Shown here: positions 1 to 52,582 of the stretch, piece by piece
Numbering within the stretch: the stretch's first letter is position 1
Layout of the letters: each line of letters starts with the position of its first letter
NCBI GenBank assembly: GCA_945869965.1
Contig: CAMBRC010000020.1
Coordinates: 1-52,582, forward strand
Direction: 5' to 3'
DNA: 52,582 nucleotides
Origin: Asaia bogorensis
GTDB lineage: Bacteria; Pseudomonadota; Alphaproteobacteria; Acetobacterales; Acetobacteraceae
Program-made: the position numbers and the translations under genes
Notes under the pieces: model-generated
Database searches by the model: none
What the model saw: the letters and a program-made list of their open reading frames with translations, nothing else
What the model was told of the DNA's origin: nothing

Positions 1-1
1 C

Positions 2-127
2 ATCATGGCAAGGGCACGCAGTTTCGCCCTCAACATCTTGCGGAAAAATCACGTAACGAATGTCGCGAAGGCACTCTGGAACGGCGCGCTCAGCCTCGAT
101 CACATCTTGGCATACAAGGAAATCTAA
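2..127 (+). CDS. Transposase, C-terminal fragment (partial)
   Basis: Only the last 41 codons are in the window, ending with TAA at 125-127. They read ARARSFALNILRKNHVTNVA and continue to LAYKEI. The pattern of a basic start, then SFALNILR, then ALW-N-ALSLDHILAY is the usual C-terminus of DDE transposases of the ISAs1/IS4-like groups; I recognise the type but not the exact family. It is the 3' end of the IS that interrupts the peptidase gene on the opposite strand. The upstream catalytic DDE residues are outside the window, so it cannot be said whether the gene is intact. Confidence 0.65.
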   Translation: MMARARSFALNILRKNHVTNVAKALWNGALSLDHILAYKEI

Positions 128-146
128 TCAGCGTTGAACAACCCTG
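2..146 (+). mobile_element. Right end of an insertion sequence (cut by window edge)
   Basis: The window opens inside a transposase reading frame that stops at 127. Just after the stop, positions 131-146 read, on the other strand, CAGGGTTGTTCAACGC, which looks like a terminal inverted repeat beginning with CAG, as in ISAs1-type elements. The frame of the neighbouring minus-strand peptidase gene changes character exactly at 146/147: its last five codons (R-V-V-Q-R) come from this putative IS end. The left end lies outside the window, so the family and the target duplication cannot be checked here. Confidence 0.6.
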
Positions 147-697
147 ACGCCAACCGGGACCTTGTGGGTCGCAATATGGGACTTGACGATCTCGGGCGCC
201 TGGTCGTGCTTCGGGTCGGAGTCCGGGATGACTTCAATGGGTAGGCGCACGACAGTTCCGAGAACATGCTCCAATGTGGTACTGAGAACTCCTCGGACCG
301 CGCCTGCATCTCCATCGACACACGAGTTCTGGTCGCAGTCTCCAGAAAACGGCGCATTCGTACAGGTGCAAATTGTTGCTGGTGCAGTGCCGTCAAAGGC
401 GGGTGGCACCTTGCTCAGGATATCCCGAAAGACACCGCATTGGCTGCTGGGATAGCCGCCAACTGCGGTGGCGGGAAAATATCCGACGATGGCCACAGCG
501 CATGCGAGCCAGCACCATTGATCGCCGACCTGGGCCCTGGCGGAAAACGTGTCAGCGAGCTGTGTAAACGAATCTGGAACTGATCCGGCCGGCACTGTTG
601 TCGAAGGCGCAGCGCTTGATGACACTGGCGCCGCCGGAACCGCCTCGAGATCGGAAACCCAGTTGGGTGTGCTGGACGTCCCAGAACTCAACGCCAT
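128..697 (-). pseudogene. Papain-like cysteine peptidase, 3' end truncated by IS
   Basis: A 189-residue frame starts at ATG 697 behind GGAGACGG. A Ser/Ala/Pro-rich stretch (residues 1-45) is followed by the motif Q-W-C62-W-L-A-C, the nucleophile block of bacterial papain-like peptidases of the C39_2/C70 kind, and several further cysteines (C-T-C, G-D-C, S-C). The protein ends KVPVGVRVVQR*; in the family a KPV-V-V stretch is normally followed by a glycine-histidine segment holding the catalytic His. That His is missing, and the last five codons derive from the adjoining IS end. The product is probably inactive as a protease. No signal peptide is evident. Base composition is less G+C-extreme than the neighbours, suggesting an acquired gene. 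Confidence 0.6.
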
Positions 698-803
698 GAT
701 TTCCGTCTCCGCCCTTATGGAACGACTTCAGATTGACTCTTAGAAGGAACAAAATATTTCCGCAAGCCTGCCGCAGCTCCACACCAAACACCCACCCCTA
801 TCC

Positions 804-1607
804 CTAACCCTTCCGAGAATACCCCATCCCCGCATAACTCCCCCCCTGATACCGCTCCACCACCGCATCCCCGCTCACCCTCCCCCCCAACTGCCCCGCA
901 AACCCATCCGCACTATCCTCCGGCACCCACCCCAACGTATCCCGAGCATCCCGCCGCCAATACGTCCGGCTATTCGCCGAAGCCCCCCAAATCACGCAAC
1001 TTTCCACCCGCTCCGCCAAAGTCGCCCGCACACAAAGCCGCACCAAATCCCCATAGCTCAACCACGTCGAAAGCATCCGCGCATCCACAGGCTCGGGAAA
1101 CGAAGACCCGATCCGCACATTCACATTCTCCACCCCATGCTTGAACCAGTACATCCGCCCCATCAGCTCCCCATAAGCCTTCGACAACCCATAGTACCCA
1201 TCGGGCAAGAACCCACAGTCATCATCCAAAACCTCCCCCCGCTCATGAAACCCGATCGAGTGGTTGGAACTGGCAAACAACACCCGCGCCCCCTCCCGCC
1301 GCGCCGCCTCATAAATATGATACAGCCCAACAATATTCGCCCCCAAAACCTCCCCAAACGGCCGCTCCACCGACACCCCGCCAAAGTGCAAAATCATCCC
1401 GCACCCCTCCGCCAGCTTCAAAATCCCCACCCCATCATTCAAATCCGCCCGCACAAACCGCCCCCCCTCGGGCAACGCATCCGGAAACGGCGCCACATCC
1501 GTCAGCACCAGCTTCCACCCCAGCGCCCCCAACCCCCGCGCCAAAACCCGCCCCAGCGCCCCGGACGCCCCCGTCAACAACACCGGCTTCACAGGAACAT
1601 CACTCAT
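804..1607 (-). CDS. udh: Uronate (hexuronate) dehydrogenase, NAD-dependent
   Basis: A 267-residue short-chain dehydrogenase/epimerase-fold protein. Start ATG 1607 follows GGAGGG by seven bases; a longer in-frame start at 1643 lacks a ribosome site. The NAD-binding G13-x-S-G-x-L-G19 motif, the S-S-N block near 113 and the catalytic Y139-x-x-x-K143 are present. The downstream block RIGSSFPEP followed by MLSTWLSYGDLVRL is characteristic of uronate dehydrogenases, which oxidise galacturonate or glucuronate to the aldarolactone (EC 1.1.1.203). A general NAD-dependent epimerase is the alternative. It stands alone between the IS-damaged gene and the divergent amidase, so no sugar-acid operon supports the assignment. 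Confidence 0.8.
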   Translation of the reverse strand: MSDVPVKPVLLTGASGALGRVLARGLGALGWKLVLTDVAPFPDALPEGGRFVRADLNDGVGILKLAEGCGMILHFGGVSVERPFGEVLGANIVGLYHIYEAARREGARVLFASSNHSIGFHERGEVLDDDCGFLPDGYYGLSKAYGELMGRMYWFKHGVENVNVRIGSSFPEPVDARMLSTWLSYGDLVRLCVRATLAERVESCVIWGASANSRTYWRRDARDTLGWVPEDSADGFAGQLGGRVSGDAVVERYQGGSYAGMGYSRKG

Positions 1608-1702
1608 CGCACACCCTCCCAATTGACCCCCTGAGCAACGCACCCCAACCCACCCCCGTCAACCACCTTGCATCCCCCCGCCGCTCCCGGCACCCTCCCC
1701 CC

Positions 1703-3043
1703 ATGCGCACCCTCAATGACCTCGCCGCCGCCCTTGCCGTAGGCAAGACCACCTCCCGCCAGCTGGTCGAGGACTGCCTCGCCCGCATCGCCGACCCCGC
1801 AGGCGAAGGCCCCCGAGCCTTCATCAAGACCAACCCCATCGCCGCCCGCGCCGCCGCCGACGCCATGGACACCCTCCGCCGCGCCGGCCGCCCCCTCGGC
1901 CCCTTCGCCGGCATCCCCTTCTCCATCAAGGACCTGGCCGACATCGCCGGCCAACCCACCCCCGCCGGCTCCAAAGTCCTCGCCAACACCCCCCCCGCCG
2001 CCGCAAACGCCCCCGTCGTCCAACGCATCGCCGAAGCCGGCTTCGTCACCATCGGCCGCACCAACATGACCGAGTTCGCCTTCTCCGGCCTCGGCATCAA
2101 CCCCCATTACGGCACCCCCAAATCCCCCTGGGACCGCGCCACCGGCCGCATCCCCGGCGGCTCCTCGGCCGGCGCCGGCGTCTCCATCGCGGACGAAATG
2201 GCTTACGGCGCCCTGGGCACAGACACCGGCGGCTCCTGCCGCATCCCCGCCGCCATGAACGGCATCGTCGGCTACAAACCCACCGCCCGCCGCGTCCCCA
2301 TCGCCGGCGTCATCCCGCTATCCACCAGCCTCGATTCCATCGGCCCGCTCGCCAACTCCGTCGCCTGCTGCGCCGCCATCGACGCCATCTTCGCAGGCCT
2401 TCCCCTCCCCACCCTCACCCCAACCCCCCTCACCGGCCTCCGCCTCGGCGCCATCCAGAACATGGTCCTCAACGACATGGACCCCGAAGTCGCCACCGCC
2501 TACGAAGCCGCGCTGACAAAACTCTCTGCCGCCGGCGCCCACATCATCCGCACAACCCTCCCCCAATTCGACGAAATCCCCCGCGCCAACGCCCGCGGCA
2601 CCTTCGCCGCTGCCGAAGCCTGGGCCTGGCACCGCGATCTCATCGCCACCCAATCCGAATCCTACGACCCCCAAGTCCTCCGCCGAATCCTCCCCGGCCG
2701 GGACATGGCCGCCGCCGATTACGTCGCCCTCCTCGCCGCCCGCGCCGACATCTGCGCCCGCGCCAACATCGTCACCCAAGACTACGACGCCATGATCATG
2801 CCAACCTGCCCCCTCCTCCCCCCCGCCATCGCTGCCCTGGAAGCCGACGCCGCCGAATACGCCCGCGTCAACCTCCTCCAGCTCCGCAACTGCGCGCTGG
2901 GCAACTTCCTGGACCGCTGCGCCATCTCCCTGCCCTGCACCCCCCGCGGAACCGCTCCCGTCGGCCTTATGCTGATGGGCGAAACCATGGGCGATGCCAA
3001 ACTGTTCCGGGTCGCTGCGGCAGTGGAAGAAGCTCTGAAGTAA
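1703..3043 (+). CDS. Amidase signature family protein
   Basis: A 446-residue protein of the amidase signature (GatA/AtzF) family, hydrolysing C-N amide bonds in the cytoplasm. The Ser-cisSer-Lys triad is visible: K76 in PFSIKD, S154/S155 in GGSSAGAG, and the nucleophile S178 in TDTGGSCRIPA. Length and N-terminal start (MRTLNDLAAALAVG) fit family members. It is not a GatA of a Gln-tRNA amidotransferase: gatB and gatC are absent and the protein is shorter than usual GatA. The downstream alpha/beta hydrolase is co-directional, so both may serve catabolism of amides and esters. The substrate cannot be told. An A/T-rich hairpin follows the stop. Confidence 0.85.
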   Translation: MRTLNDLAAALAVGKTTSRQLVEDCLARIADPAGEGPRAFIKTNPIAARAAADAMDTLRRAGRPLGPFAGIPFSIKDLADIAGQPTPAGSKVLANTPPAAANAPVVQRIAEAGFVTIGRTNMTEFAFSGLGINPHYGTPKSPWDRATGRIPGGSSAGAGVSIADEMAYGALGTDTGGSCRIPAAMNGIVGYKPTARRVPIAGVIPLSTSLDSIGPLANSVACCAAIDAIFAGLPLPTLTPTPLTGLRLGAIQNMVLNDMDPEVATAYEAALTKLSAAGAHIIRTTLPQFDEIPRANARGTFAAAEAWAWHRDLIATQSESYDPQVLRRILPGRDMAAADYVALLAARADICARANIVTQDYDAMIMPTCPLLPPAIAALEADAAEYARVNLLQLRNCALGNFLDRCAISLPCTPRGTAPVGLMLMGETMGDAKLFRVAAAVEEALK

Positions 3044-3047
3044 GAAT

Positions 3048-3084
3048 GTTCTTTTTTGCTTCTTTTTGTTCACAAAAAGAAGAC
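3048..3084 (+). repeat. A/T-rich hairpin repeat, probable amidase terminator
   Basis: A perfect inverted repeat (arms CTTCTTTTTGT and ACAAAAAGAAG, 3059-3069 and 3072-3082, two-base loop TC) preceded by a T tract. The same 24-base hairpin occurs at 39766-39789 (reverse orientation) and 39893-39916, and a longer relative at 15114-15190 and 26404-26476. It follows the amidase stop directly and can act as an intrinsic terminator in either direction. Confidence 0.7.
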
Positions 3085-3116
3085 CCTCCCTCCCCCTTCC
3101 CCTTGGAGCGCCCCCC

Positions 3117-4031
3117 ATGAGCAATCCTGAAATCGACGCCCTGCGCGCCGCCATCGCCGCCCGCCCCAAGGCCGCCGACCTCGCCGAAATGCGCCGCGGC
3201 ATCGACGCCCGGGGCCTGGCGAATAAAATCGCCGACGACGTCACCGTCGAACCCATTACCGCCGCCGGCGTCCGGGCGGAATGGACCAGCACCCCCAACG
3301 CTGACCCCAATCGCGCCATCCTGTACGTCCACGGCGGCGGATACGTCATCGGCTCCCTGGACAGCCACCGCCACGCCGTCGCCGAAATCGGCCGTGCCGC
3401 CGCCGCCCGTGTCCTCGCCCTGGACTACCGCATGGCCCCCGAACATCCGTTTCCGGCCGCCGTCGAAGACACCGTCGCCGCCTACCGCTTCCTTCTGGCC
3501 CAAGGCTTCGCCCCCGGCCATATCGCCATCGCCGGTGACAGCGCCGGCGGCGGCCTCGCCGTCGCCGGCATGCTCGCCATCCGTGACGCCAAACTGCCCC
3601 AACCCGCCTGCGGCTGGGCTATCTCGCCCTGGATCGACATGGAAGCCACCGGCGCCTCCATGACCACCAAAGCCGCCGAAGACCCCACCGTCCAAAAAGC
3701 CGGCCTCGACTTCATGGCCAAAACCTACCTCGCTGGCGCCGACCCCAAAAACCCCCTCGCCGCCCCTCTGCACGCCAACTTCACCGGCCTCGCCCCCCTC
3801 CTCATCCAGGTCGGCGCCGCCGAAACCCTCCTGGACGACGCAACCCGCCTCGCCAGCCTCGCGGGTGCCGCCCACGTCGCTGTCACCCTGGAAATCTGGC
3901 CGGAAATGATCCACGTCTGGCACAACAACCACCCCACCCTGGCCGCCGCCCGCAAAGCCATCACCAACGGCGGCGCCTTCATCCAAGCCACCATGAACGG
4001 GTCAAATCCCGTCACACCGCCTGTGCCGTAA
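3117..4031 (+). CDS. Alpha/beta hydrolase, HSL-type esterase/lipase
   Basis: A 304-residue hormone-sensitive-lipase-family carboxylesterase. The oxyanion-hole motif H72-G-G-G-Y and nucleophile motif G-D-S142-A-G-G-G are both present. The acid is likely E236 in GAAETLLDD (many family members have Asp there), and the His is H266 in WPEMIHVW. ATG 3117 is preferred over the upstream in-frame ATG 3066, because that lies inside the hairpin repeat, while 3117 follows TTGGAGCG. It probably acts on short-chain esters or lactones in the cytoplasm; no signal peptide is present. The neighbouring amidase may act on related compounds, but the substrate is unknown. Confidence 0.85.
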   Translation: MSNPEIDALRAAIAARPKAADLAEMRRGIDARGLANKIADDVTVEPITAAGVRAEWTSTPNADPNRAILYVHGGGYVIGSLDSHRHAVAEIGRAAAARVLALDYRMAPEHPFPAAVEDTVAAYRFLLAQGFAPGHIAIAGDSAGGGLAVAGMLAIRDAKLPQPACGWAISPWIDMEATGASMTTKAAEDPTVQKAGLDFMAKTYLAGADPKNPLAAPLHANFTGLAPLLIQVGAAETLLDDATRLASLAGAAHVAVTLEIWPEMIHVWHNNHPTLAAARKAITNGGAFIQATMNGSNPVTPPVP

Positions 4032-4040
4032 GAAAACGAG

Positions 4041-4059
4041 GCGACGGCTTTGCCGTCGC
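4041..4059. terminator. Hairpin between convergent genes
   Basis: GCGACGGC, loop TTT, GCCGTCGC: a perfect eight-base-pair stem between the converging hydrolase and pheA genes. It lacks a clear T tract, so it may be a bidirectional transcription end or mRNA-stabilising hairpin. Confidence 0.5.
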
Positions 4060-4093
4060 GGTGCGAAGCCGCGCCACCTAGCCCGCTGGGGGA

Positions 4094-4945
4094 TCAGTCC
4101 GCAGCGCCTTGTTCCCGGCGGAAGGTGGCAGTGGGGTAGACGCCGAGGATGCGGGTTTCGCGGGAGAAGAACTGGAGTTCTTCCAAGGCGCGGCGCACCG
4201 CGGGTTGCTCGGGATGCCCTTGGACGTCGCAGAGGAATTGGGTGGCGGTGAAGTGTCCGCTGACCATGTAGCTTTCCAGCTTGGTCATGTTGACGCCGTT
4301 GGTGGCGAAGCCGCCGAGGGCTTTGTAGAGCGCGGCGGGAACGTTGCGGACACGGAAGACGAAGGTGGTCATCAGATCGGGCGCGTCGGGGCTGAAGGTG
4401 CGGGCGGTGCGCGACATGACGTAGAAGCGGGTGGTGTTGTGGTCGGCGTCTTCGACGTTGCGGCGCAGGATTTCCAACCCGAAGATCTCGGCGGCGAGGT
4501 CGGACGCGATGGCGCAGTCTTCGGGGTTGTTCCAGGCGGCGACTTGTTCGGCTGAGCCGGCGGTATCGGCCTCGACGACGGCTTGGAGGTTCAGGTCCTT
4601 GAGGATGTTGCGCACTTGGCCGAGGGCGACGGCATGGGAGTGGGCGCGTTTGAGGCCGGCGATGGTGGCGCCCTTAGGGGCCAGCAGGCAGTGTTCCACG
4701 CGCTGGAACGCTTCGCCGACCACGAACAGGCCGGACTCGGGCAACAGGATGTGCATGTCGGGCACGCGCCCGGCCAGCGAGTTTTCGGTCGGCATCATGG
4801 CTAGGTCGGCGGCGCCGTTGCGGACGGCCTCCATCGCCGCCTGGAAGGTATCGCAGGGCAGGGTGGTCCAGGACGGATAGGCGTTGCGGCAGGCGAGGTC
4901 GGAATAGGCGCCAGGGCGGCCTTGGAAGGCGATGATGCCGGTCAT
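4094..4945 (-). CDS. pheA: Prephenate dehydratase
   Basis: A 283-residue monofunctional prephenate dehydratase making phenylpyruvate for phenylalanine synthesis. The periplasmic-binding-like catalytic region starts IIAFQGRPGAYSD; the catalytic T172-R173-F174 lies in HNTTRFYV. The regulatory ACT domain begins near 192 (TTFVFRV) and has AALYKAL and ESYM in place of the GAL and ESRP motifs of enterobacterial enzymes, a variation I associate with alphaproteobacterial forms. There is no chorismate mutase domain. It follows kdsB on the same strand with an 18-base gap, the conserved kdsB-pheA order of many alphaproteobacteria, and converges on the hydrolase gene. Confidence 0.95.
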   Translation of the reverse strand: MTGIIAFQGRPGAYSDLACRNAYPSWTTLPCDTFQAAMEAVRNGAADLAMMPTENSLAGRVPDMHILLPESGLFVVGEAFQRVEHCLLAPKGATIAGLKRAHSHAVALGQVRNILKDLNLQAVVEADTAGSAEQVAAWNNPEDCAIASDLAAEIFGLEILRRNVEDADHNTTRFYVMSRTARTFSPDAPDLMTTFVFRVRNVPAALYKALGGFATNGVNMTKLESYMVSGHFTATQFLCDVQGHPEQPAVRRALEELQFFSRETRILGVYPTATFRREQGAAD

Positions 4946-4963
4946 GTGGTGCCGATCGTATCT

Positions 4964-5701
4964 TTAGGGTTTGGGGGCAAGATCGGCGCGGGCGCGTTCG
5001 AGGTCGGCGGGCGTGTCGACGCCGAAGGGTGCGAAGGCGACGCGGGCGCAGGAGATGCGCATTCCGGCCTCCAGCGCGCGCAGCTGTTCGAGCGACTCGC
5101 GCCGTTCGAGCGGCGATTCCGGCAGGGCGACGAAGCGCGCCAGCGCCTGGCGGCGAAACGCGTAGATGCCGATGTGGTGCCAAAGTGGTCCGTCGCCCCA
5201 GGGGATGGCGGCGCGCGAGAAATACAGCGCCGGCGACACCGCGCGGCCGCCATCGAACGCGCAGGCGGCCTTGACCACGCTGGCGGCGGCGGCTTCCTCG
5301 GCCGAGGTGATCGGGGCGACCAAGGTGGCGATATCGATGGCGGGGTCCGACAGCGGGGCCAGCACGGCGCGAATGAAATCGGGCGGAATGGTCGGCAGGT
5401 CGCCTTGCAGATTGACCACCACATCGTGCCGCCCCTGCGGGTCCAGGTGGGACAGCGCGGCATGCACCCGGTCGGAGCCGCGCGGCAGCGAGGGATCGGT
5501 CAACACCACCATGCCGCCATCGGCGCGAATGGCGTCGGCGATCTCGGCATCGCCGGCGGCGACGGCGACCGGGCCGATATCGGCTTCGCGCGCCCGGTCC
5601 AGCACATGCAGGATCATCGCCCGGCCATGGATGTCGGCCAGCGGCTTGCCCGGCAATCGCGTGGCTGCCATGCGCGAGGGGATCAGAATGATGGGGTTCA
5701 A
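4964..5701 (-). CDS. kdsB: 3-deoxy-manno-octulosonate cytidylyltransferase (CMP-KDO synthetase)
   Basis: A 245-residue enzyme that activates KDO with CTP for lipopolysaccharide inner core/lipid A assembly. The N-terminal nucleotide-binding signature IPSRMAATRLPGKPLADI, the QGDLP block and the IGIYAFRR and E-SLEQLRAL blocks are those of KdsB. No ATG, GTG or other start lies upstream in a sensible place, so I place the start at TTG 5701 (reading L-N-P-I-I-L-I-P-S-R); an internal ATG at the MAATRL position would remove part of the active site. The open frame continues far upstream into the cytochrome region, but that part is a shadow. It is divergent from cycM and upstream of pheA. Confidence 0.93.
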   Translation of the reverse strand: MNPIILIPSRMAATRLPGKPLADIHGRAMILHVLDRAREADIGPVAVAAGDAEIADAIRADGGMVVLTDPSLPRGSDRVHAALSHLDPQGRHDVVVNLQGDLPTIPPDFIRAVLAPLSDPAIDIATLVAPITSAEEAAAASVVKAACAFDGGRAVSPALYFSRAAIPWGDGPLWHHIGIYAFRRQALARFVALPESPLERRESLEQLRALEAGMRISCARVAFAPFGVDTPADLERARADLAPKP

Positions 5702-5789
5702 GGCAGGCTCATGGGGGCCGATTTCATACCGAAGTTGCGCATCCGTGCACCTGCGCGCCGATTTCTGCCCGCCTGGAGAAGCGGCCGGG

Positions 5790-5818
5790 TTGAAGGTGGC
5801 ACGCCAGTTGCCTATGGT
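5790..5818 (+). promoter_or_regulatory. Candidate sigma-70 promoter for the cytochrome c gene
   Basis: TTGAAG, a 17-base spacer, then TATGGT, about 80 bases before the cytochrome start, in the divergent space between kdsB and the cytochrome gene. Each box matches the consensus at four of six positions, so this is only a candidate. Confidence 0.35.
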
Positions 5819-5896
5819 GCGCCGCACCTTAGGTAGCCCGCCCGCGCCGCGCAATGTGGCCCGACCCTGACTGATGCTGACGAGGAACTGCGCCGC

Positions 5897-6433
5897 ATGG
5901 ACAATCTGGAGTTCAACAAGGCCGCTGCCGCCGTTCTGACGGTCGGCATCGTGTTCATGGTGTCGGGCGTCATCGCCTCGATGGTGGTAAAGCCGCATCC
6001 GTTGCACCACACGGTGCTGAAGATCGAGACCGGCGGCGAGAGCGCGCCAGTCGCCGGCGCCAAGGCCGAGCCGCTGGCGCCGATCGGGCCATTGCTGGCC
6101 AGCGCCGATGTGGCGGCCGGCGAGGCGATCGCCAAAAAACAGTGCGCTTCCTGTCACAGCTTCAACGATGGCGGTAAGAACGGCGTTGGGCCGAATATTT
6201 ATGGCGTGATCGGCCGCAAGCACGCCGCCGCCGCCGGGTTCAACTATTCCGACGCGGTGAAGGGCAAGCCCGGGCCGTGGTCGTACGAGGAAATGAGCGC
6301 CTGGCTGCAGAACCCCAAGGCCTATGCCCCCGGCACCCGCATGGCCTATGCCGGGCTGAAGAACGACAAGCAGCGCGCCGACCTCATTCTCTACCTGCGC
6401 AGCCTCGCCGCCTCGCCGGTCGCGTTGCCCTGA
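5897..6433 (+). CDS. cycM: Membrane-anchored cytochrome c
   Basis: A 178-residue class I cytochrome c with an uncleaved N-terminal membrane anchor (about residues 10-31) and a periplasmic haem domain. The haem-binding motif is C83-A-S-C86-H87, and the distal Met ligand is M139 in PGTRMAYAG. A Pro/Ala-rich linker (42-65) joins anchor and haem domain. This is the CycM/cytochrome c552 type that passes electrons from the bc1 complex to cytochrome c oxidase. The divergent arrangement with kdsB-pheA is common in alphaproteobacteria and supports the name. It is followed by the hisN-like gene after 13 bases, so the two may be co-transcribed. Confidence 0.9.
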   Translation: MDNLEFNKAAAAVLTVGIVFMVSGVIASMVVKPHPLHHTVLKIETGGESAPVAGAKAEPLAPIGPLLASADVAAGEAIAKKQCASCHSFNDGGKNGVGPNIYGVIGRKHAAAAGFNYSDAVKGKPGPWSYEEMSAWLQNPKAYAPGTRMAYAGLKNDKQRADLILYLRSLAASPVALP

Positions 6434-6446
6434 TCGGACACGCGGC

Positions 6447-7235
6447 GTGAACGATGCTGCCCTGATGGCGCTGCTGCGCGGTGCCGAGGCGGCGGCCGAT
6501 GTTGCCGGCGCCGTTATCCGCCCGTTCTTTCGCGCCGGCGTGACGAGCGACCTCAAATCCGACGCCTCGCCGGTGACCATCGCCGACCGTACCGCCGAGC
6601 AGGCAATGCGCGCCGTGTTGTCTGAGCGGTTTCCCGGCCATGGCATCCTGGGAGAGGAATTCGGCCTGCAGAATCCCGGCAGCGAGCTGCGCTGGGTGCT
6701 CGACCCGATCGATGGCACCCGTGCCTTCATCACCGGCCGGCCAAGCTTCGGCACGCTGATCGCATTGATGGACGGCGACACGCCGATCATCGGCATCATC
6801 GACCAGCCGGTGACCGGCGAACGCTGGGTTGGCGCGCGCGGCATGGCCACACGATTTCGCGGCCCGTTCGGCGGCGTTGCGGGAACCCGGCCTTGCCCGA
6901 CCATTGGCCAGGCCGAGCTTGGTGCCACCACGCCGGACATGTTCATGCACGCCGATGCCGCACCATGGGCGCGCCTTACCCGTGCGGCCGGGCGTACCTA
7001 TTACGGCGGTGATTGCTACACTTACGGGCTGGTAGCCCTTGGCCAGATCGACATCTGTGTCGATGCGACCATGAAGATCTGGGACTGGGCCGCCCTGGTG
7101 CCGGTGGTCGAGGGCGCGGGCGGGCGCGTCACCGACTGGAACGGCCGGCCGATGCACCCCGATGGCGACGGCCGCACCCTGGCGGTGGGCGATCCCGCGC
7201 TGTTGCCGCAGGTGCTCGACATCCTTGCTTCCTGA
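6447..7235 (+). CDS. hisN: Inositol-monophosphatase-family phosphatase, probable histidinol-phosphatase
   Basis: A 262-residue Mg-dependent phosphatase of the IMPase superfamily. Metal ligands are visible: G-E-E (70-71) in GILGEEFG, D86-P-I-D89-G-T in VLDPIDGTRAF, and D213 in IWDWAALVPVVEGAGG. The GTRAFITGRPSFGTLIAL block and short length match the HisN-type histidinol-phosphatase found in many alphaproteobacteria and actinobacteria; myo-inositol or 3'-phosphoadenosine phosphatase is less likely. The start ATG overlaps no gene, with weak ribosome-site sequence. The next gene, yejA, starts 69 bases later after a G+C-rich hairpin. Confidence 0.82.
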   Translation: MNDAALMALLRGAEAAADVAGAVIRPFFRAGVTSDLKSDASPVTIADRTAEQAMRAVLSERFPGHGILGEEFGLQNPGSELRWVLDPIDGTRAFITGRPSFGTLIALMDGDTPIIGIIDQPVTGERWVGARGMATRFRGPFGGVAGTRPCPTIGQAELGATTPDMFMHADAAPWARLTRAAGRTYYGGDCYTYGLVALGQIDICVDATMKIWDWAALVPVVEGAGGRVTDWNGRPMHPDGDGRTLAVGDPALLPQVLDILAS

Positions 7236-7304
7236 GCCTGCCGCCTGTCACAAGGCAGATCTGCGTGATGCGCCGGCCCTTGGCGCCGGCCGCCTGGGAG
7301 AGCA

Positions 7305-9146
7305 ATGATCGTGCGACTGACCGCCGCGATGCTGACGATCTTGGCCGGCTTGCTGCCCGCCGCGACACAGGCGCAAACCGCCGCACCCACCCGCAGCCAC
7401 GCCGTGTCGCTGCTCGGCCCGGCCCAGCTGCCGCTCGGCTTCGCGCATTTTCTGTATGCCAACCCGTCGGCCCCCAAGGGCGGCGAGGTGGCGGTCGGCG
7501 CTGTCGGCACCTTCGACAGCTTCAGCCCGCATATCGTGCGCGGCAGCGCCGCTGGTGCCACGCTGCAAATCTACGACACCCTGCTGCGCGCCAATGCCGA
7601 CGAGGCCCAGGTCGCCTATGGCCACGTCGCCCACACCATCGAAACCGCGGCCGATGGCCGGTCGGTCAGCTTCGAACTGCGGCCCGAGGCGCGCTTCCAT
7701 GACGGCACCCCGATGACCGCCGAGGATGTGCTCTGGACCTTCAACACGCTGGTCGCCCAGGGCAGGCCGCACTACCGGCAATACTGGGCCGATGTGGCTG
7801 AGGTGCGCGTTGAAACGCCGCACCGCATCACCTTCCTCTTCAAGCAGGCGGGCAACCGCGAATTGCCGGCCATCCTCGGCCAGCTCGACGTCCTGCCCAA
7901 GCACTGGTGGGCCAGCCGCGACTTCTCAAAGCCGCTGACCGAGCCGCCGCTGGGCTCTGGTCCCTGGCGCATCGAGCGTTTCGAGTTTGGCCGTACCCTG
8001 GTGCTGGCCCGGGTGCCGGATTACTGGGCGCGTGACCTCGGCACGGCGCGCGGCCTTGCCAATTTCGACCGCCGCCGGGTGGAGTATTTCCGCGATCCCA
8101 CCGTGGCGATGGAAGCCTTCAAGGCCGGCCAGGTCGATTTCCGCCAGGAGAACATCGCCAAAGACTGGGCCACTGGCTACGACTTCCCCGCCGTGCGCCG
8201 CGGCCTGGTGAAGAAAGAGGAGTTCCGCCACCGCCTGCCAACCGGCATGCAGGGCTTCGTCATGAACACCCGCCGCGATGTCTTCAAGGACGTCCGCGTG
8301 CGCCAGGCCGTCGCCCTGGTGTTCGATTACGAATGGGCCAACGCCAACCTGTTCTACGGCGCCTATACCCGCAGCCGCAGCTATTTCAGCAACTCCAACC
8401 TCGCCGCCACCGGCATCCCCCAAGGCACCGAGCTCACCCTGCTGGAGCAATACCGGGGAAAGCTCCCGGCCGGGCTGTTCAACGAAGAATTTCGCCTGCC
8501 GGTCACCGATGGCTCCGGCAACAACCGCGAAGTCCTGCGCCAGTCGCTCGATCTGCTGCGTGCTGCCGGCTGGACGGTGAAGGAGCGCAAGCTGGTCAAC
8601 GCCGCCGGCCAGCAGATGCGCTTCGAGATCCTGCTCTCCAACCCGTCTTTCGAGCGCGTCGCCCTGCCCTATGTCCAGTGGCTTGGCCGCCTCGGCATCG
8701 AGGCCCGCGTCCGCACCGTGGATTCCGCGCAGTTCCAGCGCCTGTCCGACATCTACGACTACGACATGACAGTGCATGTGTTCGGCCAGTCGGAAAGCCC
8801 GGGCAACGAACAACGCGGCTTCTGGACCTGTGACGCCGCCAAGCACGAAGGTGGCGACAATGCCGCCGGCGTCTGCGACCCCGTGGTCGACGCCCTGGTC
8901 GAAGCCGTGATCAACGCGCCCGATCGCGAGGTGCTGGAAACCACCACCCGCGCGCTCGACCGCGTGCTGCTCCGGGGCTGGTACGTGGTGCCGCACTGGC
9001 ACCTGGCCAGCATCCGCGCCGCCTACTGGGACCGCTTCGCCCGCGTCGATGTGCCGATCCGCAGCGGCATGGTGTTCGACGCCTGGTGGATCGACCAACC
9101 CCGCGCCGATACCACCGACGCCGCGCGCCGGGCGGGGGCCAACTGA
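7305..9146 (+). CDS. yejA: Periplasmic oligopeptide-binding protein of a YejABEF-type ABC importer
   Basis: A 613-residue family-5 extracellular solute-binding protein. A Sec signal peptide covers about residues 1-24 (MIVRLTAAMLTILAGLLPAA, then TQA before the cut). Typical family blocks are present: the FDSFSPHIVRG ligand-pocket block near 68, the DVLWTFNTLV block near 140, and the YejA-specific segment NLFYGAYTRSRSYFSNSNLA near 348. It binds peptides in the periplasm and delivers them to the YejB/YejE permeases encoded next. A 170-base palindromic repeat separates it from yejB, which may reduce downstream expression so that the binding protein is in excess. Confidence 0.9.
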   Translation: MIVRLTAAMLTILAGLLPAATQAQTAAPTRSHAVSLLGPAQLPLGFAHFLYANPSAPKGGEVAVGAVGTFDSFSPHIVRGSAAGATLQIYDTLLRANADEAQVAYGHVAHTIETAADGRSVSFELRPEARFHDGTPMTAEDVLWTFNTLVAQGRPHYRQYWADVAEVRVETPHRITFLFKQAGNRELPAILGQLDVLPKHWWASRDFSKPLTEPPLGSGPWRIERFEFGRTLVLARVPDYWARDLGTARGLANFDRRRVEYFRDPTVAMEAFKAGQVDFRQENIAKDWATGYDFPAVRRGLVKKEEFRHRLPTGMQGFVMNTRRDVFKDVRVRQAVALVFDYEWANANLFYGAYTRSRSYFSNSNLAATGIPQGTELTLLEQYRGKLPAGLFNEEFRLPVTDGSGNNREVLRQSLDLLRAAGWTVKERKLVNAAGQQMRFEILLSNPSFERVALPYVQWLGRLGIEARVRTVDSAQFQRLSDIYDYDMTVHVFGQSESPGNEQRGFWTCDAAKHEGGDNAAGVCDPVVDALVEAVINAPDREVLETTTRALDRVLLRGWYVVPHWHLASIRAAYWDRFARVDVPIRSGMVFDAWWIDQPRADTTDAARRAGAN

Positions 9147-9157
9147 GGTGACGGGAA

Positions 9158-9333
9158 GGGAAGAAAGGCCAGGGGCTTTGCCCCTGGACCCTCAACTTTT
9201 AAGCTCCTTCGGCAAGGGGGGCCATCAAGGCCTCGATGGCCCCCCTTGCCGAAGGAGCTTAACGAATGGGGTCTGGGGCCGCCGGCCCCAGCGGGTCCAG
9301 GGCAGAGCCCTGGCCTTGCTTCCTTCCCGCCAC
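9158..9333 (+). repeat. G+C-rich palindromic repeat inside the yej operon (complete copy)
   Basis: A complete example of a repeat that recurs in this window. In order: a short hairpin with GGGGC/GCCCC arms, a 60-base near-perfect palindrome (arms of 26 bases at 9201-9226 and 9235-9260, beginning AAGCTCCTTCGGC), then CTTAACGAATGGGGTCTGGG, a CTGGGGCCG/CGGCCCCAG hairpin, and a CCAGGGC/GCCCTGG hairpin. Six-base ends CTT-AAC are shared between copies. It lies between yejA and yejB, co-directional genes of one transporter. Confidence 0.85.
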
Positions 9334-9338
9334 GCCAG

Positions 9339-10421
9339 ATGACCGCCTACATCCTGCGCCGGCTGTTGCTGGTGATCCCCACGTTGTTCGGCATCATCTC
9401 GATCAATTTCGTGGTGGTTCAGTTCGCGCCGGGCGGCCCGGTCGAACAGATGATTTCCGACATCAAGGGCCGTGGCGGCGACGCCACGATGCGCATTACC
9501 GGCAGCGGTGCGGATGCGATGGCTGCCGCGCCCAATGACGGGACCTATCGCGGCGCGCGCGGGCTGGACCCGGCGGTGGTGGCGGACATCAACCGCATGT
9601 TTGGCTTCGACAAGCCGGCGCATGAGCGCTTCGTGAAGATGATCGGCGACTATCTGCGCTTCGATTTCGGCCGTAGCTTTTTCCGTGACCAGACGGTGCT
9701 CGCCCTGGTGGGCCAGAAGCTGCCAGTTTCGATCTCGATCGGGCTCTGGTCGACCTTGCTGATCTACCTGATTTCGATCCCGCTCGGCATCGCCAAGGCG
9801 GTGCGCCACGGCAGCCGCTTCGACGTCGCCACGTCGGCCGCCGTGCTGGTGGGCTATGCGGTGCCGGGCTTTCTGTTCGCCATCCTGCTGGTGGTGCTGT
9901 TCGCCGGCGGCAGTTTTCTGACGTGGTTTCCGCTGCGCGGTTTGGCGAGCGCCGGCTCGGAAGCCTGGTCATGGCCCGCCCGCGCGCTCGACTACCTATG
10001 GCACATGGTGCTGCCCACCACCGCGCTGGTAATCGGCGGATTTGCCGGGCTGACCATGCTGACCAAGAACTCGTTCCTGGAGGAAATCCGCAAGCAATAC
10101 GTCGTCACCGCACGGGCCAAGGGCGCGAGCGAGCGGCGGGTGCTGTACCGCCATGTTTTTCGCAATGCCATGCTGCTGATCGTGGCCGGCTTCCCCGCCG
10201 CGTTCATCGGCATCCTGTTTTCGTCGGCGCTGCTGGTGGAGATCGTCTTTTCGCTCGACGGGCTCGGCCTGCTCGGCTTCGAATCCGCCATTCGCCGGGA
10301 TTACCCGGTGATGTTCGGCACGCTCTACATCTTCACCCTGCTCGGCCTGGTCATGCACATCATCGGCGACGTGATGTACACCGTGGTCGATCCGCGCATC
10401 GATTTCGAGGCCCGCGGTTGA
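9339..10421 (+). CDS. yejB: Oligopeptide ABC transporter permease YejB
   Basis: A 360-residue inner-membrane permease of the DppB/OppB type. The start ATG 9339 gives the expected [21 protein letters not shown]-terminus with the first membrane helix; the upstream in-frame extension is repeat sequence. A periplasmic loop containing [10 protein letters not shown] and an approximately 100-residue insert are typical of YejB. The ATPase-contact (EAA) loop is [20 protein letters not shown] near 255-275. The remaining helices run to the end. The stop overlaps the yejE start. Little ribosome-site sequence is seen upstream, because the repeat runs almost to the start codon. Confidence 0.9.
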
Positions 10422-11446
10422 CGCTTTCTCCGGTCACCCGCCGCCGTCTCGCCGCCTTTCGCGCCAACCGCCGCGGCAGTTGGTCGCTGGTGCTGTTCCT
10501 GTCCCTGTTCACCCTCAGCCTGTTCGCCGAGTTCATCGCCAATGACCGCCCGCTGCTGATCCGCTTCGACGGCAAATGGTTCTCCCCGGTCCTGGTCGAC
10601 TATGCCGAGGAAGAGTTCTCCCCCGACCTCCTGCCCACCAGCGCCGACTACTCCGACCCCTTGCTGGTCGGCCTGATCGCCGACAAGGGCTGGATGCTCT
10701 GGCCGCCGATCCCTTACAGCCACCGCAGCGTGGTCAAGAACCTGCCGGTCCCCGCCCCCGCCCCGCCCTCGGTCAATAACCTCCTAGGCACCGACGACCA
10801 GGCGCGCGACGTGCTCGCCCGCGTCATCTACGGCTTCCGCCTCTCCGTCCTGTTCGGCTTCACCCTGACCGCCGTCTCCTCCGCCGTGGGCATCGCCGCC
10901 GGCGCCATCCAGGGCTATCGCGGCGGCCTGACCGACCTGCTGTTCCAGCGCTTCATCGAAATCTGGTCCGGCATGCCCCAACTCTATTTGCTGATCATCC
11001 TGGCCAGCATCATCACCCCCAGCTTCACCATCCTGCTGGTCTTCCTGCTGCTATTCAGCTGGATGAGCCTGACCGGCGTGGTCCGCGCCGAGTTCCTGCG
11101 CGGCCGAAACCTCGACTACGTCCGCGCCGCAAAAGCCCTCGGCGTCTCCGACCTGATGGTCATGGTGCGCCACATCCTGCCCAACGCCATGGTCGCCACC
11201 CTGACCTTTCTGCCCTTCACCCTCTCCGGCTCCGTCACCATCCTGGCCAGCCTCGACTTCCTCGGCTTCGGCCTGCCGCCAGGCTCCCCCTCGCTCGGCG
11301 AACTGGTCAGCCAGGGCAAAAACAACCTCCAAGCCCCCTGGCTCGGAATCACCGCCTTCCTCGTCCTCGGCAGCCTGCTGACCATGCTGATCTTCATTGG
11401 TGAGGCTGTGCGAGACGCGTTCGACCCGCGTCGGACGGTGGGGTAG
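10418..11446 (+). CDS. yejE: Oligopeptide ABC transporter permease YejE
   Basis: A 342-residue DppC/OppC-type permease. The TTG at 10418 overlaps the yejB stop (TTGA) and places the first membrane helix ([19 protein letters not shown]) at the usual distance. YejE-specific features are the periplasmic [15 protein letters not shown] segment and [20 protein letters not shown]. The EAA loop is [20 protein letters not shown]. Five or six helices are evident. In most genomes the ATPase gene yejF follows; here the next items are a repeat and a gene on the opposite strand, so the ATPase is missing from this locus and must come from elsewhere if the transporter works. Confidence 0.9.
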
Positions 11447-11448
11447 GC

Positions 11449-11600
11449 AAGCAAGGCTGGGGCTTTGCCCCAGACCCGACCAGGGACCCGAGGTCCCTGG
11501 CCCTCAACCATAAGCGCCTGCCCCCCTAGGCCGAAGGCGCTTAACGAATGGGGTCTGGGGCCGCTGGCCCCAGCGGGTCCAGGGCAGAGCCCTGGCCTTC
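11449..11600 (+). repeat. G+C-rich palindromic repeat (second copy, divergent centre)
   Basis: Same family as 9158-9333. It has CTGGGGCTTTGCCCCAG, a CCAGGGACC/GGTCCCTGG hairpin, a degenerate AAGCGCC...GGCGCTT centre, the CTTAACGAATGGGGTCTGGG block at about 11539-11558, the GGGGCCGC/GGCCCC hairpin and the CCAGGGC/GCCCTGG hairpin. It lies between the convergent yejE and DapA-like genes and probably acts as a two-way terminator. Confidence 0.8.
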
Positions 11601-11601
11601 C

Positions 11602-12495
11602 TTACCCTCCCATCGGCCCGAGCGCCCGGGCGAACCGCACCACGGCGGCCTCGCCGAAGGCGTTCGGCAACAGGCCGGGGTCGCGGTCGTGCACGGTCAG
11701 TCCCAGGCGCGCCGCTGTCAGCCGCTTGCCGTAGCACAGCAGGTGATCCACCGACTGCATCACGAACACGATCGCCGGCAGGATGTCGCGGTACAGCCGC
11801 TCGGCCTCCACCTCATCCCCCCGCCGCATGGCCTCGTAGATTGCGATCTGCACTTCGAAGCAGTCCGGCGCCGGGATCAGCCCGGCGCAACCGGCGCGCA
11901 AATTGTCGGGCAGTTCCAGCCCGCCGCGGCCGTTGAACACCGCGAGCTTGCCCTCGGTTTCTTCCACCACCCGCGCGATCAGCGTCGCCGGCCCCTCGCC
12001 CTTCAGCACGCTGAAATTGCCATGCCGCCGCGCCAGCTCGGCGATCGCCGACGGCCCCAGCCCGATGCCGATCAGGTCGGGCGCGTTCTGGATACCGGCG
12101 GGGATTGGCGCGCGCTCGATAACCTTCCCGAAGAAAGCCATCAACTCCGCCTCCGAAATGCCCGGCTGGCGCGGCGGCTGCAGCACCACCCAGGCCGCGC
12201 CATTCGCCGCCGCCATCGCCACTGCATCAGACTGCTCCTCCGGCGTGGCACCAAAGATCGTCACCGCCAGCGGAATCCGCCCGCCCAGGTCCTCGGCCGC
12301 CCACTCCACCACCTGGCGCCGCTCGGCCGGCGACAGCTTGCCCACTTCGGTGGCCAGCCCCAGCACCGCCATCCCCGGCGCGCCGGCGGCCAACACCGCC
12401 TGGGTCTGCCGCCGCATCGCTGCTCGGTCGAGTGCGCCATCGCGGCTGAAAAACGCGTACAAGATCGGCCAGATGCCGTGCGGTGACTGGGTCAT
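11602..12495 (-). CDS. DapA-family (class I aldolase) protein, atypical active site
   Basis: A 297-residue (beta/alpha)8 protein of the dihydrodipicolinate synthase/N-acetylneuraminate lyase family. The Schiff-base lysine is present in FSVLKGEGPA (about residue 164). The family's catalytic tyrosine, usually in a Y-N-x-P motif, is replaced: the segment reads GIQNAPDLIG. The usual G-T/S-T-GE motif is GLATEVGKLS. It is therefore probably not DapA but a lyase/hydratase of unknown substrate that cleaves or forms pyruvate-type C-C bonds. It stands alone, divergent from pgsA. A TTGACG box about 40 bases upstream of the start could be its -35 element. Confidence 0.75.
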   Translation of the reverse strand: MTQSPHGIWPILYAFFSRDGALDRAAMRRQTQAVLAAGAPGMAVLGLATEVGKLSPAERRQVVEWAAEDLGGRIPLAVTIFGATPEEQSDAVAMAAANGAAWVVLQPPRQPGISEAELMAFFGKVIERAPIPAGIQNAPDLIGIGLGPSAIAELARRHGNFSVLKGEGPATLIARVVEETEGKLAVFNGRGGLELPDNLRAGCAGLIPAPDCFEVQIAIYEAMRRGDEVEAERLYRDILPAIVFVMQSVDHLLCYGKRLTAARLGLTVHDRDPGLLPNAFGEAAVVRFARALGPMGG

Positions 12496-12550
12496 GAGCC
12501 CGGCTAGAGCAACGTCCGCAAATCGTCAATTTCCGACGCAACGTGATGGG

Positions 12551-12579
12551 CTGACCTGGGCGGGAAATGCGCCTAGACT
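12551..12579 (+). promoter_or_regulatory. Candidate pgsA promoter
   Basis: CTGACC, 17 bases, TAGACT, ending ten bases before the pgsA ATG. If real, the transcript would be nearly leaderless, which fits the absence of a ribosome-binding site in front of pgsA. Four of six matches in each box; weak evidence. Confidence 0.3.
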
Positions 12580-12588
12580 CCGCCCCGC

Positions 12589-13188
12589 ATGATGAGAGAC
12601 CTGCCCAACCTGCTGACCGTGTCGCGCATCGCCGCCATCCCGCTGATGGTGGTGCTGGCGTCCTTCCGCTCGCCCGGCATGGATTTCGCCGCCTGCGTGG
12701 TGTTCGGCATCGCCGGCATCACCGACTATTTCGACGGCAAGCTGGCGCGCGACTACGGCCAGACCTCCGATCTCGGCCGCATGCTCGACCCGATCGCCGA
12801 CAAGCTGCTGGTCGGCGCCGCGCTGATGATGCTGGTCGGCACCGACCGCCTGAGTGCCGCCAGCCTGTATCCCGCCATCGTCATCATGCTGCGCGAGATC
12901 CTGGTCAGCGGCCTGCGCGAATACCTCGCCGGCATCCGCATCGGCCTGCCGGTGACCACCTTGGCCAAATGGAAAACCGGCGTGCAGATGGGCGCGCTCG
13001 GCGCCCTGCTGGCCGGCAACGATTCGGCGATGCTGCTGGGCATCCCCTGGCTGCCGGTGCAGATCATCGGCGAGGCGATGCTGTTCGCCGCCGCCGCCCT
13101 GACCCTGGTTACCGGCTGGGACTACCTGACCACCGGCCTGCACCACGCCTCGCAGGCGCAGCGCGCCTCCGCCCCCGTGCGCGAATAG
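12589..13188 (+). CDS. pgsA: CDP-diacylglycerol-glycerol-3-phosphate 3-phosphatidyltransferase
   Basis: A 199-residue inner-membrane enzyme making phosphatidylglycerol phosphate. It begins MMRDLPNLLTVSRIAAIPLM, typical of PgsA. The CDP-alcohol phosphotransferase signature D46-x2-D49-G-x2-A-R-x8-G-x3-D67-x3-D71 is complete and lies at the end of the second helix. About six membrane segments are visible. The ATG pair at 12589/12592 makes the exact start uncertain by one codon. It leads a plus-strand run with mobB, a lipoprotein gene, moaD and moaE; proximity of pgsA to moaD-moaE is familiar in alphaproteobacteria. Confidence 0.93.
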   Translation: MMRDLPNLLTVSRIAAIPLMVVLASFRSPGMDFAACVVFGIAGITDYFDGKLARDYGQTSDLGRMLDPIADKLLVGAALMMLVGTDRLSAASLYPAIVIMLREILVSGLREYLAGIRIGLPVTTLAKWKTGVQMGALGALLAGNDSAMLLGIPWLPVQIIGEAMLFAAAALTLVTGWDYLTTGLHHASQAQRASAPVRE

Positions 13189-13192
13189 CCGG

Positions 13193-13696
13193 GTGCAGCT
13201 TCTCGGCATCACCGGCTGGTCCGGTAGCGGCAAGACCACGCTGCTCACCGCGTTGATCCCGCTGCTGGCCGCGCGCGGTCGCGGCGTGTCGACGGTCAAG
13301 CACGCCCATCACGATTTCGACCTCGACCAGCCCGGCAAGGATTCCTGGCGCCACCGCGCCGCCGGCGCGCACGAGGTGATGATCGCCACCTCCCGCCGCT
13401 GGGCGCTGCTGCACGAAAACCCCGGCGAGGAACCCGACCTGGCCGAACTCCTGGCCCGCCTCGCCCCGGTCGACCTGGTGCTGATCGAGGGCTTCAAGGC
13501 ATCGCCGCACCCCAAGATCGAGGTCCACCGCCCGTCCCTCGGCAAGCCGCCGATCTGGCCCGGCCGGCCCGACATCGTCGCCGTGGCAGCCGATGTTGCG
13601 TTGCAGCACTGCGAAGTGCCACAACTCGCCCTGTCCAATCCCGGCGCCGTCGCCGACTGGATCACGGCCTACTTCTGGACCGACACTCAGGCTTGA
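13193..13696 (+). CDS. mobB: Molybdopterin-guanine dinucleotide biosynthesis adapter MobB
   Basis: A 167-residue P-loop GTP-binding protein. Walker A is G8-W-S-G-S-G-K14-T-T. Family blocks follow: the VSTVKHAHHDFDLDQPGKDS switch region, HRAAGAHEVMIAT, and VDLVLIEGFK. MobB assists MobA in attaching GMP to molybdopterin. GTG 13193 is four bases after the pgsA stop and gives the correct N-terminus (QLLGITGWSGSGKTT). MobA is not in this window. Together with moaD and moaE downstream it points to molybdenum-cofactor supply. Confidence 0.9.
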   Translation: MQLLGITGWSGSGKTTLLTALIPLLAARGRGVSTVKHAHHDFDLDQPGKDSWRHRAAGAHEVMIATSRRWALLHENPGEEPDLAELLARLAPVDLVLIEGFKASPHPKIEVHRPSLGKPPIWPGRPDIVAVAADVALQHCEVPQLALSNPGAVADWITAYFWTDTQA

Positions 13697-13778
13697 GCCC
13701 AGGCTGGTGCACGGGCACATTGCACCCCAAATCCGGCGGCAAGACTGTCCCGCCGGATTGGACCACAAGGAAGACCTC

Positions 13779-14372
13779 ATGCGGCGCATCGCCCCCCTGC
13801 TGTTGTCCACCGTCCTGCTGGCCGGCTGCTCGACCCTCGTCGGCAACCCCACCGCCGGGATGGGCGGGTTTCTCGGCGACGTCCTGCGCCTGAGCGGCAA
13901 CCCCAACCGGCCCGCCGCCGACAGCGCGAATGCCCGCCGCGTCATGGGCGCCGAGGTGCAGGCCGAACCGCTGGAATCCGAGTCCGGCAATGTCTGGCCC
14001 GGCCCGCTGCCGCCGGTGCGCACCATGTCCGACATGCAGCGCGAGATGGGCGGCACCCTGCCGCCGATCGACGCCCCCAGCCCGCGCGGCAGCTCCGCCC
14101 CGCCCGCACCCGTTGCGACCCCGGCCAGCCTCCCCGCCGCCAGCCTCCCCGCCCCCAGGCCGATCGCGCCGCAACCGGCGGTCCAATCCATGCCCAGCAG
14201 CCGCGTCCTGCAAACTCCCGCCGGCCTCGCCACCACCAGCATCGGCAGCAACGGGGTCGAGACTTTTACCCTGCCCGGCGGCCGCACCGGCATCGTCATG
14301 CCCAATGCCAACGGCACCCTCACCCTGATCGGCCCGGACGGCACCACCCAGACGATCCCCGCCCCCCGCTGA
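13779..14372 (+). CDS. Proline-rich lipoprotein of unknown function
   Basis: A 197-residue secreted lipoprotein. MRRIAPLLLSTVLLAGC17 is a clean type-II signal with lipobox LAGC. The mature part has an NRPAAD-ANARRVMGAEV segment, a Pro/Ala-rich disordered middle (about 95-135), and a C-terminal region with repeated Gly-Asn turns (FTLPGGRTGIVMPNANGTLT, then LIGPDGTTQTI) suggesting small beta-hairpins. ATG 13779 follows AAGGAAG by six bases. No known domain is recognised. Its place between mobB and moaD may be incidental; a PgsA-linked envelope role is possible but unproven. Confidence 0.8.
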   Translation: MRRIAPLLLSTVLLAGCSTLVGNPTAGMGGFLGDVLRLSGNPNRPAADSANARRVMGAEVQAEPLESESGNVWPGPLPPVRTMSDMQREMGGTLPPIDAPSPRGSSAPPAPVATPASLPAASLPAPRPIAPQPAVQSMPSSRVLQTPAGLATTSIGSNGVETFTLPGGRTGIVMPNANGTLTLIGPDGTTQTIPAPR

Positions 14373-14376
14373 CGCC

Positions 14377-14646
14377 ATGCCCGCTGACGCCGCCCTCCAT
14401 CTCCTGTACTTCGCATGGCTGCGCGAACGCGTCGGCCTCGGCGCCGAGGATGTGATCGCCCCGCCGGAGGTCGCCACCGTCGCCGACCTGATCGCCTGGT
14501 TGCGCCGCCGCGGCCCGGGCTACGAAGCCGCCTTCGGCACCGCCGCCCCGGTGCGTTGCGCCGTGAACCAGGAATTCGCCACCCCTGACGCCGCGATCGC
14601 CGCCGGTGACGAGATCGCTTTCTTCCCCCCGGTCACCGGGGGCTGA
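14377..14646 (+). CDS. moaD: Molybdopterin synthase sulfur carrier subunit MoaD
   Basis: An 89-residue ubiquitin-like sulfur carrier. It begins LHLLYFAWLRERVG, has the VATVADLIAWLRRRG helix and ends in the essential Gly88-Gly89 (FFPPVTGG), which is thiocarboxylated and donates sulfur to precursor Z. The stop is two bases before the moaE ATG, so translation is probably coupled and the two form the MoaD2-MoaE2 synthase. Confidence 0.93.
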   Translation: MPADAALHLLYFAWLRERVGLGAEDVIAPPEVATVADLIAWLRRRGPGYEAAFGTAAPVRCAVNQEFATPDAAIAAGDEIAFFPPVTGG

Positions 14647-14647
14647 A

Positions 14648-15121
14648 ATGGCCACCATCCGGGTCCAGCACGAGGCAATCGACGTCGCCGCCGATATCGC
14701 CGCGCTGACCACCGGCCGCTTCGACATTGGCGGCATCGCCAGCTTCATCGGCACCGTGCGCGACCTGGCCCGTGGCCGGCGCATCACCGCGATGACGCTC
14801 GAGCACTACCCCGGCATGACCGAGCGCGCCCTCGCCGCCATCGGCCTCGAGGCCGAACGCCGCTGGCGCCTGCTCGGCTGCACCCTCGTCCACCGCGTTG
14901 GCCCGATGGCGCCGGGTGAGACCATCGTCCTGGTCCTCGCCGCCTCCGCCCACCGCCAGGACGCGCTGGAAGCCAGCGCCTTCCTGATCGACTGGCTCAA
15001 GACCCGTGCGCCATTCTGGAAAAAGGAAAGCTTCGCCGACGGCACCGAGGAATGGGTCGACGCCCGCGAAGCCGACGACCTCGCCGCCGCCCGCTGGGGC
15101 GCACTGCCGACAAACGGATAA
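14648..15121 (+). CDS. moaE: Molybdopterin synthase catalytic subunit MoaE
   Basis: A 157-residue catalytic subunit of molybdopterin synthase. Family blocks are GGIASFIGTVRD, the substrate-site EHYPGMTERAL, HRVGPMAPGE, VLVLAASAHRQDAL and the catalytic-lysine region APFWKKESF. The start ATG 14648 overlaps nothing and follows moaD directly. The last codons (AAC GGA TAA) are shared, base for base, with the end of the GNAT gene at 26468, because both genes run into copies of the same A/T-rich repeat; the C-terminal Asn-Gly may be repeat-derived. Confidence 0.93.
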   Translation: MATIRVQHEAIDVAADIAALTTGRFDIGGIASFIGTVRDLARGRRITAMTLEHYPGMTERALAAIGLEAERRWRLLGCTLVHRVGPMAPGETIVLVLAASAHRQDALEASAFLIDWLKTRAPFWKKESFADGTEEWVDAREADDLAAARWGALPTNG

Positions 15122-15190
15122 GAAGTTTTTGCTTCTTTTTTCAAAAAGAAGCGCTTTCTTTTTTGAAAAAAAGAAACAAAAAACTTTTTT
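15114..15190 (+). repeat. A/T-rich double-hairpin repeat after moaE
   Basis: Two adjoining hairpins: GCTTCTTTTT/AAAAAGAAGC and a CTTTCTTTTTT/AAAAAAGAAA pair, flanked by T runs. Nearly identical over about 75 bases to the reverse complement of 26404-26476, differing by a few one-base indels. It starts in the last two codons of moaE and provides its stop and probably its terminator. Confidence 0.8.
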
Positions 15191-15249
15191 CACTTACGCT
15201 CGTATCTTCCCTTAGCCTTCTGTTTACTTTCGCCCGGCAGGCTAGGGCG

Positions 15250-17085
15250 ATGTCCCATGCCCTCACGACGCCGGCCGGCGCGTCCGCAATCGACCTTTTG
15301 GCCGCGGGCCTGGCCCAACACCGTTCGGGCGACCACGCCGCCGCCGAGCGGGCCTATCGCGCGGCGCTGGAACTACAGCCGCATCTGGCCCAGGGGCATC
15401 ACCTGCTGGGCGTATTGCTGACCGAAACCGGCCGCGCCGCACAGGCCCGGACGGCATTGCGCCAAGCCGCCCTCCTGCGCCCCGGCCATGGCGACACCCG
15501 CCTTGCCCTGGCGCGCGCCTGTGCCGAGTGCGGTGACACGCCGGAGGCCATCGCCCTGTTGCGGGTGGTATTGGCCGACCGGCCGCGCGATGTCGGGCTG
15601 ATGCTCGGCCTGGCGCATCTGCATGCGCGCGCCGGCGATACGCAAGCCGCCCTGAGCCTGTGCCGGACCGCCTGTGCGGTGGCGCCGCGCGACGCTCATG
15701 CCCGTGCCGCCCTGGCCTGCAACCTCGTCGAGGTTGGCCATCATACATCGGCCCTGGTCGAGGCCGAGGCGGCAATGGTGCTCGATCGCGGCCAGGCCGA
15801 TGCCTGGCTCGCCCGCGGCGCCGCCCTGCGCGCGCTCGACCGCCCGGCCGAGGCGGTCGCAGCACTTGAGCACGCCCTGGTGCTGGCCCCCGGCCATGCC
15901 GGCGTCCTGCTGGCACTCGGCAATGCCCGCGCCGATTGCGGCCATGGCGCCGCTGCGGTCGAGCTATTGCGCACCGCCGTCGCACGCCAGCCCGACACGG
16001 CCGCCACCCATGCCAGCCTGGCCGCCGTCCTGACCGCCGAGGGGTTCCTGCCCGAAGCAATCGCCGCCGGCGACGCCGCCATCGCCTGCGACCCCATCTT
16101 CGCGCCGGGCTGGTGGAACCGCGCAATCGCCCGGCTGCTCGCCGGCGACCTCCCGGGCGGCTTCGCCGACGCCGAATGGCGCCGCCGCCATCCCAAATTC
16201 GCCGCCGATTTCGCCACCCTGACCGGCCCGGAATGGGATGGCGGTCCACTCGCCGGCAAGCGCCTGTTGGTCCATGCCGGCCAAGGCATGGGCGACACCA
16301 TCCAGTTCGCCCGCTATTTGCCGTCCCTGGTCGCCGCCGGCGCCGCCGTCACGGTCCTTTGCGCCAGCCCCTTGGTCGGGCTGCTATCACAGATCGAGGG
16401 CATCACGGTCGCCCGGCGGATCGACGGATTACCGCTGCACGATTTGTGGATCGACCAGATGAGCCTGCCGCATCACCTGGGCAGCACAACCGTGCCGAAA
16501 CCGGAGGGCTATCTGGCCGCCGGCCCCGCCGGCATCGCCGAATGGCGGCGCCAGATTGGGCCCGGCCTGCGCGTCGGCCTGGTCTGGGCCGGCAATCCCG
16601 CGCACGGCAACGACCGCAACCGCTCCCTGCCGCCGGGCGAGGCGGCCCAGCTGTTGCGCCCGCTGCACCGCCTGGCCGCCGCGATTCCGGCGCTGCGCCT
16701 GGCCGGCCTGCAGACCGGTCCGCGCCATGGCGAAGTCTCGGCGCCGTTGGGCATTCCCGACTACTCGTCCAGGTTGGCCGATTTCGCCGAAACCGCATCC
16801 CTGGTGGCCGCACTCGACCTGGTGATAACGGTCGATACCGCCACCGCGCATCTGGCGGGCGCCTTGGGCAAGCCGGTCTGGCTGATGCTCCCCTATGCGC
16901 CCGACTGGCGGTGGCAGCTCGTGCGGCATGATTCGCCCTGGTACGCGTCGATGCGGCTGTTCCGCCAACCGGAGCCCGGCGACTGGAACGCGGTGATCCG
17001 CGCCGTGGCGGCCGCCTTGCGGGTGCACTACGCCCGGGGTCAGGACGCTGCCGGCGCGATCGCCTCCGCTGGAATGGCGCTCTGA
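15250..17085 (+). CDS. TPR protein fused to a heptosyltransferase-like (GT9-fold) domain
   Basis: A 611-residue protein in two halves. Residues 10-310 hold about eight 34-residue tetratricopeptide repeats (for example [20 protein letters not shown]). Residues 335-595 resemble an ADP-heptose:LPS heptosyltransferase fold: [40 protein letters not shown], and the sugar-nucleotide loop [20 protein letters not shown]. It probably transfers a sugar to LPS or a protein; TPR-GT fusions of this form are common in Acetobacteraceae and often sit in envelope or flagellar glycosylation loci. ATG 15250 is selected; the longer frame starts within moaE and the repeat. No ribosome site is strong. Confidence 0.8.
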
Positions 17086-17146
17086 CCGCATCGCTCTTGC
17101 CTTCCTCATCCGGCTGCGGCTGGATGCTGCCCGGGAGGAAACGCGC

Positions 17147-17824
17147 ATGGACGACGGGCCGGCGATGCAAGCTTTGGCGTATACCGAGCATCCGCCGGAC
17201 AGGATGGCGGCGCGTGCCCGCGATTTCCTGACCCTGATGGCCGCCCGGCGTAGCGTGCGCGACTTCGCCGACCGCCCGGTGCCGATGGCGGTGGTGGAGG
17301 CGGCAATCCGCACCGCCGGGCGCGCCCCGTCAGGCGCCAACCAGCAACCATGGCATTTCGCCGTCATCACCGACCCCGCCCGAAAGCGCCGCCTGCGTCA
17401 GCTGGCCGAGCGGGAGGAGCACGAATTCTACCACGGCGGCCGCGCCCCGGAGCAGTGGCTCGATGCCTTGGCGCCGTTGGGCACCAATGCCAGCAAGCCG
17501 TTCCTGGAAACCGCGCCGGTGTTGATCACCATCTTTGCCCAGCGCCATGGCGTGGCGCCCGACGGCAGCCAGATCAAGCACTACTACGTGCCAGAAAGCG
17601 TGGGCATCGCCACCGGATTCCTGATCGCCGCCCTGCACCAGGCGGGTCTGGCGACACTCACCCATACCCCGGCGCCGATGAACTTCCTCAACGAGCTCTG
17701 TGCCCGTCCCGCGCATGAGAAGCCGAGCATCCTGCTGGTCGTCGGCTACCCCGCTGAGGGTTGTCAGGTGCCGGTCGCCGGTGGCGTCAAGAAGCCGTTG
17801 GAAGAGATCGCGAGCTTCCTCTAG
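17147..17824 (+). CDS. Nitroreductase-family flavoprotein, iodotyrosine-deiodinase-like
   Basis: A 225-residue FMN protein. The [13 protein letters not shown] start and the [20 protein letters not shown]-binding block are those of nitroreductases; the later [20 protein letters not shown] and [18 protein letters not shown] segments match the IYD/iodotyrosine dehalogenase subgroup rather than NfsA/NfsB. A reductive dehalogenation or related flavin-dependent reduction is therefore suggested, with unknown substrate. ATG 17147 follows GGGAGGAAACGCGC. The next gene begins at the base after the stop, so the two are probably co-transcribed. Confidence 0.8.
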
Positions 17825-19135
17825 GTGGCTGCCGCGATCGCGATCGCCATCGGCGCCTTGCTGCTGGCTTGGCCGGCACTGGTCAACCTGTACCCGATCG
17901 TGTTCAGCGACACCCACGCCTTCCTGGTGATGGGCAGCGCGCCGCAGATGGTGTGGGACAAGCCGTTCGTCTACGGCCCGGTACTACGGCTGTTGCATCA
18001 GAATTTTTCGCTGTGGCTGCCGTTCGCGGTCCAGGTAGCGGTGGTGTCGCATCTGCTATGGCTGGTCCGGGGGGCTTTTGCCGCGCCGTCCGCCTGGTTT
18101 CACCTTGGCTTGTGCGCCGCCTTGAGCGCGGTTTCCGCCGCACCCTGGTTCGCATCGCTATTGATGCCGGACATCCTGGCGCCGGTTGCGGTGTTGGGCC
18201 TGTTCGTGTTGGGGTTTTCGGCGGCGTTGTCGCGTGGTCAGCGTATCTGGCTGGTGGCATTGGCGGCCGTGGCGATCGGCAGCCACCTGGCGTATCTGCC
18301 GTTGGCGGCGGTGGTGGCCGGCTTGTCGTTGGTTCTGGGTGGCCGGCGGATCGTTATGGTGCCGTTGGTGGTGGCGCTCGGGTTGCTGTTGGGCAGCAAT
18401 GCCATCGGGCATGGCAGGTTCGGCATCTCGCCGTACGGTTCGGTGTTCGCACTCGCCCGGTTGATCAGCGACGGGCCGGCGCAACGGGTGTTGGATCTGC
18501 ACTGCCCGAATGCGGGATGGCGGATGTGCGACTGGCGGGGGCGGTTTCCGGCCGATAGCGATCTTTTCCTGTGGGATGGGCAGGGCCCAGTCTGGTCCAG
18601 CCCGGGCGGGCCGCAGGGGTTGGCGGCCGAGGCATCGGAGATTGTGGAGGCGACGTTGCGGCAGGAGCCGTGGGCCGTGCTGCAGGCCGCGATGGGCAAT
18701 GCCGTGGAGCAGCTTGGCCGGGTGCGGTTGGGCGATACCTTGGGCAATGACTGGTTGGAGGAGTCGATCACCGGCAGCTTCGAGGCGTATTTCCCGGCTG
18801 CCGAAATGGCACGGTTTCGGGCCGGGCGGCAGATGGCCAGCAGGCTTCGGGCGATCGCCGACCCGCTCAATCCGGTGCATATCGTGGCTTTGGTCCTCGG
18901 GGCCGGCGCCTGTCTGGTCATAGCGTGGCGGCGCCGGGGACGGATCGAGGGCAAGTTGTCGGTTCTGGTCCTGGCCGCCCTGTTGACCAATGCGGCGGTC
19001 AGCGGGGCGTTGTCACGGCCACATGACCGGTACCAGGCACGGATTGCCTGGCTGGTGCTGTTGCCGCCGTTGCTTATGCTTCCGGCGGTTCGCCCTGGAT
19101 TGGCGTGGCGCCGCATTCGATCATCAGATTCGTGA
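17825..19135 (+). CDS. Polytopic membrane protein of unknown function
   Basis: A 436-residue protein with roughly nine to ten membrane segments: one at the N-terminus (AAAIAIAIGALLLAWPAL), several from 60 to 215, a soluble loop of about 215-345 containing the LHCPNAGWRMCDWRGRFPAD segment, and three at the end. The loop with WRMC and DLFLWD resembles putative membrane glycosyltransferase-like proteins of alphaproteobacteria, but I do not recognise a catalytic motif. GTG 17825 starts directly at the flavoprotein stop. The 3' end overlaps the convergent MoCF gene by 62 bases, so the C-terminal tail (about RPGLAWRRIRSSDS) may vary between strains. Confidence 0.7.
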   Translation: MAAAIAIAIGALLLAWPALVNLYPIVFSDTHAFLVMGSAPQMVWDKPFVYGPVLRLLHQNFSLWLPFAVQVAVVSHLLWLVRGAFAAPSAWFHLGLCAALSAVSAAPWFASLLMPDILAPVAVLGLFVLGFSAALSRGQRIWLVALAAVAIGSHLAYLPLAAVVAGLSLVLGGRRIVMVPLVVALGLLLGSNAIGHGRFGISPYGSVFALARLISDGPAQRVLDLHCPNAGWRMCDWRGRFPADSDLFLWDGQGPVWSSPGGPQGLAAEASEIVEATLRQEPWAVLQAAMGNAVEQLGRVRLGDTLGNDWLEESITGSFEAYFPAAEMARFRAGRQMASRLRAIADPLNPVHIVALVLGAGACLVIAWRRRGRIEGKLSVLVLAALLTNAAVSGALSRPHDRYQARIAWLVLLPPLLMLPAVRPGLAWRRIRSSDS

Positions 19136-19841
19136 CTTCGGCGATGGCGGCTTCGGCGGCCTGGGGGTTGTTGCCCTTGGCGACGATGGCGACGCCGTTG
19201 CCGCTTGGGCGGTAGTACGGGTAGCTGCCGAGGTCGAGGCCGGGGTAGCGGTTCTGGATGGCGGTCAGGCCCTCGGCGATGACGCCTTCGGCAAGGCGGA
19301 GGGCGTAGACGCTCCTGGCGACGATCGGGGGGCCGCCGGCCAGGGTGGGGGCGAGGGTACGGAACATGGACTGCATGATCCGGGGGACGCCGGCCATGAC
19401 GTGGACGTTGCCGATGGTGAAGCCGGGGGCGACCGAGATCTCGTTGTCGATCAGACTGGCGCCCCTTGGCATGGTGGCCATGCGTTGACGGGCGGCGTTG
19501 AATTCGCCGGGTTTGTAGCTTTTTTCCATCCGCGCCCAGGCGACGGGGTGGGCTTCCCAGGGGACGCCGAAGGCCGCCGAGATGCACTCACTGGTGATGT
19601 CGTCGTGGGTCGGGCCGATGCCGCCGGTGGTGAAGACGTGGTCGAATTTGGCCCGGCATTCGTTGACGGTGGCGATGATGGTTTCGGCCACGTCGGGGAT
19701 AACCCGGACTTCCCGGAGCGGGATGCCGATTTCGCCGAGGCCTGTGGCGAGGAAGCGGATGTTGGCGTCCTGGGTGCGGCCGGAGAGGACCTCGTTGCCG
19801 ATGACCAGGAGGCAGGCGGTCGGATTGGTCGGTGTGGACAT
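19074..19841 (-). CDS. MoCF/CinA N-terminal-domain protein (nicotinamide-nucleotide-type)
   Basis: A 255-residue protein of the molybdopterin-binding (MogA/MoaB/CinA-N) fold. It begins with LLVIGNEVLSGRTQDAN and has the domain signature TTGGIGPTHDDITSE near 70-84, then GVPRIMQSMF near 150. It lacks the C-terminal CinA deamidase domain, so the function is uncertain; proteins of this length are annotated as CinA-like or competence/damage-inducible protein A. It ends inside the 3' end of the membrane protein gene on the other strand and is eight bases after the GNAT-NUDIX gene, probably in the same transcript. Confidence 0.85.
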   Translation of the reverse strand: MSTPTNPTACLLVIGNEVLSGRTQDANIRFLATGLGEIGIPLREVRVIPDVAETIIATVNECRAKFDHVFTTGGIGPTHDDITSECISAAFGVPWEAHPVAWARMEKSYKPGEFNAARQRMATMPRGASLIDNEISVAPGFTIGNVHVMAGVPRIMQSMFRTLAPTLAGGPPIVARSVYALRLAEGVIAEGLTAIQNRYPGLDLGSYPYYRPSGNGVAIVAKGNNPQAAEAAIAEVTNLMIECGATPIQGEPPEA

Positions 19842-19849
19842 GGGGCCCC

Positions 19850-20830
19850 CTAGAGGAAATCGCGCAGCAGCGGGACCAGTGGGCGGTCCGCTTCGGGCAT
19901 CTTGTACTCCGAGAGCTTGTCCTTGTGCACCCAGGCCAGGGCCTGGCCCTCCCGCCCGGTGGGGGAGCCTTTCCAGCGGCGGCAGACATAGAGCGGCATC
20001 AGCAGGTGGAAGCGTTCGTAGCCGTGGGAGGCGAAGAAGAGCGGGGCGAGGCAGGCGGCGGTGACGTCGATGCCGAGTTCTTCGCGGAGTTCACGGATCA
20101 GGGCGGCTTCCGGGGTTTCGCCGGGGTTGAGTTTGCCGCCGGGGAATTCCCATAGGCCGGCCATTTTCTTCCCCTCGGGGCGTTTGGCCAGGAGGACGCG
20201 GCCGTCGAGGTCGACGAGGGCACAGGCGGCAACGAGGAGGATGGGTTTTTCGGTGCCTTCGGTGGGTTCGGGGCCGGATTGGCCGAAGAGGTCGTCGCGG
20301 GTGGCTTCGAAGCGGAGGACTTTGTGTTCGCCGCCACGGGCCTGGAAGGTTTCCATGCCTTCGCCGACATGGCGAAAACCGATGCGGCGGAGGACGGCGA
20401 TGGAGCCGGGGTTGTCGGTGGCGACGGTGGCTTCGAGGCGTTCGAGGTCGAGGTTGGCGAGTGCCCAGCGGGCCAGGCGGCCGGCGGCTTCACTGGCGAC
20501 GCCGTGGCCCCAGAAGCGGCGGCCGACCCAGTAGCCGAGGCGGGCAGTTCTTGTGGCGGGGTCCAGGCGCAGGCCGGCACCGCCGACGACGATTTCCTTT
20601 TCGGCTTCGTGGCCGGTGATGGCGAGGTGGTAGGCGCGGTTGTCGGCCAGGGAGGCGTGGGTGGAGGTGATCCACTCGTCGGCGAGGTCGCGGGAATAGG
20701 GGAAGGGGACGGCGGCGAGGGTGCGGCAGACCTCCCAGTCGTTGATCAGGCGATGTAGCTCGGCGGCGTCCTCGGGGACGAAGGGGCGCAGGGTCAGGCG
20801 CTCGGTGGTGAGCGGGGGGAAAGCGGTCAT
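19850..20830 (-). CDS. GNAT acetyltransferase-NUDIX hydrolase fusion
   Basis: A 326-residue two-domain protein. Residues 1-185 form a RimJ-like GNAT domain (TTERLTLRPFVPEDAAELHR; acetyl-CoA loop RRFWGHGVASEAAGRLARW; IGFRHVGEGM). Residues 195-326 form a MutT-type NUDIX domain with a full box G-G-K-L-x-P-G-E-T-x-E-A-A-L-x-R-E-L-x-E-E-L-G. It could combine protein acetylation with 8-oxo-dGTP or similar nucleotide clean-up, though the link between activities is unknown. ATG 20830 is chosen; ATG 20866 would add 12 residues, and neither has a good ribosome site. Confidence 0.85.
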   Translation of the reverse strand: MTAFPPLTTERLTLRPFVPEDAAELHRLINDWEVCRTLAAVPFPYSRDLADEWITSTHASLADNRAYHLAITGHEAEKEIVVGGAGLRLDPATRTARLGYWVGRRFWGHGVASEAAGRLARWALANLDLERLEATVATDNPGSIAVLRRIGFRHVGEGMETFQARGGEHKVLRFEATRDDLFGQSGPEPTEGTEKPILLVAACALVDLDGRVLLAKRPEGKKMAGLWEFPGGKLNPGETPEAALIRELREELGIDVTAACLAPLFFASHGYERFHLLMPLYVCRRWKGSPTGREGQALAWVHKDKLSEYKMPEADRPLVPLLRDFL

Positions 20831-20957
20831 GGTGTCTGGGTCATGGGGGGCGGCCGGATGCGGCATTCGTTATGGAGTGCCCAAATGTGGCACGCGCCGC
20901 AAGGGTTGGTTATTGATACGATAATGGAACAAACTGGGCGCGCGGCGGTGATGGGGG

Positions 20958-21557
20958 TCAGGCGGGTTTTGTTTTCTGGCCGAAACGCAGGAAGGGGTAG
21001 TCGCGGGGGCGGCGCTGGGGGTGGAGGGGCAGGAGTTTGGGGAGGGGGGCGGGTTTGGCGCGCCCCGTTTGAGAAGTGGGGGGGTTGGTGGGTTTGGGTT
21101 TTGGTGCGCGCTGGAACTCGGGCGGGAGGTCGACGCCGAGGAGGCGGGCGATGGGACGCAGGGTGCGGCCGAGGGATTTGAGGGCTTCGGGCGGGGCGGT
21201 GGCGAGGAGGGTCTGGGTTTCGGGGGCGCGGAGGAGGTGTTCGAGGTGCGAGGTGTAGGCGGCCATGTGGTAGCCGAGTTTTTCGACCAGCCAGGCGCGG
21301 CGGTGAGGGATGTAGATCGGGGGTGGGCCGCCCTTTTTGCCCGGTTTGGAGGGGTGGGGGCGGAAGGTGCCGGCGGCGAGGTGGGCGAGTATGGCGGCGA
21401 GGCGGCGGGAGGCCGCCACGATGCGGTTGTGCAGCGGGGGGCCGAGGGCTGCGAAGATGTGGGTGCGGGCGAAGATGATGGAGGTGACGGCGGCGAGGAT
21501 GGCGACCAGGCGGGCGGAGACGTCGCGCGCGGACGGCACGAAGATGGGGGGGATCAT
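20958..21557 (-). CDS. Conserved-looking hypothetical protein
   Basis: A 199-residue protein of unrecognised family. ATG 21557 is chosen because AAGGA lies about 12 bases before it; the longer frame to 21638 has no such signal. Residues 5-75 hold three alternating hydrophobic/basic helices (AILAAVTSIIFARTHIFAAL) and an RRLAAILAHLAAGT stretch. The middle has PGKKGGPPPIYIPHRRAWLV and a helical KLGYHMAAYTSHLEHLL segment. The last 60 residues are Pro/Lys/Arg-rich and probably disordered. Possibly DNA- or membrane-associated; no function is proposed. The DNA is strongly G-biased on the plus strand. Confidence 0.6.
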   Translation of the reverse strand: MIPPIFVPSARDVSARLVAILAAVTSIIFARTHIFAALGPPLHNRIVAASRRLAAILAHLAAGTFRPHPSKPGKKGGPPPIYIPHRRAWLVEKLGYHMAAYTSHLEHLLRAPETQTLLATAPPEALKSLGRTLRPIARLLGVDLPPEFQRAPKPKPTNPPTSQTGRAKPAPLPKLLPLHPQRRPRDYPFLRFGQKTKPA

Positions 21558-21815
21558 GGCTGGTTGCGTCCTTTCGCGCGCGGGGTTGGGGCTGCCGGGG
21601 TTGGGGCTGCCTAAATGTTCATGATACGTTCTATACAACGGTCGTACGTTCGCTGCAAGCGCTTCAATGCGGGTGGGGTGGAGTTTTCCGGTTGCGGCGG
21701 GCCGGCTCCGGTGATCATCATGGCGTCGTGGTAGCCGTTCATCCGAGGCATGCCGCGATAATTTTTACATTTGCGGGCGCAGATGTTTCATCCGCCCGTG
21801 CAACGGAGGATCGCC

Positions 21816-22235
21816 ATGCCGTCGGAAACCGTGAGCGCGCAGCGGATTGCCCATGCCCGGGCCAAGGCGCCGGTGTTGGTCAAGGGGCGGCGGGAGTTCT
21901 TCCAGTATCGCGACCTTGAGGTGGCCGAGGCCAGCGGCGGCAAGCTGCGGGCGCAGGTGATGATGGCGAGCCAGGGGCTGAGCCGGCCGACGGGGTGGCA
22001 TTATCATGAGTGCGACGGGCAGTTCATTTATATCCTCAAGGGCTGGGTGGATTTGCAGTTCGAGGATGGGCGGACGATCCGGGTGGCGGAGGGGGATTCG
22101 TTGTTCATCCCTGGCGGGCTGCGGCACAACGAGATTGCGACGTCCGAGGTGATGGAGATTCTGGAGGTGACGGCGCCCGGCCAGATGGGGACGGTGGCGT
22201 GCGATCCGCCGGCGGGGTTTTCGCACGACGGGTGA
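21816..22235 (+). CDS. Small cupin-domain protein
   Basis: A 139-residue single-cupin protein. The metal-site motif is W-H-Y-H-E-C-D-x4-Y-I-L-K-G in the first strand block (about residues 66-80), and the second block is EGDSLFIPGGLRHNEI with a further histidine. It could bind a metal and act as an isomerase, dioxygenase or regulator. ATG 21816 follows CGGAGGA. It lies between the hypothetical gene and the brnTA unit and has no clear partner; about 180 bases upstream contain no gene. Confidence 0.8.
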   Translation: MPSETVSAQRIAHARAKAPVLVKGRREFFQYRDLEVAEASGGKLRAQVMMASQGLSRPTGWHYHECDGQFIYILKGWVDLQFEDGRTIRVAEGDSLFIPGGLRHNEIATSEVMEILEVTAPGQMGTVACDPPAGFSHDG

Positions 22236-22272
22236 GGGGTGGGTGGCGTCGTCAGGGTGGGCGTCGCTGGCC

Positions 22273-22301
22273 TTGACGCGAGCCACGTATGTAAATACAT
22301 T
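22273..22301 (+). promoter_or_regulatory. brnTA promoter with overlapping operator-like inverted repeat
   Basis: TTGACG, a 17-base spacer and TACATT form a good sigma-70-type promoter 24 bases before the brnT start. An inverted repeat ATGTA-AA-TACAT (22289-22300) covers the -10 box. BrnTA systems are autorepressed by BrnA binding, so this is the natural operator candidate. Confidence 0.6.
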
Positions 22302-22324
22302 TTTGTCATTACAAGCGTCCGGCC

Positions 22325-22609
22325 ATGCGATTTGAGTGGGACCCCGAGAAGGATCGGCGGAACCTCGCCAAGCATGGGATCGGGTTTGACGAGGCGCTGC
22401 TGGTTTGGCGGGATACGCTGCGGCTGACGCTGTTCGATCGGGTGGAGAACGGCGAGGAGCGCTGGATTGTGGTGGGATTGGTGGGGCCGGTCGCGGTTGT
22501 GGTGGTGGTGCACGCCTATCCCGATCCGGACGACGACACGTGTATCCGCATCGTCAGTGCGCGACAGGCAACACGACAGGAGCGGCGACGCTATGAAGAA
22601 GGCGAGTGA
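22325..22609 (+). CDS. brnT: BrnT family ribonuclease toxin
   Basis: A 94-residue type II toxin of the BrnT (RelE-like fold) family. It begins MRFEWDPEKDRRNLAKHGI, the family hallmark (W-D-x-x-K-x-x-x-N-x-x-K-H-x-I), followed by F-D-E-A, an R-W-I-V-V-G-L strand and the C-terminal IRIVSARQATRQERRRYEE. It would cleave mRNA and halt growth when not held by BrnA. It overlaps brnA by 17 bases. Promoter and operator-like repeat lie just upstream. Confidence 0.92.
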   Translation: MRFEWDPEKDRRNLAKHGIGFDEALLVWRDTLRLTLFDRVENGEERWIVVGLVGPVAVVVVVHAYPDPDDDTCIRIVSARQATRQERRRYEEGE

Positions 22610-22886
22610 GGCGCCCGGGCTGACAGTGGCGCAAATGGCGCGGTTGGCGCGGTTGGCTGAACGGCCGGATGGGGCGATCGATCTGTCTGACCAGCCGGAG
22701 ATCACCGATTGGAGCGGGGCAGTGCGGGGCGACCTGTATCGTCCTCGCAAGCATCCGGTGACGATCCGGCTGGATGCCGATGTGCTGGCGTGGTTTCAGA
22801 CGCGGGCGCGGGCGGAGGGCGGGCATTATCAGACGACGCTGAACCGGGTGTTACGTGAGTATATGTTGGCGCAGCGAGGGCCTTGA
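22593..22886 (+). CDS. brnA: BrnA family antitoxin
   Basis: A 97-residue ribbon-helix-helix antitoxin. The C-terminal RHH region is KHPVTIRLDADVLAWFQTRA, followed by GHYQTTLNRVLREYM; the N-terminal helix region (about 9-35) would contact the toxin. ATG 22593 lies inside the 3' end of brnT and follows AGGAGCGG. It neutralises BrnT and represses the operon. Toxin-first order with overlap is typical of brnTA. Confidence 0.9.
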   Translation: MKKASEAPGLTVAQMARLARLAERPDGAIDLSDQPEITDWSGAVRGDLYRPRKHPVTIRLDADVLAWFQTRARAEGGHYQTTLNRVLREYMLAQRGP

Positions 22887-22976
22887 GGCGCGGGGGAGGC
22901 GGCGATAGTGGCGCAGTCGCGGATGTCGGCGTTGGCACGGGCGTAGACGAGGATGGCTGCGGAGAGGTAACTGAAG

Positions 22977-23954
22977 TTGAGAGTCTTTATCGCGAACTTT
23001 GGGCAGTCGAACTACCTCTGGCCGAAGTGTCTGGAGCGCAGTACCGTTGCGACCATCAACAATGAGCGCGTCCATCCTTTCTGGGAACGACGTGACCGTG
23101 ATGGCTTCGTCGACTTCGCGGTTGCAAATCTTAAGACGGCTCGAATGGAGATTCCTACACGAGCGGTTGCATCACGCTGGTTCGGTGTGAACGTCGCTAT
23201 TGCCGAAACGAGCGGCGATCATTGGATCCACCGTGAGAAGGATAAACTGTGGTGGACAATCTCGCGACCAGAGCCGGTCGAGATCACGTTGATGCCTTCC
23301 TTCAATCCGCTGCGTGATGGGCCTAGCGTCTTCGAACTCCACAAGCAGGCTCACCCCTGGCAAGACCGTGATCGAAAGGGACGTCAGTTGCTTTGGGAGG
23401 CCCTCCATCCAAAGGCTCGCGATTTTCTCTTCACTGAAGGTACTCTGCAGCAGCTCGCACCTGGCAACGCCGAATACGCGCTCGCCCTGATCAACGGTGA
23501 TGGCCTTGAGCCCTGGCACAGCAAATCTGAATGGCAGGCAAAGGCCGCGCGAACTGGCCGCAACCCCGCAACTAGCTATGACGCTAGACGGAAGACCATC
23601 TTCCGCATGGTAGAGACCGTCTTCAACACAGTCGCAGGCGCGAATGGCCAGCAGGTGCTGCGCACCTTGAAGGATAAGCGAACATCCTTCGACAAGCCGG
23701 CACTAGAGAAATACGTTGGTTCGCTCATCGACGACCAAGATGGTCTATGTGCGATCACCGGAATTGCACTGCATTTTGACGAAGAAGACAGCGATCTAGA
23801 ACTACGCTGCTCACTCGATCGGATTGACAGTTCAAGCCACTACGAACCCGGAAATCTGCAAGTCGTGTGTCGCTTTGTGAACCGCTGGAAGAGCGACAGC
23901 CTCGATGCTGATTTCCGTCGTCTCATTGGCCTCGTAAGAACGACCAATTTTTAA
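22977..23954 (+). CDS. HNH-type nuclease, standalone, unknown family
   Basis: A 325-residue protein. The C-terminal 75 residues form an HNH-like nuclease: DGLCAITG, then CSLDRIDSSSHYEPGNLQVV and NRWKSD, the pattern of beta-beta-alpha-metal nucleases. The N-terminal part (FIANFGQSNYLWPKC, then WERRDRDGFVDFAVANLKT) has conserved-looking Trp/Tyr residues and probably recognises DNA or a partner; I do not recognise it. The TTG at 22977 follows GGAGAGG. By eye the gene is far less G+C-rich than its surroundings, with more AA and AT codons, so it is likely transferred. Restriction/defence or a mobile-element nuclease are the options. Confidence 0.7.
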   Translation: MRVFIANFGQSNYLWPKCLERSTVATINNERVHPFWERRDRDGFVDFAVANLKTARMEIPTRAVASRWFGVNVAIAETSGDHWIHREKDKLWWTISRPEPVEITLMPSFNPLRDGPSVFELHKQAHPWQDRDRKGRQLLWEALHPKARDFLFTEGTLQQLAPGNAEYALALINGDGLEPWHSKSEWQAKAARTGRNPATSYDARRKTIFRMVETVFNTVAGANGQQVLRTLKDKRTSFDKPALEKYVGSLIDDQDGLCAITGIALHFDEEDSDLELRCSLDRIDSSSHYEPGNLQVVCRFVNRWKSDSLDADFRRLIGLVRTTNF

Positions 23955-24067
23955 CTGACGTAGCTGATTGCTAGGGGATATGGCTGGGGGAAAGAACAAG
24001 CAAGTGCCCCCCTCCGGCTCCCCCCGCCCGAGCGCGAGGGGAGAGAAGATTCAGCGGCTTGGCTTGC

Positions 24068-24127
24068 TTGTGGATGGGGTCTGGGGCGACGCCCCAGCGG
24101 GTCCAGGGCGGCGCCCTGGCCTTGCTT
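24068..24127 (+). repeat. G+C-rich repeat, partial copy
   Basis: GTGGATGGGGTCTGGGG, the GGGGCG/CGCCCC hairpin and the CCAGGGCG/CGCCCTGG hairpin of the 9158-9333 family, without the long palindrome. It lies at the 3' ends of the HNH and chrA genes, which converge. Confidence 0.75.
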
Positions 24128-24130
24128 TGG

Positions 24131-25474
24131 TCAGACGACGCCGAACGCGAGATGCAGGGTGAGGCTGGCCGCCGCGCAGAGGGCGAGGGTTTGGGGGATG
24201 CCGCGCTTGAGGGGGAAGAGGGCGAGGGCGGCGAGGATGGCCAGGAGGAGGGCGGTGGGGTCGAGGGTGGTCCAGATGGGGGCTTCGAAGGAGAGTCCGG
24301 CGGCGCGGATGGGGGTGGTTTGGCGGAAGAGGACTTGGGTGGCGAACCAGAGGGCGAGGTTGGCGATGACGCCGACGATTGCGGCGGTGACGGCGGAGAG
24401 GCTGGCGGCGAGGGCTCGGTTGGATTGGAGGCGTTCGATGAGGGGGGCGCCGAGGAAGACGAAGGCGAAGCAGGGGGTGAAGGTCATCCACAGGGTGATG
24501 GCCGAGCCGGCGATGCCGCCGGGGATTCCGGTGAGGGTTCCGGGGGCGCGGTGGCCGGCGAGGAAGCCGACGAACTGGAGGACCAGGATGAGGGGGCCGG
24601 GGGTGGTTTCGGCCAGGCCCAGGCCGGTGAGCATTTCGGGGGCGGTGAGCCAATTGTAGTGCTCGACGGCGTCCTGGGCGACGTAGGCCAGGACGGCGTA
24701 GGCGCCGCCGAAGGTGACGACGGCCATTTTGGAGAAGAACAGGGCGATGTCGGCGAAGGTGTTGTCCAGGGGGAGGATTGCGGCCAGGGGGATGAGCCAG
24801 AGGGCGAGGGCGATGAGGCCGGCACGGCGGGCGGATTTGGCCTGGCGGGGGGCGTGGGTTGGGTCGGCGTCCATGAGGGCGTCGATGGCGGCGGGGGGGC
24901 CGGGTTTGGCGGTGCCGTGGCTGGGGGGGGCGAAGTGGGTGGGCAGGGTGTAGCCGATGAGGGCGGCGGCGAGGACCACGATGGGGAAGGGGGTGCCGAA
25001 GAAGAACAGGGCGATGAAGGCGGCGGCGGCGAGGGTCCAGGGGAGGCGGGTTTTGAGGGCGCGGCGGCCGACGCGCAGGAGGGCTTCGACGACGAGGACG
25101 AGAACGGCGCATTTGAGGCCGAAGAACAGGGCGGCGATGAGGGGGACGGCGCCGAACAGGACGTAAATCAAGGAGAGGGCGAGCATGACGAGCGCGCCGG
25201 GGAGGATGAAGAGCAGGCCGGCGGCGAGGCCTCCGCGCGGGCCGTGCATGAGCCAGCCGAGATAGGTTGCGAGCTGTTGGGCTTCGGGGCCGGGGAGGAG
25301 GGTGCAGAAGTTCAGGGCGTGGAGGAAGCGGCGGTCGCTGACCCAGTTCCTGGTGTCGACGACTTCGCGGTGGAGCAGGGCGATCTGGCCGGCGGGGCCG
25401 CCGAAGGAGAGGCAGCCGATGCGGAGCCAGACGCGCAGGGCTTCGGCGAAGGTGGGGAGGCGGGTTTGGGTCAT
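24131..25474 (-). CDS. chrA: Chromate efflux transporter ChrA
   Basis: A 447-residue inner-membrane CHR-family transporter, bidomain type. Both halves carry the family motif: LSFGGPAGQIALLHREVV near 23-40, and VTFGGAYAVLAYVAQDAVEH near 250-269. Each half has a PGP motif (LLPGPEAQQLATYLGWL; ETTPGPLILVLQFVG). About ten membrane segments are visible. It exports chromate. The start overlaps the chrB-like stop (ATGA, 25471-25474), so the two are translated as one unit. Confidence 0.93.
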   Translation of the reverse strand: MTQTRLPTFAEALRVWLRIGCLSFGGPAGQIALLHREVVDTRNWVSDRRFLHALNFCTLLPGPEAQQLATYLGWLMHGPRGGLAAGLLFILPGALVMLALSLIYVLFGAVPLIAALFFGLKCAVLVLVVEALLRVGRRALKTRLPWTLAAAAFIALFFFGTPFPIVVLAAALIGYTLPTHFAPPSHGTAKPGPPAAIDALMDADPTHAPRQAKSARRAGLIALALWLIPLAAILPLDNTFADIALFFSKMAVVTFGGAYAVLAYVAQDAVEHYNWLTAPEMLTGLGLAETTPGPLILVLQFVGFLAGHRAPGTLTGIPGGIAGSAITLWMTFTPCFAFVFLGAPLIERLQSNRALAASLSAVTAAIVGVIANLALWFATQVLFRQTTPIRAAGLSFEAPIWTTLDPTALLLAILAALALFPLKRGIPQTLALCAAASLTLHLAFGVV

Positions 25475-26283
25475 GGGCGGGCGCTCGGCCAGTTGTGGGT
25501 TTCGCCGGTGGCGTCGCGGGACCAGCGGTAGAAGGCGTCGTAGAGGGGCATGGCGGCGTTGAGCTGGGCGAGGTCGTCGCGGTGCATGCGGGAGAGGCCG
25601 AGGGAGGCGGCGAGGAGGCCGGCGGATTGGGGGGTGGCGGTGAGGTTGTCGGTGTCGGCGCCGCGGATGATCTGGGCGAGGCGGTCCAGGGCTTCGGTGT
25701 GCAGGGCGAATTCGTCGAGCATGGTGTCGAAGGTGCAGGTTTGGCTGCGGTGGGACCAGAAGGTGTCTTCGATGTCGAAGGGGGTGGCGGCGAAGCGGTC
25801 GGCGACATCGGCGACTTCGGCGGGGGCGACGAAGAGGAAGACGGCGGTGGGGTCGATGAAGCGGCGGATCAGCCAGGGGCAGGCGATGCGGTCGATCTTG
25901 GGGCGCAGGCGGGTGACCCAGACGGTCTGGTTTTGGGCGTTGCGGGGGGGGATGTGGTCGGGGCGGAGGAGGGGGGCGCGGGCGGTGGCCCAGGCTTCGA
26001 AGCCGCCTTCGAGGGATTCGGCGCGGGCACCGGCGTGGCGGAGCCAGGCGGCGACACCTTGGCTGAGTTTTAGGCCGCGTTGGCAGACGACGGCGACGGT
26101 CTGGCCGGCGTAGGCGGGGGCCCAGTCGGCGACGGTGCGGAAGTCTTGGCGGGTGCTGGCGGGGAGGAGGCGGGGGTCGAGGGCGTGGTCGTCGGGGATG
26201 CGCACGTCGAGGATGACGGGGGCGTCGGGGGTGCCGATGAGGCGGGTGAGTTGGGGGATGGTGATGGTGTCGAGGGATGGCAT
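25471..26283 (-). CDS. chrB: Rhodanese-ChrB fusion, chromate resistance protein
   Basis: A 270-residue protein with two parts. Residues 1-105 are a rhodanese-like domain: TIPQLTRLIGTPDAPVILDV, and an active-site loop VVC67QRGLKLS. Residues 120-270 are the ChrB C-terminal domain: VWVTRLRPKIDRIACPWLIR, RFIDPTAVFLFV and the EALDRLAQIIRGAD helix. ChrB proteins support or regulate ChrA-mediated chromate resistance. ATG 26283 follows GGAGCGG; the upstream in-frame extension is intergenic. Confidence 0.88.
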   Translation of the reverse strand: MPSLDTITIPQLTRLIGTPDAPVILDVRIPDDHALDPRLLPASTRQDFRTVADWAPAYAGQTVAVVCQRGLKLSQGVAAWLRHAGARAESLEGGFEAWATARAPLLRPDHIPPRNAQNQTVWVTRLRPKIDRIACPWLIRRFIDPTAVFLFVAPAEVADVADRFAATPFDIEDTFWSHRSQTCTFDTMLDEFALHTEALDRLAQIIRGADTDNLTATPQSAGLLAASLGLSRMHRDDLAQLNAAMPLYDAFYRWSRDATGETHNWPSARP

Positions 26284-26403
26284 GGCGTCCGCTCCATTGC
26301 TGGGAGGGTGGACGCGATATTTCGGCCTGAGCCTCACGGGGCGATCGCGGTTGTTCCCCTGGGACTCAGGGTGGCGGGGGGTGGGATGAGTGTCAAGCGG
26401 ATG

Positions 26404-26476
26404 GAAGTTTTTTGTTTCTTTTTTCAAAAAAGAAAGCGCTTCTTTTTGAAAAAAGAAGCAAAAACTTTTATCCGTT
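26404..26476 (-). repeat. A/T-rich double-hairpin repeat after the GNAT gene
   Basis: Inverted copy of the repeat at 15114-15190, near-identical over about 75 bases. On the minus strand it starts with the AACGGATAA that ends the GNAT gene, then carries two hairpins and T runs. It probably terminates the argJ-GNAT transcript. Confidence 0.8.
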
Positions 26477-26950
26477 AAGGTCTTTTATCATTTCCAGGGC
26501 GTAGTCGCGGTAGCCTTGGCGGCGGTAGGCGCGTTCGGCGCCGGTGTTGCCGTGGACGACGCCGAGGGTGATTTGTTTTAGGCCGCGGGCGATGGCCAGG
26601 CGTTCGGCTTCGGCCATCAGGGCGGTGCCGATGCCTTGGCCGCGGAGGGCAGCGCGGACGTAGAGGTCGGCGACGTGGGCGTGGTCGCGCTTTTCGTCGC
26701 GGACGAAGGGGCCCATGCGTTCGTAGGTGAGGACGAGGTGGGCGACGACGGCGCCGTCCAGTTCGGCGACGAGGACGGTGCCGCCGGTGTCGCGGGCGCG
26801 TTCGATCAGGCGGTCCATGGCGGCGATGGCGCCGGCGCGGGTGAGCTGGCGGTCGCCGACCAGGGCGTTTTCGAACAGGTTGAGGCCTTGCTCCTGTTCG
26901 TCCAGGGCGGTGCGGTCGCGCGGTTCGGCGGGGCGGATGATGAGGGGCAG
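26468..26950 (-). CDS. GNAT N-acetyltransferase with probable CTG start
   Basis: A 160-residue acetyltransferase. The acetyl-CoA loop R-G-Q-G-I-G-T-A is in VRAALRGQGIGTALMAEAER, followed by GLKQITLGVVHGNTGAERAY. The only ATG in frame (26818) would discard the N-terminal strand LPLIIRPAEPRDR and helix that every GNAT domain needs. The frame stays open upstream, and CTG 26950 gives LPLIIRPAEPRD with a CGGAG eight bases before it; the CTG lies five bases after the argJ stop. I therefore place the start at CTG, coupled to argJ. The substrate is unknown; the last two codons are shared with the repeat. Confidence 0.78.
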   Translation of the reverse strand: MPLIIRPAEPRDRTALDEQEQGLNLFENALVGDRQLTRAGAIAAMDRLIERARDTGGTVLVAELDGAVVAHLVLTYERMGPFVRDEKRDHAHVADLYVRAALRGQGIGTALMAEAERLAIARGLKQITLGVVHGNTGAERAYRRQGYRDYALEMIKDLNG

Positions 26951-26954
26951 GGGG

Positions 26955-28181
26955 TTAGCTCCGGTAGCTGCCGTTGATGTCGATGTAGCCGTGGGTGAGG
27001 TCGCAGGTCCAGACGGTGGCTTTGCCTTTTCCGAGGCCGATGTCGACGGCGATGTCGACTTCGAGGCCTTTCATGTGGGCGACGACGGGGGTTTCGTCAT
27101 AGCCGGGGATGACGGCGCCGTCGCGGGCCATCCAGGTGCCGCCGACGCCGATGCTCAGCTTGTCGCGGTCGGCGGGTTCGCCGGCCTTGCCGACGGCCAT
27201 GACGATGCGGCCCCAGTTGGCGTCCTCGCCGGCGATGGCGGTTTTCACCAGGGGGGAGTTGGCGATGGTCATGGCGATGCGCTTGGCGGATTTGGCGGTG
27301 ACGGCGCCGGTGACGTCGATCTTGATGAGTTTTTGCGCGCCTTCGCCGTCGCGGGTGACGAGGAGGGCGAGGTCGAGGAGGACTTCATTGAGGGCGCGCT
27401 GGAAGTCTTTCAGCTGTTTGGCCGAGTCGGCCTTGGGGTGCTTGGTGGCGCCGGTGGCGAAGAGCATCACGGTGTCGGAGGTGGAGGTGTCGCTGTCGAC
27501 CGTGGTGCAGTTGAAGCTGGGGCCGACGCCCTTGCTGAGCATGTCTTGCAGGAGGTCGGCGGGGATCTTGGCGTCGGTGAAGATGAAGCAGAGCATGGTG
27601 GCCATGTCCGGCGCGATCATGCCGCTGCCCTTGGCGATGCCGTTGATGCGGACTTCGACGCCGTTGATGGTGGCGGTGCGGGTGCTGCCCTTGGGGAAGG
27701 TGTCGGTGGTCATGATACCGCGGGCGGCGGCTTCCCAGCCCTCGGGGGAGAGGCTTTCGTGCAGCTTGGGCAGGGCGGCGGTGAGGCGGGCGTGGGGCAA
27801 GACTTCGCCGATGACGCCGGTGGAGGAAAGGAAGACCTGTTTTGCCGGGCAGCCGACCAGCTTGGCGGCGGCGGCGGCGCTGGCCTTGACGGTCTCGACG
27901 CCGGCTTTGCCGGTGAAGACGTTGGCGTTGCCGGCGTTGATGACGACCGCGCGGGCTTTGCCACCCTTCATGGCCTCGCGGCACCAGTCGATCGGGGCGC
28001 CGGGGCATTTGTTGGTGGTGAAGACGCCGGCGACGGAGGTGCCAGCGTCCATCTCGGCCATGACCAGGTCGGTGCGGCCGGTGGTGTAGCGGATGCCGGC
28101 GACGGCGGCGCCCAGGCGAACGCCGGCGATCGGCGGCAGGACGGGCAACGGCAAGGCAAGCGGCGAAATGGCGGTGGCCAT
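26955..28181 (-). CDS. argJ: Bifunctional ornithine acetyltransferase/N-acetylglutamate synthase
   Basis: A 408-residue arginine-biosynthesis enzyme, recycling the acetyl group from N-acetylornithine to glutamate. It is made as a precursor cut between A194 and T195 in MIAPDMATMLCFIFTD; T195 becomes the catalytic N-terminal nucleophile. The oxyanion-hole STGVIGE motif (120-126), GIMTTDTFPK near 155-164 and the C-terminal GYIDINGSYRS are present. ATG 28181 follows GGGAGAGAA. The stop is five bases from the GNAT CTG start. Upstream sits a G+C-rich repeat. Confidence 0.95.
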   Translation of the reverse strand: MATAISPLALPLPVLPPIAGVRLGAAVAGIRYTTGRTDLVMAEMDAGTSVAGVFTTNKCPGAPIDWCREAMKGGKARAVVINAGNANVFTGKAGVETVKASAAAAAKLVGCPAKQVFLSSTGVIGEVLPHARLTAALPKLHESLSPEGWEAAARGIMTTDTFPKGSTRTATINGVEVRINGIAKGSGMIAPDMATMLCFIFTDAKIPADLLQDMLSKGVGPSFNCTTVDSDTSTSDTVMLFATGATKHPKADSAKQLKDFQRALNEVLLDLALLVTRDGEGAQKLIKIDVTGAVTAKSAKRIAMTIANSPLVKTAIAGEDANWGRIVMAVGKAGEPADRDKLSIGVGGTWMARDGAVIPGYDETPVVAHMKGLEVDIAVDIGLGKGKATVWTCDLTHGYIDINGSYRS

Positions 28182-28239
28182 GGTTCGGTTCTCTCCCACG
28201 GGGCGTTTCGGCAGTGGTTCTAGCAGGAAGGCAAGGAAA

Positions 28240-28306
28240 GTGAAGGCGAGGGCTCTGCCCTCGACCCGCTGGGGCCTGAGGCCCCAGACCCCCATTCGTT
28301 AAGCGC
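28240..28306. repeat. Left part of a G+C-rich repeat split by the Mu-like element
   Basis: Reverse orientation of the 9158-9333 family: GAGGGCTCTGCCCTC hairpin, CCCGCTGGGGCC hairpin, then CCCCATTCGTTAAGCGC. The repeat breaks off at 28306 and resumes at 35800. Joining the two parts gives a normal copy with a 27-base-arm palindrome. Confidence 0.85.
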
Positions 28307-28356
28307 TGGGGTCCGAAAAATTATTCTGCCACGAGTTTGAGAATTAACCTGCCACG
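28307..28356 (+). promoter_or_regulatory. Left end with two transposase-binding-site-like repeats
   Basis: Two direct copies of a 20-base pattern lie about 23 bases apart: GAAAAATTATTCTGCCACG (28315-28333) and GAGAATTAACCTGCCACG (28339-28356). Each end of Mu-family elements carries several MuA-binding sites of this length. The right end carries matching sites in reverse orientation. Confidence 0.65.
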
Positions 28357-28414
28357 CAGCGTGCTAACGGTTTGAATTTAGATGGAATTTTGGATTTCTG
28401 GCGGTTCCGGTATT

Positions 28415-28580
28415 GGCGAACCGATTGCGGAACCTGTTGCGGCGCTGGCTCGCGCTAACCCGTTGATATTTTGAGCGGTGGCTACCGCTCATTCGCGTCT
28501 CAGATGCCCGAAAGATGCCTCTGAGACGCGATTGACGAACCGATTGGCGAACCAACTAGCGAGCCGGCTGGCGAGCCCTA
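28415..28580 (+). repeat. Direct and inverted repeats in the element's left noncoding region
   Basis: The 338 bases between the left end and the repressor stop hold no gene. They contain a CGAACCGATTG motif at 28417-28427 and 28536-28546, followed by variant units (GCGAACC, GCGAGCC, GCGAGCC) at 10-12-base spacing to 28580; a perfect seven-base hairpin GAGCGGT/ACCGCTC (28473-28490); and a perfect eleven-base inverted repeat CGCGTCTCAGA/TCTGAGACGCG (28494-28530). Transposase or repressor binding is possible. Confidence 0.6.
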
Positions 28581-28586
28581 GAAAGG

Positions 28587-28621
28587 AAAGGCCCCGCCGC
28601 ATCTGATGCGGCGGAGCCTTT
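28587..28621 (-). terminator. Intrinsic terminator of the repressor gene
   Basis: A long hairpin, AAAGGCNCCGCCGCATC against GATGCGGCGGNGCCTTT with one internal mismatch, followed on the minus strand by TTTCCTTTC. It is placed just after the repressor stop. Confidence 0.75.
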
Positions 28622-28644
28622 GTCGTCGCAGTGGATGTGAGAGG

Positions 28645-29172
28645 CTACTCGGCCGGGAAGCGCCCCGCTGAGTCAACCTCGGCTGCGGCTTCGGCGTGCC
28701 ACTCAGCCGGCGTGCCGGCGCCGGACAACTTCAGTTGCTGGTACCGCGCGACATACGCAACCATAAAGTCGCGAATGAGATGCGCCTTGATGTGAGGCAG
28801 CGCCGGATGCCCCTGCTGCCTCTCCATTTCATCCGCCCGCTTAACCGCGCAGGTCAGCGCCCGCATATCGACGGTCCCCGCCTTGTGCACCGCATCGCGA
28901 TTCGAGAACTCCCCGCGAAGCGCGGCCTCACCGAAGAGAACCGCGCCCATGCTTGAACCGGCAATGTGGGGGAACGTCCGTTCAATCTCCCACAACAGGG
29001 AAAGAGAGGGTTCCGCCTTGCCACTCTCGATGTTGGAGACATGCCCCCTGGAGACACCGAGCGCATCGGCGAAGTCCACCTGAGAGAGACCGGACGCCTC
29101 GCGGAGCAAGCGCAGGCGGTTGGCGACCTCGGCAGCAAGGCCGCCCTCCGACGCGCCGTTGAATTTAATCAT
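28645..29172 (-). CDS. XRE/HTH repressor of the Mu-like element
   Basis: A 175-residue transcription regulator. Residues 15-70 form a Cro/CI helix-turn-helix: VANRLRLLREASGLSQVDFA, then ALGVSRGHVSNIESGKAEPS. The rest (about 80-175) is helical and may serve dimerisation or sensing; no peptidase (LexA-like) motif is seen. It reads away from the transposase gene with a 51-base divergent gap that must hold both promoters, the position of the Mu c repressor. ATG 29172 follows AGGATAG. It should keep the transposition genes silent in the lysogenic state. Confidence 0.82.
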   Translation of the reverse strand: MIKFNGASEGGLAAEVANRLRLLREASGLSQVDFADALGVSRGHVSNIESGKAEPSLSLLWEIERTFPHIAGSSMGAVLFGEAALRGEFSNRDAVHKAGTVDMRALTCAVKRADEMERQQGHPALPHIKAHLIRDFMVAYVARYQQLKLSGAGTPAEWHAEAAAEVDSAGRFPAE

Positions 29173-29223
29173 TTTGCTATCCTGTATGTTGACCAGTGCC
29201 CACCATAATGCCAGATTGCCGAA

Positions 29224-31326
29224 ATGCCTTCAAGTCCCACCATCGGCAAATTGCGAGATTCGGCATTGGCCCATGCACCTTGGTGCGCCGCCGAAGCCTT
29301 TGCATGTGCCGCTGGAATTTCACTCCGCGCTGCACAGAAAGCTCTTGCACGAGCGTTCAACGGCGCCCCATGGAATGGGCATCTCCTGATCGTTCGGGCT
29401 GTGCCCACGCGTGGTGGTGCCTCCGGCGCCCGCTTCGAGGTAGCTATTGCATCCCTGCCGTCCGAAGTTGCTGCCAGCATCACGGCCGATCCGGAGCAAG
29501 AACCGCGCAGCCGCGTCGCCCTCGGCACCGACTGGCGCCTGTCGCTGGTGCGGCGCATCGTCCAGGCTGGACAACCCGGAAGCGATGAACGCGCGGCGGA
29601 GCTGCGCGACGTGGCGCAGTCTGAGTTCTGCCGGAGCGGCAAGCGGGCGGGTGCGCCGATCGCGGAGCGCACGTTGCGGGCCTGGGTGGCGACGTATGAG
29701 CGGGCGGGCGCCGTGCCGCTGATCCGCCGCACGCCGCGTGCTGATCGGGGCCGCTCCCGCGTCATCGCGTGGCGGGAGTGGGACAAGGCCCTGTCTGATG
29801 CAGGCATTTCCGAGGCGCACCAGCGCGAGATTGCGGCGAGCCTTGACGCCGACGTGCGCGGCCTGTGGGCCAATGGCGAGACAAGCGCAGCAAACATCCG
29901 GTTCAGTATGACAGTCCGGTGCCGCGCCCTGTTGGACAGTGCCCGCCTCGTGCTCCCAGAGGCGGAAATGGCGCGGCTGTGCCTGATGCCACTGCACTAC
30001 GCCGGAGAGAAGTCGCGACGCCGAGCGCGCATCGCGCACATCAAGCGAACCGACGCCGCGCGTTGGGCATCGCATCATGTGCAGCGCGTGCGCCGTCATC
30101 GGAACGACCTGCGGCCGATGGACCTTGTTGCGGTGGATGTACGACACTCGGATATACTGTATGAGCGGCCGGATGGGAGCCCTGCAACGGCCAAGATCGT
30201 TGCTTTTCAGGACCTTGCGACCAATAGAGTTTTTGCCCGTCCTTTCCTGTTGCCGAAGGGCGAAAGTATCCGCCGCGAGCATGTCTTGTCCGCGATGCGC
30301 GATCTTGCCGCCGATCCTTCATGGGGATTATGGCGCGGCCTGTATCTCGACAACGGCAGCGAGTTCAAGATTGGCCTTGCAGAGAGCGATCTTGCCCCCC
30401 TTGTGGACTTGGTCCGCAGGGTTCATGGCGACGATGCGGCAGCCGGCGTGCTCAACGTCAAGTATGGCGATGTCACCAGCCGCCCTTACAACCCGCAGTC
30501 CAAGGTGATCGAAGGCACGTTCTCCACTTTCACCCGTTCGATCGAGCCGGTTTATCAGGGTTTCATCGGCGGCGAACGCATGGCGAAGAAAACGCATAAC
30601 CAAGGGCGCGCGCCAGTTCCACTGCGGGGAGAAGAAGAGGAAATCCTGGCGAAGTTTGCCGATATGTTTGCATTCTACAATGCAAAACCTCAACAGAAGG
30701 GGCATTGCAAAGGGCTGTCTCCCAACGAGAAATTTGCCGAATGTGTCAACAATACTTCCCGGCCATGGGGCGCGCTCGTGCTTGATCCGGCGCAGTTCGC
30801 TTTCATCTTCGGCGGCACACCGATTTGGCGCACAGTGCAGCCGGGTGGCGAGCTAAACATCAACAACCGGGTGATGACAGCCCCCGAACTTGTGCCCATG
30901 GTCGGCGAGAAAGTCCGCGTGCGGCTGCCCATTCTTGATGCATCGTGCGCGATAGTGCTGAATGACAAGAACGATCGCTGGATTGTAGCGCGGGAGATCG
31001 TCGCGATTGGCATGCGCGACGTGGCCGGCGTGCGCAAACACGACAGCATGCGGCGGGCGGCTGCGCAGGCTGCCGCAGCCACAGCGCACGGTGCGACCAA
31101 GATCGACCCAGCTTCCGCGCGACATACCGCCGTGACGGCACTGCCGCCGCCAGTGGTGCCGGCGCCCATCGCAAGGGCTTCGGTCAATCCAGTGTTTCAC
31201 GAGGCTGCCAAGGCCGGCGGCACCGTCGCGCCAATGCCACAGCGCGCGGCCGAAAAGCAGCGCCGCAACGATGAAGTGGCGGAAAGCCGCCGCACCATCG
31301 TGGAGGCACTGCGTCGTGCAGGATGA
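29224..31326 (+). CDS. MuA-type DDE transposase
   Basis: A 700-residue transposase of the phage Mu A family. N-terminal residues 20-75 contain a DNA-binding region (WCAAEAFACAAGISLRAAQK). The catalytic triad is D305 in LVAVDVRHSD, D376 in LYLDNGSEFK and E430 in KVIEGTFSTF, at the family's spacing. A Mu-type C-terminal barrel (about 540-610) and a basic, Ala-rich tail that can contact MuB and host ClpX follow. It cuts and joins the element's ends. The start at ATG 29224 has a poor ribosome site; no better start is seen. It heads the plus-strand early operon. Confidence 0.92.
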   Translation: MPSSPTIGKLRDSALAHAPWCAAEAFACAAGISLRAAQKALARAFNGAPWNGHLLIVRAVPTRGGASGARFEVAIASLPSEVAASITADPEQEPRSRVALGTDWRLSLVRRIVQAGQPGSDERAAELRDVAQSEFCRSGKRAGAPIAERTLRAWVATYERAGAVPLIRRTPRADRGRSRVIAWREWDKALSDAGISEAHQREIAASLDADVRGLWANGETSAANIRFSMTVRCRALLDSARLVLPEAEMARLCLMPLHYAGEKSRRRARIAHIKRTDAARWASHHVQRVRRHRNDLRPMDLVAVDVRHSDILYERPDGSPATAKIVAFQDLATNRVFARPFLLPKGESIRREHVLSAMRDLAADPSWGLWRGLYLDNGSEFKIGLAESDLAPLVDLVRRVHGDDAAAGVLNVKYGDVTSRPYNPQSKVIEGTFSTFTRSIEPVYQGFIGGERMAKKTHNQGRAPVPLRGEEEEILAKFADMFAFYNAKPQQKGHCKGLSPNEKFAECVNNTSRPWGALVLDPAQFAFIFGGTPIWRTVQPGGELNINNRVMTAPELVPMVGEKVRVRLPILDASCAIVLNDKNDRWIVAREIVAIGMRDVAGVRKHDSMRRAAAQAAAATAHGATKIDPASARHTAVTALPPPVVPAPIARASVNPVFHEAAKAGGTVAPMPQRAAEKQRRNDEVAESRRTIVEALRRAG

Positions 31327-31422
31327 CCGCCAAACGAAATCGGACGGGAGGGCGTTGACGCGCCCTCCCGCCCTTCGCAGCCGGGGGCGTTTCCCCGGCA
31401 TCGATCAAGGGACATCACCCCA

Positions 31423-32223
31423 ATGACCGACACTTCGCACAATACTGCCACTTCAGCGGGCAACAATGCCCGCGTTCCTGCCGATATATGGCCGATCCGC
31501 AGCGCGGTGGCGATCGCCGAGGGCGTGGAAATCTGCCGCAAGACGGGGCAGATGGGCCTAATCACCGGCCCGAGCGGCACCGGCAAGACGACTGCGGCAA
31601 GCGCCACCGTGGCCGCGCTGGCGGGCGCCGATATCGAAGCCCACTACGTGATGATGACTCGCGCACATGATGGGTTGCTTCCCGGCCTTCTGCGCATCGC
31701 CAACGCGATCGGCGCCCATGCGCAACCGCACCTGGGTTGCGCTGGCGTCTATGACGATCTCGTCAACCACATGCTCTCGTCGTGGCAGCGCGGCGGCGTG
31801 CTTGTGCTGGACGAGGCGCAGTTCATGTCCGAAGCCCTGATTGATGGGCTGCGAAACATTGCCGACGACTTGCGCGGCAAAAACCGGGCGCGCGGCATCG
31901 TCATGGTGGGCACGCCCGAACTTGCGGCCAAGATCAATGGTAAGGTGGGGGGGCGATCCAAGCACTTCGCCCCGCTGCGCGGACGCCTCTACATGGCGGA
32001 TATCGAGGACCTTTCGAACGAGGACTTCGAGACAATCGCAGCGCACTATGAACTTCCCGGCAAGCAGGCTCTGGAACTGTTGGCACGCGTTGGTTCCGGG
32101 CGCGGAGGGCTGCACAACGTCGCACGCGTGCTCCCGATGGCGGAACGCATTGCGGGACTGGGCAATCCCTTGTCGCTGGTCGGCCTTCGTGTGGCCGTGC
32201 AGGGCCAGGGGGTGGCGTCGTGA
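31423..32223 (+). CDS. MuB-type AAA+ ATPase, target-DNA activator
   Basis: A 266-residue ATPase. Walker A is G49-P-S-G-T-G-K-T, Walker B is GVLVLD130-E131-A-Q, and sensor motif VMVGTPE follows near 165. Family members bind target DNA as ATP-driven filaments and deliver it to the transposase. A short disordered N-terminus precedes the ATPase domain, as in Mu B. It follows MuA after 96 bases, and its stop overlaps the next gene's GTG. Confidence 0.9.
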   Translation: MTDTSHNTATSAGNNARVPADIWPIRSAVAIAEGVEICRKTGQMGLITGPSGTGKTTAASATVAALAGADIEAHYVMMTRAHDGLLPGLLRIANAIGAHAQPHLGCAGVYDDLVNHMLSSWQRGGVLVLDEAQFMSEALIDGLRNIADDLRGKNRARGIVMVGTPELAAKINGKVGGRSKHFAPLRGRLYMADIEDLSNEDFETIAAHYELPGKQALELLARVGSGRGGLHNVARVLPMAERIAGLGNPLSLVGLRVAVQGQGVAS

Positions 32224-32474
32224 ACGCCGCCAGCCCTGTCACCCCGTTGCCGGTTGACGTGCTCGCGTGGGATGCCGCGCGGCACGCCGCGTCTATGGCG
32301 GCGCTGAACCTGGTTCACCTTCTGGACGTGGCGGAACAGGTTGTCATTGACGCGCCATCCGGGCTGCCACCCGAGGCGCTTGCCATGGTGGGCCGGCTCG
32401 GCGCGTTGATCGCTGCGCAGAAGGTGTTCGCTGCACAGGTTGGGGAGTGGTTCGATGCCTCGCCGGAAACCTGA
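32220..32474 (+). CDS. Small helical protein of the Mu-like early operon
   Basis: An 84-residue protein with no recognised family. It has two amphipathic helices (LAWDAARHAASMAALNLVHL and the region AQVGEWFDA). GTG 32220 overlaps the MuB stop (GTGA) and the 3' end overlaps gemA by 20 bases, so it is a tightly packed operon member. It could be a host-takeover or accessory protein; nothing more can be said. Confidence 0.65.
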   Translation: MNAASPVTPLPVDVLAWDAARHAASMAALNLVHLLDVAEQVVIDAPSGLPPEALAMVGRLGALIAAQKVFAAQVGEWFDASPET

Positions 32475-32907
32475 GGGCATAGCCCCGAACAAGGTGGCGT
32501 TGGTGCATGTTGCCCGGCGCCGGCTAGGACTTGATGAAGCCGACTATCGGGCCATTCTGCTGCGGGTTGCTGGCGTCGATAGCGCCACGCGGCTGGATGA
32601 TGATGGCTTCCGGCAACTGATGGACGTGTTCGCCGCAATGGGTTTCCAGAGTGACAGCGCGGCCCGCAACTTCGGCCGGCGCCCCGGCATGGCCGGTTCC
32701 GGCCATGTCGCAGCAATCCGCCGCCTGTGGCAGGAATACACCCATGGCGAGGGCACGGATGCCACGCTGGGCAAATGGCTGGAACGGACGTGGGGCGTTT
32801 CCGCCTTGCGGTTCGTGACGGCCGAACAGGCGCCGAAGGTGGTGGCCGTGCTCAAAGGCATGGTCGCACGCCGGCAGGCACCGCAGGGCATGCATGCCAC
32901 AGCCTGA
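32455..32907 (+). CDS. gemA: GemA/gp16-like regulatory protein
   Basis: A 150-residue protein of the DUF1018/GemA family of Mu-like phages. Family blocks are ALVHVARRRLGLDEADYRAI, then DSATRLDDDGFRQLMDVFAA, and a C-terminal LWQEYTHGEGTDATLGKWLE segment. In Mu, gemA modulates host gene expression and DNA gyrase. ATG 32455 follows GGGGAGTGG. It overlaps both neighbours. Confidence 0.82.
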   Translation: MPRRKPEGIAPNKVALVHVARRRLGLDEADYRAILLRVAGVDSATRLDDDGFRQLMDVFAAMGFQSDSAARNFGRRPGMAGSGHVAAIRRLWQEYTHGEGTDATLGKWLERTWGVSALRFVTAEQAPKVVAVLKGMVARRQAPQGMHATA

Positions 32908-33259
32908 CGCCATCCCCCAGGAGGTCGCGGCTTTCATTGAAGGGCTGCCGCCCTCCTGGGGCTACTCGCAGCTTGCCGACGCCTGTCGCGCCCGCTTCGG
33001 CGCGGCAGGCACCCCGGATGCCGATGCCATCCGGACCTGGTGGTTGTCGCGCGCCGCCGCGCACGCGCTACGCAACCGCCTCCAACGGGACGCAGAAGTT
33101 GCCGGCATGATCCGCGACCTTGCCGGGCGCGTCCACGTCGCGGCGATCATGACCGAGCTGCGCCGGCAGTTTCCGGTGCATCGTGTCCCCCGCCGCTCCA
33201 CCCTGTATCGCCACGTGTCGGTGCTTCTACGTGCGACGAACCAGAATCAGCGATCTTGA
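32894..33259 (+). CDS. Small Mu-like early protein, possible DNA-binding
   Basis: A 121-residue protein of unrecognised family, overlapping gemA by 14 bases. The central region (about 65-110) is helical and basic: GMIRDLAGRVHVAAIMTELR, then RVPRRSTLYRHVSVLL, which resembles a helix-turn-helix followed by a basic tail. It may be a transcription factor of the early-to-middle switch. A 157-base gap then precedes mor. Confidence 0.6.
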   Translation: MPQPDAIPQEVAAFIEGLPPSWGYSQLADACRARFGAAGTPDADAIRTWWLSRAAAHALRNRLQRDAEVAGMIRDLAGRVHVAAIMTELRRQFPVHRVPRRSTLYRHVSVLLRATNQNQRS

Positions 33260-33372
33260 CCGCGCATCGCCCCCTCTGGCGATAGGATGCATCGTGCGTC
33301 GTTCATCCTGCCATGGTTGGGGCTGACGAGGTTTCGTGAGTGGAGCACGGTTCCGGCGTCGCGCACGGTCAC

Positions 33373-33386
33373 CCCTCAACTGAGGG
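33373..33386. promoter_or_regulatory. Inverted repeat upstream of mor
   Basis: CCCTCA-AC-TGAGGG, perfect six-base arms, 31 bases before the mor start. A regulator-binding site or short hairpin in the leader is possible. Confidence 0.4.
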
Positions 33387-33416
33387 CGTGGCCGTTGCAG
33401 CGCCCCCATCGGCACA

Positions 33417-33794
33417 ATGGGGTGCATGGAGACGCCTCCACCGCCCGTCGAACTTGCGCCCATCGCCAACCTGATTGGAACGGCCGCGACCCTGCGGCTG
33501 ATCGAATTGCATGGCGGTTGCAGGGTCTACGTGCCCCGCAAACCGACCGAGCGATCCCGCTTTTCCCGCGAGCTTGGACCCGAAGCGGCCCGCGCTTTGG
33601 GGGCGGCAATGGGCGGTGACTGCCTCCAAGTTCCCCTCGCGCATGCTTGGCTGGTGAAGGTCTACACCCTGCGCCGCGAAAGCGCCGCGCAGATCGCCCG
33701 GCGGCTGAAAATGACGGAAAACACCGTCTATGTCCTGCGGCGTGCCATGCGCCTTACCTCGGGCGCAAACTCCGCAGCGGGCATAGCGTCGTGA
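33417..33794 (+). CDS. mor: Mor/C-type middle transcription activator
   Basis: A 125-residue protein of the Mor family of Mu-like phages. Family blocks are LAPIANLIGTAATLRLIELH, then GGCRVYVPRKP, and a C-terminal helix-turn-helix RRESAAQIARRLKMTENTVY. Mor activates the middle promoter and thereby the late genes. ATG 33417 or 33426 are both possible. Its stop overlaps the protease GTG by four bases; in Mu, lysis and packaging genes would come between, so the junction is unusual. Confidence 0.85.
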   Translation: MGCMETPPPPVELAPIANLIGTAATLRLIELHGGCRVYVPRKPTERSRFSRELGPEAARALGAAMGGDCLQVPLAHAWLVKVYTLRRESAAQIARRLKMTENTVYVLRRAMRLTSGANSAAGIAS

Positions 33795-34750
33795 CGCCGC
33801 AGCGGGAGACCCGCCAAGGCCCTCCTATGCCCCTGGGGACGGCACAGGAAGGCGCCAGCGGCAATGTGCCGGCATGGGTCCATCTACTGCCCTCCGGCGC
33901 GTTCAATGGGCGTGACGGGCGCGCCTTCGTGGTGGAACAGCCCGACCGCATCATTGCCGCATCGCTGCGCCAGGCGCCTGGCGGAAACTTGCCGCTCGAT
34001 TATGACCACGCCATTGACCGGACGGCCGCGAACGCGGGCGAAGCACCTGCGGCCGGCTGGATCGTCGCCCTTGAGGCGCGCGCCGATGGCATCTGGGGCC
34101 AGGTCGAATGGACCCCTCGCGCCCGCGATCGCATCGCCGCGCGGGAATACCGCTTCATCTCCCCCGTGATCGTCCACGGGCCGGATCGCAAGGTGGTGGC
34201 GCTGCTGCGCGCGGCCCTCACCAACAACCCGAACCTTTCGCAACTGACCGCCCTCAACTCCGCAGGCACCCCCATGGACCTTGAAGCCCTTCTGACTGCA
34301 CTCCGCGAACTGCTGGCCCTCCCGGTTGACGCCGAGGCGGAAGCCGTGGTCGCGGCAGTGCGCGAGCTGGCCACGGCGAAGAACACGCCGGACCCCGCGC
34401 GCTTCGTGCCAATCGGACTGTTCCAACGCGCTGTGGCCGACGCCAACAAGGCCAATCTCGGCCTGTCGCAGAATGCCGCCGAACAGGCCGTTGAGGGCGC
34501 GATCCGCGATCGGCGGCTGATGCCATGGATGCGGGAATGGGGCGTGTCGCTGTGCATGGCCAATGCCAATGCCTTTGGCGGCTTCGTGAAGGGCGTTGGT
34601 CCTTCGATCAACACCTTCCTCGGCTCGCTCGCGGCCCCGGCCGTGCCGGGAAAGCGATGGGACGAACCCGACAAACGGCCCGGTCCGGTGGATGAAGTGG
34701 CCAAGAACCTCGGCCTGAGCGCCGCAGACATCGCGAAATACGGAGCATAG
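33791..34750 (+). CDS. Mu gpI-like prohead protease/scaffold
   Basis: A 319-residue head-maturation protease. Residues 25-140 form the Mu I domain: WVHLLPSGAFNGRDGRAFVV, LPLDYDHAIDR, APAAGWIVALEA, EYRFISPVIV and ALTNNPNLSQL. The DYDH and following motifs contain the likely catalytic residues. The C-terminal 170 residues probably form the scaffold. GTG 33791 overlaps the mor stop (GTGA); ATG 33827 behind AAGG is an alternative. It would cut the scaffold during capsid assembly. Confidence 0.85.
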   Translation: MTPQRETRQGPPMPLGTAQEGASGNVPAWVHLLPSGAFNGRDGRAFVVEQPDRIIAASLRQAPGGNLPLDYDHAIDRTAANAGEAPAAGWIVALEARADGIWGQVEWTPRARDRIAAREYRFISPVIVHGPDRKVVALLRAALTNNPNLSQLTALNSAGTPMDLEALLTALRELLALPVDAEAEAVVAAVRELATAKNTPDPARFVPIGLFQRAVADANKANLGLSQNAAEQAVEGAIRDRRLMPWMREWGVSLCMANANAFGGFVKGVGPSINTFLGSLAAPAVPGKRWDEPDKRPGPVDEVAKNLGLSAADIAKYGA

Positions 34751-34754
34751 ACCG

Positions 34755-35651
34755 ATGACGCCGAACGCCGAAAACCTCACCAGCCTGTTCACGGGCTACA
34801 ACGCCACCTTCAACAAGGCGATGACTGCCACGCCGAGCTTCCACAAGAAGCTTGCCATGGTGGTGCCCAGCACCACGCGCGAGAACCAATACGGCTGGCT
34901 CAGTGCCATGCCCGCGCTGCGCGAATGGGTCGGCGACCGCATCATTCACCAGCTTTCCATCGAAGGTTTTGTTCTCCGCAACAAGGAGTTCGAGGCCACC
35001 GTTTCGGTCCGACGCACGGACATCGAAGATGACCAGTATGGCGTCTATGCCCCCATGTTCGAGAAGATGGGCCGCGACGCGGCGCAGCATCCCGACGAAC
35101 TGGTGTTGGGGGTGCTCAAGGATGGCTTCACCCGCACCTGCTACGATAACCAGTACTTCTTCGACACCGACCATCCTGTGGGCGGCATGGGTGGCGCGGC
35201 CCCGGTATCCGTGAGCAACAGCGGCGGCGGGTCTGGCACGCCATGGTTCCTGCTGGACTGCTCGCAACCCCTCAAGCCGATGGTGTTTCAGGAGCGGCTT
35301 CCGTATCGGCTGACCCCTCTGGACCGGGAGCAGGATGAGAACGTCTTTTCCCGAGGCGAATACATCTACGGCGTGCGCGCTCGGGGCAATGCCGGCTTCG
35401 GCCTGTGGCAGCTTGCCTATGGCAGCAAGCAGACGCTGGATGTTGCCGCCTACGCCACCGCGCGCGCGGCGATGATGGGGTTCAAGTCCGACAGCGGCAA
35501 GGTGCTCAACATCACGCCAACGCACCTGGTGGTACCGCCGTCGCTGGAAAGCGTGGCGCGCCAGATCGTGGTAGCGGACCGCGATGCGGGCGGCGCCGCC
35601 AATGTCTGGCACGGCAGCGCCGATTTGATCGTGACCGCGATGGTGCTCTGA
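34755..35651 (+). CDS. Mu gpT-like major capsid protein
   Basis: A 298-residue major head subunit of the Mu T family. It begins MTPNAENLTSLFTGYNATFN; the mid-region YGVYAPMFEKMGRDAAQHPD and C-terminal NITPTHLVVPPSLESVARQI are typical of gpT. Length is that of intact family members. It lies four bases after the protease stop. A terminator and 114 bases of non-coding DNA lead to the right end. No portal, connector or tail gene is in the element, so it could only assemble particles with help. Confidence 0.9.
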   Translation: MTPNAENLTSLFTGYNATFNKAMTATPSFHKKLAMVVPSTTRENQYGWLSAMPALREWVGDRIIHQLSIEGFVLRNKEFEATVSVRRTDIEDDQYGVYAPMFEKMGRDAAQHPDELVLGVLKDGFTRTCYDNQYFFDTDHPVGGMGGAAPVSVSNSGGGSGTPWFLLDCSQPLKPMVFQERLPYRLTPLDREQDENVFSRGEYIYGVRARGNAGFGLWQLAYGSKQTLDVAAYATARAAMMGFKSDSGKVLNITPTHLVVPPSLESVARQIVVADRDAGGAANVWHGSADLIVTAMVL

Positions 35652-35662
35652 GGCTGGCATCA

Positions 35663-35685
35663 GGGGCGCCTAAGGCGTCCCTTTT
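35663..35685 (+). terminator. Terminator after the capsid gene
   Basis: GGGGCGCC-TAA-GGCGTCCC, an eight-pair stem with one G-T pair, followed by CTTTTG. It ends the element's late transcript before the right end. Confidence 0.7.
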
Positions 35686-35748
35686 GCTTCGATTAGAGCC
35701 GACTTACAATGCGCTTCGAGGCCGGCGGCGCCATCCCGGCATATCCCG

Positions 35749-35799
35749 CATGGGCTCGCTTAATCCCGCATCCGTGGCCAGATAATTATTCAGACAGCA
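35749..35799 (-). promoter_or_regulatory. Right end with transposase-binding-site-like repeats
   Basis: Reading inward on the minus strand, GAATAATTATCTGGCCACG (R1) matches the left-end repeat at most positions, and a second weaker copy, GGATTAAGCGAGCCCATG (35749-35766), follows. The outermost bases are CA on the plus strand. Confidence 0.6.
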
Positions 35800-35932
35800 G
35801 CGCCTTCGGCCAAGGGGGGCATCGAGGCCTTTATCAAGGCCCCGATGCCCCCCTTGGCCGAAGGCGCTTCATGGTTGAGGTCCAGGGTCTCGGACCCTGG
35901 TGGGGTCCAGGGGCAAAGCCCTTGGCCTTGCC
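35800..35932. repeat. Right part of the split G+C-rich repeat
   Basis: Continuation of 28240-28306. It holds the long palindrome (27-base arms beginning GCGCCTTCGG, with the first bases shared with the left part), TCATGGTTGAGGTCC, a CCAGGGTC/GACCCTGG hairpin and a CCAGGGGC/GCCCTTGG hairpin. It leads to the ppiC stop. Confidence 0.85.
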
Positions 35933-36814
35933 TTACCGCCGGGCCGGTGCCGGGGGCGGCTGGGCGTCGTCGGTGGCTCGGCGGGGGGTTCCGTCGATGT
36001 TGAATTTTTCGATGATGAGGCCGGTTCGGGCTTCTTGCAGGACTTTTTCGACGCCTTCCTGGATGGTTTTGGTGCGCAGGGCTTCGAAGGCTTCTTCGAA
36101 GGGCGGCGGGGGGGCGGTTCGGCGGGCTTCGAGGCGGATGACGTGCCAGCCGAACTGGGATTTGACCGGGGTGTCGGTGATTTGGCCGGTTTTGAGGGCG
36201 AAGGCGGCGGCGGCGAATTCGGGGACCATGTCGGCTTTCTTGAAGAAGCCGAGGTCGCCGTCGCCGGAGGCTTTGTCGGCGCTGCGGGATTTGGCGATGG
36301 TGGCGAAGTCGCCGCCTTTCTTGAGTTCGGCGATGACGGTTTTGGCGTCGGCTTCGTTGGGCAGGAGGATGTGGCGGGCGTGGACTTCTTCCTCGCCGGG
36401 TTTGCCGGCGATTTCGCGGTCGTAGCGGGCGCGCAGTTCGGTTTCGCCGACCAGGGGGCCGACGTCGCGGCTGATCAGGGCGGTTTGCAGGGCCTGGTCC
36501 TGGGCGCGGGCCATTTGGCGGGCGACGAGGGGTTCGCGGTCGAGGCCGCGGCGGCGGGCGAGGTCGATGATGGCCGCGCGGTCGACGAGCTGATCGAGGA
36601 GCATCGGGAAGAGCATGGCGGGCGGCATGCCGCGCATTTCGGCGGGCAGGGACTGGGCGGCTTCGGCGAGGTCGCTGGCGCGGATTTCGGTGGTGTTGAC
36701 GCGGGCGATCACCGGGTCAGGTGCGGGCGCCGTGGCCGGGGCTGAGGTTTGGGCCGCGGCGGGGGCGCCGGCGACAAGACTGGCTGCCAGCAGGAGGGCG
36801 CCGAGCTGCTTCAT
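35933..36814 (-). CDS. Parvulin-type periplasmic peptidyl-prolyl isomerase
   Basis: A 293-residue PpiC/SurA-like foldase. A Sec signal peptide (MKQLGALLLAASLVAGAPAA, then AAQ) directs it to the periplasm. The N-terminal chaperone region spans about 40-135. The parvulin domain (about 150-255) has VHARHILLPNEADA, GGDFATIAKS, SGDGDLGFFKK and FGWHVIRLE blocks. It assists folding of outer-membrane or periplasmic proteins. ATG 36814 lies 11 bases behind AAGGAT. It is divergent from secA, with 208 bases between, a functional pairing seen in alphaproteobacteria. Confidence 0.88.
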   Translation of the reverse strand: MKQLGALLLAASLVAGAPAAAQTSAPATAPAPDPVIARVNTTEIRASDLAEAAQSLPAEMRGMPPAMLFPMLLDQLVDRAAIIDLARRRGLDREPLVARQMARAQDQALQTALISRDVGPLVGETELRARYDREIAGKPGEEEVHARHILLPNEADAKTVIAELKKGGDFATIAKSRSADKASGDGDLGFFKKADMVPEFAAAAFALKTGQITDTPVKSQFGWHVIRLEARRTAPPPPFEEAFEALRTKTIQEGVEKVLQEARTGLIIEKFNIDGTPRRATDDAQPPPAPARR

Positions 36815-37022
36815 GGGCGGGAATCCTTGAGGGAGGACCGGGATCATGACGGAGGCGGGGAATCGGGACAAGCGAGGCCTTCGCGGGGGGCATGGCGGGG
36901 TTGTGAGTCGGGGTTGTGAGTCCGGGCGGTCGTTGACCCCGGGCGGCCTCGGTCCTATCTCACGGGCTTGGCTGTCCGGCATGCGTCGGGCGGCTGATGA
37001 TGCTTGTCCCGGAAGGGTATTC

Positions 37023-39743
<2,721 letters not shown>

Positions 39744-39765
39744 GCAGGCAAGTGGCAGGAAGAAA

Positions 39766-39916
39766 CTTCTTTTTGTGAACAAAAAGAAGCAAAAAAACTT
39801 TATTCGTTTGCTGGCGGCGCGGCGGTGATAGGCGGGGCGCTTCGTTTCGCCGCGGATGGTGGTCCGAAGAGCCAATGGGTGAAGTTTTTTTGCTTCTTTT
39901 TGTTCACAAAAAGAAG
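39766..39916. repeat. Pair of inverted A/T-rich hairpins after secA
   Basis: Two copies of the 24-base hairpin (39766-39789 and 39893-39916) with their flanking T and A runs, in opposite orientation, enclosing about 75 bases of G+C-rich sequence. Between them they can fold into a larger structure. They end the secA message and precede the dioxygenase leader. Confidence 0.75.
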
Positions 39917-39991
39917 AATCTTCTTGATGCTTGACACTGCCGGCGGGCTGCGGTCCGCTCTGCGGGGATGTCCACGCCAAGGAGTTTTGCC

Positions 39992-41059
39992 ATGAACCGC
40001 GCCGCCATTGCCGGGCCCAGTGCCTGGACCGGTGCCGAGCTTGCCGCCAGCGGGGATTGGGTGCGGCGCTTTGATGACGGGCATTTGGCGGAGATCGACG
40101 CGGCGCTGGCGCAGGTGAAGCGGCTGGGCGGTGGGGTGATCGGGTTTGGGCGCGAGGTGTTTCCGCTGGATCGCGCGGCTTCGTTGTTGGGCGACGTGTC
40201 CAAGGAGTTGGAGAGCGGGCGCGGGGCGGTGCGGCTGCGCGGGTTGCCGGTGGGGCGGTATTCGACCGATGATCTCAGGCGGATTTTCTGGGGGATTGGG
40301 CGGCATCTAGGCACGGCGCTGTTCCAGAATGCGCGCGGCGAGGCGATGGGCGAGGTGCGCGACGAGACCAAGATTGTCGAAAAGTCGTTTGATCCGACCG
40401 AGGATGGGCGGGTGGCTTCGGCGCGGGCGCGGTCGCGGTCGACCGGGCCGCTGCGTTGGCACACCGACCGGTGCGATGTGATCGCGCTGTTGTGTCTGCG
40501 CAATGCGATGGAGGGCGGGGTATCGAAGCTGGCGTCGATTGCGGCGATTCACGATACGATGTTGGCGCGGCGGCCGGATTTGCTGGAGCTGTTGTGCCAG
40601 GATTACTGGCGCTCGCGGCCGGTGGACGAGGATGGGATGGCGGGCGGCAATGTGTTCGCGATGCCGGTGTTCGGCTTCGCGGAGGGTCAGATTACCAGCC
40701 AGTATTCGCGTACCTATGTCGAGCAGGCGCAGGAAGTGGCGGGGGTGCCGAAGCTGAGTGCGGCGCAGAACGAGGCGTTGGACATGCTGGCGGCGGTGGC
40801 GGAGGAGCAGTGTTTGCACTCGGCGTTCGAGGCGGGCGACATTCAGTTGTTGAACAACCACCTGATTTATCATGGGCGGACCGCCTATGCCGATGATGCG
40901 CCGTCGGGGCGGGACCGGTTGCTGCTGCGGTTGTGGCTGTCGATGCCGAACAGCCGGCGGCTGCCGGACGGGTTCGAGAGTTTGTGGGGCGCGACGGCTG
41001 CGGGGGCGGTGCGGGGCGGGGTGGTGCAGCCGCAATCGGGCGTGCGGATCGCGGCTTGA
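39992..41059 (+). CDS. TauD/TfdA-family 2-oxoglutarate-Fe(II) dioxygenase-like protein
   Basis: A 355-residue jelly-roll oxygenase. The iron ligands are H157-T-D159 in LRWHTDRCDV and H294 in NNHLIYHGRTAY; R313 in LLRLWLS should bind 2-oxoglutarate. A GRGAVRLRGLPVGRYSTDDL region precedes the core. It probably hydroxylates a small carboxylate; the substrate is unknown. ATG 39992 follows AAGGAG. The stop overlaps the next gene's ATG (TGATG), suggesting coupled translation and a joint role with the methyltransferase. Confidence 0.85.
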   Translation: MNRAAIAGPSAWTGAELAASGDWVRRFDDGHLAEIDAALAQVKRLGGGVIGFGREVFPLDRAASLLGDVSKELESGRGAVRLRGLPVGRYSTDDLRRIFWGIGRHLGTALFQNARGEAMGEVRDETKIVEKSFDPTEDGRVASARARSRSTGPLRWHTDRCDVIALLCLRNAMEGGVSKLASIAAIHDTMLARRPDLLELLCQDYWRSRPVDEDGMAGGNVFAMPVFGFAEGQITSQYSRTYVEQAQEVAGVPKLSAAQNEALDMLAAVAEEQCLHSAFEAGDIQLLNNHLIYHGRTAYADDAPSGRDRLLLRLWLSMPNSRRLPDGFESLWGATAAGAVRGGVVQPQSGVRIAA

Positions 41060-41826
41060 TGCCAACATCCGCGACCCTGGCGCCCGACGCGCGGGCGGTT
41101 GGGCGATCGCTGCGCATTTATCACGCGCCGGGGCGTGGGGCAGTGCTGGACGGCTTCTATCGGCGGTTTGTCGGGGCGGGGGAGCTGGCTTTCGATGTTG
41201 GCGCCCATGCTGGCGACCGCACGGCGTGTTTCCGCCGGCTGGGCGCGCGGGTGGTGGCGGTGGAGCCGCAGCCGGCGTTGCAGCGGCTGTTGCGGCGGTT
41301 GTTTGGCGGGGATGGCGGGGTGGTGCGCGAGGCGGTGTTGGTTGGTGCCGCGTTGGGGGTTGGCGAATTGTGGATCAACCGGCGCAATCCGACCATTTCC
41401 ACGGCCAGCCCGGCCTTTATCGCCGCGACCGATGGGGCGCCGGGGTGGGAGGGCGAGGCCTGGGAGCAGCGGCTGGAATGCCCGGTGACGACGTTGGATG
41501 CCTTGGCCGCGGCGCATGGCCGTCCGGATTTCGTCAAGATCGATGTGGAGGGTTTCGAGGCCGAGGCGCTGGGCGGGTTGTCGTTTGCGCCGCGGGCGTT
41601 GTCGTTCGAATTCACCACCATCCAGCGTGATGTCGCGCAGCGCTGCCTGGAGCGGCTGGCCGCCTTGGGGTATCGCGCCTTCAATGCCTGCCTGGGTGAA
41701 TCGATGCAGTTTGCGCATCCGGCGGCGATCGGAGCCGAGGCGATGGCGGACTATGTCGCCGCGTTGCCGCATGACGCCAATTCCGGCGATGTCTATGCCA
41801 GCATCGAGCCGCGGCGGGTGGGGTAG
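41059..41826 (+). CDS. FkbM-family methyltransferase
   Basis: A 255-residue SAM-dependent methyltransferase. Motif I is LAFDVGAHAGDRTACFRRLG (about 44-63), the following acidic residue is in VVAVEPQPALQRLL, and the FkbM block is FVKIDVEGFEAEALGGL near 157-173. It probably O-methylates a sugar or a secondary-metabolite hydroxyl group. The start overlaps the dioxygenase stop. It converges on the Ehr small-subunit gene with a 20-base gap. Confidence 0.85.
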   Translation: MPTSATLAPDARAVGRSLRIYHAPGRGAVLDGFYRRFVGAGELAFDVGAHAGDRTACFRRLGARVVAVEPQPALQRLLRRLFGGDGGVVREAVLVGAALGVGELWINRRNPTISTASPAFIAATDGAPGWEGEAWEQRLECPVTTLDALAAAHGRPDFVKIDVEGFEAEALGGLSFAPRALSFEFTTIQRDVAQRCLERLAALGYRAFNACLGESMQFAHPAAIGAEAMADYVAALPHDANSGDVYASIEPRRVG

Positions 41827-41846
41827 GGAAGGCCGCTGGCTTTGTT

Positions 41847-42386
41847 CTACCGTGCGCCGGCCTCGAGCAGCATCAGCAGGCCTTCGAGCAGTTCGGTCGG
41901 GCTGGGCGGGCAGCCGCGGATCACCAGGTCGACGGGCAGGGTGGAATCGACGCCGCCGGCGATGGCGTAGCTGCCCTTGAAGACGCCGCCGTCGATGGCG
42001 CAGTCGCCGATGGCGATGACGAAGCGCGGGTCCGGGGCGGCGTCCCAGGCCTGTTGCAGGGCGGCCTGGAGGGAGCGGGTGACCGGGCCGGTGACCAGCA
42101 GGACGTCGGCTTGGCGCGGGCTGTCGACGAAGCGCAGGCCGAAGCGGGTGAGGTCGTAGACGACGCCGCGCAGGGCACGCAGTTCCAGTTCGCAGCCGCC
42201 GCAGCTGCCGGGATCGAGCGTGTGCAGGGCCAAGCTGCGGCCGAGGCGGTTTATGCTGGCGGCTTCCAGCCGGGCGGCGAGGTCCTGGACGCCGGTTTCG
42301 TCGATCGGCGGCGGGGGAATGGCGGCGGGGCGGGCGCGCAGGTTGCGCCAGGCGTGCAGCCAGGGGGGAAGGACGGGGTCGGTCAC
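41847..42386 (-). CDS. NuoB/HyfI-like iron-sulfur small subunit of an Ehr complex
   Basis: A 179-residue subunit homologous to complex I NuoB and hydrogenase-4 HyfI. The four cluster cysteines are all present: C62-G-G-C65 in DPGSCGGCELELR, C129 in IAIGDCAIDGG and C159 in VIRGCPPSP. It should carry one [4Fe-4S] cluster next to the large subunit. GTG 42386 overlaps the large-subunit stop. Unlike the large subunit, it keeps its ligands, so the complex may still carry electrons. Confidence 0.85.
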   Translation of the reverse strand: MTDPVLPPWLHAWRNLRARPAAIPPPPIDETGVQDLAARLEAASINRLGRSLALHTLDPGSCGGCELELRALRGVVYDLTRFGLRFVDSPRQADVLLVTGPVTRSLQAALQQAWDAAPDPRFVIAIGDCAIDGGVFKGSYAIAGGVDSTLPVDLVIRGCPPSPTELLEGLLMLLEAGAR

Positions 42387-43858
42387 AGGTCCATTCCCGC
42401 ATGCGAGAAGCCGAAGGAGGCGCGGGCGGCGGGCCAGTCTGATAGATCGGTGCCAGCTATTGCCGCTTCCATCAGCGGCAGGATGAGCCAGCCGGGATCG
42501 CGCAGGAAGACGCCGGCAATATGACCGCCTTCGAGCCGCAGCCAGGTCCAAATGTCGCCGCGCGGGCCTTCGGCCCAGCCGAAGCCTTCGCCGGAATCGG
42601 GCGGCAGGGCGGTGACGATTTCGCCGGCGGGCAGGTCGGCCAGCAGGGTGCGCAGCATGCGGACGGAATCGCGCAGTTCGGCGAGCAGGACCAGGAGGCG
42701 GGCGGCGGCGTCGCCGGCGGGTTCGCGCACCGGTGAGACGTTGAGGTCGTGGTACGGGCGGTAGCCGGGGGTGCGGCGCAGGTCGGTGTCGATGCCGCTG
42801 GCGCGTCCGGCCGGGCCGCCGGGGGAGAGGGCGGCGGCGATGGCGGGTGGGGCGATGGCGATGCCGTCCAGACGGCGCGCCAGGGGCTCGCAGAGCCGGG
42901 CGAGGGCGGGCAGGTCCCGGGCCAGGGCGGCGACGGTGGTGCGCAGGATGTCGTCGCCCTCGGGGGCCAGGTCGACGGCCAGCCCGCCGGGGACGACGAT
43001 GTCCATCATCAGCCGGTGGCCGAAGCAGCGGTTGGCGGCGCGCAGGATGGCCTCGCGGTGGCGCTGGCAGGGGCTGGCGGCCAGGGGGGTGCCGGCGGCC
43101 TGGGCGAGGGTATCGAGGTCGGCGAGATGGCTGGCGAGGCGTTCGAGCTCGGCCATCACCGCGCGCAGGGCGATGGCGCGGGGCGGCGGCGGGGTGTCGC
43201 AGGCGGCTTCGGCGGCGCGGGCGAAGGCGATGCCGTGGGCGACCGGGGCGTCGCCGGCCAGGCGGGCGGCGAAGCGGCTGGCGGCACGGGGGGATTTGCC
43301 GCGCATCAGGGCGGGGATTCCCTTGTGCAGATAGCCGAGCCGGGCTTCCAGGCGGGCGATGGCCGGGCCGTGGGTGAACAGGCGGAACTGGCCGGCCTCG
43401 GAAATGTTGCCGGCGAAGGGGCCGATGGGGAACTGGTCTTGGCTGTCGTCGGTGTCTTGGAATGATACCGGGGGGGTGGCGCCGATACGGGTTGGCGGGC
43501 GCGGCGACAGCGGGGTGGTGATGTCCCATGTGCCGTGGTCGAGCCAGGGCCGCTCGTCGGTGGCTCCGGCGGCGGCATGGCCCCAGAGGTCGCGGATGGC
43601 GCGCTCGAACAGGCGGGCAGCGGGGCGGTGGGGGGAGAGCGCGGGATAGTGGCCGTCGGCGACGGTGATCGAGACGGCCAGCATGCCGGCGGCATCGCGC
43701 AGCAGGGCGTGGACGGCGTGGGTGTCGCCCCACATGGCAAGCAGGGCCAGGCCGGGCTCGGGGCCTAGCGCGGCCCAGCGTTCGGGCGACAGGGCGTGGC
43801 GCTGCCAGGGGCGGCAGGGGATGCCCGGGGTGGCGCGGATGGCGGCGGCGAGGCTCAT
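42383..43858 (-). CDS. HyfG-like large subunit (NuoC-NuoD fusion) lacking NiFe ligands
   Basis: A 491-residue fusion. Residues 20-110 are NuoC-like (ARLFERAIRDLWGH, RPWLDHG); residues 140-491 are NuoD/hydrogenase-large-subunit-like (ARLEARLGYLHKGIPALMRG, MMDIVVPGG, YRPYHDLNVSPVREPAGDAA). Where [NiFe] enzymes have R-x-C-G-x-C, this reads RLAGDAPVAH (199-208); the C-terminal D-P-C-x-x-C is also absent (it ends FGFSHAGMDL). The active-site metal therefore cannot be bound in the usual way. It is an energy-converting-hydrogenase-related protein rather than a hydrogenase. ATGA overlaps link it to both neighbours. Confidence 0.85.
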   Translation of the reverse strand: MSLAAAIRATPGIPCRPWQRHALSPERWAALGPEPGLALLAMWGDTHAVHALLRDAAGMLAVSITVADGHYPALSPHRPAARLFERAIRDLWGHAAAGATDERPWLDHGTWDITTPLSPRPPTRIGATPPVSFQDTDDSQDQFPIGPFAGNISEAGQFRLFTHGPAIARLEARLGYLHKGIPALMRGKSPRAASRFAARLAGDAPVAHGIAFARAAEAACDTPPPPRAIALRAVMAELERLASHLADLDTLAQAAGTPLAASPCQRHREAILRAANRCFGHRLMMDIVVPGGLAVDLAPEGDDILRTTVAALARDLPALARLCEPLARRLDGIAIAPPAIAAALSPGGPAGRASGIDTDLRRTPGYRPYHDLNVSPVREPAGDAAARLLVLLAELRDSVRMLRTLLADLPAGEIVTALPPDSGEGFGWAEGPRGDIWTWLRLEGGHIAGVFLRDPGWLILPLMEAAIAGTDLSDWPAARASFGFSHAGMDL

Positions 43859-45150
43859 CGCAGGGCCTCGCCGAGCAATTCGAACCAGCGCGCCACCGGG
43901 GGCAGAAGGCCGGCCAGTACGGCCAGGAGCAGCAACACCAGCGCCGGGATTTCGGTGGCCAGGCCGGTGTTGGGCGACTGCCAGGCGCGCAGGGCGGCGC
44001 GCATCAAGCCTGCCGCGCCGGCCATCATCAGGGCGGCGATCGGCAGGGCCAGCCAGGCGGCGGCGTCGACCGCCTCGCCCAGCAGGGTCAGGCCGGCGCC
44101 GAAGGTGGCGAAGGGCGGCAGCATGGCGAGGGCGGCGAGCAGCAGCGCGATGCTGCGCCCGGTGCCGCGGATCAGCGGCGCCAGCAGGACGCCGGCACTC
44201 AGCAGCACCAGGCCGGCGGCGTCGGCGGTGCCGGTTCCCAATCCGAAGGCGGTGGTCGCCAGGCCGGCGTTGAACAACGCGGCGGCCGGCGCCGTTGGCC
44301 CGCCGCGCCACAGTGCCGATGTGGCCCAGGCGAGGCTGGCCAGCCCGAGCAGCAGCAGGGCGGGTCCGGGTTCCAGGGCGTCGTTGTTCGCCGTCGCGAT
44401 CTCGCGCGCGCGCAGCACCATGACCAGCGCCGTGGCCGCCAGCGCGGGCAGCAGCGCCGCGACCATGGCGGTGCGCGCTCCTGCGCGGGGTGTGGCGACC
44501 CGCAGCCATCCGTGCAGCGGCGCCAACGCGGCACAGCCGGCGAGTCCGGCGAGCAGCAGGATGAATGCGAGCGACACCATGCCGGCGGAGAGCTTTGGCG
44601 CGGCTTCGGCCAGGCGGTCCCAGCGCATCGCGTCCGCACCCGGCCCGAGGAGCGGCACTCCCGCCCGATAGAGCACCAGCGCGCCGGCCAGGACCAGGGC
44701 GAGGGCGGGCAGCAGGGTGGCCGCGGCCCGCCACGCGGCTTCCCGGCCCGGACGTCCGCCCAGCAATACGGCGAGCAGCGCCAATTCCAACCCTGCCCAG
44801 CCCAGCATCAGGTTGTTCGACAGGGCGGCGATTTGGATGCCGCCAAGCACGGTCAGGCCGATTGCCGCCTCGATCCCGGTTGCCGTCGCGCGTTCGCGCC
44901 AGGCGGTGAGCACGGCGGCGGCGGCGGCGAGAATCGCCAGGTGCGCCGACAGCGGATCGACCCGCAACAGGTCACCCGCCGCGGCTTGCCACGGCAGGGT
45001 TAGTGCGCAGCCGAGGGTCAGCACGGCGGCGGCTAGCGCGCCCCAGCCGGCGACCGGGCGGCGTGGGACGCGGAGCCGGGGCGCAAAGCCCAACCCGGTC
45101 GCCGCCGCCAGCGGCAGAGCCACGACCAACCAGGGCACAATGCCGGTCAT
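43855..45150 (-). CDS. HyfF/NuoN-like antiporter-type membrane subunit
   Basis: A 431-residue membrane protein with about 12-14 helices, resembling the MrpD/NuoN-like proton-pumping subunit. Recognisable blocks are GIQIAALSNNLMLGWAGLEL, LAPLHGWLRVATPRAG (the short HxW-type loop) and LYRAGVP. Highly Ala/Leu/Gly-rich. ATG 45150 overlaps the HyfE-like stop (ATGA); the longer open frame upstream is a shadow. Some charged residues expected in helices 5 and 7 are hard to assign, so pumping is uncertain. Confidence 0.75.
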   Translation of the reverse strand: MTGIVPWLVVALPLAAATGLGFAPRLRVPRRPVAGWGALAAAVLTLGCALTLPWQAAAGDLLRVDPLSAHLAILAAAAAVLTAWRERATATGIEAAIGLTVLGGIQIAALSNNLMLGWAGLELALLAVLLGGRPGREAAWRAAATLLPALALVLAGALVLYRAGVPLLGPGADAMRWDRLAEAAPKLSAGMVSLAFILLLAGLAGCAALAPLHGWLRVATPRAGARTAMVAALLPALAATALVMVLRAREIATANNDALEPGPALLLLGLASLAWATSALWRGGPTAPAAALFNAGLATTAFGLGTGTADAAGLVLLSAGVLLAPLIRGTGRSIALLLAALAMLPPFATFGAGLTLLGEAVDAAAWLALPIAALMMAGAAGLMRAALRAWQSPNTGLATEIPALVLLLLAVLAGLLPPVARWFELLGEALR

Positions 45151-45767
45151 GGGTTTGCCTGCGCTGGCAGCAGGCGCCGCACCAGCAGCAGCAGGAAGGT
45201 GGCCGGCAATGCGGCGGTGGCCAGCGCCAGCAGCACCACGCCGGGCAGTCCCGGCGCGACGCCGAGCGCCAACACCAGGCCGTTTTCGAGCACCAGCACG
45301 CCGATCACTGGACCAATGACCACTGGCGCGGCGAGGCCGGCATCGCGCCGCACCACCGCCAATCCGCCGACCAGCATCACCGCGAAGGCGACGGCCATGG
45401 CGGGACCGGCAGCGTGCGGCATCGCCACCAGCGCCAGCCCCGCGAGTGCGACGGCCGCTGACGCCGGTCCGATCGGGTTGCGCGCGGGCGCGTCGGACAA
45501 GGCCGGGGCGATGCTGCGCAAGGCGAGTGGCAGGGCGACGGCTTTCGTCGCGAGCGTGAAGGTCGCGACCGCCAGCAGCGGCCATGCGGCCTGGAGCCAT
45601 GCCTCGGCCAGCAGCGCGATCGCCAGGCACGCCGCCTGGGCTGTCACCAGGCCGACCGCCACTGCCGCGCGGCGCGCCAGCATGGCGGCGATGGCCAGCA
45701 CCAGCATTGCGGCACCTGCCAGTTCCACGGTTCCGCGCAAGGCGGCGTCGAGCAGGGTGACGTTCAT
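45147..45767 (-). CDS. HyfE-like small membrane subunit
   Basis: A 206-residue protein with about six to seven helices, similar to HyfE (NuoK-like N-terminal part). It starts MNVTLLDAALRGTVELAGAA. A charged residue sits in an inner helix (PVIGVLVLENGLVLALG), as in NuoK-like subunits. It overlaps both neighbouring genes by four bases, so the operon is translationally coupled. Confidence 0.75.
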   Translation of the reverse strand: MNVTLLDAALRGTVELAGAAMLVLAIAAMLARRAAVAVGLVTAQAACLAIALLAEAWLQAAWPLLAVATFTLATKAVALPLALRSIAPALSDAPARNPIGPASAAVALAGLALVAMPHAAGPAMAVAFAVMLVGGLAVVRRDAGLAAPVVIGPVIGVLVLENGLVLALGVAPGLPGVVLLALATAALPATFLLLLVRRLLPAQANP

Positions 45768-46687
45768 GGTTGCCGCTGCCCGGCGAACAACAGCATGATG
45801 CCGAGCACCGCCAGCAAGCCGGCCAGCGCCAGCATGGCCGGGACGCTATGCGCTCGGGGCCACAGCGCCAGGGTCCGGGCGCCGGCGACACCGAACGCCA
45901 GCAGCGCCATTTTGGCCAGCCATGCCGGGAGGTGGATCAGCCAGTTGCCGGCGGTCGCGGCGGGATCGACCTGCCCCATCGGCGGGTGCGGCGGCAGGAA
46001 CAGCACCGCGACGAGGGCCAGCCAGACCGTGAGCCGCAGCGCGTCGCCGGCCGCGGCCAGTGCTTCGTGGCGGCCGGAGATTTCCGCCGTCGCGCCACCG
46101 GTGCCATCCGCCGCGATCACCAGCATCAGGGCGAGAGCCAGCGGCAGCGCTGCCAACACCCAGCCCGGGGCATCCTCGGCGGTCATCGCCAGGATGGTCG
46201 ACAGCGCGGTGTCGCCGGCGGCAAGGCCGAGCGCGAACAGCACCAGCACCAGGGCGGGTGCCGCCAGGGTGGCGCGCGACAGCATCGCTGCCGCCGCCTG
46301 GCCGGCGGCCGCGCCGCCCTCGTCCATCGCCGCCAGCACCGACAGCGCCCGCGCCAGCGCCAGCAGTCCGGTGATTGCCAGCAGGTCGGCGACGGGTGCC
46401 AGGGCCATGTCGCGGGTGAAGCCCGGCACCAGGGCAGCGGCCACCACCAGCACCCCCAGCCGGACGCCGGGGGCGGTGCGTGTCAGCCATGAGGTGCCCT
46501 CGGCCAGCACCGGCATGCGGCGCAAGGCGCGCGCCATGTCGCGCCAGGGTTGCAGCAGCGGCGGGCCGGCGCGGCCCTGCATCCGCGCCTCGAACCACGC
46601 GATCGCACCGGCCATGAGGGGAGCGGCGGCCAGCATCAGGGCCAGGTGCAGCATCTGGGCCGCCAGGGCGAGCAGGACGCTCACCAT
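45764..46687 (-). CDS. HyfC/HycD-like (NuoH-like) membrane subunit
   Basis: A 307-residue membrane subunit of the NuoH type. The family loop is AWFEARMQGRAGPPLLQPWR near 30-49, and further loops hold RRMPVLAEGTSW and AISGRHEALAAAGD-like segments (here ATAEISGRHEALAA). About eight helices. NuoH-type subunits link the quinone or electron site to the membrane arm. ATG 46687 overlaps the HyfB-like stop by seven bases; GTG 46684 is also possible. Confidence 0.8.
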   Translation of the reverse strand: MVSVLLALAAQMLHLALMLAAAPLMAGAIAWFEARMQGRAGPPLLQPWRDMARALRRMPVLAEGTSWLTRTAPGVRLGVLVVAAALVPGFTRDMALAPVADLLAITGLLALARALSVLAAMDEGGAAAGQAAAAMLSRATLAAPALVLVLFALGLAAGDTALSTILAMTAEDAPGWVLAALPLALALMLVIAADGTGGATAEISGRHEALAAAGDALRLTVWLALVAVLFLPPHPPMGQVDPAATAGNWLIHLPAWLAKMALLAFGVAGARTLALWPRAHSVPAMLALAGLLAVLGIMLLFAGQRQP

Positions 46688-48582
46688 GCCCGCACCAGAT
46701 GCAGCAGCAGCATCGACAGCAGCATGAGGCCAAGCAGCGCCGGGCCGGCGCGCCTGGGCAGTGCCAGCAGCCAGGTGGCGGCAATCGCGGCGGCGCGTTG
46801 CAGCCGGGCTTGTCGGGGTGCTGCTTGTGTCGCGGTCAGGATGTCCAGGCAGCGTCCTAGGTGTTGGGCAAAGCCGGTCGCGCCGAGCTGGGTCGCGGGG
46901 TCGCCGAAGGGTAGCCAGGCGGGGCCGGGATCCCGCCCGCCATCCCAGGCTGGTGCGGCGCGATGGCCCGCCGGGCCGCGGGTGCGCATCGCCAGCGCGA
47001 CGGCGGCGATGGCGCCGGCAAGCAGGACGGTCAGCCCGAGCGGCGCATAGAAGTCGATGCCCGCCGGCTGCGTGCCCGAGGCCACCGGCCCTGCCAGCAT
47101 CCGCAACGCTGGCCCGGCCAGGGCAAGCACCACGCCGGGTATCAAGCCGCAGGCCAGCACCGCGCCCGACAGTGCCAGAATGGTCCAGCGGCCGCGCGGC
47201 GCAACCTCCTCGGCCGCCGCGGCGCGCGGCGTGCGCGGCCGGCCCAGGAAGGCGACGCCGAGCACCCGCAGCACGGCAAATCCGAGCAGCGCACCAGACA
47301 ATCCGAGCGCCAGTGCCGCGACGAGGCCGATGGCCCACCAATCCGCGCCACCGCCGCGCGGCAACATCACTGCCGCGCGCAGCAGCAGCCATACGGCGGC
47401 AAATCCGGCGCCGGGCGGCAGCATCGCCAGCGCCAAGCCGCCCACGAGTGCGCCGATCGTGGTGATCCGCATCCGCTGTGCCAACCCGCCCAACCGGCCA
47501 AGTTGCTGCGTACCGGCGCCTTCGGCCACGGCGCCGGTCACCACCGCCCAGAGTGCCTGAGCCCAGCCGAAGGCCAGCACGCCGAACAGCGCGCCGCCGA
47601 GCGCCAGCATCGCCGCCGGGCCGTCATCGACAGCGCGTGCCGTCAGCGCCATGCCGAGGCCCAGCGCCACCAGTCCGGCGTGCGCCGTGGTCATGCCGGC
47701 CAGGACGGCGCGCAGGTCGTCCGCCTTGGCCGCCCGCGCGGCACCGCGCACCGCGCCGAGCGCACCGGCCAGCAGCAGTGGCATACCCCACCAGGGCGGC
47801 ATCGGGCCGGCCATCAGGTCGAACAGCAGGCGGACCAGCAGATAGGCGCCCAGCCCGGTCAGGACGGTCGCTGTGAGCGTATTCTCCGGTCGCATTGGCG
47901 CCGTGGCGGCGCGGTGCAGCCAGGCCTGACCGGGCGCCAGCGCCGCGAAGCCGCCGCCGCCCAGCAGCGCCAGTGCCAGCATCGCCGTTGCCGCCGTGCC
48001 CTGGGGCGGGTTGGCGCGCATGGTTATGAAGCCGCCATCGCCGGCCGGCAGGGCCAGTGCCATCGTCAGCGCCGGCACGCCAAAGGCGCATACCCAGGCC
48101 AGCGGCCAACGGACGCCGGGCTTTGGCTGTGCCTCGGATTGGCGCAGCAAAACCAACGCTGCCAGCGCCGCGACGGTAACGCCGAGTACCAGCGTGCCGG
48201 TCTCGCCCGCCAACAGCGCCAGCATCAGACCGGCCAGCAGCACCGCCACGCCGCCGGTGGCGGCGCCCATCGCAAGGCTCGCCGCGCCGACCGGCAACAG
48301 CGCTACCAGGAAGAACCCGGATAGCCCGTCCAGGACCAGCGCCGGGCGCACTCCGGCGAGCGGGAACGGTATGACGATCCGCGCCGGTACCGCGCCGAGC
48401 GCCAGATGCAGCACGGCCGCCGCGGCGCCCAGCCCGGTCAGTACGATTGCCAGCACCCGTGCCAGCGCCCTTGCCGGCACTGCCCGCGCCAACGCGGCGA
48501 ATAGCGCCAGCGCCAACAATGCCGTACTTGCCGCCGACAGCCCCACCAGGATGGCGGCGCTGGTCGATGCCGTGGCGGTCAT
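46681..48582 (-). CDS. HyfB/NuoL-M-like antiporter subunit
   Basis: A 633-residue membrane protein with about 16 helices. The GLSGFFLVALLPVG and GQAWLHRAATAPMRPENTLT blocks correspond to the NuoL/M-type DGLS and W-L-P-x-A-H-x-A-A-P regions; several usual residues of the latter are changed. The C-terminal part (after about 500) is like HyfB. It heads the six-gene Ehr operon and starts 28 bases after hpnG, so it may share the hopanoid transcript. No ribosome site is obvious. Confidence 0.78.
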   Translation of the reverse strand: MTATASTSAAILVGLSAASTALLALALFAALARAVPARALARVLAIVLTGLGAAAAVLHLALGAVPARIVIPFPLAGVRPALVLDGLSGFFLVALLPVGAASLAMGAATGGVAVLLAGLMLALLAGETGTLVLGVTVAALAALVLLRQSEAQPKPGVRWPLAWVCAFGVPALTMALALPAGDGGFITMRANPPQGTAATAMLALALLGGGGFAALAPGQAWLHRAATAPMRPENTLTATVLTGLGAYLLVRLLFDLMAGPMPPWWGMPLLLAGALGAVRGAARAAKADDLRAVLAGMTTAHAGLVALGLGMALTARAVDDGPAAMLALGGALFGVLAFGWAQALWAVVTGAVAEGAGTQQLGRLGGLAQRMRITTIGALVGGLALAMLPPGAGFAAVWLLLRAAVMLPRGGGADWWAIGLVAALALGLSGALLGFAVLRVLGVAFLGRPRTPRAAAAEEVAPRGRWTILALSGAVLACGLIPGVVLALAGPALRMLAGPVASGTQPAGIDFYAPLGLTVLLAGAIAAVALAMRTRGPAGHRAAPAWDGGRDPGPAWLPFGDPATQLGATGFAQHLGRCLDILTATQAAPRQARLQRAAAIAATWLLALPRRAGPALLGLMLLSMLLLHLVRAW

Positions 48583-48610
48583 GAACAGCCCATGCGGGGA
48601 GGGTCGGAAA

Positions 48611-49285
48611 TCACTCCGGGAGTCTAACCGAAGCCGTGCCCGCGCCGGAAGCTTGCCGGTGGTGCGGGATGCGCCGCACCGCCGCCATCAGCGCCGCGCG
48701 AGCACGCATGGCGTCGCGGGCGAGGCCGAGCAGGGCGGGGATCTGCCCGGGGTGGCGCAGCAATGCGGCGATGACGCGCCCGGGGCCGATGCGCCCGCCG
48801 GCATCCAATGCGGCCAGCGCGAGCGGCGGCAACGCCCGGCTGGCGGGGTCGCAGACGGCGCGCAGCACGGCGAAGGGCAGGTTGTGGCGGGCGGCGACGC
48901 GGGCGACGGCGCCGCTTTCCAGGTCGATGATGGCGGCGCCGGTGGCGGCGCGGGCGGCGTGCTTGGCGGCGGGGTCGGACAGGATGGTGTGGCCTGCCAG
49001 CACGCTCCGGGTCGTCGGGATCCCGAACCTGGCGGACAGGGCGGGGTCGGTGAGGTAGTGCCGGCCATCTTCGATCACCATCTCGGGCACGACCAGGGTG
49101 CCGGCAGGCAAGGCGGGGTCGAGGCCGCCTGCGAGGCCGAAGCTGATCAGGGCCGTGACGCCATGCGCGACCAGTTCCTCCGCCGCGGCTTCGGCGCCGG
49201 CGGGGAGGCCGCCGCCAATGGCCACCCTTCCCAGGCAGCGAGCGATGCGTCCCTCGGCCTCAAGTCCGACGACGATGCCCAGCAT
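48611..49285 (-). CDS. hpnG: Hopanoid-associated phosphorylase HpnG
   Basis: A 224-residue nucleoside-phosphorylase-family enzyme. It begins MLGIVVGLEAEGRIARCLG, has ALISFGLAGGLDPALPAGTL near 44-63 and AAIIDLESGAVARVAARHNL near 117-136, the purine-phosphorylase E-S-G/D-L-E region. HpnG releases adenine from adenosylhopane to give phosphoribohopane for side-chain extension of bacteriohopanepolyols. It follows shc by 20 bases in the hpnE-shc-hpnG unit. Confidence 0.92.
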   Translation of the reverse strand: MLGIVVGLEAEGRIARCLGRVAIGGGLPAGAEAAAEELVAHGVTALISFGLAGGLDPALPAGTLVVPEMVIEDGRHYLTDPALSARFGIPTTRSVLAGHTILSDPAAKHAARAATGAAIIDLESGAVARVAARHNLPFAVLRAVCDPASRALPPLALAALDAGGRIGPGRVIAALLRHPGQIPALLGLARDAMRARAALMAAVRRIPHHRQASGAGTASVRLPE

Positions 49286-49305
49286 GGGGCAGAGGGGGGG
49301 GTCGA

Positions 49306-51225
49306 TCAGAACCCCCAGGCGACGCGGGGGTCGTTGGCGCGTTGCAGGTTGCGGAAGCGGGCCAGGGCCATCAGCGGGAAGAACAGCTTGTAGCCGTGGT
49401 AGCGCAGGTAGAAAACGCGCGGGAAGCCGACGGCGGTGTAGGGTTCCTCGTCCCAGCCGCCATCGGGCTTTTGTGTGTCGGAGAGGTAGGCGATGCCACG
49501 GGCGACGGCGGGGGTCTCCGCCTGGCCGGCCGCCATCAGGCCGAGCAGCGCCCAGGCGGTCTGGGATGGGGTGGAAACCGCATGCCGTCCGTGCGGTGCA
49601 TCGGCATAGCTTTCGTTGTCTTCGCCCCAGCCGCCGTCGTCACGCTGGGTGGCCAGCAGGAAGGCCACGGCGCGTTGGATGCAGGGGGCGTCAGGCGGGA
49701 CGGCGGCGGCGTTGAGCGCGCAGAGGACGGACCAGGTGCCGTAGATGTAGTTGGTGCCCCAGCGGCCGAACCAGGCGCCGTCGGGCTCCTGTTCGTTCTT
49801 CAGCCAGGCGACGGCGCGGGCGACTGGGGCGCTGTCGAGTGGCTCGCCAATCTGGGCCAGGAATGAGACGCAGCGGGCGGTGACGTCGGCCGTCGGCGGG
49901 TCGAGCAGGGCGCCGTGGTCCGCAAATGGGATATGGTTGAGATAGTGGTGGTCGTTGTCCGCGTCGAAGGCGCCCCAGCCGCCGTTCTTGCTCTGCATGC
50001 CGATGATCCAGTCGCGGGCGCGGCAGATGGATGCGGCGTGGGCGGGGTCGCCTTCACGATGCAGCAGCATGCCGACCACGGCGGTGTCGTCGACGTCCGG
50101 GTAGTGCGGGTTTTCGTATTGGAAAGCCCAGCCGCCGGGCGGCAGGCCCGGGCGGACGGCGGCCTGCCAGTCGCCCACGACATCCAGGATCTGCTTGCCG
50201 CGCAGCCAGGTGTTGGCGGCGGTCACGGCGGGAGCGGCGTTGCCTTCGGCCTCGGCGATGGCGTGGCCGGCCAGGCTGGTGTCCCAGACCGGGGACAGGC
50301 ATGGCTGGCAATAGGCCTCGTTATTCTTGATGACGAGAAGCTTGCGCAGGGCCTGCCAGCAGATCGCGGCGTCGGGGTGGTCGGGAGCGTAGCCCAGCGT
50401 GTCGAACATCATCATGGCGTTGGCCATGGCGGGGTAGATGCCGCCGAGCCCGTCCTCGCCGTTCAGGCGGGCGGTGGTGAAGCTCACCGCCTTGGCGACG
50501 GCGCGCTGGCGCAGGCCCGCGGGGAAGGCTGGCTCGATGGCGCGCAGGGCGCGGTCGACATGCTTGAAGACATGGCCCCAGCCGGAGCGGAACGGGCCGG
50601 TGATCCAGTTCCGTACCTGCGGCGGAGGGGTGGTGAACAGTTCCGGGACATGGACGCCGCGCGGGTTGCGGGCCCGCGGCCGTAGCGCCATCAGCACCAG
50701 CAGCGGGACGATCACGGTGCGTGACCAGTAGCTTACGCGGTCGAGGTGGAACGGGAACCAGCGTGGCAACAGCATGATCTCGACCGGCATCACCGGGACG
50801 GCGCGCCAGGGCACCTCGCCGTACAGCGCCAGTTGTGCACGGGTGAAGACGTTGGCGCGGGCGGCCCCGCCGGCGGCCAGGATGGCGGCGCGGGCGCGCG
50901 CCATGTGCGGGGCGTCCGGATCGTCGCCGATCATCTTCAGCGCGAAATAGGCTTTTACCGACGCCGAGATGTCGAACTTGCCGTCGTGGAACAGCGGCCA
51001 GCCGCCGTGGGCGCCCTGGATGCGGCGGAGATAGGTGCCAATCGCCTGTTCCAGCGGGAGGTCCGGGCGGTCAAGAAAATAAGTTAGTAAGATAAACTCT
51101 GCGGGGATGGTGGCGTCCGCCTCCAGCTCGAAGACGAAGTGGCCGTCGGACTTCTGTTCGCGCTGCAACCGCGCCTGTGCGCGCGCCACGGCTTCGTCCA
51201 GCAGCGGGGTGGCGAGTGTGTCCAT
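49306..51225 (-). CDS. shc: Squalene-hopene cyclase
   Basis: A 639-residue triterpene cyclase converting squalene to hopene and hopanol at the inner membrane. The catalytic acid motif D377-V-D-D-T-A is complete. QW-type repeats appear several times (QREQKSDGHFVFELEADATI near the start; QKPDGGWDEEPYT near 600). Length is close to the family norm (about 630-660). It starts ten bases after hpnE and precedes hpnG. Hopanoids strengthen the envelope of acid- or alcohol-tolerant bacteria such as Acetobacteraceae. Confidence 0.96.
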   Translation of the reverse strand: MDTLATPLLDEAVARAQARLQREQKSDGHFVFELEADATIPAEFILLTYFLDRPDLPLEQAIGTYLRRIQGAHGGWPLFHDGKFDISASVKAYFALKMIGDDPDAPHMARARAAILAAGGAARANVFTRAQLALYGEVPWRAVPVMPVEIMLLPRWFPFHLDRVSYWSRTVIVPLLVLMALRPRARNPRGVHVPELFTTPPPQVRNWITGPFRSGWGHVFKHVDRALRAIEPAFPAGLRQRAVAKAVSFTTARLNGEDGLGGIYPAMANAMMMFDTLGYAPDHPDAAICWQALRKLLVIKNNEAYCQPCLSPVWDTSLAGHAIAEAEGNAAPAVTAANTWLRGKQILDVVGDWQAAVRPGLPPGGWAFQYENPHYPDVDDTAVVGMLLHREGDPAHAASICRARDWIIGMQSKNGGWGAFDADNDHHYLNHIPFADHGALLDPPTADVTARCVSFLAQIGEPLDSAPVARAVAWLKNEQEPDGAWFGRWGTNYIYGTWSVLCALNAAAVPPDAPCIQRAVAFLLATQRDDGGWGEDNESYADAPHGRHAVSTPSQTAWALLGLMAAGQAETPAVARGIAYLSDTQKPDGGWDEEPYTAVGFPRVFYLRYHGYKLFFPLMALARFRNLQRANDPRVAWGF

Positions 51226-51234
51226 TGCCGCGCT

Positions 51235-52488
51235 TTAGCGCATGACGCCGCTGGGTAGAAGCGCGGCGGCAGCGGCGGTGCCGGAGCGGATGGCGCCCTC
51301 GATGGTGGCGGGCAGGCCGGTGGCGGTCCAGTCGCCGGCCAGGACGAGATTGCACAGGCCGGTGCCGGCCGGTGGGCGGCGGCGTTCCTGGGCGGCGGTG
51401 GCGGCGAAGGTGGCGCGGCGCTCCTTGACCACACGCCATGGCGGCATTGGGCCGGGCAGCGCCAGCGCGCGCGCGGTGTCCGCCCAGGTCCGGGCGGCGA
51501 GATCCTCGGTCGGCAGGTCGACCACGCGGTTGGCGGCGCTGGTGGTGGTGGAGACGACGCCCTGCTTGACGAAGACCCATTCGGCCAGGCCGCCGACCAG
51601 CCCGATGAAACCCGCCGGTCCTGGCGTGGCATCAACGCGGAAATGCACGTTCACGATCGCCTCGAACGCGTCTGGCGCCACCAGGCCCGGCAGGAGGGTG
51701 GGCGCGACCCAGGGCGGCACCGCCAGCACCACGGCGTCGCCCGGCGCGATCTCGGCGGGGCCATCGGTGGTCAGCAGCTCCTGGACGGCGCCGGCGTCGA
51801 TGCGCAGACCAGCGACGCGGCGCCCGGCATGCAGCGTCCCGCCGCGCGCCGCGAGCCATGCCAAGGCGGGATCGACGAAGCTTTCCGACAATCCCTCGCG
51901 CGGCACCAGCGGGCGGCAGGCGGCGCCGCCTTGGCCCAGGGTTTCGTCCACCACCGCACCGAGCAGCCGGGCCAGCGCCTCCTCGGGCATGGTATTCAGC
52001 GCGGCGATAGCCAGCGGCTCCAGCAACCGGCGATACAGCGTGCCGGCACCGCCAAGCGTGGCCGCAACGCTCTGGTCGCCGCGCGCCAGCTTCAACTTCA
52101 GCAGCGCGGCGAACTCCGACAGCCGCGTGCCCTTGACCCCGCGCGCGGCGGAGAACACCCACCAGGGAATGCGGCCCAGGTTCGGCGCCACCGTCCAGCG
52201 CTCGCCGGTGGCCAAGTCCATGAACGGGAAGATCGGCATCGCCGGCCCGGTCAGCGTGTCCGAAGCACCGGTCGTGGCCAGGAAATCGAGCGCCGCGCGG
52301 TTGCCGGACAACAGGAGGTGGTTGCCGTTGTCGATCCGGCAGCCGAGCGCGCGGTCGAAATACGAGCGGCAACGACCGCCAGCGACAGGGCTGGATTCGT
52401 AGTGCGTGATGGTGTGGCCCGCCTTGGTTAGTGCGATCGCGGCGGACAGGCCGGCGAGGCCGCTGCCGATGATGTGGGTGTGGGGCAT
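51235..52488 (-). CDS. hpnE: Hydroxysqualene dehydroxylase HpnE
   Basis: A 417-residue FAD-dependent amine-oxidase-fold enzyme. The dinucleotide-binding motif is I-I-G-S-G-L-A-G-L-S (residues 6-15) followed by an E in HYESSPVAGGRCRSYFD; a C-terminal FAD segment is LCNLVLAGDWTATGLPATIE. HpnE removes the hydroxyl from hydroxysqualene to give squalene in the HpnC/D/E route. HpnC and HpnD are expected just upstream, beyond the window. It is the first gene here of the hopanoid unit. Confidence 0.93.
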   Translation of the reverse strand: MPHTHIIGSGLAGLSAAIALTKAGHTITHYESSPVAGGRCRSYFDRALGCRIDNGNHLLLSGNRAALDFLATTGASDTLTGPAMPIFPFMDLATGERWTVAPNLGRIPWWVFSAARGVKGTRLSEFAALLKLKLARGDQSVAATLGGAGTLYRRLLEPLAIAALNTMPEEALARLLGAVVDETLGQGGAACRPLVPREGLSESFVDPALAWLAARGGTLHAGRRVAGLRIDAGAVQELLTTDGPAEIAPGDAVVLAVPPWVAPTLLPGLVAPDAFEAIVNVHFRVDATPGPAGFIGLVGGLAEWVFVKQGVVSTTTSAANRVVDLPTEDLAARTWADTARALALPGPMPPWRVVKERRATFAATAAQERRRPPAGTGLCNLVLAGDWTATGLPATIEGAIRSGTAAAAALLPSGVMR

Positions 52489-52494
52489 GTTAGA

Positions 52495-52582
52495 GAAGCA
52501 AGGCGAGGGCTCTGCCCTCGACCCGCTGGGGCCGGCGGCCCCAGACCCCCATCCATTGAGGGTCCAGGGGGCTCGGCCCCCT
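52495..52582. repeat. G+C-rich repeat, cut by window edge
   Basis: GAGGGCTCTGCCCTC, CCCGCTGGGGCC/GGCCCCAG and CCCCATCCATTGAGGGTCCA: the same family in the same orientation as 28240-28306. It lies directly upstream of hpnE, and the rest is outside the window. Confidence 0.75.

Follow-up and report, generated by a model that had tools for sequence, protein, structure and literature searches.

A 7.5-kb Mu-like element of Asaia bogorensis as a probable capsid-encoding transposable satellite

A 52,582-nucleotide stretch of Asaia bogorensis DNA (contig CAMBRC010000020.1; hereafter the window) contains a short Mu-like element, which raises the question of whether it is a prophage reduced by deletions or a satellite that relies on a helper phage. 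A sequence-only reading had left both alternatives standing. Our analysis supports the satellite over the deletion, and we consider it likely that the element belongs, intact, to an old lineage of capsid-encoding Mu-type satellites that receive the rest from a helper. The borders, with TG and CA at the termini and GCGC in both flanks, are exactly those first proposed (Table 1). The motif of these ends has similar counterparts at the ends of the relatives L053, L057, L058, L109 and L116, in keeping with the earlier view that the ends are intact, and the two left-end repeats are probable MuA sites. Taken alone, the duplication could also be read as 5 bp (AGCGC, the last A being shared), the length known for Mu. 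Only a 4-bp duplication is possible in L053, L058 and L109, and 4 bp, unlike the 5 bp of Mu, fits all four elements of the window clade with both ends located.

The dispersed host repeat at whose edge the element inserted has at least 40 matches in the window's own assembly (G000). One copy (L155) continues directly into sequence like that of the right flank from 35851 on, and is therefore not an exact empty site. In a genome of the same genus (G274, locus L148), the two flanks lie tens of bases apart and the element is absent. A large hairpin with arms starting at 35799 belongs to the flank, not to the element; Rfam gave no match on the element at gathering score, the best being miRNA-like matches to this outside hairpin.

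Table 1. Coordinates of the element, its borders and its genes in the window.
Feature	Position	Strand	Basis or remark
Host dispersed repeat	28243..28306	+	Outside the element, which inserted at the repeat's edge
Target-site duplication GCGC, left copy	28303..28306	.	Sequence
Mu-like element	28307..35799		7,493 bp, TG...CA; GCGC on both sides
Left end	28307..28356	+	TG-N10, then two repeats of AATTATTCTGCCACG type
AATTATTCTGCCACG-type repeats	28319..28333 and 28342..28356		Within left end
HTH repressor (c-like)	28645..29172	-	PF01381 (HTH_3) 1.3e-14
MuA-type transposase, 700 aa	29224..31326	+	phrog_310 1.5e-42
MuB-type AAA ATPase	31423..32223	+	phrog_296 8.4e-22
orf84, small protein	32220..32474	+	L053 relative, tblastn 41% over 44 aa
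GemA	32440..32907	+	PF06252 1.8e-23
orf121, two three-helix (HTH) units	32894..33259	+	Second unit PF11985-related
Mor-type late activator	33417..33794	+	phrog_836 5.7e-22
gpI, head maturation protease with scaffold region	33791..34750	+	PF10123 9.3e-55
gpT, major capsid protein	34755..35651	+	PF10124 4e-122
Terminator-like hairpin 3' of gpT	35662..35682	+	Not above chance frequency in the region
Right end	35773..35799	-	CA at 35799, one inverted AATTATCTGGCCACG site
Target-site duplication GCGC, right copy	35800..35803	.	Sequence

The genes are arranged in the order repressor, MuA, MuB, orf84, GemA, orf121, Mor, gpI and gpT, and all recognised ones belong to Mu-phage families. The repressor, MuA, MuB, GemA and Mor, described earlier as intact-looking, are open reading frames that each match their own family, and the identification of the protease and capsid genes as gpI- and gpT-type is borne out by their Pfam matches. 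The phrog_328 match of gpI spans residues 22-317 of 319, and gpT is 50% identical to that of Pseudomonas phage JBD25. The transposase has a match in one phage record, 23% across 45% of its length; its residues D305, D376 and E430, invariant in A1 and A5, are read from the sequence as a DDE triad. The four-base overlap of Mor and the protease gene (GTGA, 33791-33794) was seen as reported. The claim that the capsid gene has a terminator of its own held in part: the hairpin is present, but terminator-like sites are no more frequent in the region than in shuffles (4 found, mean of 6.2 expected). A promoter scan of the region likewise gave no excess over shuffles. No site-specific integrase was matched among the nine ORFs scanned with Pfam and PHROG. 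The sequence-only reading had named neither orf84, which has no family match in these scans, nor orf121.

Head genes were sought with a set of JBD25, Aussie and Mu proteins. In 14 of 16 full-phage loci these queries detect TerL, portal, gpF and gpG, and the two loci that lack the complete set (L071 and L106) are too short or start at gpT. The same set gave no TerL, portal, gpF or gpG match in the window element, in agreement with the reported absence of portal and terminase, and neither this element nor L053, L058 or L109 matched any of these four, sheath or lysozyme. One odd match in the window, to Mu gp37 (E 0.001, 31% over 64 aa), falls within gpT. The element shares the c, A, B, gemA, mor, I and T genes and the TG...CA ends with Mu and B3/D3112-like phages. 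Whereas JBD25, Mu and Aussie are 36.7-39.6 kb long with head, tail and lysis genes, the element has MuA, MuB and specific ends without a complete head, tail and lysis set, as is expected of a phage satellite.

The second HTH unit of orf121 is related to the N-terminal domain of the Mu-type small terminase (gp27, PF11985). Whereas orf121 itself has no Pfam or PHROG match, its homologues in L100 and L101 exceed the PF11985 cutoff, and hhalign of A2 against TerS gave a P of 6.7e-5 (prob 64%). The AF2 model (pLDDT 81) had no significant PDB match. On this sequence evidence, we regard the relationship to TerS as moderately supported. Proteins of this type were found in 13 of the 19 short loci read (not detected in L057, L116, L119, L121, L032 and L185), where they are read as putative packaging adaptors, and the orf121 query had no match in any full-length locus. 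The TerS-type proteins of L054 and L058 are 63% identical, yet the L054 MuA lies outside the clade of the window. This TerS-like gene had escaped the earlier reading. A pseudoknotted RNA upstream of gpG in full-length Mu-like phages occurs also in some of the short relatives of both types described below, and it could serve both groups in packaging or assembly; it was looked for in the window and none was found (best score 6.6 bits).

The TerS-type protein bears on the possibility that the element does not travel in particles and instead interferes with invading Mu-like phages, gpI and gpT acting as decoys that poison assembly and so shield both the host cell and the element. Shell proteins alone are encoded, and a comparison of gpT within the strain found a single match in G000, where a helper of this type is therefore not visible (portal and TerS searches of this assembly, run with no working control, were empty and are given no weight). 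Further assembly proteins in relatives, among them tape measure and decoration-type proteins, could also serve as decoys; the tape measure proteins of L053 and L197 have no convincing likeness. For decoys, however, a protease, a scaffold and a TerS-type DNA-binding protein would be needless. Moreover, the MuA clade is found in genomes or assemblies named Acetobacter, Rhodopseudomonas, Rhodocyclaceae and Methylococcaceae, which suggests horizontal travel. We regard interference as unlikely.

Recurrence of the short layout at unrelated sites had been set beforehand as a test of the satellite proposal, and six complete short elements of 6.9-9.8 kb were located at unrelated sites, each with both ends and a duplication. 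Four have 4-bp duplications (GCGC in the window, CCGG in L053, TCAT in L058 and ACGC in L109). L058, which lies on plasmid pAACEN2 of Acetobacter aceti NBRC 14818, interrupts an IS3-type transposase, the frame of which returns on removal of 4, not 5, bases. The other two, L055 (GCGGT) and L056 (CTGAT), come from two genomes and represent a second type, missed in the sequence-only reading. These type II elements are 6.9-7.6 kb long with 5-bp duplications; they encode a TerS-type protein, Mor, protease and capsid, and gave no MuA catalytic match. Their ends were picked by hand among several candidates. The G281 strain has full prophages alongside an element that lacks MuA. The left and right ends of L055 are identical at 65 of 70 and 50 of 71 positions to those of a full-length Mu-like prophage in the same genome, with which its gpT shares 37% identity; for L056, the ends of its genome's prophage were not located. 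Many other short relatives are truncated where the contig stops (for L116, about 900 bases past gpT), and the ends of L118, L119, L121, L032 and L054 were not located with confidence. No gpI or gpT was found in L119.

In the MuA tree, 16 rows group together (97/92), as do the 11 closest to the window, the core clade (99/99); the bootstrap was not fully settled. Near-identical and short rows were removed before trees were made, the partial MuA rows L037 and L123 were left out, and the clade tree was also made without the JBD25 MuA and four near-duplicates. The clade is separate from the MuA of same-family full-length phages, the nearest full phages lying outside it and its sister group holding full phages. 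No full-length phage was seen in the core clade, in which several contigs are cut, nor was a full-length relative with identical junctions found, the outcome that would have favoured deletion. The lineage is thus persistent and not a one-off deletion, as seen in the MuA clade and the six elements. The clade is also rare: of the 385 class-level genomes, none but the window's own gave a match at E 1e-60. In an outside group of the tree, two MuA-profile loci of G1053 have TerL and portal, and G945 has a 19-kb stretch with no head-gene match. The MuA-profile contig of G1087, at 4.5 kb, says little. A single origin of the satellite capsid genes was sought and not found: gpT of the short elements is scattered among full phages, the nine short-element rows requiring at least 3 label changes. 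As the capsid genes have several origins, their descent is not taken as proof of lineage. The gpT of the window and L053 lies within a full-phage group, which would be the case if satellites and helpers exchange their shells.

These results bear directly on whether the element is the decaying remnant of a full-length Mu-like phage whose middle and tail genes were removed in internal deletions. Its recognised genes would all be compatible with such an origin, the MuA of the closest relative, L053, is frameshifted, and L124, which branches off in the outer part of the clade, carries genes for portal and head morphogenesis; together with the full phages of the sister group, L124 indicates that the lineage may grade into phages. 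Against decay, the seven genes compared between the window and L053 all diverge mainly at third codon positions, the capsid genes have mixed origins and the orf121-type gene was not found in full-length loci. Given the recurrence, the MuA tree and the ends, we reject the deletion reading as very unlikely. It is highly improbable that the HK97-fold gpT forms, with no helper, its own nanocompartment or tailless particle: gpI and gpT are the smallest set for a closed and matured shell of the HK97 type, but no packaging motor or portal was matched, both Mor and the TerS-type protein speak for phage packaging, and one type II element has the ends of a full prophage.

In the satellite reading that we prefer, the element would insert, and presumably also multiply, through MuA/MuB transposition controlled by its own c-like repressor. 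Mor would switch on a minimal late operon for its own protease/scaffold and shell. Large terminase, portal, neck, tail and lysis proteins would be supplied by a full-length Mu-like phage that co-infects the cell or is resident in it; we infer this helper dependence, or particle theft, from the absence of these functions and from the type II element with the ends of a resident prophage. The most likely role of the TerS-type HTH protein is either to tag satellite DNA for the terminase of the helper or to block the helper's own small terminase. Type I elements such as that of the window have their own MuA and make 4-bp duplications, whereas type II elements would use the MuA of a helper Mu-like phage in trans through copied ends. 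We lean towards regarding both types, some with the RNA, as an undescribed class of transposable satellite in which shell, late activator and TerS-type packaging adaptor are kept and the rest is borrowed.

In the literature searched, no Mu-type transposable capsid-encoding satellite was found. The satellite families given in a 2024 review include P4-like, PICI, cfPICI, PLE, PICMI and VEIMEs, as well as tycheposons, soil families and the plasmid pDolos, and the words "Mu-like" and "phage Mu" are absent from its main text. Our results suggest that short Mu-type elements are parasites of a class so far overlooked, which take the remainder of the particle from full-size Mu-like phages. If so, a satellite that spreads by transposition could raise its chromosomal copy number with no need of a replication origin, and integrase-based finders might miss it. 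The packing of a 7.5-kb genome by the machine of a ~38 kb phage, and the redirection of a terminase by a TerS-derived protein, would become testable.

Known satellites differ from the element in several respects. Like the element, SaPI/PICI and P4-like satellites are small and repressor-controlled; they redirect packaging, and a small terminase gene is present in some PICIs. These satellites integrate site-specifically and remodel the shell of the helper, having no major capsid protein of their own. cfPICIs take tails from the helper and have an integrase, att sites and a fuller head-packaging set with their own TerL, portal and connectors. The element resembles cfPICIs in its own capsid genes and differs from them in its MuA-type transposase and 4-bp duplication, with no integrase, TerL, portal or connector match. 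Trees of cfPICI capsids show three radiations (PMC11389934). Type II elements resemble MITEs, which are moved by an IS transposase and have transposition ends without a transposase. Unlike MITEs, they are several kilobases long and encode proteins, and the ends of L055 match those of a resident prophage.

The window element belongs to a new family of phage satellites with Mu-type transposition, which is well supported as a lineage; dependence of these satellites on a helper is the best reading of their anatomy. Both termini of the window element are TG read inward, GCGC stands at both flanks, and repeats of the AATTATTCTGCCACG type are found at the termini, two at the left and one, inverted, at the right. 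The gene order is repressor (minus strand), MuA, MuB, orf84, GemA, orf121, Mor (late activator), gpI (protease/scaffold) and gpT (major capsid). All of these genes are open, and all except the small ORFs orf84 and orf121 match known families. A dispersed host repeat borders the insertion point, and in a genome of the same genus (G274, locus L148), where the element is absent, some tens of bases separate the two flanks. The repeat, of about 65 bp, occurs genome-wide in the window's own genome; a flank query containing it gave at least 40 matches there and between 41 and 52 per genome in the eight further members of the genus searched.

Protein similarity searches with queries from the full-length transposable phages JBD25, Aussie and Mu detected the large terminase (TerL), portal, gpF and gpG in 14/16 full-phage loci, the other two being L071 (4.2 kb) and L106 (which starts at gpT). 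In the window the same queries matched early genes, gpI and gpT only, together with one weak match inside gpT. The portal and terminase genes, earlier noted as missing, were not detected in the element by queries positive in those 14 loci.

The short layout, whose recurrence elsewhere the sequence-only reading had named as support for a satellite, was found in six genomes of the window's family: G364 (L053), G079 (L054), G281 (L055), G218 (L056), G316 (L057, the same contig as Acetobacter orleanensis L107) and G374 (L058, on Acetobacter aceti plasmid pAACEN2). A gpT query matched 36/397 family genomes; twenty stretches from 17 of these were examined, plus stretches from two more, and part of the remainder are known as 3-4 kb loci only. 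A MuA-pattern scan of species genomes gave 17 loci, several cut by contig ends and so uninformative on length. Short-looking elements among them were those of a Roseomonas strain (L109), Rhodopseudomonas palustris JSC-3b (L118) and a Methylococcaceae assembly (L116, whose contig stops about 900 bases past gpT). Candidatus Desulfobacillus (L119) carries a MuA-GemA-Mor element with no gpI or gpT match. MuA profiles found 6/395 genomes at order level (E 1e-270 or better, all of the window's family), 1/385 at class level (1e-60, the window's own) and 4/393 at phylum level (the window's own and three outside-group genomes).

Both ends and a 4-bp duplication were located in four elements of the window clade. 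A blind end search also ranked the L109 pair top of 16 candidates, and L058 is inserted in an IS3-type transposase gene whose frame is restored by removing 4, not 5, duplicated bases.

Short elements and other features located, with coordinates or length and flanking duplication
Locus	Feature	Position or length	Duplication
Window	window-clade element	28307-35799	GCGC
L053	window-clade element	9,770 bp	CCGG
L058	window-clade element	9,000 bp	TCAT
L109	window-clade element	8,177 bp	ACGC
L055	type II element	4475-11332	GCGGT
L056	type II element	44-7629	CTGAT
Window	dispersed host repeat	28243-28306	
L055	RNA segment	10921-11061	
L055	non-coding segment, inverted	7805-7954	
L064	gpG-gpI intergenic region	8509-8622	
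L170	MuA-related locus	11001-23479	
L171	distant MuA relative	10872-18696	

In a tree of 40 MuA proteins, whose bootstrap is not fully settled, the short elements form a clade of 16 rows (support 97/92), of which 11 are closest to the window (99/99). MuA of full-length prophages from the same bacterial family was placed outside this clade, as was that of the short element L054, whose position is unsure because of its long branch. The clade's sister group contains L167 and L168, two phages that carry TerL and portal, along with L166 and L169, whose loci showed no head gene; within the clade itself, portal and head-morphogenesis genes are present in L124, which sits in an outer branch. Against the phage collection the window MuA matched one record, at 23%, and the L109 MuA none. 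In the gpT tree, well-supported branches require at least three label changes for the nine short-element rows, and the window and L053 fall within a full-phage group. The single MuA clade and the scattered gpT placements point to an old transposition module common to the short elements and a capsid that was exchanged with phages. Between the window and L053, third codon positions differ most often in 7/7 genes compared; the L053 MuA is frameshifted.

The type II elements L055 and L056, in which the MuA catalytic domain found no match, encode a TerS-type protein, Mor, gpI and gpT. Their ends were hand-picked, the L055 pair being third of 37 in a blind list. Full-length Mu-like prophages are also present in both genomes. 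The left end of L055 is identical at 65/70 positions to the left-end region of one G281 prophage copy and at 52/72 to that of the other, and its right end at 50/71 to a prophage end (scores 60, 29.5 and 28.5; shuffled controls at most 8.5). One prophage copy is flanked by a TCGTG duplication; in the other, a TG bearing the expected ATGGA flank is found 39 bp outward of the matching end. The gpT of L055 is only 37% identical to that of the G281 prophage, which rules out L055 as a simple deletion of it. The ends of the prophage resident with L056 were not located. A second, non-coding segment of L055, in inverted orientation, is similar to the stretch between gpG and gpI in full-length prophages such as L064; the phage Mu annotation places a gyrase cut site between G and I.

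For orf121, a direct family match was not obtained. In L100 and L101 its relatives score above the Pfam cutoff for the small terminase (TerS; Mu gp27) over the N-terminal region alone, as does a TerS-type protein of L055. When a profile of five orf121-type proteins was compared with one of eleven small terminases, the second unit aligned to the TerS N-terminal region (P 6.7e-5, probability 64%). Six helices make up the predicted fold (pLDDT 81) and are interpreted as a pair of three-helix units; Foldseek returned no significant match to this model. A TerS-type protein was present in 13/19 short loci read past GemA, a count leaving out L120, L124 and loci cut before that point. Besides the window, similarity to orf121 (E 2e-31 to 0.017) identified it in L053, L056, L058, L099, L100, L101, L109, L110 and L118; L055 was counted through direct TerS similarity, the L054 protein is 63% identical to that of L058, and the L197 protein 47% to that of L118. 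None was detected in L057, L116, L119, L121, L032 or L185, and the orf121 query matched no full-length locus. The TerS-type protein may act as a packaging adaptor or blocker, the role best suggested by anatomy.

Gene content varies among the relatives. In L053 a tape-measure gene separates Mor from gpI, and a decoration-type gene follows gpT; tape-measure genes also occur in L100 and L118, a gene of L101 matches that of L053, and the L118 major capsid belongs to a different family. L057 and L058 have a shortened gpI that covers roughly the protease part. In L056 the gene product with similarity to the C-terminal half of the gpI family (8.9e-5) is encoded separately, downstream of gpT; a weaker match of this kind occurs in L058 (0.049).

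A segment of L055 recurs in both satellites and phages as a structured RNA some 105 nt long. Eleven copies share five helices, including a pseudoknot, with 96.2% of cells paired versus 37-49% with slid partners. A covariance model without the pseudoknot gave 22 matches in 55 sources, one of them (L144) at chance level, and in nine copies outside the model 42/43 pseudoknot cells were paired. Covariation is strong, with double changes at 17 pairs (22 rows) versus a shuffle mean of 8.6. The RNA occurs in the short elements L054, L055, L056 (two copies), L057, L058 and L100 (three), and in the full-length loci L039, L060, L063-L070, L072 and L105, where it lies between gpF and gpG in 12/12 copies. 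It is absent from the full-length loci L059, L061 and L062, was not found in the window, and had no covariance-model match in L053 or L109. At gathering score the segment had no match in Rfam 15; with the limit relaxed to E 10, the L055 copy gave just two weak matches, both on the opposite strand. Viral contigs scanned for the exact pattern yielded at least 120 matches. Among 80 listed viral loci, gpF was the nearest recognised gene upstream in 59, 18 had none on that side, and the nearest downstream was gpG in 45 and gpI in 16. Two short layouts were reached via the RNA: L185, a 7,766-bp viral contig (MuA-MuB-GemA-gpT-gpI-Mor-RNA-gpG), and L197 (Mor-tape measure-gpI-gpT-TerS-type), with no recognised MuA in the locus.

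A Mu-type satellite was not found in the parts of the openly licensed literature searched, which is no proof of absence, nor in the passages of PMC11389934 consulted; the satellite described in the consulted part of PMC4936722 bears an integrase. Elsewhere, a stretch related to the window MuA in Phaeobacter inhibens pDOK1-1-1 (L170), for which the incomplete gene table lists no gene, has genes for a contractile tail directly after it (baseplate, sheath, tube, tape measure, VgrG-type). A Mesorhizobium ciceri plasmid (L171) carries a distant MuA relative with an AAA ATPase next to genes of the SbcCD type; this may be a Mu-type transposon that is not a phage.
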